Shown piece after piece: positions 1 through 37,415 of a stretch of 37,415 bases of DNA. This DNA is from Alphaproteobacteria bacterium. GTDB taxonomy: Bacteria; Pseudomonadota; Alphaproteobacteria; TMED109. The position numbers were made by a program, and so were the translations under genes. The stretch lies in the NCBI GenBank assembly GCA_021296265.1, contig JAGWAT010000020.1, positions 1 to 37,415 of the forward strand. The letters are read 5' to 3'. The notes below the pieces were generated by a model. That model was not told where the DNA came from. It was given only the letters and a program-made list of their open reading frames with translations, and searched no databases. The first letter of the stretch is position 1. Every line of letters begins with the position of its first letter.

Positions 1-95
1 CGCCGCCTGGCCGGCTTGGCCGCGGTACCCGCTCGGCACTAACATTACGACTGGACCAATCGATCGGGGCTGATCAGGATCATCTTCCGGTTTGG

Positions 96-1082
96 CTAGG
101 TCGTTGGCTGCCATTGATCCGGATTCAGAGCTTTCACCCGCTTGGCGAAGGCACGGTGCATGGCGTTGAGATTCGTCGCCAGCCAGCTGTGTTGCCGTGG
201 CCAGTCGGTCTGGTCCGCGGGGTCAAGGTCGTTCAGGTACACCGCAATCCGGCTGTCCCGCCCCGTCGGCAACTCCTCCCATTCGAGGGAATGGCCGAGC
301 CCCTGCTCAATCTCTGCTGCTTGCTCGCGCAGAATGTGAAAGCTCGCCTTCGCCGTGTCCCCCGCGATGTAGAGCTCAGCGCGGATCTGGCGCTTGGTAA
401 TCGCCATACAGGCCGCGAGATTGAAGTCGGTCCTGCCGATCGGGTAACCCATCCAGGACTGGGGTTGCGGTTTGCGGTTGCCCGTTACGCGGCCATGTGC
501 CTGATCGAGGGCGGCATTCAGGGCGCCCCAGTAGCTCCGTTGCATCAACCGCGTTTCGGACAGCTCCGAATCGTCGATGGATCGCGCCGCGCGTGCCACC
601 GAGCGCGACCAGTCGTTCGGCTTCGATACCACGTTGAATTTGGGCGCGGCAGGTGATTCTCCGATGCGCCACAGCTCGACTTCAAGCGCGAAGAAGCGGA
701 AGCTCTCGTCGGTGATCCGGTTCAGCCAGTCCAGTGTCGCTCGGTGTTCCTCGGTGAAGAGAGCTGCGATCCAGACAATGGTGACGGCCTCCAGGCCGGA
801 CGCGTAGGTCAGCAACTGACCGAGATGGGTGTGGTCGGTCCGTTCGAGCTGGTTCTCGATCAGGACCCACGCTCCGGACCTGCCGTCCTTGCACAGGATG
901 TCGGCCCGGAAGGGACCCACCGCCCGTTCCTGCGCTTCCAGATCCAGTTCGATTCCCAGGGTGTCCCCGAGCACGGCGAGGTTTTCCGGGCGGGCAAGCC
1001 AGGGCGTGAAGTCGTTTGCCTCGGTGGTCCAAATGTCGCGCAAATCCACCCGCGCGAGCGTGCCAAGCGCCTGCTCTGTCAT
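96..1082 (-). CDS. DUF4268 domain protein, nuclease-like fold
   Basis: A 328-residue protein that resembles the DUF4268 family, whose biochemical role is not established. The N-terminal half has a pattern reminiscent of PD-(D/E)xK nucleases: Asp61 in ADILCKD, then Glu76 and Gln78 in VLIENQLE, followed by a His-rich TDHTHLGQ stretch (83-90) on a predicted helix. The C-terminal half (about 200-320) carries the DUF4268 part, with the motif WMGYPIGR near its start. There is no signal peptide or membrane segment, so it is probably cytoplasmic. The ATG start has a GAGG element about 8 bases upstream. It stands alone, left of tRNA-Arg, and its nearest neighbour is 370 bases away. Such genes are commonly sporadic in genomes. 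The family call is good; nuclease activity is inference. Confidence 0.75.
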   Translation of the reverse strand: MTEQALGTLARVDLRDIWTTEANDFTPWLARPENLAVLGDTLGIELDLEAQERAVGPFRADILCKDGRSGAWVLIENQLERTDHTHLGQLLTYASGLEAVTIVWIAALFTEEHRATLDWLNRITDESFRFFALEVELWRIGESPAAPKFNVVSKPNDWSRSVARAARSIDDSELSETRLMQRSYWGALNAALDQAHGRVTGNRKPQPQSWMGYPIGRTDFNLAACMAITKRQIRAELYIAGDTAKASFHILREQAAEIEQGLGHSLEWEELPTGRDSRIAVYLNDLDPADQTDWPRQHSWLATNLNAMHRAFAKRVKALNPDQWQPTT

Positions 1083-1451
1083 TTGCTCGCCTCACCGCGA
1101 AAATCGTCTTGTACCCCGCGGCTCGGCAAGCGATCAAGCGGAGCGCACCCGGTCGCCGCTGATGAGCGAGTGAGCGCGAGATTGGCCGCGAGCGCATAGT
1201 TTGTTGACAATCGACAGTTCGACCGTCCCTGACAGCCTGACGCCCCCAAACAGCCGATTGGGAGAGGGCACGGCCCGTCCGAAGCGCTTTCCGCAGACGC
1301 TCGCGGCCGGTGCCACGAGTGCGCCACTGCCGCCATTCAAAGTCAGACCGTCATATGCAAAGTGTTTGCCAATAGTTTGCCAGCCGGGCAAACAGGGACC
1401 TCGCTGGATCGAAACTGATCCATACATCTGCATCTATACAACAAGTTAGGG
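1083..1451. other. Intergenic region between DUF4268 gene and tRNA-Arg
   Basis: These 369 bases hold no gene I can support. Short open frames on both strands lack family resemblance and ribosome binding sites. The only structure seen is a short hairpin at 1375-1393 and a TTGACA hexamer at 1204-1209 on the plus strand that faces no gene. Confidence 0.5.
1375..1393 (-). terminator. Hairpin downstream of tRNA-Arg, possible weak terminator
   Basis: A perfect 7-bp inverted repeat (GTTTGCC / GGCAAAC) with a 5-base loop lies about 60 bases past the 3' end of tRNA-Arg on the minus strand. No T-run follows, so an intrinsic terminator role is uncertain. Confidence 0.3.
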
Positions 1452-1528
1452 TGGCGCGCCCTGCAGGACTCGAACCTGCGACCTGCGATTTAGAAGACCG
1501 CTGCTCTATCCGCCTGAGCTAAGGGCGC
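1452..1528 (-). tRNA. tRNA-Arg (anticodon TCT)
   Basis: A 77-base cloverleaf on the minus strand. The acceptor stem GCGCCCT pairs with AGGGCGC. The D arm is GCTC/GAGC. The anticodon stem is GCGGT/ATCGC with loop CTTCTAA, giving anticodon TCT, which reads AGA and AGG arginine codons. The T arm is GCAGG-TTCGAGT-CCTGC. The discriminator base is G and the 3' CCA is encoded. AGA/AGG are rare codons in a GC-rich genome. Confidence 0.95.
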
Positions 1529-1641
1529 TCACCTAGACACTACCGGCTGCGCCGAGCGGTTGCACCGCGCCGCGCGGCCGGAGTGACGTGTGGGGCTGCA
1601 TCGGCTCGGGGGCGGCGAGGCCCCCCACCGGGTCCCCGGGC

Positions 1642-2232
1642 CTAGTCGGCGAATACTCCGGTTTCCCCTTCGGGGAGCGGCACCTCGAACGCGTTCAGGA
1701 TGAACGAGACAAGCGTGTAGTAACCGACGAGTGTGACGAGTTCGACCAGTCCGCCGTCGCCGACGACTGCGCGGGCGCTTCGGTACGTGTGCTCGTCCAC
1801 CTTGCCGTCCTTCAGGAGGGCTGCGGCCACGTCGTATGCGGCCTGCTCGACCGGATCCGACAGGGACGGGGGCTCGCCGTTCCGGATGGCCGTGAGGATG
1901 TCTTCGGGGATGCCTTCCTGCCGGGCAATCCGGGCGTGGGCCCACCATTCGAACTCGGCTCTCCAGGTGGCACCCACCGTCAGGATCGCGATTTCGCGGG
2001 CAGCGGCGGGCAACCTGCCGCGGAACCGGAGCTGCTCGCCGAGGGCCAGCACGCCCTCTCCCAGGTCCGGGCGATGGGCCCAGGCGTTGAACGGACCGGC
2101 CAGGCCGCCGCGCGAATCGATGAAGGTGGCGGGCGTGTGGTGCCGTGCGCGCTCACCGCCGGTGACGACGTCGAAGACGGCGCGTTGAGCGGCGGTGGCC
2201 TCTCGAAGGGTGATGGGGGGAAGTCGACTCAT
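1642..2232 (-). CDS. Carboxymuconolactone decarboxylase family protein
   Basis: A 196-residue all-helical protein of the carboxymuconolactone decarboxylase / AhpD-like superfamily. The core motif is REIAILTVGATWRAEFEWWAHA (about residues 89-110), with a conserved Glu-Trp-x-x-His arrangement followed by an Ala-x-x-x-Gly helix. The protein contains no cysteine at all, so the CxxC-based peroxidase chemistry of AhpD is excluded; a lyase or decarboxylase-like role is more likely, but the substrate is unknown. An ATG further upstream would add 44 low-complexity residues. I chose the ATG at 2232, where a GGAG sits about 8 bases upstream and family similarity begins. It is flanked by tRNA-Arg and the NDUFS4-like gene, neither functionally related. 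Confidence 0.82.
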   Translation of the reverse strand: MSRLPPITLREATAAQRAVFDVVTGGERARHHTPATFIDSRGGLAGPFNAWAHRPDLGEGVLALGEQLRFRGRLPAAAREIAILTVGATWRAEFEWWAHARIARQEGIPEDILTAIRNGEPPSLSDPVEQAAYDVAAALLKDGKVDEHTYRSARAVVGDGGLVELVTLVGYYTLVSFILNAFEVPLPEGETGVFAD

Positions 2233-2360
2233 GCTAGGTGCTCCAGTCCCGGCGGGCTCGTCCGGGTCGGCGTTAGTCGCGCATCTGGGCCGCCCCGGAC
2301 GGGAACCGGCGCTGGGGTGGCCAGTGAACCGGCGCCTGCCTGACGGCCGCGCCCGGGGGT

Positions 2361-2657
2361 TCACATCGGGGATTGGGGCCGGAAATTGTCGGCGTAGGTC
2401 TGCTGTCCCGGCCGCTGATCGGCCGGGTCGGCGATTTCGTACCGCAGTCCGTGTGTCTCCGCGAACCGGACGGCAGAGGCCCGGTTCGGGAACGTCATGG
2501 TGACCTGCTCGGCCGTGTCGTTGGACGCGGTCCAGCCCATCAGGGTTTCCACGCTCTGAGGCACCCGGGCCAGGAATTCCAGGCGCCAGCGACGAGTCTT
2601 GCGCAGGCCCGACTGCATGGCCGTCCGCGCTGGACGGTAGATCCGGACGTCCGCCAT
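2361..2657 (-). CDS. NDUFS4-like complex I accessory protein
   Basis: A 98-residue protein of the 'ETC complex I subunit conserved region' family, homologous to mitochondrial NDUFS4 (18-kDa/AQDQ subunit). In mitochondria and alphaproteobacteria it is a peripheral accessory subunit of NADH:quinone oxidoreductase near the NADH-oxidising module. Visible signatures are the opening VRIYRPART, the WRLEF segment, the MGWTAS turn (about 40-45), and the ending YADNF. The usual bacterial length is about 100 residues. The ATG at 2657 was chosen because similarity starts there; longer frames run back into the tRNA-Pro gene. The start lies only 13 bases beyond the tRNA 3' end, so the two are probably co-transcribed. 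No other nuo genes are present in the window. Confidence 0.88.
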   Translation of the reverse strand: MADVRIYRPARTAMQSGLRKTRRWRLEFLARVPQSVETLMGWTASNDTAEQVTMTFPNRASAVRFAETHGLRYEIADPADQRPGQQTYADNFRPQSPM

Positions 2658-2670
2658 AGACGACTCCCTG

Positions 2671-2747
2671 TGGTCGGGGCGGCGTGATTTGAACACGCGA
2701 CCCCCTGCTCCCAAAGCAGGTGCGCTACCAGGCTGCGCTACGCCCCG
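2671..2747 (-). tRNA. tRNA-Pro (anticodon TGG)
   Basis: A 77-base cloverleaf on the minus strand. The acceptor stem CGGGGCG pairs with CGCCCCG. The D arm is GCGC..GCGC, the anticodon stem is CCTGC/GCAGG with loop TTTGGGA (anticodon TGG), and the T arm is GCGTG-TTCAAAT-CACGC. The 3' CCA is encoded. The gene sits directly upstream of the NDUFS4-like coding sequence. Confidence 0.95.
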
Positions 2748-2774
2748 TGGCCCGCAGGCTACCCGAAGTTCGCC

Positions 2775-3896
2775 TCAGGCGCTGCCGTCAAAGGCCACCC
2801 GGACGCCGGACAGGATATGCCGCGTCGCAGGCGGGTAGTAGTTGCGGAACGCGGGGCGCTGGACTTCGGGTTCGCTCAGGCAGCTGCCGCCCTTCAGCAC
2901 GAAGTGTTGCCCGTCGAACCACGGCAGCGAGTACTCGCGATAGGGGAATGGCCGGAACCCGGGATAGGGATGGAAGCGATTGGCGCACCACTCCCAGACC
3001 CGGCCGGTGTCATGGAGCAGGCCGGCCCGCCGGGCGGTCTCCCATTCGTGCTCGTGCGGCAGGCGTCCACCGCGAAACCGGGCATAGGCGCCGGCCTCGT
3101 GACGACTAACGCCGGCGACGAATTCGCCGGGGTCGCCCGGACCGGCGCCCTGCCAGGCGTCCGGTACCTCGATATCCATCCGCGCCCGCCAACGCCAGCC
3201 TTCCGGTGTCCACCAGCGGGGGTCTCGGTACCCGCCCGCGACCACAAACGCCTCCCATTCGCGATTGGTGACCGGCTGCTGCGAGATGCGGAAAGCGCGT
3301 AGCCGGACCTGTGAACGCGGGAGCTCGTTGTCGTGCGCGCGGGCCGGATCGCCGCTGCCGACGGGCGCGACCCCGTCCGCCAGCGTCCGGGTGGCCGCAT
3401 CGGTCGCCCCCGGGCGCCCGGGCCCGACCGCCGGCCGGCCGGGGACGCGAAACCGGCCGACGGCCGTGCGAATGGTTTCGAGATGCTGGGCGTGATGCGA
3501 GACGAGGAAATGCAGGATGCGGTCATCCTCGCGCAGCGGATCCGCCGCGTCCGGATCGCGCGCCTCGCACAGGAGCGACCGGTTGCGTTGCATCGTCTCG
3601 TTCGACCACCGGAGCAGCTCGGGGCGCGGCGGCAGGAGGCATCCCCGGGTGGACTTCGGTGCGAGTTCCGGCAGGCAGCGTCGCGCGAGACGTTCGCGGA
3701 TCGCGTGATCGGCCAACAGGGCGGAACGGATCCACACGCATTCGACGAACACACAGTGCTCGAGATGCCACCCGATCGGGCTGAGGTCAGGGTGCGCCTG
3801 ATCGCGCAGGCGGACATCGCTCTGTGCAGCAGCAGCGCCGAGGAGGGCCCGCTGCAGGTCGTGCCAGCGATCTAAGGGATCGTTGGCCGGGTTCAC
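2775..3896 (-). CDS. egtB: EgtB-type sulfoxide synthase
   Basis: A 373-residue protein with an N-terminal DinB-like four-helix domain (about 5-150) and a C-terminal formylglycine-generating-enzyme/sulfatase-modifying domain (about 195-370). EgtB is a non-haem iron enzyme that joins gamma-glutamylcysteine to hercynine with O2, forming the sulfoxide in ergothioneine synthesis. The iron ligands are visible: His44 (GWHLEH) and the HxxxHxE motif with His134, His138 and Glu140. The catalytic domain has GRVWEWCANRFHPYPGF and, near the end, KGGSCLSE and SGVRVAF. Its ATG overlaps the egtC stop by 4 bases, so the two are translationally coupled. The neighbouring EgtC supports a gamma-glutamylcysteine substrate over selenoneine synthase SenA or a cysteine-using EgtB. 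It is somewhat shorter than mycobacterial EgtB (about 430). Confidence 0.85.
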   Translation of the reverse strand: MNPANDPLDRWHDLQRALLGAAAAQSDVRLRDQAHPDLSPIGWHLEHCVFVECVWIRSALLADHAIRERLARRCLPELAPKSTRGCLLPPRPELLRWSNETMQRNRSLLCEARDPDAADPLREDDRILHFLVSHHAQHLETIRTAVGRFRVPGRPAVGPGRPGATDAATRTLADGVAPVGSGDPARAHDNELPRSQVRLRAFRISQQPVTNREWEAFVVAGGYRDPRWWTPEGWRWRARMDIEVPDAWQGAGPGDPGEFVAGVSRHEAGAYARFRGGRLPHEHEWETARRAGLLHDTGRVWEWCANRFHPYPGFRPFPYREYSLPWFDGQHFVLKGGSCLSEPEVQRPAFRNYYPPATRHILSGVRVAFDGSA

Positions 3897-4672
3897 AATG
3901 GCTGGGTCTCGATGCCGGCGTCCGCGAGCACGACGAGATACCCCGACGGCACGCGTTCCCAGGACGAGTCCTGGTCGAACGGTTCCGAGGCCACCAGCAG
4001 GCCGCCGGCGAACGCGCGGTGGTGCACGGCGGTGTACAGGCTCGGCGCGGGTCGCCGGCCCACTGCGTGACGGGTGGCGACGATCTGGTCCGGCGTGGCC
4101 GCGATCACGTTCAGCAGCGCATCCGCGTCGCGTGGAAGCAGATGGGACAGGACCTTGAACGCCTGGCGCACGGCACCGGGCAGGTCATCGCCCGTGAGCT
4201 GCCACTGTCGGCGCACCAGTGCGAACAGGAGCTCGGAATCGCTCGAACCCTGGATGGTCGCCTCAAGTCCGGGCGGCAGAAGCTGGCGCAGGCGCGGACG
4301 CACCGTGCCTAGGAATTGCTCGATGTAGCCGTTGTGCGAGAACAGTAGGCCGTCAGCCTGAAACGGGTGGGTGTTCTCGTGGTGCACCGGCAGGGGCGGT
4401 GTGGCGCTCCGGACATTGGCGATCCAGATCGGTCGTGTCAGCGCGCCCGCCAGCGGCAGCAGGTTGGGATCCTGCCAGACTGGGAGCGTGCTTCGGTAAT
4501 GGCCGGGACTCCGGTCGTCATTGAACCAGCCGAAGCCGTAGCCGTCGGCGCACACGAGGGCCCGCTCGAACTCACGGGCGGCATGACTCTGGACCACGAG
4601 CGAGTGCGCCGGCCGGGTCATGAAGGCGTCAAGACGGCACGGGGGACCGAAGTAGGCGGCGTGACGGCACAT
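3893..4672 (-). CDS. egtC: EgtC-type class II glutamine amidotransferase
   Basis: A 259-residue Ntn-hydrolase of the class II glutamine amidotransferase family. The protein starts MCRHAAYFGPP, so Cys2 becomes the N-terminal nucleophile after methionine removal. Further signatures are DGYGFGWF (about 43-50), the RSATPP loop and HPFQADGLLFSHNGYI, the typical glutamine-site segment. In ergothioneine synthesis EgtC removes the glutamyl group from gamma-glutamyl-hercynylcysteine sulfoxide. The direct 4-base overlap with egtB downstream identifies it as EgtC rather than a generic amidotransferase or YafJ protein. It is the first gene of the pair and is divergent from mdh. EgtA, EgtD and EgtE are not in the window. 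The ATG at 4672 has an AAGAG element a few bases upstream. Confidence 0.87.
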   Translation of the reverse strand: MCRHAAYFGPPCRLDAFMTRPAHSLVVQSHAAREFERALVCADGYGFGWFNDDRSPGHYRSTLPVWQDPNLLPLAGALTRPIWIANVRSATPPLPVHHENTHPFQADGLLFSHNGYIEQFLGTVRPRLRQLLPPGLEATIQGSSDSELLFALVRRQWQLTGDDLPGAVRQAFKVLSHLLPRDADALLNVIAATPDQIVATRHAVGRRPAPSLYTAVHHRAFAGGLLVASEPFDQDSSWERVPSGYLVVLADAGIETQPL

Positions 4673-7216
<2,544 letters not shown>

Positions 7217-7217
<1 letters not shown>

Positions 7218-8092
7218 TGGCCATCCTCGTGAACGGCCGGACCCGGGTCATCTGTCAGGGCTTCACGGGTGCCCAGGGCACGTTCCATTCGGAACAGGCG
7301 ATTGCCTATGGCACCCGGATGGTCGGTGGGGTGACGCCGGGCAAGGGGGGCGGCACGCACCTCGGGCTGCCGGTGTTCGATACGGTCCGCGAGGCCGTCG
7401 CCGAGACCGGTGCCGACGCGACCGTGATCTACGTGCCGCCGCCGTTCGCGGCGGACGCGATCCTGGAAGCCGCGGATGCCGGTGTGGCGCTGGCCGTGTG
7501 CATCACGGAAGGCATCCCCGTGCTCGACATGGTGCGGGTCCGGCGGGTGCTGGAGGGGTCGGGCACCCGACTGGTGGGCCCGAACTGCCCCGGGGTGATC
7601 ACCCCGGGGGCCTGCAAGATCGGCATCATGCCGGGGCACATCCACCTGCCCGGCAGTGTCGGCATCGTGTCGCGTTCCGGCACCCTGACGTATGAAGCGG
7701 TTGCCCAGACGACTGCAGCGGGACTCGGGCAGTCCACCTGCGTGGGCATCGGTGGTGATCCGGTTCCCGGCACCACGTTCGTGGACGTCCTCGAGGCGTT
7801 CGTCGCGGATGACGCCACGCGGTCGATCGTGCTCATCGGCGAGATCGGTGGGGTGGCGGAGGAAGAAGCCGCCGAGTTCCTCCGGAGTGCCGGCAGCGAC
7901 AAACCGGTCGTTGCGTTCATTGCCGGCCGGGCGGCGCCGCCCGGCCGCCGGATGGGACATGCCGGCGCCATCATCGCTGGCGGATCGGGAGGCGCCGACG
8001 CGAAGATCGAGGCGCTTCGCGAGGCCGGGGTCTCGGTTGTGGATTCGCCCGCCGAAATCGGTTCGACCATGGCACGTGTCGCTGCCAGTTAG
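7217..8092 (+). CDS. sucD: Succinyl-CoA synthetase, alpha subunit
   Basis: A 291-residue alpha subunit of succinyl-CoA ligase, carrying the CoA-binding Rossmann domain and the phosphorylated histidine. Visible signatures are [18 protein letters not shown] (about 12-29) for CoA binding, [20 protein letters not shown] and [13 protein letters not shown]. The catalytic His248 lies in GHAGAIIAG. It starts with the last base of the sucC stop codon, a one-base overlap typical of sucCD. It acts with SucC downstream of the 2-oxoglutarate dehydrogenase complex encoded by the next three genes. Confidence 0.96.
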
Positions 8093-8134
8093 CGGGCGCG
8101 GGGCGCCCGCGTTCGCCTAGAGGAGAGGGTCAGC

Positions 8135-10942
8135 GTGACGATCGTCGAAGGTTCCGGTGTGCGTCAGAAAGAACTCCAGCGTCTCTATGCGGCCTTTACG
8201 GCCGACCCCGAAACGGTTGATCCGGCGTGGCGGAGCTTCTTCGGCGCCCTGGCGCCGTCCGCCGTGGAGTGGCTGGAGGACCCGCCGCTCTCTCCGACGG
8301 CGTCCCCGGTGGGAAGCCCACCGGCGGCGATGCTGGAGGGTACCCGGGATTCGATCCGCGCCCTCATGCTGATCCGCGCGTTTCGCGTGCGCGGCAACCT
8401 GCAGGCGAACCTGGACCCGCTCGGGCTGGCGCCCGCCACGCCGCATCCGGAACTCGACCCGGCGAGCTACGGGTTTGCGCCGGCGGACTACGACCGGCCG
8501 ATTTTCATCGATTACGTGCTGGGGCTCGAGTGGGCGACCCTCCGCGAGATCATGCGAATTCTCGAGGAGACCTACGCCGGGACCATCGGCGTGCAGTTCA
8601 TGCACATCCAGGATCCCGACCGGAAGGCCTGGATCCAGCGCCGCATCGAATACAAGGATGCCGGCCCGGATTTCACCGATCTCGGCAAGCGGACGATTCT
8701 CGAACGCCTGACGGATGCTGAAACGTTCGAGCGGTACTTGGCCCGCCGCTTCACGGGCACCAAGCGCTTCGGCCTGGAAGGCGGTGAAGCCATAGTCCCG
8801 GCGATCGAGCAGATCATCAAGCGGGGTGGCGCGCTCGGTCTCAAGGAGATCGTGCTGGGCATGGCGCACCGCGGCCGGTTGAACATGCTGGCCAACGTGC
8901 TCAACAAGCCCCTGGAGGCCATCTTCGCCGAGTTCCGAGGCGCGCCGGCGCTCCCACCGGGGATCGATGCCGCGGGCGACGTCAAGTACCATCTCGGCAC
9001 CTCGGCCGATCGAACCATGGGCGACGTGACCATGCATCTCTCGCTGACGGCCAACCCGTCCCATCTCGAGGCGGTGAACCCGGTGGTGGTGGGGAAGGTT
9101 CGCGCCAAGCAGTCCATGCTGCCGGGGGAGGTGGCGCGGAAGCAGGTGGCCGGGCTCACGCTGCACGGCGACGCCGCGTTCGCCGGGCAGGGGCTGGTTT
9201 CGGAGACCCTCGGGCTCTCGCAGCTGGAAGGCTACAACACCGGGGGGACGATCCACTTCATTATCAACAACCAGATCGGCTTCACCACCAACCCGGTGCA
9301 CTATCGGCCGGGTCCCTGGTGCTCGGATGTGGCCCTGATGGTGCAGACGCCCATCTTCCACGTGAACGGCGATGATCCAGAGGCGGTCGTCTACGCCGCC
9401 CGGGTGGCGACGGAGTACCGGCAGCAGTTCCAGTCGGACGTCGTCATCGACATGATCTGCTATCGCCGGTTCGGCCACAACGAGGGAGACGAACCCGCGT
9501 TCACGCAGCCCCTCATGTACCAGCGCATCGCCGAGCATCCCACGACCCGGGAGATTTACGCGCGCAAGATGGTGAAGGAGGGCGTGGTCACGGCGACCGA
9601 GGCGGACGCCGTGGTGACCGCCTGCCAGGACCGTCTGGACCAAGCCTATTCGGCCAGCGAATCGTACGTCCCGAACAAGGCCGACTGGCTGGAAGGAGCG
9701 TGGGAAGGATTCGTCGGCGAGGCCGGGCCGGGTTCGCGGCGGGGCAAGACCGGCGTGGATCTGGTCCGCCTGAAGGACATCGGGCGACGAGCCTCGACTC
9801 CGCCCGAAGGATTCGAGGTGCACAGCAAGATCGCCCGGCAGCTGAACCGTCGTGTTGAATGCATCGAGAGGGGCCGCGATATCGACTGGGCCACCGGCGA
9901 GATGCTCGCCATCGGATCGCTCCTCGCCGAGGGCGTGCCGGTCCGGATGTCGGGGCAGGACTGCGGCCGAGGTACGTTTTCGCAGCGGCATGCGGTACTG
10001 GTCGACCAGCGTGATGAAACCCGGGTCGTGCCGTTGAACGGGGTTTCCGGGACTCAGGCGGCATTTGAGATCGTCGACAGTCCGCTCGCCGAGGCGAGCG
10101 TCCTGGGTTTCGAGTACGGCTACTCGCTCGCGGCGCCCAAGACGCTGGTGATCTGGGAGGCGCAGTTCGGCGACTTTGCCAACGGCGCGCAGGTCATCAT
10201 CGACCAGTTTATTTCCTCGGGGCAGTCCAAGTGGCTGCGCATGTCGGGTCTCACGATGCTGCTGCCGCACGGTTACGAGGGGCAAGGCCCGGAGCATTCC
10301 TCGGCCCGGATCGAGCGGTTCCTGCAGCTGGCGGCGGACGACAACCTGCAGGTGGTCAACTGCACGACCCCGGCCAACCTGTTCCACGTGCTGCGGCGCC
10401 AGATGCGGCGGAAGTTCCGCCGTTCCCTCATCATCTTCACGCCGAAATCGCTGCTCCGGCACAAGCGCGCGGTCTCGGATCTTGCCGCGTTCGGACCTGA
10501 GTCCAGCTTTCACCGCGTGCTGGGCCAGGCGAACGGGCCCGACCCGGCCGACGTCAGGCGGACCGTGTTCTGTTCGGGGAAGGTGTACTTTGACCTGCTG
10601 GCGGCTTGGGAGCAGAGCGACGGGCGGACCCGGGACACGATCCAGATCGTGCGAATCGAGCAGTACTACCCGTTCCCGCTCGAGTCGGTGAAGGAGGTAC
10701 TCTGGGAATCACCGCGGGCCGGGGTCGTCTGGTGCCAGGAAGAGCCCGCCAACATGGGGGCGTGGCCCTACATCTACCCCCTCCTCCACAGTGCCATGGA
10801 ACAGGCTGAAATGACCGGGCGGCCAGCGTACGTCGGGCGGGCGCCTGCTGCGTCACCGGCAACCGGTCTCTACGCGTCGCACATGTCGGAGCAGCGTGAT
10901 CTCGTCCGCCGCGCCCTGACAGTGCCGCCCGCCGCCGATTGA
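8135..10942 (+). CDS. sucA: 2-oxoglutarate dehydrogenase E1 component
   Basis: A 935-residue thiamine-diphosphate-dependent E1, close to E. coli SucA (933). It decarboxylates 2-oxoglutarate and transfers the succinyl group to the lipoyl arm of E2. An N-terminal segment with the LYAAFTADPETVDPAWRSFF type of helix (E2 binding) is followed by the TPP domain: MAHRGRLNML (about 243-252), HLGTSADR, LTANPSHLEAVNP and HVNGDDPEAV (about 409-418). The C-terminal transketolase-like part contains GQDCGRGTFSQRH and PHGYEGQGPEHSSAR. The start is GTG at 8135 with AGGAGAGG about 7 bases upstream. It is 42 bases after sucD in the same operon. Confidence 0.96.
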   Translation: MTIVEGSGVRQKELQRLYAAFTADPETVDPAWRSFFGALAPSAVEWLEDPPLSPTASPVGSPPAAMLEGTRDSIRALMLIRAFRVRGNLQANLDPLGLAPATPHPELDPASYGFAPADYDRPIFIDYVLGLEWATLREIMRILEETYAGTIGVQFMHIQDPDRKAWIQRRIEYKDAGPDFTDLGKRTILERLTDAETFERYLARRFTGTKRFGLEGGEAIVPAIEQIIKRGGALGLKEIVLGMAHRGRLNMLANVLNKPLEAIFAEFRGAPALPPGIDAAGDVKYHLGTSADRTMGDVTMHLSLTANPSHLEAVNPVVVGKVRAKQSMLPGEVARKQVAGLTLHGDAAFAGQGLVSETLGLSQLEGYNTGGTIHFIINNQIGFTTNPVHYRPGPWCSDVALMVQTPIFHVNGDDPEAVVYAARVATEYRQQFQSDVVIDMICYRRFGHNEGDEPAFTQPLMYQRIAEHPTTREIYARKMVKEGVVTATEADAVVTACQDRLDQAYSASESYVPNKADWLEGAWEGFVGEAGPGSRRGKTGVDLVRLKDIGRRASTPPEGFEVHSKIARQLNRRVECIERGRDIDWATGEMLAIGSLLAEGVPVRMSGQDCGRGTFSQRHAVLVDQRDETRVVPLNGVSGTQAAFEIVDSPLAEASVLGFEYGYSLAAPKTLVIWEAQFGDFANGAQVIIDQFISSGQSKWLRMSGLTMLLPHGYEGQGPEHSSARIERFLQLAADDNLQVVNCTTPANLFHVLRRQMRRKFRRSLIIFTPKSLLRHKRAVSDLAAFGPESSFHRVLGQANGPDPADVRRTVFCSGKVYFDLLAAWEQSDGRTRDTIQIVRIEQYYPFPLESVKEVLWESPRAGVVWCQEEPANMGAWPYIYPLLHSAMEQAEMTGRPAYVGRAPAASPATGLYASHMSEQRDLVRRALTVPPAAD

Positions 10943-10954
10943 CGGGGATCTGCT

Positions 10955-12520
10955 ATGGCCGTCGACGTCGTCGTTCCCGCCCTGGGTGAATCGATCAGCG
11001 AAGCCACGGTCCTCAACTGGCGCAAGAACCCGGGCGATCCGGTGACTCGGAACGAGATCCTGGTCGAACTTGAGACCGACAAGGTGACGGTAGAGGTGGA
11101 GGCGCCGGAGAACGGTGTCCTGCTCGAGATCGCGGCCGGCGACGGCGACGACGTCGCGGTGGGCACGGTGATCGCCCGGATCGGCGCTGCGGACGCATCC
11201 CTGGGCGAATCCCCGGAGACCGCGATGCGGGCCGACCCACTGCCGGAGGCCCCCACCGCTCCTGCCGCCGACTCCGAGCCGGAAGCGGCGGCCGCGGCGC
11301 CGGTCCCCGATGTTGTCGGGGACGATCCGGCTACGGACGCCACCTTGAGCCGCCCGGACCCGTCCGGGCCCGCCGGGGATCAGGCTCGCGCCGCGGCGCC
11401 CACGGTGCCCGAGGGGCTGGCACCGGGGCCATCGCCGGAACTTCCGGACCCGGCGCAGGTACGCCGCAGCGGTCAGGGTGACCGCATCACCGCCGACGAT
11501 CTCCGGGAGTTCCTGGGCGCTCCGGAGCGTCCCCTGTCCCCGGCGGCACGCCGGGCGGCGCGCGAGCACGCGGTCGATCCGGCCGCCGTCACGCCAACGG
11601 GTCCCGGCGGACGGATCCTGAAGGCCGACGTGCTCGCAGCGGCTGACGATGCCTCCGTGCCGCCGCCCGCCGCCGGTCCGGCCCACGCAGCGGGTGGCCG
11701 CGAGCCCGATGCGGAGCCGCCGGCACCAGTTGCGTCCGCGCCGGAACCCGGCGGAGATGCCGTCGGTTTGTCCGCCTCGGGGGCGGGCTTTGTGGCAGGG
11801 GCCCCGGCCGATCCCGCTCCGGCGATCACGCGGCGGGTTCCGATGTCGAGGCTCCGCCGCCGGCTGGCAGAGCGTCTGAAGGAAGCACAAAACACGGCCG
11901 CCATGCTGACCACATACAACGAGGTCGACATGGGTGCGGTGATGGAGTTGCGAAAGGCGAGCGGCCCGACGTTCGAACAGCGACACGGGGTGCGGCTGGG
12001 ACTGATGTCGTTCTTTGTGAAGGCCAGCGTGTCGGCGCTGCGGGCGGTGCCCGAGGTGAACGCCGAGATCGACGGTACCGATATTGTCTACAAGGACTTC
12101 TACGACATCGGGGTGGCCGTGAATACCGACCGGGGACTCGTCGTGCCGGTAATCCGGGAGGCTGACCGCAAGGGGTTCGCCGATATTGAGCGGGGGATCC
12201 GCAGCTTCGGTGAACGCGCCCGTGCCGGGGCGCTGGAGGCGCATGAACTCGAGGGCGGCACGTTCACGGTGTCGAACGGCGGCGTCTACGGTTCGCTGAT
12301 GTCGGCACCGATTCTCAACCCGCCGCAGTCGGGCATTCTCGGCCTGCACCGGATCCAGGACCGGCCGGTAGCCCGCGCCGGGCAGGTGGTCATCCGGCCG
12401 ATGATGTACCTGGCGTTGTCGTACGACCACCGGATCGTGGACGGCAAGGGTGCGGTGACGTTCCTGGTACATCTTCGCGACCTGCTCGAGCAGCCGGCCG
12501 CGCTCGCGCTCGATACCTGA
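10955..12520 (+). CDS. sucB: 2-oxoglutarate dehydrogenase E2 (dihydrolipoyl succinyltransferase)
   Basis: A 521-residue E2 component, longer than E. coli SucB (405) because of Ala/Pro/Glu-rich linkers. Domains in order: one lipoyl domain (1-75) with Lys43 in [12 protein letters not shown]; a flexible linker (about 78-150); the peripheral subunit-binding domain (about 190-230, [12 protein letters not shown] and [11 protein letters not shown]); a second linker (about 230-285); and the catalytic acyltransferase domain ending in [12 protein letters not shown], where His492 and Asp496 are catalytic. It transfers succinyl to CoA and forms the complex core. It sits 12 bases after sucA and one base before lpd. 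Linker expansion is common in GC-rich alphaproteobacteria. Confidence 0.95.
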
Positions 12521-12521
12521 C

Positions 12522-13919
12522 GTGCCCAAGCACGAACTGATCGTGATCGGCGGCGGCCCCGGCGGCTACGTCGCCGCCATCCGGGCCGCCCAGCTCGGTC
12601 TCGACGCGGCCTGCGTGGACGCGCGGGCGGCGCTTGGGGGTACCTGCCTGAACGTCGGCTGCATCCCGTCCAAGACCCTTCTCCACAACTCGCATCTATT
12701 CGCCGAAGCGGGCGGACTCGGTGCCCGCGGCATCCGGACGGGACCAGTGGACCTCGACCTGGCCGCGATGATGGCCAACAAGGACGGCGCCGTGCGTGCG
12801 CTCACCGGTGGGATCGATCAGCTCTTCCGGAAGTATGGGGTCAGCCGCTACGAGGGCACGGCGAGACTGGCCGGCGCCGGCCGCGTGATCGTCGACGGGA
12901 AGGATGCCGCCGAATTTGCCGCCGAGCACGTCGTCATCGCCAGCGGCTCGGATCCCAGTCCGCTGGCCGGCGCGGACGTGGATGAGGACCGGATCGTGTC
13001 CTCGACGGGCGCGCTCTCCTTTGCAGAAGTTCCGGATACGCTGATCGTCGTCGGCGCGGGGTACATCGGTCTCGAGCTGGGATCGGTCTGGCGGCGCCTG
13101 GGCTCCAGAGTGACGGTGGTGGAGTTTCTCGACCGGATCGTTCCTGCCATGGATCAGGAGATCGCCCGCCGATTCCACCGGGCGCTGGCCGGGCAGGGGC
13201 TCGCCTTCCGGCTCGGTTCGAAGATCACATCGGCGCGCGTGTCAGCCCACGAGGTCACACTCCGCGTGGAGCCCGCTGCCGGCGGTGATGCCGAGACGTT
13301 GCGGGCTGACCGTGTCCTGGTCGCGACCGGCCGGAGACCGCGGACCGAGGATCTCGGGCTTGCGTCGGCGGGTGTCGACCTGGACGCGCAGGGCCGAATC
13401 CAAGTGGATGAACGATATCGGACATCGGTCGCCGGCGTTTACGCGATCGGAGATGTCACCGCAGGGCCCATGCTGGCCCACAAGGCCAGCCAGGAAGGTC
13501 ATGCCTTGGCCGAACTGCTCGCCGGCCGCGCGGCCAGCGTCAACTACGGGGCGATCCCGTCGGTCGTGTACACGGAACCCGAGGTGGCCTGGGTCGGGTC
13601 CACGGAAGACGAACTCAAGGGGCAGGGGACGGCCTACAAGAAGGGGCGTTTTCCGTTCACCGCCAATGCACGCGGCCGTACCACGGGGCAGACCGAGGGC
13701 ATGGTGAAGATCCTCTCGCATGCGGACACGGACCGGATTCTCGGTGTACACGTGATTGGTGCATCGGCCGGGGAGCTGATCGGCGAAGCGGTGCTGGCCA
13801 TCGAGCTGGGGGCGTCTGCGGAGGATCTGGCGCTGACGTGCCACGCGCACCCGACGCTTTCCGAATCCGTTCGCGAGGCTGCCGCCGCAGCAGCCTACGG
13901 AAAGGCCCTGCACGCCTAG
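12522..13919 (+). CDS. lpd: Dihydrolipoyl dehydrogenase (E3)
   Basis: A 465-residue FAD-dependent disulfide oxidoreductase that reoxidises the lipoyl arm of E2 and reduces NAD+. The FAD-binding motif is VIGGGPGGYVAAIRAAQLG (about 8-26). The redox disulfide is Cys42/Cys47 in GGTCLNVGCIPSK. The NAD-binding motif is VVGAGYIGLELGSVW, and the second FAD motif is GVYAIGDVTAGPMLAHKA. The C-terminal dimer interface supplies the catalytic pair His443-Glu448 in HAHPTLSE. It begins with GTG one base after the sucB stop. The location identifies it as the E3 of the 2-oxoglutarate complex, though it may also serve pyruvate dehydrogenase. Confidence 0.95.
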   Translation: MPKHELIVIGGGPGGYVAAIRAAQLGLDAACVDARAALGGTCLNVGCIPSKTLLHNSHLFAEAGGLGARGIRTGPVDLDLAAMMANKDGAVRALTGGIDQLFRKYGVSRYEGTARLAGAGRVIVDGKDAAEFAAEHVVIASGSDPSPLAGADVDEDRIVSSTGALSFAEVPDTLIVVGAGYIGLELGSVWRRLGSRVTVVEFLDRIVPAMDQEIARRFHRALAGQGLAFRLGSKITSARVSAHEVTLRVEPAAGGDAETLRADRVLVATGRRPRTEDLGLASAGVDLDAQGRIQVDERYRTSVAGVYAIGDVTAGPMLAHKASQEGHALAELLAGRAASVNYGAIPSVVYTEPEVAWVGSTEDELKGQGTAYKKGRFPFTANARGRTTGQTEGMVKILSHADTDRILGVHVIGASAGELIGEAVLAIELGASAEDLALTCHAHPTLSESVREAAAAAAYGKALHA

Positions 13920-14040
13920 ACGATCGCCGCTCGTGCGCCGTGCGTTCGGCCAGGGATCAGGACCGCCCGCCGGTTGCGGCGGCGGCTCGGACGCGGCCGG
14001 ATGTGAGTCGGGGACGACCAGATAAGCGAGGGCCAACGCC

Positions 14041-14799
14041 ATGCGACGCCTTAAGGACAAGGTCGCGGTGATCACCGGAGCAGGGCGTGGCATCGGTGCT
14101 GCCATTGCCCGCGCGTTCGCCGGCGAGGGCGCGACCGTGCAATGCCTGGACGTCGATCCTGCCGCCGCCGGGGCGGTTGCGGCCGAGCTCAACGACGCGG
14201 GTGGGCGAGCCCTGGCCGGGGCATGCGATGTCCGCGATTCCGATTCGGTGTGTGCCGGCGTCGCGGCCGCCATCGCTGCGTTCGGCCGGCTCGATGTCGT
14301 GGTGGCCAATGCCGCGACGGAAACGCCGCGGGTCACCGTCGACGCATTGTCGCTGGAAGACTGGCGCGACGCCCTCGACGTGAATCTCACGGGCGCATTC
14401 CTGCTGTGCAAGCACGCCTTGCCACGGTTGCGGGCGCAGCAAGCCGGCTCGATCATTCTTCTGGCGTCGCAGATGGGCCGGGTTGCCGACCGGGGACAGG
14501 CCGCCTACTGCGCGACCAAGGGGGCCTTGGTGCAGCTGGCGAAGGTCATGGCCATCGATCACGCCGGAGAGGGCATTCGCGTCAATGCCCTGTCCCCCGG
14601 GGGCACGGCCACCGGGCGGCTGGCGAGGCGGTTCGGGACGCTGGAGCGAGCGGAAGCCGAGTGGGGCCAGGTGCACCCGGTGGGCCGGCTCGCCCGCCCG
14701 GAGGAGATCGCCCGGGCCGCGGTGTTCCTGGCGTGTGACGAATCGTCGTTCATGACGGGCACCGACCTGCTGATCGACGGGGGATATAGCGCCAAATGA
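14041..14799 (+). CDS. Short-chain dehydrogenase/reductase, FabG-like
   Basis: A 252-residue classical SDR. The cofactor-binding motif is TGAGRGIGAAIA (12-23), and Asp37 at the end of the second strand suggests NAD rather than NADP. NAA (90-92) and Asn115 follow. The catalytic residues are Ser143 (LLASQMG), Tyr156 and Lys160 (YCATK). The C-terminal SPGGTATG and FMTGTDLLIDGGY are family-typical. The substrate is not identifiable; such proteins oxidise or reduce sugars, acyl thioesters or small alcohols. It lies 121 bases after lpd in the same direction, with its own GAGGG-like ribosome binding site, so it may be read from the TCA operon without being part of that pathway. It converges with xerC. 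Confidence 0.85.
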   Translation: MRRLKDKVAVITGAGRGIGAAIARAFAGEGATVQCLDVDPAAAGAVAAELNDAGGRALAGACDVRDSDSVCAGVAAAIAAFGRLDVVVANAATETPRVTVDALSLEDWRDALDVNLTGAFLLCKHALPRLRAQQAGSIILLASQMGRVADRGQAAYCATKGALVQLAKVMAIDHAGEGIRVNALSPGGTATGRLARRFGTLERAEAEWGQVHPVGRLARPEEIARAAVFLACDESSFMTGTDLLIDGGYSAK

Positions 14800-14866
14800 G
14801 TTCGCGCGGGAGCGGTGTCCGTCGTTATGGCTCCGGGTGCCTGGGCGGTCTCCGGCTGTCGTTGCG

Positions 14867-14881
14867 CCGGCCGCCGGCCGG
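14867..14881. terminator. GC hairpin between convergent SDR and xerC
   Basis: A perfect 6-bp stem (CCGGCC/GGCCGG) with a 3-base loop sits in the 118-base gap between two convergent genes. No T-run follows on either strand, so a terminator role is only suggested by position. Confidence 0.25.
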
Positions 14882-14917
14882 TCTAGCGGGCTCGGGTCGT
14901 CTGCCGCCGTGCTCGGG

Positions 14918-15868
14918 TCAGCGCCTGGCCCTGGGATGCGTGCGTTCGAAGGTCGCGCGCAGTTGCGGGTCGGCGACTTCGGTATAGCGCTGCGTGGTGG
15001 AAAGGCGGGCGTGGCCCAGCAGTTCCTGCAGCACCCGGAGATCGCTGCCCCCTTCGAGCAGGTGCGTTGCAAAACTGTGCCGGAGCGCGTGCGGTGTGGC
15101 CGTGTCGGGGAGTCCCAGCTGCGCGCGGATTTCCTGCAGGCGGCGCTGCACCGCCCGTGCTCCCAGGCGCCGGCCACGCGCGCCGAGGAACAGCGGGTCG
15201 CCGGGGGCCCCGTCACGCGCAGCTGCAAGGTAGCGTTCGATGCCCTCGCGCACCGGGGCCAGCAGCGGGACCAGGCGTTCCTTCTCTCCCTTCCCGCGAA
15301 TGTGCAGAACCTCGCGGCCCCGGCCGACATCGGATCGATTGAGCGAGAGCGCTTCGTTGATGCGGAGTCCCGCCCCGTACAGGAGCAGGAGGATGGCCTG
15401 GTCCCGCAGGGCCTGCCAGCCGTCGGCGGGGGCTGCCGATGCATCGATGACGGCTCGGACCTGATTGACTCCGAGCGGTCGCGGCGCGCGCTTGGGCACG
15501 CGGGCTGGGCGGAGCGTGCGGAGGCTGACGCGTTGGAGTCCGTGATGGCGGGCGAGATGCACGAGAAAACCCAGCACGCTGGACCGTGCGCGCGCGACAC
15601 TGGCGGGCGCCAGCGGCCTTGGCGGCCGCATCAGGTACGCAAGCCAGGCGCGATAGTCCGCGGGTGCGAGCGTGTCCAGCACCTCCAGGCCGACGGTCTC
15701 ACCCGTGTGTTCCACCACGAACCGGAGAAACCGCGTGATGTCATGGCGGTACGCGGTGACCGTGTGGTCGGAGAGCCGGCGTTCGTGATGCAGATGGGTC
15801 AGGTAACCGCTCAAGCCGTCGACCACCGGCTCCGCGATGCCGTCCATCGGGCTCGCGCGTCCCGACAT
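14918..15868 (-). CDS. xerC: Tyrosine recombinase XerC
   Basis: A 316-residue tyrosine recombinase that, with XerD, resolves chromosome dimers at dif during division. The N-terminal SAM-like core-binding domain (about 15-115) contains [19 protein letters not shown]. The catalytic domain carries the full set of active-site residues: Arg169 ([11 protein letters not shown]), Lys193 ([11 protein letters not shown]), His260 and Arg263 ([13 protein letters not shown]), His286 ([11 protein letters not shown]) and the nucleophile Tyr295 (RYTEV). ATG codons at 15934, 15868 and 15847 are all possible; none has a strong ribosome binding site, and I chose the middle one because it gives a near-usual length. 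A housekeeping XerC is more likely than a mobile-element integrase given the fsa/priA context. Confidence 0.9.
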
Positions 15869-16043
15869 CAGTCGATTGCCCCGGCGGCGGGTGGCGGCCT
15901 CAAGTTCCCTGCGGGTCCCCGAAGTCCCGGCCATCGCGGCTCAGCGATGCCGTGCGTGCGGCCCTCGCTCCGCCGCCCACTGACCGCGGGTGGCCCAGCC
16001 GGATGGCACGCCGGGAACCGCATGGATCCGTCCGCCTGACGCG

Positions 16044-16712
16044 CTATCCCCCGGCCGCTGCCTGGGCCTTCTCCCAGTCTGCGAGGAATGCGGCGAGACC
16101 CTTGTCGGTTAGCGGATGCGCGACCAGCTGCCGGATGACGCCAGGCGGCAGCGTCGCTGCATCGGCGCCCAGCTTGGCCGCTTCCAGTACGTGTCCGGGC
16201 CCCCGAACCGACGCCACCAGGACTTCGGTCTTGAGCGTCCGCGGGTAGGATCGGTAGATGTCGACGACGTCGCGGATCAGCGCCATGCCATTCTGGCCGA
16301 TGTCGTCAAGGCGGCCGACGAATGGGGAGACGAACCGCGCACCCGCCTTCGCTGCCAGCAATGCCTGCGGCGCCGAGAAGCAGAGGGTGACATTGACGTC
16401 GATCGGGTCGTCCTGGCTGGCGAGGATGTGGCAGGCGCGGAGCCCGTCCCATGTCAGCGGCACCTTGACCACGACATTGGGGGCGATGTCGGCAAGCTCG
16501 CGACCCTGCAGCACCATGCCGTCACACGAGGTCTCCGTGACTTCGGCAGATACCGGACCCGGCACCAGTCGGGTAATCTCCGTGATGACGTTCCTGATGT
16601 TCCGTCCGGTTCGTGCCACCAGGGAGGGGTTGGTCGTCACCCCGTCCACCAGCCCGGTGGCGGCAAGTTCAGCAATCTGGCCGGTGTCAGCGGTGTCGAC
16701 GAACAGTTGCAT
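16044..16712 (-). CDS. fsa: Fructose-6-phosphate aldolase / transaldolase-like protein
   Basis: A 222-residue small transaldolase-family protein (subfamily 3B, TalC/FSA type). It begins [13 protein letters not shown], and [12 protein letters not shown] (about 23-34) is the family signature. The Schiff-base lysine is Lys83 in [26 protein letters not shown] and [11 protein letters not shown] (about 118-150) complete the barrel. It catalyses transfer or cleavage of a dihydroxyacetone unit from fructose-6-phosphate or sedoheptulose-7-phosphate; which activity dominates cannot be told from sequence. It is divergent from priA with a 115-base gap and upstream of xerC on the same strand. Confidence 0.9.
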
Positions 16713-16827
16713 GCGCGCACTCCCGTCCCGGAACGGATCAGTGCCGGAGGCCGGCGGTCTTGGCCAAGTCTAGCCGTTCGGCCGCGTCAAATCGCTTGCC
16801 CCGGGAACCCGCAGGCTGTGCGCCCTG

Positions 16828-19002
16828 ATGTCGGCCCGGCAGGCCGCCCGGGTGGCCGTCCTGCTGCCCCGGCCATTGTCGAGAACCTTCGACTACCGAG
16901 TCGACCGCCCAGTGCCGGCGGGCACCTACGTGTCGGTTCCGTTCGGGAAACGCATCGAGGCGGGCGTGGTGTGGGGCTCCGCCACGGGTGAGGTGCCCGA
17001 GAGCCAGCTCCGGAACGTGCTTGGCGTCTCCGATCTGCCGCCGATGACGCCCCGTCTGCGTGAGCTGCTGGGATGGGTGGCTTCGTATGCGATGGCCCCG
17101 CTCGGCAGCGTGCTCAAGATGGCGATTCCGGTCGCCGATGCCCTCATGCCGGCCCGGGCGGCCACCGGTTACCGGCTGGCCGAACTCCGACCGGAGGGAG
17201 CCAGGCTGACGCCGGCCCGCCAGCGGGTGCTTGCCGTCCTGGCAGGCGCGGGCAGTGCGGTTGCCGGAAGCGAGATCCAGCGCGACGCGCGCGTGAGCGC
17301 CGCGACGGTTCAGCGGATGCACAGGGCGGGCTTCCTTGCCCTGGAACCGCTAGCGGCGGCGACCCTGTCGGGTGCGTCACATGCCGGCGCCGGGCCCGAC
17401 CTGAGCGCGGCGCAACGCCACGCGGCCGAGACGATCGTCCAGCGGGTGCAGGCGCGGGATTCCCGGCCGGTGCTGCTTGGCGGCGTGACGGGCTCCGGCA
17501 AGACCGAGGTCTATTTCGAAGCCGTGGCCGCGTGTCTCGCAAGCGGCCGCCAGGTCCTGGTCCTCCTCCCCGAGATCGCGCTCGGACCACAATGGCTGGC
17601 GCGCTTCGAGGCGCGCTTCGGCACGGCCCCGGCACGCTGGCATTCCGCCGTCCCCGGAGGTGAGCGCCGCCGCACCTGGCGGGGCGTGGCCGCCGGGACG
17701 GTCCCGGTGGTCGTGGGTGCGCGATCCGCCCTGTTCCTGCCCTTTCCGTCGCTCGGGCTGATCGTTGTCGACGAGGAACACGACGCCTCCTACAAGCAGG
17801 AAGACGGCGTGATCTACAACGCGCGCGACATGGCGGTCGTCCGTGCCGCCAAGGAGGGGGCGGCGATCGCCCTGGCCTCTGCCACGCCTTCGCTCGAGAC
17901 GCATGTGAACGCGCTCGAGGGACGCTACCACGCGCTGGCTCTGCCGCGTCGGTACGGTGACGCGGAGCTTCCCGACATCGAAGCGGTGGATCTGCGCGAA
18001 CACCGGCCGGAGGCAGGGTCGTGGCTAAGCGGGCCCCTCGTCGATGCGGTGGCGTCGGCGCTCGAGCGCGACGAGCAGGCGCTCCTGTTTCTCAACCGCC
18101 GGGGATACGCACCCCTCACCGTCTGCCGGACGTGTGGCGGGCGGATCGGTTGCACCGCCTGCTCGACCTGGCTGGTGGAGCACCGCCGCAACGGGGTGCT
18201 GGCCTGCCACCACTGTGGCCACCGTATCCCGGTACCCGAGGTGTGCCCCACTTGCGGCGTCGCGGATTCGTTGACCGCCTGCGGCCCAGGTGTCGAGCGC
18301 ATCGAAGCAGAGGTGCGCCGCCGGTTTCCGGCGGTCGACCCGGCGGTGATGACCAGCGACACCATGCGCGGGCCGGCGGACGTGGCGCAGCTGGTGCGGA
18401 GCATGGAGGCGGGCGCCACCCGGATCCTTATCGGGACCCAGATGGCGGCCAAGGGACACCACTTCCCGCGGTTGACGGTGGTCGGGGTGGTGGACGCGGA
18501 CCTGGGGCTGGGGGGTGCCGATCTCCGGGCCGGTGAGCGCACGTACCAGCTGCTGACGCAGGTCGCCGGGCGGGCCGGCCGCGCCGACCTGCGCGGGCGC
18601 GTGCTGATGCAGACATGGGAGCCGGAGCATCCGGTGATGCAGGCGTTCCTGTGCGGCGACGGCCCCGGCTTTCTGCAGATGGAGGCGGCGGCCCGGGCGG
18701 ACGCGAGGATGCCGCCGTTCGGGCGGCTCGTGGCTCTGGTCCTGACGGCGCGGGATCAGTCGATCCTGGAGCGTTTCGGCCGCGCGCTGGCCCGCGTCGT
18801 GCCGCCGCAGGAGGGGGTCGAGGTGTTCGGTCCGGCACCGGCGCCGCTCGGCCGGATCCGCGGCCGGTACCGGGCCCGGTTCCTCGTGCGCGGCCCCCGC
18901 GACCGGCGCTTGCAGGCCTACGTGCGGACTTGGCTGGGGTCGGTCCGGGTACCGGCGCAGGTCCGGATCAAGGTGGACGTTGATCCCTACAGCTTCCTGT
19001 AG
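16828..19002 (+). CDS. priA: Primosomal protein N' (replication restart helicase PriA)
   Basis: A 724-residue superfamily 2 helicase (E. coli PriA is 732) that recognises collapsed replication forks and reloads the replisome. The N-terminal 3'-DNA-binding domain has TFDYRVDRPVPAG and VPFGKR. The Walker A motif is GGVTGSGKTEVY (about 218-229). The Walker B/DEAH-like box is VVDEEHDASYKQE (about 313-325). Eight zinc-binding cysteines follow from about residue 432 (CRTCGGRIGCTAC, then CHHCG, then CPTCG), as expected for PriA. Motifs V and VI appear as GTQMAAKGHHFP and QVAGRAGRADLRG. It starts with ATG at 16828 and ends 17 bases before a convergent gene. Confidence 0.95.
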   Translation: MSARQAARVAVLLPRPLSRTFDYRVDRPVPAGTYVSVPFGKRIEAGVVWGSATGEVPESQLRNVLGVSDLPPMTPRLRELLGWVASYAMAPLGSVLKMAIPVADALMPARAATGYRLAELRPEGARLTPARQRVLAVLAGAGSAVAGSEIQRDARVSAATVQRMHRAGFLALEPLAAATLSGASHAGAGPDLSAAQRHAAETIVQRVQARDSRPVLLGGVTGSGKTEVYFEAVAACLASGRQVLVLLPEIALGPQWLARFEARFGTAPARWHSAVPGGERRRTWRGVAAGTVPVVVGARSALFLPFPSLGLIVVDEEHDASYKQEDGVIYNARDMAVVRAAKEGAAIALASATPSLETHVNALEGRYHALALPRRYGDAELPDIEAVDLREHRPEAGSWLSGPLVDAVASALERDEQALLFLNRRGYAPLTVCRTCGGRIGCTACSTWLVEHRRNGVLACHHCGHRIPVPEVCPTCGVADSLTACGPGVERIEAEVRRRFPAVDPAVMTSDTMRGPADVAQLVRSMEAGATRILIGTQMAAKGHHFPRLTVVGVVDADLGLGGADLRAGERTYQLLTQVAGRAGRADLRGRVLMQTWEPEHPVMQAFLCGDGPGFLQMEAAARADARMPPFGRLVALVLTARDQSILERFGRALARVVPPQEGVEVFGPAPAPLGRIRGRYRARFLVRGPRDRRLQAYVRTWLGSVRVPAQVRIKVDVDPYSFL

Positions 19003-19019
19003 GCCGGCCGGGCGCGCGG

Positions 19020-20114
19020 TCAGTCGATCCGGTAGCGGGTGAGCAACTCGGGGTCCGGGTCGCAACCCAGACCCGGTCCGTCGGGAAGCTTCAGGCGTCC
19101 GTTCCCGTCGGGCACCGTCCGGCCTCCAAACAGGTCCGCCTCGAGGTCGACGTAGAGGCGTTCCACGTAGGCTTCGGGGGCCTTGGTGGCGATCAGGTGG
19201 AGGTTCGCCAGGAAGCCGGGCCCGAAGTACGGGGAATGCGGCGCCACCGCGGTGTCGGCGGCGTGGGTCGCCTCGCACACGGCCGCGAATTCCGCGACGC
19301 CCCCGACCTTGGTGACGCTCGGCTGCGTGTAGTCGACGGCCCGCGCTTCCAGCATGTGCTGGAACTGCCAAACGGTGCACAGGTTTTCGCCCGATGCCAG
19401 GGGCAGCTTGGCGTCGCGGGTCTTGGCCAGCAGCGGAAAATTCTCGGGCGGCCAGACCGGCTCCTCGAGCCAGAGCAGGTCGGCATCCTTAAGGGGGCCA
19501 ACGAGGTCCCCGAGATCATCCTCCCGCCAGCTGCAGTTGACATCGACCATCAGCGGAGTCTCGGCTCCGATCGCATCCCGCGCGGCGAGGATCGGCGCCA
19601 ACGTGTCCTCGTGCAGCTTGATCCGCCCGTACCCGGCGGCGCGGGCGGCGGCGGACACGTCCGCGGTCACCTTGGGATCGATGTACTTGAAGAGGCTGGC
19701 ATAGCACGGGAGTGAATCGCTACCAGTCCCGCCGAGCAGCGCGTGGAGTGGTTTGCCGGCCCGCTTGCCGGCGATGTCCCATAGCGCGATTTCCAGTCCC
19801 GACAGCGCGAACAGGGTGACGCCGTAGCGCCCGAACAGGTGAAAGATCACCTGGAGACGGTCCATGGTGCCGGCAATGTCGTCGGCGGGCAGTCCCGTCG
19901 CATGGGGTGCGACCATGGTCTCGAGCGCCGTCCGAACGGCCGGAATGCAGTTGTATCCGAAGCATTCCCCCCAGCCGACGATCCCGTCGTCCGTTTCGAC
20001 CCGTACGAGCAGGCAGGCGAGGGTGTTCCAGGTTTCCCCGCCGAAGCCGCTCGGCGGTCCCGCCTGGGTGAAGGGAACGTCGACGGTGACGGCTTCGACC
20101 GATGCGATCTTCAT
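19020..20114 (-). CDS. Mandelate racemase/muconate lactonizing enzyme family dehydratase
   Basis: A 364-residue enolase-superfamily protein with an N-terminal capping domain (1-125) and a C-terminal barrel. The residues expected to be catalytic are Lys166 (IKLHE, where the second basic residue of the usual KxK is His168), the metal ligands Asp191 (VDVN), Glu217 (LEEP) and Glu243 (SGEN), and His293 (APHS). Members abstract a proton next to a carboxylate; in this context dehydration of a sugar acid is the likely role. The exact substrate cannot be read from sequence. Its ATG overlaps the aldolase stop by 4 bases, making it the third gene of an SDR-aldolase-dehydratase operon. Confidence 0.87.
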   Translation of the reverse strand: MKIASVEAVTVDVPFTQAGPPSGFGGETWNTLACLLVRVETDDGIVGWGECFGYNCIPAVRTALETMVAPHATGLPADDIAGTMDRLQVIFHLFGRYGVTLFALSGLEIALWDIAGKRAGKPLHALLGGTGSDSLPCYASLFKYIDPKVTADVSAAARAAGYGRIKLHEDTLAPILAARDAIGAETPLMVDVNCSWREDDLGDLVGPLKDADLLWLEEPVWPPENFPLLAKTRDAKLPLASGENLCTVWQFQHMLEARAVDYTQPSVTKVGGVAEFAAVCEATHAADTAVAPHSPYFGPGFLANLHLIATKAPEAYVERLYVDLEADLFGGRTVPDGNGRLKLPDGPGLGCDPDPELLTRYRID

Positions 20115-20881
20115 GCGCTGTCCTTCAGTTCGCTGACGACTTTGTCCACGGCGACCCGCAGATGGACCAGTTCGGTGGCGACCGAGACCATCGAAAAACC
20201 CATGTCGAGGAGGTTCCGGGCGTCCTGGATGCTGCCGGCCATCACGCCCGCAGGTTTGCCGGCCGCGGTGATCTTGGCCAGCGCCCGCTCAAGAGCGCGG
20301 CGCACCGAACTGTGCTGGCGGTCGTGAATGACACCGAGATCGGCCGCGAGATCACCGGGCCCGACGAACACCACGTCGACGCCGTCCACCGCGGCGATGT
20401 CGCTCGCCGCCTCGACGGCGGCCGCCGTCTCCACCTGTGCGACCAGGCAGATGCGGTCGTCCGCTTCACCCCAGTAGCCGGCGTCGCGGCCGAACGCATT
20501 GGCGCGGGTCGCGCCGGCTGCCCCGCGGGCGCCGGCCGGCGGATACCGCACCGACGCCACGGCTTCCCGCGCTTCGTCGGGGGTCTGGACATAAGGCACC
20601 ACGATCGTCTCGGCGCCGCTGTCGAGAATCCGCTTGATGGCGACGCGGTCGTTCCACCACGCACGTACGGCGGCCGGGGTCGAGCCGCCCGCGGCGCACG
20701 CCTGCAACTGGGCGATGATCTCGGCCGCGTCGTTGGGGGCGTGCTCCGAATCGATCACGACGAAATCGAGGCCGGCGCCGGCCAGCACCTCGGTCGCGAG
20801 CGGACTCGCGAGGCTGGCCCACATACCAACCTGGGGTGTACCGGCCTGGAGGCCGGCCTTGAAACGGTTCGTACGGCTCAT
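20111..20881 (-). CDS. HpcH/HpaI-type class II aldolase
   Basis: A 256-residue metal-dependent pyruvate aldolase of the HpcH/HpaI/KDR family. Family features are GMWASLASPLATEVLAG (about 19-35), VIDSEHAPND (about 42-51, with the general-base His), the VPYVQTPDEAR loop, the metal ligand Glu in VAQVETAAAVE (about 148-158) and GPGDLAADLG with the second metal ligand. These enzymes cleave 2-keto-3-deoxy acids into pyruvate and an aldehyde. The ATG at 20881 overlaps the stop of the upstream SDR (ATGA); the 40 residues upstream have no family similarity. The adjacent dehydratase would generate a 2-keto-3-deoxy acid substrate, which fits this aldolase. Confidence 0.88.
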   Translation of the reverse strand: MSRTNRFKAGLQAGTPQVGMWASLASPLATEVLAGAGLDFVVIDSEHAPNDAAEIIAQLQACAAGGSTPAAVRAWWNDRVAIKRILDSGAETIVVPYVQTPDEAREAVASVRYPPAGARGAAGATRANAFGRDAGYWGEADDRICLVAQVETAAAVEAASDIAAVDGVDVVFVGPGDLAADLGVIHDRQHSSVRRALERALAKITAAGKPAGVMAGSIQDARNLLDMGFSMVSVATELVHLRVAVDKVVSELKDSA

Positions 20882-21630
20882 GGGCGGGTCTCCGTGCGCG
20901 CCGCCTGGATCTGGACGCCGCCGATCGCCTGTTCGGTGGGAATGACTTCGATCGTGGCGATGTTGACGCGCCAGGGTGCATTGATCGCGTGGACCACGCA
21001 TTCGGCGACATCTCCAGCCTCGAGCAGGGTGAAGCCGCTGGTGAATTTCCGCTTGGCCTCCTCGTCGTCGAACGCGACGTCGAAGAACTCGGTCATCACG
21101 CGACCTGGACAGATCTCGGTCACCCGCACCCCGCTGCCGGAGAGATCCATCCGGAGGTCCTGGCTCAGCAGGTGAACGGCACCCTTGCTGGCGCCGTAGA
21201 TGACAGGCGCACAGCCGTGCAGGCCCGCCACCGAGCCGATGTTGACGATGTGCCCGCGGGACCGTTCGATCATCCCGGGCACGACCGCGCGGACGGCATG
21301 GAGCAGGCCCACGACGTTAAGGCCGACGGTGGCCTCGATGTCCTCGGGGCTGGCCTTGGTGATGCTGGTGAAGCCACGCCCAATTCCCGCGTTGTTCACC
21401 AGGACGTCGATTTCGAGTTCCCCGAGCGCGTCGTAGACGGCCTGCTGGTTGCGCAGGTCGCAGACGACGTAGCTGGCGCCGATCTCGTCCGCGAGGGCCT
21501 TCAGGCGGTCCTCACGCCGGGCACACGCGATCACCTCCAGACCGTGGCGGCGGAGTGCGCGTGCCGTGGCAGCGCCGATGCCGCTTGAGGCACCCGTCAC
21601 CAGTGCAGTTCGATAGTGGGCGTCAGCCAT
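20878..21630 (-). CDS. SDR oxidoreductase, YdfG-like
   Basis: A 250-residue short-chain dehydrogenase resembling YdfG-type 3-hydroxyacid dehydrogenases. The cofactor motif is VTGASSGIGAATARAL (11-26), followed by ACARREDRL, where the arginines suggest NADP(H). NNAGIGRG, the catalytic Ser in VNIGSVAGLHG, and Tyr/Lys in YGASKGAVH follow. The C-terminal segment NIATIEVIPTEQ is typical of the YdfG branch. In the operon with an aldolase and an enolase-superfamily dehydratase it may oxidise the sugar or hydroxyacid entering the pathway, or reduce the aldehyde released. It is the first gene after a 202-base gap and probably starts its own unit. Confidence 0.85.
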   Translation of the reverse strand: MADAHYRTALVTGASSGIGAATARALRRHGLEVIACARREDRLKALADEIGASYVVCDLRNQQAVYDALGELEIDVLVNNAGIGRGFTSITKASPEDIEATVGLNVVGLLHAVRAVVPGMIERSRGHIVNIGSVAGLHGCAPVIYGASKGAVHLLSQDLRMDLSGSGVRVTEICPGRVMTEFFDVAFDDEEAKRKFTSGFTLLEAGDVAECVVHAINAPWRVNIATIEVIPTEQAIGGVQIQAARTETRP

Positions 21631-21726
21631 GGGGGTGCTTCCCGCTGCGGGTTCGCGAATCTGGAGATGGCGCCTCGACCGCCTGCAGGAGCGCCGCCTT
21701 CACCGGGGCGCCGGCGGCCGCAGGTA

Positions 21727-21745
21727 CTGTCCGCGGCGCGGACAG
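21727..21745 (-). terminator. 8-bp hairpin in the gap after the TPP-enzyme gene
   Basis: A perfect 8-bp stem (CTGTCCGC/GCGGACAG) with a 3-base loop lies in the 202-base gap between the TPP-dependent enzyme and the SDR operon, about 90 bases past the former's stop. There is no T-run. It could be a factor-assisted terminator or an upstream regulatory stem. Confidence 0.35.
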
Positions 21746-21832
21746 GCGGGCGGGCAGTCTACACGGGAGCGGTTGCCACGGGGAGGTGCGCTCCACCGGC
21801 CGTCCCGCTGCGGCGGCGATCGGCGCAGCATC

Positions 21833-23539
21833 TCAGGCGCCCGGTGGCCGGGGAGCCGGCGAGTCCGTGCGCGCCTTGGCCGCGCGTAGCTCGGCGAGGG
21901 TCGCCCGGGTGGTGATCTGGCCGGGATCCACGACCAGTTCGATGACCGCTGCGGTCCCGCTCTTCCTGGCGCGCGCCAGCGCGTCGGGAAACTGTTCGGT
22001 CCGGGTCACCCGCTCGCCGTGGGCGCCGTAGACCCGCGCCAGTCCGGCGAAATCGGGATTGCGGAGATCGGTACCGATCGTGCGGCCCGGGTACGCGAGC
22101 TCCTGGTGCATCCGGATCGTCCCGTACATGCCGTTGTTGACGATGAGTACGAGCGGGCGGGCACCATGCTGGACGGCGGTCGCGAGCTCCTGGCCCGACA
22201 TCAAGAAGCCGCCGTCGCCCACGAAGCTGATCACCTCGCGTCCTGGCGCCAGGATGCTTGCGGCGACGCCGGCGGGGACGCTGTACCCCATGGCCCCGCT
22301 GGTGGGTCCGAGCTGGGAGCGGGCATGCCGAAACCGCCAGAAGCGCTGCGACCAGCCGCTGAAATTGCCGGCATCCACCGTGATCACGGTGTCCGCGGGC
22401 ATGCTGGCCCGCAGATGCAGCATGACCTGCCCCATGTCGAGTTCGGCGGCGTACGCATCCGGCGTTGAGGCGTTGAGGTAGTCGGCGTGCGCGGCTTCCC
22501 GCCAGGCTCGCCGGTCCGGTGCAGCCGCGAATTCCTGGTCCGCAAGAGCCGCGGCGAACGCGCCGGGATCTGCCGCGACCGCCAGCTCCGGAACAAACAC
22601 GCGGCCCAGCTCGAATGGGTCGGGATGGACGTGCACCAGGGGCACGCGTTGGCGACCTGGCCGGATCGTCGTGTAGCCGCCGGTGGTCATTTCCCCGAGC
22701 CGTGCCCCCAGGACCAGCAGGTGCGTCGCGTCCCTGACCCGCTGGACGAGGCGGGGATCCACGCTCGTCGAGAGATCGCCGGCGTAGTGCGGATGCTCGT
22801 TGTCGAGCAGGTCCTGCCGGCGGAAGGACACGGCCACCGGCACGTCGGCTGCCTCCGCCAAGGCCGCCAGGGCCTGCCGTCCGGCAAGGGCCCAGTTGCC
22901 ACCCCCGGCGATAATCAGTGGCCGCTCGGCCTCCGCCAGCAGGCGGTGAGCCCGGTCAACGTCGCCTGGCGCGGGATGGGCGCGGGCAGGTGTCCAGGGT
23001 CCCGCATCCAGCGCGTCGGCGGACTCCTGGAGCATGTCCTCCGGCAGTCCGACCACCACCGGCCCGGGCCGTCCGCTCGTGGCCGTCCGGAACGCGGTGT
23101 GCAGGAGCTCGGGGAGCCGGCGGGTGTCCTCGATCTCGACGGCCCACTTGGCCATCGGGGCCTGGAACATGTCGCGGACATCAATTTCCTGGAAAGCCTC
23201 GCGGCCTCGGGTGTCGCGCGCGACCTGCCCAACCAGCAGCAGCAGCGGGGTAGAATCCTGGTGCGCCGTGTGGACACCAACGCTGGCATGGCACGCGCCG
23301 GGCCCGCGGGTCACCAGGCAGACCCCGGGTCGGCCGGTGAGCTTGCCCGCCGCTTCCGCCATGTTGGCGGCGCCGGCCTCGTGGCGGCACGTGATCAGGC
23401 GGAGGGCGTCGCGGCGATCGAAGAACGCGTCGAGGACGGGCAGGTAGCTCTCGCCGGGAACGGCGAAGACGGTGTCCACCCCGTGAATCAGGAGCTGGTC
23501 GGCGAGGATTGCGCCGCCGGTACGACTCGTCGTGGTCAA
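21833..23539 (-). CDS. TPP-dependent enzyme, acetolactate synthase-like
   Basis: A 568-residue thiamine-diphosphate enzyme of the acetolactate synthase/benzoylformate decarboxylase superfamily. The N-terminal PYR domain has VFAVPGESYLPVLDA and the cofactor-activating Glu54 in CRHEAGAANMAEA. The central domain (about 190-320) is the nucleotide-binding-like fold. The C-terminal PP domain has VGDGGFLMSG and VNNGMYG, the Mg-TPP motif. The substrate is unknown; no small regulatory subunit gene follows, arguing against a biosynthetic IlvB. The start is TTG overlapping the modC stop (TTGA), with GAGGGAG about 5 bases upstream. The coupling to modC is unusual, and a role in molybdenum physiology is not evident. 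Confidence 0.85.
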   Translation of the reverse strand: MTTTSRTGGAILADQLLIHGVDTVFAVPGESYLPVLDAFFDRRDALRLITCRHEAGAANMAEAAGKLTGRPGVCLVTRGPGACHASVGVHTAHQDSTPLLLLVGQVARDTRGREAFQEIDVRDMFQAPMAKWAVEIEDTRRLPELLHTAFRTATSGRPGPVVVGLPEDMLQESADALDAGPWTPARAHPAPGDVDRAHRLLAEAERPLIIAGGGNWALAGRQALAALAEAADVPVAVSFRRQDLLDNEHPHYAGDLSTSVDPRLVQRVRDATHLLVLGARLGEMTTGGYTTIRPGRQRVPLVHVHPDPFELGRVFVPELAVAADPGAFAAALADQEFAAAPDRRAWREAAHADYLNASTPDAYAAELDMGQVMLHLRASMPADTVITVDAGNFSGWSQRFWRFRHARSQLGPTSGAMGYSVPAGVAASILAPGREVISFVGDGGFLMSGQELATAVQHGARPLVLIVNNGMYGTIRMHQELAYPGRTIGTDLRNPDFAGLARVYGAHGERVTRTEQFPDALARARKSGTAAVIELVVDPGQITTRATLAELRAAKARTDSPAPRPPGA

Positions 23540-24639
23540 TGGTCTCCCTCCGCGTGTCGGCGGAATGCATCGCGCTCGGCGAACGCCACGGATTTCACCA
23601 GGGCATAGAGGTGCAGGCCCGCCCGGAGCGAGAGGTCGTCGGCCGAGCGGCGCGTGATCCGCGCGCGGATGATCTGGCCCGTGTCGATGCTGACATCGAC
23701 ATGGCCGTCGCCGCGCGGATGGATGCCCTGCACCCGGCCGGGCAGGACATTCATCACGCTGGAGCGTTGCGGGGGTTCGAGGGCCAGGGATACGTCACGG
23801 GCCAGGATGCGCAGCGCCAACGGCGAACCCTTGGGGCGCTCGGTACGCGGGACCAGCAGGGTGTGCTCGCCGAATCGCAATGCGCTCAGGTGATCTTCGT
23901 CGAAGTGACCGGCCACCGTGGTCTGCAGGAGTGTGCCCGCATCCCGCCGGTCATTGAGCACCGGCACGTCCGGGCGCGCCATGACGTCCTGGATGGGGCC
24001 GCAGGCGATGACCGCACCGTTCGCCATGACGGCAAGGTGATCGGCCAGGCGGATGATCTCCTCGATCGAATGGGTGATGTAGATCATTGGAATGCCCGTA
24101 TCGGCCGCGAGATGCTCCAGGTGCGGCAGGACATCGTCACGGCGCTGCTGATCGAGCGATGACAACGGCTCGTCCATGATCAGGAGTTCGGGATCGCTGA
24201 GGAGCGCCCGCCCGATCGCGACCCGCTGGGCCTCCCCGCCCGACAGGTGCCGCGTGCGGCGGTCCAGCAGGGGCTCGAGTCCCAGCAGGCCGACCACTTG
24301 GTCGAAGGCGCCGGGCCCGGCGCCACCGCGCCGGCGGGCGCCGAAGCGCAGGTTGGTCCGGACGTTCATGTGCGGGAAGAGCCGAGCCTCCTGAAAGACG
24401 TAGCCGATCCGCCGCCGTTCCGGGGCCACCGCCACGCCCCGCGCGCTGTCGAACTGGACACGTTCCCCGATGGCGATCCGGCCGCCGTCGGGGCGGATCA
24501 GGCCGGCGATCACATCGGCGACGGTCGACTTGCCGGCACCGGAGGTGCCGAAGAGGCCGGTCACGCCGTTGCCCGGCAGCTGCATGCGGACGTCGAGCGA
24601 GAAGGCTCCCTGCCGGTGGTTGAAGGCGATATCGATCAT
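23536..24639 (-). CDS. modC: Molybdate ABC transporter ATP-binding protein
   Basis: A 367-residue ATPase of the ModC type that energises molybdate (or tungstate) import through ModB. Visible motifs are Walker A GTSGAGKST (about 31-39), the Q-loop in GYVFQEARLFPH, the signature LSGGEAQRVAIGRALL, Walker B LLIMDEPLSSLD and the switch ITHS. The C-terminal about 70 residues form a TOBE (Mop-like) oxyanion-binding domain, characteristic of ModC and absent from phosphate or amino-acid ATPases. The ATG at 24639 overlaps the modB stop (ATGA); the upstream ATG at 24681 would add residues that lie inside modB. Confidence 0.92.
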   Translation of the reverse strand: MIDIAFNHRQGAFSLDVRMQLPGNGVTGLFGTSGAGKSTVADVIAGLIRPDGGRIAIGERVQFDSARGVAVAPERRRIGYVFQEARLFPHMNVRTNLRFGARRRGGAGPGAFDQVVGLLGLEPLLDRRTRHLSGGEAQRVAIGRALLSDPELLIMDEPLSSLDQQRRDDVLPHLEHLAADTGIPMIYITHSIEEIIRLADHLAVMANGAVIACGPIQDVMARPDVPVLNDRRDAGTLLQTTVAGHFDEDHLSALRFGEHTLLVPRTERPKGSPLALRILARDVSLALEPPQRSSVMNVLPGRVQGIHPRGDGHVDVSIDTGQIIRARITRRSADDLSLRAGLHLYALVKSVAFAERDAFRRHAEGDH

Positions 24640-25328
24640 GGCCCGCCGCTCGCATAGTGCCGCGTGCGGCGGGCCAGCCACTCGGAGCCCACAAGGGCGA
24701 TCATTGCCAGCGCGACCGAGATGATGACCAGCCGCGTGGCCTGGGGCTCCCCGCCCGGTACCTGGGTCGCCGCGTACAGCGCCAACGGCAGAGTCCGGGT
24801 TTCGCCGGGGATGCTGGAGACAAACGTGATGGTGGCGCCGAACTCTCCGAGCGAGCGGGCAAAGCTCAGCACCATGCCGGCGAACACGCCCGGCACGATG
24901 AGGGGGAGGGTGACGGTGCAGAACGCATTGGCCGAACTTGCGCCGAGCGTGCGTGCCGCTTGCTCGAGGCGCCGGTCCACGGCCTCGATCGACTGGCGTA
25001 TGGCCCGCAGCATGAGCGGGAACGCGACGATCGCGCTGGCGACTGCGGCCCCCTGCCAGGTGAATCCGAGAGTGATCCCGAAGACGTTCTCGAGAAACAC
25101 GCCGCCGGGGCCGCGCCGCCCAAGGAACACCAGCAGGAGGTAGCCGATCACGACCGGCGGCACGACCAGGGGGAGGTGCAGGAGGCCGTTCAGCAATGCG
25201 TGGCCGGGGAAGCGCGTCCGCGCCAGCAACCAGGCGATGGCGATCGCGGGGGGGAGGCTCCCCAGCACACTCCAGACCGCGACCCGGAGGGACAGCAGGA
25301 GGGCCTCGGTCTCAGCGGGAGTAGGCAT
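24636..25328 (-). CDS. modB: Molybdate ABC transporter permease
   Basis: A 230-residue inner-membrane permease with five to six predicted transmembrane helices (from about residue 12). The cytoplasmic coupling loop EAARTLGASSANAF-like segment is present as EQAARTLGASSANAF (about 137-151), and SFARSLGEFGATITF is the ModB-specific stretch. LPLVVPPVVIGYLLL is also typical of the family. The ATG at 25328 overlaps the modA end by 17 bases; the upstream extension lies within modA and is not membrane-like. It forms a homodimer with two ModC subunits. Confidence 0.93.
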   Translation of the reverse strand: MPTPAETEALLLSLRVAVWSVLGSLPPAIAIAWLLARTRFPGHALLNGLLHLPLVVPPVVIGYLLLVFLGRRGPGGVFLENVFGITLGFTWQGAAVASAIVAFPLMLRAIRQSIEAVDRRLEQAARTLGASSANAFCTVTLPLIVPGVFAGMVLSFARSLGEFGATITFVSSIPGETRTLPLALYAATQVPGGEPQATRLVIISVALAMIALVGSEWLARRTRHYASGGP

Positions 25329-26133
25329 CGGGCGGTGGGGCAAACCCGTGGCGGGAAAAGATGGTCCTGGCAGTGTCCGACTGCAGGAACGCGCGAAACG
25401 CGGCGGCCGCGGCCGGTGCCGGTGCATCGGCCAGCTGCGCGACCCAGTAGGCTACGGGATCGTGCAGCTCGGAGGAAAAGGTGCCGAGTACCCGGAGCCC
25501 CGGGGTCGCACGCGCGTCGGTCCAGTAGATGATCCCGAGGGGCACTTCGTGGCGTCGCACCAGGAGCGCTGCGTGCCGGACATCGCTGGCGGGAGCGGTA
25601 CGCGCCTGGAGGCGCTCCCAGATGCCGAGCGACTCGAGGGCTTGGCGCGCATAGATCCCGGCGGGGACCGCAACGGGTTCGGCGATCGCGAGCCGGCCGT
25701 CGCCGAGCATCGCTTCGAGATCGAGCTTGGCGTCAACCGTCACGGGTTCCAGCTCCGTGTCCTGCGGGGCCACCAGCACCAGCTGGTTGCGGAAGAGGTA
25801 GCTGCGGCTTCCGGCGGCCAGGAGCCCGACGTCCTCGAGGCGGTCCATCCACAGGGCGTTGGCCGACAGGAACAGATCGGCCGGCGCGCCGGATTCGACC
25901 TGGCGGGCCAGCGCGCTGGTCGCGGCCAGGGAGAAGCGCACGCGTCCGCCCCCGGCGGCGGCGTAGGCGGCAGCCACGTCTTCGAGAGCGGCGCCGGTCG
26001 AGGCTGCGGCAAACACCAGGATTTCCTCGCCGGCAACTGGCCCGGCCGCCGGCCCCCCTTGGGTAAGGGGGACCGGGACCGAAACCATTCCGAGGAGGGC
26101 GAGGCAGGCAGGCAGCCACCGGGCAATCCACAC
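25312..26133 (-). CDS. modA: Molybdate ABC transporter substrate-binding protein
   Basis: A periplasmic ModA with 273 residues if the GTG at 26133 is used. That start gives a clean signal peptide (WIARWLPACLALLGMVSVP) and puts the promoter and inverted repeat (26162-26192) upstream of the gene. The ATG at 26187 would add 18 residues encoded by the operator itself, which I think is artefactual. Core features are LVFAAASTGAALEDVAAAY (start of the mature lobe), FSLAATSALARQVESGAPADLFLSA, the oxyanion-binding serine region, and VPAGIYARQALESLGIW. The mature length is normal. Its gene order with modB and modC is standard. The ribosome binding site at the GTG is weak, which is the main doubt about the start. 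Confidence 0.88.
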   Translation of the reverse strand: MWIARWLPACLALLGMVSVPVPLTQGGPAAGPVAGEEILVFAAASTGAALEDVAAAYAAAGGGRVRFSLAATSALARQVESGAPADLFLSANALWMDRLEDVGLLAAGSRSYLFRNQLVLVAPQDTELEPVTVDAKLDLEAMLGDGRLAIAEPVAVPAGIYARQALESLGIWERLQARTAPASDVRHAALLVRRHEVPLGIIYWTDARATPGLRVLGTFSSELHDPVAYWVAQLADAPAPAAAAAFRAFLQSDTARTIFSRHGFAPPPDAYSR

Positions 26134-26161
26134 GACCCTGGGCTGCTGGCGCCGCGCGCGT

Positions 26162-26192
26162 ATTATATACCACAGGATATAACGCATTGCAA
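26162..26192 (-). promoter_or_regulatory. Promoter of modABC
   Basis: On the minus strand a TTGCAA hexamer (26192-26187) is followed after 17 bases by TATATA (26169-26164), or after 19 by a perfect TATAAT (26167-26162). This is the most AT-rich stretch for several kilobases. Transcription would begin near 26155, about 20 bases before the preferred modA GTG. Confidence 0.6.
26163..26182. promoter_or_regulatory. ModE-type operator (inverted repeat)
   Basis: TTATAT (26163-26168) and ATATAA (26177-26182) form a perfect inverted repeat separated by 8 bases, with a flanking CG after the right arm and a near-matching CG before the left. The pattern resembles known ModE boxes (CGnTATAT-type half-sites facing each other). 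It overlaps the -10 hexamer, so a bound dimer would block transcription of modABC. A ModE-type regulator gene lies just upstream. Confidence 0.6.
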
Positions 26193-26349
26193 GCTCGGTC
26201 GGGCCGCCACCGGACACCCTCGGCGACCGGAGGGCTGGACGCGCCGGACGCCCGCTACCGGGTTGGCGGCCATGGCTGCATCCGGCTGCTGGCATCAGGC
26301 GGGGGCCGTGTGGGGCGGGAGCGGTGGTGCGGCCGGCCCCCGCCGGGTC

Positions 26350-26730
26350 CTACTCCGGCTCACCGGCAACCGACGGACCCGGATCGGCGGCGATCATCGT
26401 CTGGAGGTCGGTCAGAGATCTGCCGGCGGCCCGGGCGGCATCGGCTTCCACGGCCTGGTAGGCAGCGAGCACGCGTCGCCCGAGCTCGGTGACCCGGGCG
26501 CCGCCAACGCCGCGTCCGCCGGGGCTCGCGGTTACGAGCGGCCCCGTGAAGTTCCGGTTCATCGAGTCGACCAACAGCCAGGCGCGCCGGTAGGACATGC
26601 CGAGGTTCCGGGCGGCGCCGGCGATTGAGCCCGCGTCCGCGATCGCGCCGAGCAGGGCGGCCTTGCCGGGACCGAACAGCGGGAGGTCCCCCAGCTGGAC
26701 GCGAATGCGGATCCGCGGCTCGGTGGTCAC
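26350..26730 (-). CDS. ModE-type transcriptional regulator, DNA-binding domain only
   Basis: A 126-residue winged-helix protein of the ModE N-terminal type. The DNA-binding region reads IRIRVQLGDLPLFGPGKAAL, then LLGAIADAGSIAGAARNLGMSYRRAWLLVDSMN (about 26-58), then the wing with SPGGRGVGGARVTELG. It ends after about 110 residues, so the molybdate-sensing Mop/TOBE domain of E. coli ModE (262 residues) is absent. It may bind DNA constitutively, sense through a partner, or respond indirectly. The GTG start overlaps the DUF192 stop (GTGA), which fixes it. It is the last gene of the 12-gene unit and lies directly upstream of the modABC promoter. Confidence 0.87.
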   Translation of the reverse strand: MTTEPRIRIRVQLGDLPLFGPGKAALLGAIADAGSIAGAARNLGMSYRRAWLLVDSMNRNFTGPLVTASPGGRGVGGARVTELGRRVLAAYQAVEADAARAAGRSLTDLQTMIAADPGPSVAGEPE

Positions 26731-27212
26731 CGGTCGGGGCCGGGTTCGGTGTCGAAATGGGGATGATGCACGCGGTCCCCCGGACGCAGGCCGAGGCGTT
26801 CCGCGGTCCCTGCCAGCACTTCCAGGACACCGTTCACGTAGACGTCGGGGCCAATCGGGGTGAGCGACAGCGGGATCGTGTCCTCGGCGATTGCGGCAAT
26901 GGTGCCGTCGGGGCGGATGAACAGCATGTCGAGCGGGATGTAGGTGTCCTTCATCCACATGCGGATGCGTCGCGGGGGCGTGTACAGGAAGAGCATGCCC
27001 TCGTTCTCGCCGAGCGTGAGCCGGTGCATCAGGCCCTGCCGCTGCTGCGCATCGGTCACCGCCAGTTCCACCTGGAACTGGTACCGGGCGGTCCCCGACT
27101 GGATCTCGGCCATGCCGACCTGGAAAGTCTCGATCGCTGCGGCCGTTGTCGGTCCCCACACCAGCGCCGCGACCAGCACCCATGCTGCCGCCCGACCGCC
27201 AGGGCCGGTCAT
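26727..27212 (-). CDS. DUF192 family exported protein
   Basis: A 161-residue protein with an N-terminal signal peptide (WVLVAALVWGPTTAAA) and a DUF192 domain (about 40-155). The signature is QRQGLMHRLTLGENEGMLFLY (58-78 region), then RMWMKDTYIPLDMLFI and VLEVLAGTAERLGLRPGD. The family is widespread, small, secreted or periplasmic, and of unknown function. The ATG at 27212 overlaps the cystathionine lyase stop (ATGA), and its own stop overlaps the regulator start, so it is firmly inside the transcription unit. Longer upstream frames run antisense-free into the lyase gene and are not supported. Confidence 0.85.
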   Translation of the reverse strand: MTGPGGRAAAWVLVAALVWGPTTAAAIETFQVGMAEIQSGTARYQFQVELAVTDAQQRQGLMHRLTLGENEGMLFLYTPPRRIRMWMKDTYIPLDMLFIRPDGTIAAIAEDTIPLSLTPIGPDVYVNGVLEVLAGTAERLGLRPGDRVHHPHFDTEPGPDR

Positions 27213-28408
27213 GCCGTCTCGCCTTTCAGGCGCGCGAAGCCCGCTTCGAGGTCGTCCTGGAGGTCGGCCACGTCTTCTAGGCCGACATGGATGCGGAAGG
27301 TCCGTTCGGGCGCCGGCCAGGGCGTGACCTCCCGCGCACCCTTGAGCATCGACGGCACGATGAGGCTCTCGAACCCGCCCCAGCTGTAGCCCATGCCAAA
27401 CAGCTGCAAGGCGTTCAAGAAGGCATCGTAGGCAGCGGGCGGAGCCGGCCGCAGGATCAGGCCAAAGAGCCCGGAGGCGCCTAAAAAGTCGCGCTTCCAG
27501 AGCGCGTACCCCGGGTCCTGCTCGAGGCCCGGGTGCAGGACGCGCTCCACCTCGGGCCGGGCAGCCAGCCACCGGGCCAGGGCGAGCCCTGATTCCATGT
27601 GGCGATGAAGGCGGACGTCGAGCGTCCGCAGTCCGCGGAGCCCCAGGTACAAGTCGTCCGGACCGACGGTGGCCCCCAGTTCCTGCGCGGCCCTCCGGAC
27701 GACTGCATGGGTGTCTGCGGTCGTCGTGACGACACCCAGCATGACGTCGGAATGTCCCGACACGTACTTCGTCGCCGCCTGCACCGATACGTCGACTCCG
27801 TGTTCGAACGGTCGAAAGAACAGCGGGCTTGCCCACGTGTTGTCGAGGATCACCGTGCAGCCGCGTGCGTGGGCCGCAGCAGCGATGGCGCGCACGTCCT
27901 GGACCTCGAACGTGTGCGAGCCCGGGGATTCGAGGAACACCACGCGCGTGTTGTCGCGGATCAGGTCGACGATTCCGGCGCCGATGCAGGGATCGTAGAA
28001 GGTGGTCTGCACCCCGAACCGGGCGAGCCAGCCGGATCCCATGCTGCGGGTCGGCCCGTACGCGGAATCGACCATCAACAGGTGATCACCGGCGGCCAGG
28101 AAACTTGTGAGCGCAATCGCTACGGCTGTCTTGCCGGACCCCACGGCGACGCTGCGCGCCCCGCCTTCCGCAGCGGCCATCGCCTCTTCGAACGCGAACG
28201 TCGTGGGCGTTCCGAAGCGGCCGTAGACGACGTCGTCGAGTCGCCTCGGGCCGCGGGTGCGGAGGTCCTCCGTATCCCGGAAGAGAACAGTCGAGGCATG
28301 GTAGACGGGCGGGTTGACGACCCCCCGATGGTCGTGGGGGCTTCGGCCGGCCCGGCCCAGAATGGTGGCTGGTCGCCGCCCGCGCTCGTCAGGACGCGAC
28401 CGGGACAT
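27209..28408 (-). CDS. metC: Cystathionine beta-lyase, PLP-dependent
   Basis: A 399-residue Cys/Met-metabolism PLP enzyme (fold type I). The PLP-binding lysine is Lys214 in ATKYVSGHSDVM, with Asp189 in VILDNTWASP contacting the pyridine nitrogen. YGRFGTPTTFAFE and VGSGKTAVAIAL are family-typical; the latter binds the phosphate. The sequence WGGFESLIVP near the C-terminus points to cystathionine beta-lyase rather than gamma-synthase, though this group is hard to split. It cleaves cystathionine to homocysteine, pyruvate and ammonia. The ATG at 28408 is preceded by GGAGG at ideal spacing; it lies 20 bases inside the upstream sulfurtransferase gene. Confidence 0.88.
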   Translation of the reverse strand: MSRSRPDERGRRPATILGRAGRSPHDHRGVVNPPVYHASTVLFRDTEDLRTRGPRRLDDVVYGRFGTPTTFAFEEAMAAAEGGARSVAVGSGKTAVAIALTSFLAAGDHLLMVDSAYGPTRSMGSGWLARFGVQTTFYDPCIGAGIVDLIRDNTRVVFLESPGSHTFEVQDVRAIAAAAHARGCTVILDNTWASPLFFRPFEHGVDVSVQAATKYVSGHSDVMLGVVTTTADTHAVVRRAAQELGATVGPDDLYLGLRGLRTLDVRLHRHMESGLALARWLAARPEVERVLHPGLEQDPGYALWKRDFLGASGLFGLILRPAPPAAYDAFLNALQLFGMGYSWGGFESLIVPSMLKGAREVTPWPAPERTFRIHVGLEDVADLQDDLEAGFARLKGETA

Positions 28409-29237
28409 CCGCACGCCCTCCCCACTCGGACCACGAGCCGTCGTAGACCGCCCAGTCGTCGCGACCGGTCAGCGTGAGGCCGAGGGCGAGAGTGCAGGCG
28501 CTGACTCCGGAACCGCAGGTGAAGACCGGTCGCTGGTCGCCCGTGACCCCGGCCGTCTCCAGCCGCGCCCGCAGCTCGTCAGAGGGCAGCATACGGGGGC
28601 CGTCGAGCAGGGTCTGATAGGGGAGGCTCACGCTGCCCGGCACATGGCCGCCGCGCAGGCCGGGCCGCGGTTCCGGTTCGGCACCGGCGAACCGTCCGGC
28701 ACTGCGGGCATCGACGACCAGCTCTGCCGCCGTCGCTAGATTGGCGCGGACCGCCGCGAGGTCCCGGATCCGGGTCGGATCGAGGGCGCCGCGGAAGATC
28801 CGCGGTGCCGCTGTCGCCGGGCCCTTGACCAGGCCCCCGCCGGCCGTCGTCCAGGCCGGCAGGCCCCCGTCGAGGACCGACACGCGTTCATGGCCGAACA
28901 GCCGGAACATCCACCACGCGCGGGGGGCGGTGCCGATTCCGTCGCTCGCATAGCAGACGACGTGGTCCCCGGTACCGACGCCGAGGGTTCCGACGGCGGT
29001 GGCAAATGCCTCGGCGCTCGGCACCATGTGGGGCAGTGGCGAATCCGGGTCGGCGATGCCGTCGATCGAGAAGAACGCCGCTCCGGGAATGTGGCCGAGT
29101 TCGAATTCGGCGGCGCCGTCGCGCCGGGTCGCGGGCATGTGCCAGGACGCGTCGAGCACGACCACGTCCGGCTGCTTGCAGGCCGCGCGCAGCCAGTCCG
29201 CGTTTACCAGCGGGGCGGCAGGGGCGCGGTCGTCCAC
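28389..29237 (-). CDS. sseA: 3-mercaptopyruvate sulfurtransferase
   Basis: A 282-residue two-domain rhodanese. The inactive N-terminal domain (about 10-135) contains VLDASWHMPATRRD and HIPGAAFFSID. The active C-terminal domain (about 160-280) has VVDARSAGRFAG, GGHVPGSVSLPY and the catalytic loop CGSGVSA with Cys241. That loop (CG[S]GV[TS]A) indicates mercaptopyruvate sulfurtransferase rather than thiosulfate sulfurtransferase (CRxGxR/K). It moves sulfane sulfur from 3-mercaptopyruvate to thiol acceptors. The start is GTG one base after the cysK stop, with GGAG about 10 bases upstream. It lies between two other sulfur-amino-acid enzymes in one operon. Confidence 0.9.
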   Translation of the reverse strand: MDDRAPAAPLVNADWLRAACKQPDVVVLDASWHMPATRRDGAAEFELGHIPGAAFFSIDGIADPDSPLPHMVPSAEAFATAVGTLGVGTGDHVVCYASDGIGTAPRAWWMFRLFGHERVSVLDGGLPAWTTAGGGLVKGPATAAPRIFRGALDPTRIRDLAAVRANLATAAELVVDARSAGRFAGAEPEPRPGLRGGHVPGSVSLPYQTLLDGPRMLPSDELRARLETAGVTGDQRPVFTCGSGVSACTLALGLTLTGRDDWAVYDGSWSEWGGRADVPVAS

Positions 29238-29238
29238 C

Positions 29239-30267
29239 TCACGACTCTCCTTCGAGCCATGGCGGTACCGGGAGGCCGCGTTCGGTCAGGAAGGACGGAT
29301 TGAAGAGCTTGGAGGCGTACCGGGTTCCGTGATCGCACAGCATGGTGACCACGACGTGGCCGCGCCCGAGGTCGCGAGCGACCCGCTCGGCGCCCGCGAT
29401 GTTGATGCCGGTCGATCCCCCGAGCAGGAGCCCCTCCTCGGTCGCCAGCGCGAAGATGGCGCGCAACGCCTCCTCGTCCGTCACCTGCAGCGAGTCATCG
29501 ATGCGCGCATCCTCGAGGTTGCCAGTCACTCGTCCCTGCCCGATCCCTTCGGTGATCGACGTGCCGTCCGCCTTCGGGGTGCCGGTCTGGACCCAGGCGT
29601 GCATCCCCGAACCCATGGGATCTGCGAGCACCGCCCGCACCTCGGGATTCCGTGCCTTGAGACCGTCGGCGACGCCCGCCAGCGTGCCCCCGGTGCCGAT
29701 GGCGCTCACGAACGCATCGACCTTCCCGTCGGTCTGCCTCCAGATTTCTGGCGCCGTGGATTCCCGGTGCGCTTGGCGGTTCACGGGATTGTCGAACTGG
29801 TTGGCCCAGACGGCGCCGTTCGGCAGGTTTGCCGCGAGTTCTTCGGCGAGCCGGCCCGAAAAGCGGATGTAGTTGCCGGGGTCCGCGTACGGGACCGCCG
29901 GGACGAGCCGGAGACTGGCGCCGATCGTGCGGAGGGCGCTCTTCTTCTCCTCGCTCTGCGTCTCCGGCATCACGATCACCGTCCGGTATCCCATGGCGCT
30001 GCCGATCACGGTCAGGCCGATCCCGGTGTTTCCGGCCGTCCCCTCGACGATGGTGCCGCCCGGGCGCAGCAGGCCGCGCCGTTCGGCGTCCCGGATGATC
30101 CAGAGCGCCGCCCGGTCCTTGACCGACTGGCCGGGATTCAGGAACTCGGCCTTGCCGAGGATCTCACAGCCCGTCTCGTCGGAGAGGCGCCGTAGGCGGA
30201 TGAGCGGCGTGTTGCCGACGAGGTCCGCAACGCTCGCTGCGGGTGAACCGGAAGGCATGGGATTCAT
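29239..30267 (-). CDS. cysK: Cysteine synthase (O-acetylserine sulfhydrylase family)
   Basis: A 342-residue fold type II PLP enzyme. The Schiff-base Lys50 lies in NPGQSVKDRAA. The substrate loop is EGTAGNTGIGL (about 75-85), where the usual TSGNT is TAGNT. The PLP phosphate loop is SAIGTGGTLAGV (about 189-200). EEGLLLGGSTGINIA near the C-terminus binds the pyridine ring. It forms cysteine from O-acetylserine and sulfide; a cystathionine-beta-synthase-like role is a close alternative, given the A-for-S change and the neighbouring metC. The ATG overlaps the ABC-2 permease stop (ATGA), coupling a transporter gene to sulfur metabolism. Confidence 0.88.
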   Translation of the reverse strand: MNPMPSGSPAASVADLVGNTPLIRLRRLSDETGCEILGKAEFLNPGQSVKDRAALWIIRDAERRGLLRPGGTIVEGTAGNTGIGLTVIGSAMGYRTVIVMPETQSEEKKSALRTIGASLRLVPAVPYADPGNYIRFSGRLAEELAANLPNGAVWANQFDNPVNRQAHRESTAPEIWRQTDGKVDAFVSAIGTGGTLAGVADGLKARNPEVRAVLADPMGSGMHAWVQTGTPKADGTSITEGIGQGRVTGNLEDARIDDSLQVTDEEALRAIFALATEEGLLLGGSTGINIAGAERVARDLGRGHVVVTMLCDHGTRYASKLFNPSFLTERGLPVPPWLEGES

Positions 30268-31115
30268 CCTCCTGCCGGCGGACCCCCTCCGCCCGGGCGG
30301 CGTCGGAGCATGCCGCGCTGCGGGTCATACCCGAGCACGGCGGCCGAGAGGAACACGATCGTGCAGGCCACGGTAACGATAAGGCTGGTCCAGTGGATCT
30401 GGCCCTGGCTGGCCCAGCGCACGAGCTCGACGCCGTACGTGAACGGATTGAACCGGGCCAGCCACCAGACCACCTCGGCGCCGTTTTCCAGAAGGCGCCA
30501 CAACGGGTACAGGGCGCTGGAGATGAAGAACATCGGGAAGATGACGAAGTTCATGGTGCCGGCGAAGTTCTCGAGTTGCCGGATGTGGACGGACAGCGCC
30601 AGGCCGGCGGCCCCCAGCAGCAATCCGAACAGCACCGCCGCGGGAAACATCCAGACCCAGCCCAGCAATGGGGTATTGAGGCTGATCTGCAGTCCGATCA
30701 ACGGCAGGCACACGATCAGGAATACGTACACCTGGAGAATCGACAGCATGGTGCCCGCGAACAGCTTGGCGGTCAGCAGGTACCAGCGCGGCAGCGGGGC
30801 GGTCAACAGCAGCCGCATGACGCCCATCTCGCGGTCGTACACCATCGACAGCGATGACTGCATCCCGCTGAACAGCAGGACCATGCCGATGAGACCAGGG
30901 ACGATGTACTCGAAGTAGTTGACGCTCTGCACCGGGTAAGGACTCACGATCCCGGGATCGATTCCCTTGGTCGAGCCGATCCCGGCCGCGAACACGAACA
31001 GCCAGAGCGCCGGCCGGACAAACGCCGACAGCAGGCGGCCGCGCTGCTGGAAGAATTTCACGACCTCGCGGGCGGTCAGTCCGACGAGGGCACGGAGTGC
31101 ATGGCTGGCGGTCAT
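30264..31115 (-). CDS. ABC-2 type permease of PQQ-alcohol-associated transporter
   Basis: A 283-residue ABC-2 family membrane protein with about six transmembrane helices and a long extracytoplasmic loop after the first (STKGIDPGIVSPYPVQSVNYFEYI-like region, 48-71). The segment MVYDREMGVMRLLLTAPLPRWYLL (about 91-114) is the coupling region typical of ABC-2 permeases. The sequence belongs to the subgroup found beside PQQ-dependent alcohol dehydrogenases (PedC-like). Its partner ATPase is encoded at 33320-34093. ABC-2 permeases usually export, so the direction of transport is uncertain. The ATG overlaps the preceding binding-protein stop (ATGA). Confidence 0.85.
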   Translation of the reverse strand: MTASHALRALVGLTAREVVKFFQQRGRLLSAFVRPALWLFVFAAGIGSTKGIDPGIVSPYPVQSVNYFEYIVPGLIGMVLLFSGMQSSLSMVYDREMGVMRLLLTAPLPRWYLLTAKLFAGTMLSILQVYVFLIVCLPLIGLQISLNTPLLGWVWMFPAAVLFGLLLGAAGLALSVHIRQLENFAGTMNFVIFPMFFISSALYPLWRLLENGAEVVWWLARFNPFTYGVELVRWASQGQIHWTSLIVTVACTIVFLSAAVLGYDPQRGMLRRRPGGGGPPAGG

Positions 31116-32335
31116 GAGGGTTGCTCTGGGGTCGCGAACTCGCGGCAGTCGCTGGTTCGCGCGTCCCGGCCCAGCGTATCGAGATCGTTGGTCTGGTGGA
31201 TGAAGCCGGCAAGCGGAGCCACCGCCGTCACCCAGTCCTCCGTCGCGAGCATAACCGGTTGGCGGAGCTGTCCGTTCCAGGGGCGGAACGACAGCGCCGG
31301 CCCCTTCGAGCCATCAAGGCGGAAGTCGGGTCCAAGCAGATACGCATGAAGGTCTCGCTTGGCGGTGGAGGCGGTCCGCACAATGGCCTCGCCGATGGCC
31401 CGGATCGCCACCCAGGCCGCCCAGTCAGTGCCCTCCATGCGCCGCCCGGTCTGCCGCTCAAAGCGGCCATGGACCTGCGGGGCGCCGTGCCGGAGGTAGC
31501 TCCAGTGCCACGGGGTCGGCCGCAGTCCCGCGGCCCCGACCACCGCGGCGGGATCCTGGGTGGAATAGGGGACGGAGCGGGCGAACTCCCGGTCGATGTC
31601 GGCGACGAAGACTGCTTCGTAGTCCGCGCGGCCGGTCAGGAGGTCGAGATCGTTGCGGTCTCGCATCCGCGGGTCGTTGGACAGCACGAAGGCCCGCTCC
31701 TCGTCAATCTTGAGCCCGTAGGTGCTGGCGGCGTGCCGGAACGCCTCGACCGTCCGGGCGTCCTCCTCGAGCGGGCCTTGCAGCACGAGTACCTCGTTCC
31801 AGTCCCGGGCGACCAGGTATTGGGCCGCCGCGTCCGCGAGCATCTGGCGGCTGGGAGAGGTGTGGAGGAGGTGGGCGGCACAGGCCTCCCCGCGCAGACG
31901 GTCGTCCACGGCGGAGACATTGATCAGGATGACGTCTTGGTCGAGCGTCGCCGCCGCCACGTCGCGGACCGCCGCTCCAGGCGCATCGATGAGGAAGACG
32001 AAGGCGCCGGTCTCGGCCCGGATCGCCTCGAGGGCGGCGGGAAGGCCGTCCGCGTCGGCCACCCGCTCCGCCCGCAGCGTGAACTGGACGCCGGCGCGGC
32101 GTCCGAAGGCCCGGATATCGGCCACGCCCATTTCAGCGCCCGCCCTCGGACGGAAGTCGACGCGGTTGGTTTCCGATCGGATATCAACCGGATGGACGCC
32201 CCAGCGCGTGTAGCGAATGTCGTCGGAGAGGTCGAGATATCCGAAGGTGAATTCCGGTCGCTCCTCGGCCGCCGCTGCCGAACAGAGCAGCAGTGCCGCC
32301 AACAGGCCGGCGGCCTGGCGCGTTGCTACTGTCAC
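31112..32335 (-). CDS. Periplasmic binding protein, PQQ-alcohol-associated ABC system
   Basis: A 407-residue periplasmic binding protein of the branched-chain-amino-acid-receptor fold, of the subgroup named for PQQ-dependent alcohol dehydrogenase systems. A signal peptide is visible (TVATRQAAGLLAALLLCSAAAA). The mature protein starts with FTFGYLDLSDDIRYTRWGVHP, family-typical, and later has LLHTSPSRQMLADA, VLQGPLEEDARTVEAFR and TDWAAWVAIRAIGEA. I chose the GTG at 32335, 7 bases after the propeller stop, because it gives a proper signal peptide; the longer frame begins inside the propeller gene. The ligand is unknown; homologous sets have been linked to lanthanide or alcohol-oxidation physiology. 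Confidence 0.85.
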   Translation of the reverse strand: MTVATRQAAGLLAALLLCSAAAAEERPEFTFGYLDLSDDIRYTRWGVHPVDIRSETNRVDFRPRAGAEMGVADIRAFGRRAGVQFTLRAERVADADGLPAALEAIRAETGAFVFLIDAPGAAVRDVAAATLDQDVILINVSAVDDRLRGEACAAHLLHTSPSRQMLADAAAQYLVARDWNEVLVLQGPLEEDARTVEAFRHAASTYGLKIDEERAFVLSNDPRMRDRNDLDLLTGRADYEAVFVADIDREFARSVPYSTQDPAAVVGAAGLRPTPWHWSYLRHGAPQVHGRFERQTGRRMEGTDWAAWVAIRAIGEAIVRTASTAKRDLHAYLLGPDFRLDGSKGPALSFRPWNGQLRQPVMLATEDWVTAVAPLAGFIHQTNDLDTLGRDARTSDCREFATPEQPS

Positions 32336-32342
32336 GACGGCG

Positions 32343-33320
32343 TCAGTCCCGGATTCGAACGGTGTGCGGCGTGCGGCCCACCGCAACCGAGCGGGTGGCG
32401 CGGTTCGCCTCGGTGTCGATCACAGAAATGTCGTCGCTGGCACCGTTGGTAACAACCAGCCTGGAATCATCGCTGGTCAGGGCGGCGCCCCAGACTCGGC
32501 TGCCGGCAAGGATGTACGTCTCCACTGTCCGGGACGCGACATCCACCCGCGCCACGTGCCAGGCCCGACCGAGGGTCACGAAGGCGGTCGTGCCGTCCTT
32601 CGTCATCACCAGGTCCACAGGCGTGATGTCGGCCTCGCGCAACCCCTTCTTCTCGAAGCGGATCGTGTCGGTGACCTGCAAGGTTTCCGCGTCGATGATG
32701 CTGACGCTGCCGCCGAGTTCGTTGGTGACCCAGTACTCGCGGCCGTCCGGGGTGAATGCGCCGCGCCGGGGCCGGTTGCCGACCAGGACGTCGGCCAGAA
32801 TGACGCCTTCCCAGGGATCGATCACGGCGACCGTGTTGGTGGCTTCCGCCGTGACGAACACCCGCTTGCCGTCTGGCGTGAAGGTCACCCCCTCCGGCTC
32901 AATTCCGACATCCTCGATGACCGTGCGGATGGTGCCGCTCGCAATATCGATGACCGTGGCCTCGGCGTCGTCCTCGTTGGAGACTACGAGGATCTCGCCC
33001 GTGGGATCGATGTCGAAGATCTCGGGGTCGTCCCCGGTCTCAATGTGGCCGATAATGGTCTTGGTCTCGAGATCGAGCACCTCGATGCGGTCGGCCTCGC
33101 TCGCGGCGATGAAGAGCTTGCTGCCATCGGGGCTGAAGCGGAGGTCGCGCGGCCGCCCGCCCGTCTCGATCACGTGCTCGATGTCGAGCGTTTCCGAATC
33201 GAGTACGACCACCGTGTCATTGCCCTCGTTGCTCACGTAGATCTCGCCGCCTTGCGCCGGGAGCGCCAGTCCCAGCGCCAGGATCAGCGCAGTAAGCCCC
33301 GTCAACGACCACCGGTGCAT
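32343..33320 (-). CDS. Exported YVTN beta-propeller protein, PQQ-associated
   Basis: A 325-residue secreted seven-bladed propeller of the YncE/YVTN type. After a signal peptide (LTALILALGLALPAQGG) come repeats of about 40 residues, each with a pattern like IYVSNEGNDTVVVLD, then SPDGSKLFIA, then VSNEDDAEATVID, and similar. The subfamily is the PQQ-dependent-catabolism-associated propeller. Possible roles are ligand binding or scaffolding in the periplasm for the neighbouring ABC components. The ATG at 33320 has GGAG 8 bases upstream; a GTG directly before it (33323) is equally possible and overlaps the ATPase stop. Function in this set is not known from sequence. Confidence 0.87.
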   Translation of the reverse strand: MHRWSLTGLTALILALGLALPAQGGEIYVSNEGNDTVVVLDSETLDIEHVIETGGRPRDLRFSPDGSKLFIAASEADRIEVLDLETKTIIGHIETGDDPEIFDIDPTGEILVVSNEDDAEATVIDIASGTIRTVIEDVGIEPEGVTFTPDGKRVFVTAEATNTVAVIDPWEGVILADVLVGNRPRRGAFTPDGREYWVTNELGGSVSIIDAETLQVTDTIRFEKKGLREADITPVDLVMTKDGTTAFVTLGRAWHVARVDVASRTVETYILAGSRVWGAALTSDDSRLVVTNGASDDISVIDTEANRATRSVAVGRTPHTVRIRD

Positions 33321-34093
33321 CACGATGTCTCCTTGGTCTGACTGTTTGTCGTGAAATGTACCAGCGTGTCGTGAAGGTTGGAAAGTCCGGCCCGGCTGAC
33401 CAGTTCACCCGGTTCGCCCGCCTGCCGGATGGCGCCGCGGTGCAGCATGATCACGTGGTCCGCCACTTCGGCCTCATCGACTAGGTGGGTGGCCCAGAGG
33501 ACCGCCATGGACCGCTCGCGCTTGAGTTCGAGCACGTACTCGAGGAGGTCACTCCGGCTGGGCGGGTCGAGTCCGACGGTCGGCTCGTCCATCAGGAGGA
33601 TGCTGGGCTCGTGCAGGAGCGAGCGGGCGAGTTCGACGCGGCGACGCTGACCGCCGGAGAGACTCCGCGCCCGGTCGTCGATGCGGTCTTCCAGGTCGAC
33701 CTGGCGGAGTTCGTGCTCGGTGCGCCGGCGGATCTCGGAGCGGCTGAGGCCGTGCAGCCGGCCGTGGAAGGCGAGATTCTCGCCGACGGTGAGATCGAGA
33801 TCGAGGGTCGCCTGCTGGAAGACGAACCCGATCGAGGAGAGCGCTTTGACGGCTTCGCGGCGCATGTCGAAGCCGCGCACGCGAACCGTGCCGGAGTCGG
33901 GCACGAACAAACCCGCCAACAACTGGAAGAGCGTTGTCTTCCCGGCACCGTTGGGCCCGAGGAGCGACACGTACTGGCCGGGCTGAATGGCAAACGAGAC
34001 GCCCTTGAGAGCCGGCCGGCGGCCGTAGCTCTTGGAGACGTCCTCGATCACGAGAAGCGGATCGTTGCCAGCGGCGGGTTCAGGTGCGGTCAT
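33320..34093 (-). CDS. ABC transporter ATPase, PQQ-alcohol-associated
   Basis: A 257-residue ABC ATPase that should pair with the ABC-2 permease. Motifs are Walker A GPNGAGKTT (about 44-52), the Q-loop GFVFQQATLDLDLTVGEN, the signature LSGGQRRRVELARSLL, Walker B ILLMDEPTVGLDP and the switch WATHLVDE. The GLDPPSRSDL segment is typical of ABC-2-type exporters. The ATG at 34093 overlaps the stop of the previous ATPase (ATGA). It belongs to the PQQ-dependent alcohol dehydrogenase subgroup by resemblance of the whole four-gene set; alone it could be any CcmA/NodI-type ATPase. Confidence 0.87.
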   Translation of the reverse strand: MTAPEPAAGNDPLLVIEDVSKSYGRRPALKGVSFAIQPGQYVSLLGPNGAGKTTLFQLLAGLFVPDSGTVRVRGFDMRREAVKALSSIGFVFQQATLDLDLTVGENLAFHGRLHGLSRSEIRRRTEHELRQVDLEDRIDDRARSLSGGQRRRVELARSLLHEPSILLMDEPTVGLDPPSRSDLLEYVLELKRERSMAVLWATHLVDEAEVADHVIMLHRGAIRQAGEPGELVSRAGLSNLHDTLVHFTTNSQTKETS

Positions 34094-34884
34094 GGGGTCG
34101 AATGTCCGGGATCGGTCGTGGCACCCGCCAGGCCGGCGAGCAGACCACCGTGCCGGTCCAGAAGACCGGTGCGAAATGCATGGATGGCGGGACTGCCAGG
34201 GGTCCGTGGCCGGGCCAAGTCCACCGCCACATCCTGCACGACGCGGGAGGGCGGTTGCGACAGGAACAGGATCCGGTCCCCGAGGAAGATAGCCTCGTCC
34301 AGGTCGTGGGTCACGAACAGCACGGTGGTGGGCTGGGCCTGCCACTGGTCGAGAAGGATCTCGCGCAGCCGGTTGCCGACCGGCTGGTCAAGCGAGACGA
34401 ACGGCTCGTCGAGCAGCAGCAGGGCCGGTCGGATGGCAAACGCGCGCGCGAGCGCGACCCGGCGGCGCTGACCGCCCGACAGGCGCGTCGGATAGGCATC
34501 GAGGTAGCTCCCGAGCTCCATCCGCTCCAGCAGCCGGACGCCGTGCCCCTCGGCACGGGCGCCGGGGTCGAGCACGATGTCGACGTTGTCACGCACGCTC
34601 ATCCAGGGCAACAGGCGCGGGGTCTGGAACATGTAGCTGACCGCCGGGCGCGACCCCGTGTCGTCGGAGGGAATACCCACCGAACCGTCGACGTCATGAT
34701 CGAGTCCGGCGGCGATGTTGAGCAGGGTGGTCTTGCCGCAGCCCGACGGGCCCAGAAGGCAGCAAAACTGGCCGACCGGCACGTCGAACTGCAGGTTCTC
34801 GATCGCCGTGTGCGGCGGTGTCCGGCCATCGCCCGCGAACCGCTTGCGGCGGATGTCAACGCTGAGGCCCGCGGTTACCGCCAC
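34090..34884 (-). CDS. ABC transporter ATPase, nitrate/sulfonate/taurine type
   Basis: A 264-residue ATPase of the TauB/SsuB/NrtD group. Motifs are Walker A GPSGCGKTTLL (about 42-52), the Q-loop YMFQTPRLLPWMSVRDNV, the signature LSGGQRRRVALARAFA, Walker B LLLLDEPFVSLD and the switch VTHDLDEAIFLGDRI; the FQTPRLLPW segment is the group hallmark. The GTG at 34884 overlaps the permease stop by 10 bases, the best-supported start since no ATG is available. It serves the permease and binding protein encoded just upstream, importing a small organic or oxyanion ligand. Confidence 0.87.
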   Translation of the reverse strand: MAVTAGLSVDIRRKRFAGDGRTPPHTAIENLQFDVPVGQFCCLLGPSGCGKTTLLNIAAGLDHDVDGSVGIPSDDTGSRPAVSYMFQTPRLLPWMSVRDNVDIVLDPGARAEGHGVRLLERMELGSYLDAYPTRLSGGQRRRVALARAFAIRPALLLLDEPFVSLDQPVGNRLREILLDQWQAQPTTVLFVTHDLDEAIFLGDRILFLSQPPSRVVQDVAVDLARPRTPGSPAIHAFRTGLLDRHGGLLAGLAGATTDPGHSTP

Positions 34885-35675
34885 CGCGTGAACCGCCGTT
34901 CCAATGGCGCCATGACCCCGTACTCGATCACCATCATGATCACGACAAACGCGAGCGTGTAGGCGAGCACCGCGGCGATGTCGAACAGCTGGAAGAACTC
35001 GTGGAGCTTGAAGCCGACCCCGTTGCTTCGTCCCAGCAGTTCCACCACGAGGACGATCTTCCAGATCAGGGCGATGCCACCACGGGCCGCGGCCATGACG
35101 TAAGGGTAGAGCTGCGGCAGGAAGAACCTGAGGAAGGTCGTCCGCCGGTCGACCCGGAACACCCGCGCCACGTCCAGCAGTTCCCGGTCGACGGCCCGGG
35201 TGCCCTCGCGCACCGTGACCACGACGTTGGGGATCTTGTTGAGGGCCACCGCGACGATGGCGGCCACCTCGGTGAGGCCGAACCAGACATAGCAGAGGAT
35301 GATGAGCACCAGTGCCGGCATGTTGAGGAAAAGGATGTGCCAGCCATCGAGGACGATGTCGGCCCGGCGCCGCGCGCCCATCAGGATCCCGAGCGCCACG
35401 CCGATCACCATCGCCCCGAAGAACGCCGCCGCGACCCGCCAGAGCGTGACGCCGAGATGGAAGAGGAGCCCTTCCTCGTTCAGGTGGTACCACAGCGTGT
35501 CGAGCACGACCCAGGGTGCGGGCAACACCTGGCCGGAGGGATCGGCCGTGGTCGCGAGGCTCCAGACCGAGAGCAGCAGGACAAACGAAAAGATCCGCAG
35601 CCCGGCTGGGCTGCCAATGATGCGCCGGAGCCGCCCCCACGCCGTGGCGGCGACGTCTACGGTGCCGACTGCCAC
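34875..35675 (-). CDS. ABC transporter permease, nitrate/sulfonate/taurine type
   Basis: A 266-residue inner-membrane permease of the BPD_transp_1 type (TauC/SsuC-like) with about six transmembrane helices: FSFVLLLSVWSLA near the start and AYTLAFVVIMMVIEYGVMAPLE near the end. The coupling segment is VDRELLDVARVFRVDRRTTFLRFFLPQLYPY (about 165-195), where the usual EAA residues are degenerate. LPAPWVVLDTLW near the N-terminus is characteristic of this subfamily. The GTG at 35675 overlaps the end of the binding-protein gene by 19 bases; an internal start cannot be excluded, as the ribosome binding site is weak. Confidence 0.87.
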   Translation of the reverse strand: MAVGTVDVAATAWGRLRRIIGSPAGLRIFSFVLLLSVWSLATTADPSGQVLPAPWVVLDTLWYHLNEEGLLFHLGVTLWRVAAAFFGAMVIGVALGILMGARRRADIVLDGWHILFLNMPALVLIILCYVWFGLTEVAAIVAVALNKIPNVVVTVREGTRAVDRELLDVARVFRVDRRTTFLRFFLPQLYPYVMAAARGGIALIWKIVLVVELLGRSNGVGFKLHEFFQLFDIAAVLAYTLAFVVIMMVIEYGVMAPLERRFTRWR

Positions 35676-36646
35676 AGGGTGCCGTCCGCAATGTCAGGAT
35701 CTCGGCCCACGAGCGCCCGCCCGCCGATTTCGGCGAGCACGGCGAACGCCCGATGAATGGCGTCGCTCGAATCCTTGTCAGGGTCGGGGATGCCGGCGCG
35801 GAACGCATCGCGGAGCGCGTGCAGCATGGCGTCGTTCTTGGCGCCGGTCCGTTTGCGGATGCGCTCCCATTCCTCGTCGTCGGCCGCGAGAATCTGGCGC
35901 GCCTCGTGCGTGGCTGCGAGGAAGCCAGCGAGCGCTTCCGGGTTGGCGCGCGCCCAGGCCTCGCTGAAGACGTAGCCGATCAGCGGCAGCGTCTCACCGA
36001 CGCCGAGGCTCGGCAGGACGTCCGTGACCGGAAGAATCTCGTGCATGCCCTGGGCGCGCAGGCGCGCCGTGAAGTTCCAGAACGTCAGTACCGCATCAAG
36101 ATCGCCCCGGAGCAGCATCTGGTTGAGGAGCGGCGGCGCGCCGAACGACAGCTTGGCGGCCTCGGCCAGGTCGCGGCCCGCGGTTCTCAGGCCGTAGGCG
36201 CGCACCAGGAGCCAGCTCTTGTCGATCGAGCTACCCACGACCCCGAGGCGCCAGTCGCCTGCCAACAGGTCGTTCACGGTCTCGATGCCGCTCTCCGGAT
36301 GGGCCATGATGCTGCCCGCGGCGTTGGAATATGGGATCAGCGTGAAGTCCTTGCCGGCACGGCGCTGGCGGCTGACCCAGATCCAATCGGTGACGATGAC
36401 GTCGGCAGCATCCGACAGCAGGGCGATGGCGGTCGCGTCCTTGTTGGTCAGCGGGATAATCTCGAGGTCGAGCCCGAGCCGGCTGTCGAGTCCGTGATGC
36501 CGGACGACATCGAGTTCCCAGTTCACGGTGCCGAACTTGAGCACCGCAACCCGCACGGCGTCCGCCGCCAGGGCGGCGTGCGGGAAGCACGCTTGAAACG
36601 CGCAGATCAACGCCGCCAACACGGCTGGGCGGAGCGAAATCGGCAT
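35657..36646 (-). CDS. Periplasmic binding protein, TauA/SsuA/NMT1-like
   Basis: A 329-residue periplasmic binding protein. A signal peptide (LRPAVLAALICAFQACFPHAALA) ends near residue 28. The mature part starts VRVAVLKFGTVNWELDVVRHHGLD, as in SsuA/TauA/ThiY-like proteins, with DVIVTDWIWVSRQRRAG and AVLTFWNFTARLRA inside the binding cleft. The conserved Trp residues suggest an organic ligand but do not name it; taurine, sulfonates, thiamine precursors and nitrile derivatives are all bound by relatives. The ATG at 36646 is the first gene of the 12-gene minus-strand unit. The frame extends far upstream but without similarity and into the rRNA promoter region. Confidence 0.87.
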   Translation of the reverse strand: MPISLRPAVLAALICAFQACFPHAALAADAVRVAVLKFGTVNWELDVVRHHGLDSRLGLDLEIIPLTNKDATAIALLSDAADVIVTDWIWVSRQRRAGKDFTLIPYSNAAGSIMAHPESGIETVNDLLAGDWRLGVVGSSIDKSWLLVRAYGLRTAGRDLAEAAKLSFGAPPLLNQMLLRGDLDAVLTFWNFTARLRAQGMHEILPVTDVLPSLGVGETLPLIGYVFSEAWARANPEALAGFLAATHEARQILAADDEEWERIRKRTGAKNDAMLHALRDAFRAGIPDPDKDSSDAIHRAFAVLAEIGGRALVGRDPDIADGTLWQSAP

Positions 36647-36703
36647 GGGAAAAATCTTTCGGATCGTACGGGGAGGCCGGGTACCGTCCGGTGACGGGAA
36701 CGG

Positions 36704-36709
36704 TCTATA
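36704..36709 (-). promoter_or_regulatory. Possible -10 element for the 12-gene unit
   Basis: On the minus strand TATAGA lies within an AT-rich patch (36703-36726) about 60 bases upstream of the binding-protein start. No good -35 hexamer is present at normal spacing, so either an activator is needed or the call is wrong. Confidence 0.25.
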
Positions 36710-36791
36710 TTTGTAAGGCAACATAGCGGCTCGGACCAAGGGAGCGAAACGGTTCCACCCGGGCCGCGGAATCTGGCCAGCGGCGAAGGGG

Positions 36792-36820
36792 TTGACTCGG
36801 TTGCCGGCCGCAGGCATTCT
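36792..36820 (+). promoter_or_regulatory. Likely rRNA operon promoter
   Basis: TTGACT (36792-36797) is followed after 17 bases by CATTCT (36815-36820). Transcription would begin near 36827, leaving a leader of about 210 bases before 16S. The weak -10 hexamer and the distance fit an alphaproteobacterial rRNA promoter. Confidence 0.45.
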
Positions 36821-36866
36821 TGATCGTCTTGTCCTCGGAAGACGGGGGCAGCGCGGCATCGCGCGC

Positions 36867-36877
36867 GCTTTTTGACA
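36867..36877 (+). promoter_or_regulatory. boxA-like antitermination element
   Basis: GCTTTTTGACA resembles the boxA of rRNA leaders (consensus near TGCTCTTTnACA), which recruits NusB/S10 to prevent premature termination. The sequence contains TTGACA and could be mistaken for a -35 box, but no -10 follows at the right distance. Confidence 0.45.
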
Positions 36878-36910
36878 GATGAAGATGAAAAGAGATGCGC
36901 AGGCGACGGC

Positions 36911-36928
36911 GTGTTGTGTGATCAACAC
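36911..36928 (+). other. rRNA leader hairpin 1 (boxB-like)
   Basis: GTGTTG and CAACAC form a perfect 6-bp stem with a 6-base loop. It is flanked by a 7-bp inverted repeat, GATGCGC (36894-36900) with GCGCATC (36943-36949), that could enclose it. Confidence 0.5.
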
Positions 36929-36932
36929 GACA

Positions 36933-37004
36933 CCGACGCAATGCGCATCGACGGCCGGCATTGATTCACATCGATGCCGGAAGCTACGTGACGCATTGTG
37001 TCGG
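36933..37004 (+). other. rRNA leader long stem enclosing an inner hairpin
   Basis: CCGACGCAATG (36933-36943) can pair with CATTGTGTCGG (36994-37004) over 11 bp with one G-U. Inside lies a second hairpin of 10 bp with one wobble, CCGGCATTGA (36955-36964) with TCGATGCCGG (36971-36980), loop TTCACA. The outer helix competes by one base with the 36894/36943 pairing. Confidence 0.5.
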
Positions 37005-37010
37005 GTCACG

Positions 37011-37032
37011 GGTCCGGATTCCTATCCGGACC
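37011..37032 (+). other. rRNA leader hairpin 3
   Basis: GGTCCGGAT and ATCCGGACC form a perfect 9-bp stem with a TCCT loop, ending one base before the next hairpin. It ends 6 bases upstream of the expected 16S 5' end and may guide pre-16S processing. Confidence 0.55.
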
Positions 37033-37038
37033 ACTCTC

Positions 37039-37415
<377 letters not shown>

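Follow-up and report, generated by a model that had tools for sequence, protein, structure and literature searches.

Within the window, by which we mean the whole analysed stretch of 37,415 nucleotides, ORF coordinates and family searches place all twelve genes of a closely packed unit on the minus strand. It begins with an ABC importer consisting of a periplasmic binding protein (35657..36646, NMT1 Pfam family; earlier labelled TauA-like and here called PqqT-like), a permease of the TauC/SsuC type (34875..35675; PF00528, 83 bits) and an ATPase of the TauB/SsuB type (34090..34884; PF00005, 94 bits). There follow a PedB/LutE-type ATPase of the lanthanide importer family (33320..34093), a PedA2-type beta-propeller (32343..33323), a PedA1/LutA-type substrate-binding protein (SBP; 31112..32335) and a PedC/LutF-type permease of the ABC-2 type (30264..31115). 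The last five genes encode a CysK-type cysteine synthase (29239..30267), 3-mercaptopyruvate sulfurtransferase (MST; 28389..29237), cystathionine beta-lyase (CBL; 27209..28414), a DUF192 protein (26727..27212) and a single-domain ModE-like DNA-binding protein (26350..26730).

The coordinates confirm the genes and tight junctions that the initial annotation had reported for this unit, and most of its listed spacings agree, although it gave 12 values for 11 junctions and an MST/CBL overlap of 20 bp that becomes 26 bp with the longest start. Neighbouring genes overlap by 19 bp (TauA/TauC), 10 bp (TauC/TauB) or 4 bp (TauB/PedB, PedB/propeller, SBP/permease, permease/CysK, CBL/DUF192 and DUF192/ModE), and CysK and MST are separated by 1 bp. 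The start of the PedA1-type gene is uncertain, giving either a 7 bp gap to the propeller gene (GTG at 32335) or a 44 bp overlap (TTG at 32386). The unit had been drawn as ending at the ModE-like gene; packing is tight up to that point, but the chain runs on after a 54 bp gap into minus-strand genes for the molybdate-binding protein ModA (25312..26295), the permease ModB (24636..25427) and the ATPase ModC with its TOBE domain (23536..24681; PF03459), and then into a thiamine pyrophosphate (TPP)-dependent enzyme of the acetolactate-synthase superfamily (21833..23539; NF006052, 795 bits, cut-off 539), which overlaps ModC by 4 bp. A scan of positions 23400–37100 returned no sigma-70-like promoters (0.8 expected) and seven terminator-like sites (4.9 ± 2.5 in shuffles); the scan thus speaks neither for nor against an internal split of the unit. 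The operon genes are presumably co-transcribed.

Family membership, established by computation, separates the binding protein from sulfonate importers. Its identity is 35% to PqqT, a PQQ-binding protein with a crystal structure, and 20–21% to E. coli TauA and SsuA, most invariant residues of window-type proteins being absent from the latter two. A profile of its family matched PqqT (PDB 9b1u/9b1v) with 263 bits (E = 3e-77), compared with 26 bits (E = 4e-05) for the next solved family and 14.5 bits for SsuA, and the window protein alone matched PqqT with E = 2.5e-51. It stayed far below the NCBIfam sulfonate-family cut-offs (SsuA, 18.7 of 163.5 bits; TauA, 17 of 304). The best NCBIfam match of the permease was SaoP (96.6 bits, cut-off 295), and the ATPase stayed below the cut-off of each of the 25 NCBIfam families listed for it. 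In tree and alignment the protein groups with PqqT and apart from E. coli TauA and SsuA, in a tree whose bootstrap had not settled, where PqqT sits on a long branch and the forks around it are weakly supported. Judged by sequence, then, it is a member of the PqqT family rather than of the TauA/SsuA family.

Aligned relatives have a median identity of 39.7% to PqqT, and window-type proteins share with it a D-K-x-W motif and other invariant residues. The lysine of this motif, K143 (79 of 80 rows), corresponds in the alignment to Lys 115 of the PqqT chain, which by a 27-residue offset would be K142 near the PQQ site. PQQ is the probable ligand. The window importer nevertheless differs from PqqT of Methylorubrum extorquens AM1 at three positions: PqqT has L, F and G where 80/80 relatives have an invariant W88, W90 and R95; together with the long PqqT branch and the weak forks, this means that the ligand may not be the same.

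Genes 4–7 fall into the PedA1A2BC/Lut lanthanide importer families, as far as sequence models can assign them. Three of the four exceed curated cut-offs: the PedB/LutE-type ATPase (TIGR03864, 307.7 bits, cut-off 302.25), the propeller (TIGR03866, 322.5 bits, cut-off 287.3) and the permease (TIGR03861, 312.2 bits, cut-off 241.35; also PF01061). The SBP, scanned from 32308, falls under its cut-off (TIGR03863, 386.6 of 413.6 bits, E = 9e-116) and has no other NCBIfam match. The initial annotation had recognised a PQQ-alcohol-associated ABC and propeller set, correctly as to the PQQ link, but had not named the lanthanide importer. PedA1A2BC and LutAEF are described as genetically supported lanthanide importers in the parts of two reports that bear on them (PMC6839425, PMC7391723), and by homology the window's module would transport Ln3+. 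It shares the four parts (SBP, propeller, ATPase and ABC-2 permease) with PedA1A2BC of Pseudomonas putida KT2440 and LutABEF of M. extorquens AM1. Unlike those systems, it is preceded by the PqqT-like importer, which brings its own permease and ATPase into the operon, is followed by sulfur, DUF192, ModE-like and modABC genes, and does not share a contig with the xoxF-like gene.

Downstream, CysK (NF007989, 534 bits, cut-off 387), MST (NF008557, 254.6 bits, cut-off 250) and CBL (TIGR01324, 464 bits, cut-off 366) all exceed their cut-offs. We rejected the idea that the operon holds the genome's only CysK, as two further near full-length matches (45% and 40% identity) were found. The DUF192 protein (PF02643, 105.9 bits) has an N-terminus that reads by eye as a signal peptide, suggesting a periplasmic location. 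The ModE-like protein (126 aa) scores below both relevant cut-offs (TIGR00637, 81.0 of 98.5; HTH_1, 25.4 of 26.6), and domain searches found no molybdate-binding (TOBE/Mop) domain in it, whereas ModA (TIGR01256, 162 bits, cut-off 62.5), ModB (TIGR02141, 225.9 bits, cut-off 182.6) and ModC (TIGR02142, 425.7 bits, cut-off 285) each pass. The window has a full modABC and a ModE-like DNA-binding domain in common with E. coli modE-modABC, but its ModE-like protein lacks the molybdate-binding domains of E. coli ModE and is placed at the end of a different operon.

Recurrence of the gene order in relatives, set beforehand as a check on the unit, was found in 22 further family loci, at 28–70% GC. The first six junctions are kept in 17/17, 18/18, 20/20, 21/21, 21/21 and 22/22 testable cases among these loci, and because adjacency persists across this range of GC the tight arrangement is more than chance. 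MST directly follows PedC or CysK in 21/21 testable loci, the DUF192–ModE pair is kept in 19/19 and the TPP enzyme follows ModC in 10/10 testable loci. The idea of a single twelve-gene programme, on the other hand, does not describe the conserved state: an opposite-strand GltP-like symporter gene lies between a front block (PqqT to MST) and a back block (DUF192–ModE, with or without CBL) in 14/20 family loci, cysK is missing from the block in 7/21, and ModA comes directly after ModE in only 11/19. The symporter insertion indicates that the sulfur and molybdenum genes can be separate from the front operon. Three misses of ModA–ModB adjacency stem from the overlap limit used and one CBL miss (locus L041) from an insertion; one further locus (L040, genome G001), a third of which reads N and which has no gene calls, was used only in tblastn maps.

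The association of the two importers extends beyond this family. A search with nothing but the TauA-like protein gave the 80 named loci examined here (the best 80 of 291 relatives in order of similarity to the window's family; 15 were assigned by eye to that family). In 60 of them, Ped, PQQ-dehydrogenase or pqq genes, or genes associated with these, lie no more than 10 kb away, with linkage called by bit-score limits set in this analysis and with incomplete flanks at 44 loci. Where flanks are full, 32/36 loci are linked and four are not. The same seven-gene order occurs in 33 loci, from records whose labels name alpha-, beta-, gamma- and deltaproteobacteria; 18 of these loci fall outside the set taken to represent the window's family. 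Mesorhizobium and Phyllobacterium have xoxF-like, xoxG, xoxJ and pqq genes next to those of the PqqT-like ABC importer. PedA1 exceeded its cut-off in 12/12 named genomes, which were chosen by hand; in six of them it lay outside the fetched locus and in the other six within it. Outside the family, a PQQ dehydrogenase was present in 4/4 genomes with a PqqT-like gene versus 9/33 overall. Neither importer needs the other, as two genomes (G050 and G055) have PedA1, a PQQ dehydrogenase and PqqC without a PqqT-like gene, and one (G056) has a PqqT-like gene without PedA1. No description of PqqT-like/Ped linkage was found among the open-access literature matches listed, which did not include the PqqT papers.

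Operon and genome context make the window's family a likely lanthanide user. In PQQ dehydrogenases, a D-x-D motif is the lanthanide signature, and all four PQQ dehydrogenases over the family cut-off in the window's own genome carry it, a fifth, split match on contig C38 being left out of the count. This is a feature shared with the Ped and Lut hosts. Across 22 family genomes the motif is present in 25/25 distinct PQQ-dehydrogenase rows, which cover the dehydrogenases of the fetched loci rather than every dehydrogenase of the genomes; three rows, each from a different genome outside the family, have WDYT. Neighbours of the xoxF-like dehydrogenase include a XoxG-like cytochrome (under its cut-off) and XoxJ, CXXCW, SoxH-like and SoxYZ-like genes. 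Both pqqC and pqqE are present in the own genome, and each is over its cut-off in 24/28 family genomes. The genome can therefore make PQQ and does not strictly need to import it, and we set aside PQQ auxotrophy as a reason for import.

We interpret the front seven genes as a joint PQQ and lanthanide uptake operon serving lanthanide-dependent quinoproteins, extended at the family level by sulfur and molybdenum genes, and assign this reading a probability of roughly 0.65. The PqqT-like binding protein, with its TauC-like permease and TauB-like ATPase, would take up PQQ or a PQQ complex, while the PedA1A2BC/Lut-type transporter would carry lanthanide ions across the inner membrane. Between them, the importers would supply the quinone and the metal of the Ln-PQQ cofactor, for use by alcohol dehydrogenases of the periplasm, XoxF-like ones among them, whose genes lie at other sites of the genome. 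The family-level extension comprises CysK, MST, cystathionine beta-lyase (cytosolic), DUF192 and the single-domain ModE-like regulator, with modABC as a further extension in part of the family.

Joint PQQ and lanthanide uptake leaves the sulfur and molybdenum genes unexplained. For the sulfur genes, the likeliest role is routine sulfur assimilation, with the genes retained beside the operon, and a supply role, for example for sulfur-relay proteins beside xoxF, is possible. Another reading, to which we give slightly less than even odds, accepts the front operon as Ln/PQQ uptake and regards the sulfur and molybdenum genes as functionally unrelated neighbours whose proximity is maintained only by genome streamlining. 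The intervening symporter, the loci that lack cysK or a ModA next to ModE, and the additional CysK copies all fit it; the 4 bp overlaps in the window, the constant position of MST and the intact DUF192–ModE pair do not.

A candidate operator, CTATRTT-N8-AAYATAG (36705..36726, no strand assigned), was identified by pattern matching in genus genomes; it is the only match with 0–1 mismatches in each of 4/7 of them, always upstream of this operon, 59–80 bp ahead of the first gene's start codon. The E. coli ModE consensus, as given in part of one report (PMC545781), contains TATRT, which the half-sites resemble. The ModE-like protein may regulate the operon, but its repression of the whole operon through this palindrome, which would couple Ln/PQQ uptake to molybdate status, we regard as doubtful. 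By our count the spacing is 2 bp off the E. coli consensus, comparison with the sequence upstream of E. coli modA gave no significant similarity (16/28 matches; 272/2000 shuffles as high), the regulator has no molybdate-binding domain, the four genomes seem to form two pairs of close relatives, and no such element was seen by eye upstream of low-GC relatives. Nor was a conserved site between modE and modA seen by eye.

Two further alternatives concern the ligand. The PqqT-like importer might carry a non-PQQ lanthanide complex (a lanthanophore) and pass its metal to the Ped transporter or work in parallel to it; the linkage to lanthanide as well as PQQ genes and the invariant residues absent from PqqT would accord with this, and a search of eight family genomes with one LutH-like receptor query found no homolog, a difference from the Ped and Lut systems that also weighs against the main reading (other TonB plug domains are present in 9/9 family genomes tested). 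Because the nearest solved relative binds PQQ and the Mesorhizobium PqqT-like genes lie beside pqq genes, we consider it unlikely. Just as speculative, and if anything a shade less probable, is that the importer recognises the ready-made lanthanide–PQQ complex via W88, W90 and R95, so that the seven-gene operon would serve salvage of the Ln-PQQ holo-cofactor across Proteobacteria, tied in the window's family by a ModE-like repressor to molybdate and sulfur supply.

Least probable is TauABC-type import of an organosulfur compound as substrate supply for CysK, MST and cystathionine lyase, a reading that draws on the three sulfur enzymes downstream, the NitT/TauT superfamily architecture shared with TauABC/SsuABC and an operon of methylotroph RH AL1 annotated as ssuABCDE whose expression changed with lanthanides in the portion of the report concerned (PMC10848612), and that we set aside on family membership and linkage: the binding protein groups with PqqT, genes 4–7 belong to PedA1A2BC/Lut families, Ped/PQQ linkage occurs without sulfur genes in betaproteobacteria and rhizobia, and NCBIfam and Pfam searches found no desulfonation gene of the TauD, SsuD or SsuE type among the unit's families. 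Of the ligands first proposed, an organosulfur compound or a metallophore, the latter was nearer the mark.

For the joint PQQ and lanthanide uptake reading, the broader interest lies in how bacteria obtain lanthanides and PQQ when these are scarce, a question that is sharper still in seawater. The recurrent pairing of a PqqT-like with a lanthanide importer offers a concrete, testable second uptake route, with Aromatoleum, Thauera and Mesorhizobium as named candidate model bacteria, and suggests a function for a group of proteins whose assignment by family models stops at the level of the NMT1/taurine/sulfonate superfamily. The window's family may be, or may adjoin, the marine AEGEAN-169/HIMB59 clade. 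A term search of the main text of a paper on that clade gave no match for methanol, lanthanide or quinone (PMC10308909). Lanthanides are picomolar in seawater, according to part of a study that also describes a lut-pqq 'methylotrophy island' of TMED127/Methylaequorales (PMC12542740). That island, too, holds lanthanide uptake genes of marine alphaproteobacteria; as far as the study's relevant sections describe it, lut, pqq and xoxF stand together there, whereas in the window's genome they are on different contigs and a PqqT-like ABC importer is joined to the Ped module.

The unit lies in a 2.54-Mb genome, in a window of 68.8% GC, and consists of twelve minus-strand genes running from 36646 to 26350, with neighboring genes that either overlap or lie no more than 7 bases apart. 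The tight packing described in the initial annotation therefore stands, although its list of junctions contains one value too many and one overlap is longer than given. After a gap of 54 bases the chain continues past the ModE-like gene into modABC and then, with a 4-base overlap with modC, into a thiamine pyrophosphate (TPP) enzyme gene of subfamily PRK08199 (21833–23539, minus strand), which follows modC in 10/10 testable relatives. Upstream, the unit is faced by an rRNA operon, with the start of its plus-strand 16S gene at 37039; the end of the window (37039–37415) is the 5′ part of this gene, and genes for 23S, 5S and one tRNA come next on the contig.

The proposal of an organosulfur importer with a TauA-like protein was not supported by comparison with protein families. 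The binding protein encoded by the first gene (35657–36646, minus strand) fits no sulfonate family (18.7 bits against a cut-off of 163.5 and 17 against 304) and matches structures of PqqT instead: a profile built from 16 of its relatives scored 263 and 260 bits against Protein Data Bank entries 9b1u/9b1v and 9ooz, with all other entries at 26 bits or less. For PqqT, a Kd of 50 nM for PQQ is reported. An 84-row tree placed PqqT among the 81 relatives and separate from Escherichia coli TauA and SsuA, with long branches, weakly supported forks near PqqT and bootstrap values that had not settled. PqqT shares D87, D142, K143, W43, W145 and W190 with the protein. However, W88, W90 and R95 are invariant across the best 80 of 291 loci (80/80) and are replaced by L, F and G in PqqT, which counts against a simple transfer of function.

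Three of the four products of genes 4–7 score above the curated cut-offs of ABC families labeled 'PQQ-dependent alcohol dehydrogenase', and the fourth, the binding protein of this set, reaches 386.6 bits against a cut-off of 413.6. We take these TIGR families to be PedA1A2BC of Pseudomonas putida and Lut of Methylorubrum extorquens, in part because TIGR03861 is named for PedC and in part from the gene composition described in PMC6839425. Judging from sequence, the most likely reading of the first seven genes is that they form one operon that would import both halves of the Ln-PQQ cofactor, PQQ and the lanthanide.

Scanning named genomes with the PqqT-like profile yielded 291 relatives, of which the best 80 were used for counts. 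A locus counted as linked when it held, within 10 kb, two or more Ped genes or any one of a PQQ dehydrogenase, pqq gene, XoxJ or quinoprotein-associated protein. Of these best 80 loci, 60 were linked, as were 32 of the 36 whose flanks were complete; two or more Ped genes were nearby in 50/80 and a dehydrogenase in 22/80. The four unlinked full-flank loci are L138 and L149 (Skermanella), L158 (Aurantimonas) and L177, and in the two genomes tested (L138 and L158) PedA1 was located elsewhere. PedA1 exceeded its cut-off in all 12 named genomes that we selected, lying outside the fetched locus in 6 of them. Of the 59 loci with 6.5 kb or more of downstream sequence, 30 had the seven-gene order, as did three with less, giving 33 among the best 80. 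Eighteen of these 33 fall outside our set of the window's family; by their record labels they include Aromatoleum, Thauera, Azoarcus, Rhodocyclaceae, gammaproteobacteria and one deltaproteobacterium. In Mesorhizobium and Phyllobacterium, xoxF-like, xoxG- and xoxJ- genes adjoin the PqqT-like ABC genes, as do pqq genes where the flank reaches. We found no description of the PqqT-like/Ped linkage among the matches listed in our literature survey, outside which the original PqqT papers lay.

Gene order was compared between the window and 22 other loci of its family (28–70% GC). The first six junctions, from the PqqT-like gene through permease, ATPase, PedB, propeller and PedA1 to PedC, were intact in all testable loci (17/17, 18/18, 20/20, 21/21, 21/21 and 22/22, respectively). 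PedC was followed by CysK in 14/21 loci and directly by MST in the other 7. MST was followed by CBL in 6/20 loci, all of them from the window's genus, and in the other 14 by a GltP-like symporter on the opposite strand, identified from one typed protein. CBL preceded DUF192 in 11/12 loci, DUF192 preceded ModE in 19/19 and ModE preceded ModA in 11/19. These counts thus define two conserved blocks, both recurrent in the family, and the single twelve-gene unit initially annotated is uninterrupted only in the window's genus. In one genome (G002; L041:3253-6951), an insertion with a 311-amino acid transposase-like ORF, named by eye, splits the unit's CBL gene. At L107:3248-7100 (MarineAlpha9_Bin6), the interval between PedB and CysK gave no match to a propeller or substrate-binding gene and a weak permease match (57 bits).

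The window's genome encodes a XoxF-like dehydrogenase (motif PHDEWDYD) with a XoxG-like cytochrome and XoxJ, and three more PQQ dehydrogenases above the family cut-off. The D-x-D motif, a mark of lanthanide use, is found in 4/4 of these, a fifth match at C38 being in two pieces and outside the count, and in 25/25 distinct dehydrogenase rows from 22 family genomes, where the middle residue is Y, F or L; WDYT occurs in three rows of non-family genomes. At L090:11411-14807, the xoxF-like gene of the window's genome is adjoined by a quinoprotein-associated set (CXXCW rhodanese-like protein, SoxH-like hydrolase and SoxYZ-like carrier) and a DUF3280 protein.

PqqC and PqqE each exceeded their cut-offs in 24/28 family genomes; PedA1 was likewise present in 24/28, and the PqqT-like gene in 19/28, with the G026 copy in two pieces with stops. 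In G002, G005, G020 and G022, four of the nine genomes without it, the contig ends before the place of the PqqT-like gene, and in G001 the stretch reads N; G009, G012, G024 and G025 lack both this gene and PedA1. Outside the family, the PqqT-like gene was present in 4/33 genomes, with a PQQ dehydrogenase (E ≤ 1e-100) in 4/4 versus 9/33 overall (hypergeometric p = 0.003) and PedA1 in 3/4 versus 5/33 (p = 0.007). Three genomes speak against a tight pairing: G050 and G055 combine PedA1, a dehydrogenase and PqqC while lacking a PqqT-like gene, and G056 carries a PqqT-like gene without PedA1. In G035 (93% complete), PedA1 and the PqqT-like gene accompany a strong PQQ dehydrogenase, but PqqC gave no match and PqqE a partial one only; from its gene content, this genome is possibly a PQQ user unable to make PQQ. 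In G050, a TonB-dependent receptor (L057:4423-6636) follows the Ped module after one small gene, in an island that also holds pqqBCDE and xoxF-xoxG-xoxJ-like genes; a search of G043 and 8 family genomes gave no match to this receptor.

The sulfur and molybdenum genes are a local extension of the seven-gene part. Of the best 80 of 291 loci, 15 have at least two of them close to the PqqT-like gene, none of these 15 labeled as beta-, gamma- or deltaproteobacterial, and four more have a single one, including a distant CBL match in Microvirga. The unit's CysK is not the sole copy, since the window's genome encodes two further relatives of nearly full length. In the P. putida ped cluster, a rhodanese-domain gene adjoins pedC; because the table excerpted from PMC12997753 lists it as non-cytoplasmic, the parallel to the unit's sulfur genes is only a hint. 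An operon named ssuABCDE responds to lanthanides in the methylotroph RH AL1, according to PMC10848612.

Upstream of the unit, a semi-palindrome at 36705–36726 (CTATGTT-N8-AAATATAG) is a candidate site. Counted as CTATRTT-N8-AAYATAG, it was the sole match with 0–1 mismatches in each of G000 (the window's own genome), G003, G004 and G006, four members of the genus; G001, G002 and G005, whose fetched sequence stops short of the operon's upstream region, had no such match. With up to two mismatches allowed, a reversed-pattern control matched 0–2 times in each genome, a number similar to that of the pattern's own two-mismatch matches, and weight is thus placed only on those with 0–1 mismatches. Similarity to the E. 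coli site was not significant, and inspection by eye revealed nothing like it upstream of the operons of low-GC relatives. The palindrome search also returned TGTTTCACGTGAAACA sites, three of them within 205 bases (G001:C34:39000-39204) and others including G000:C4:169994, which resemble the known parS of ParB.
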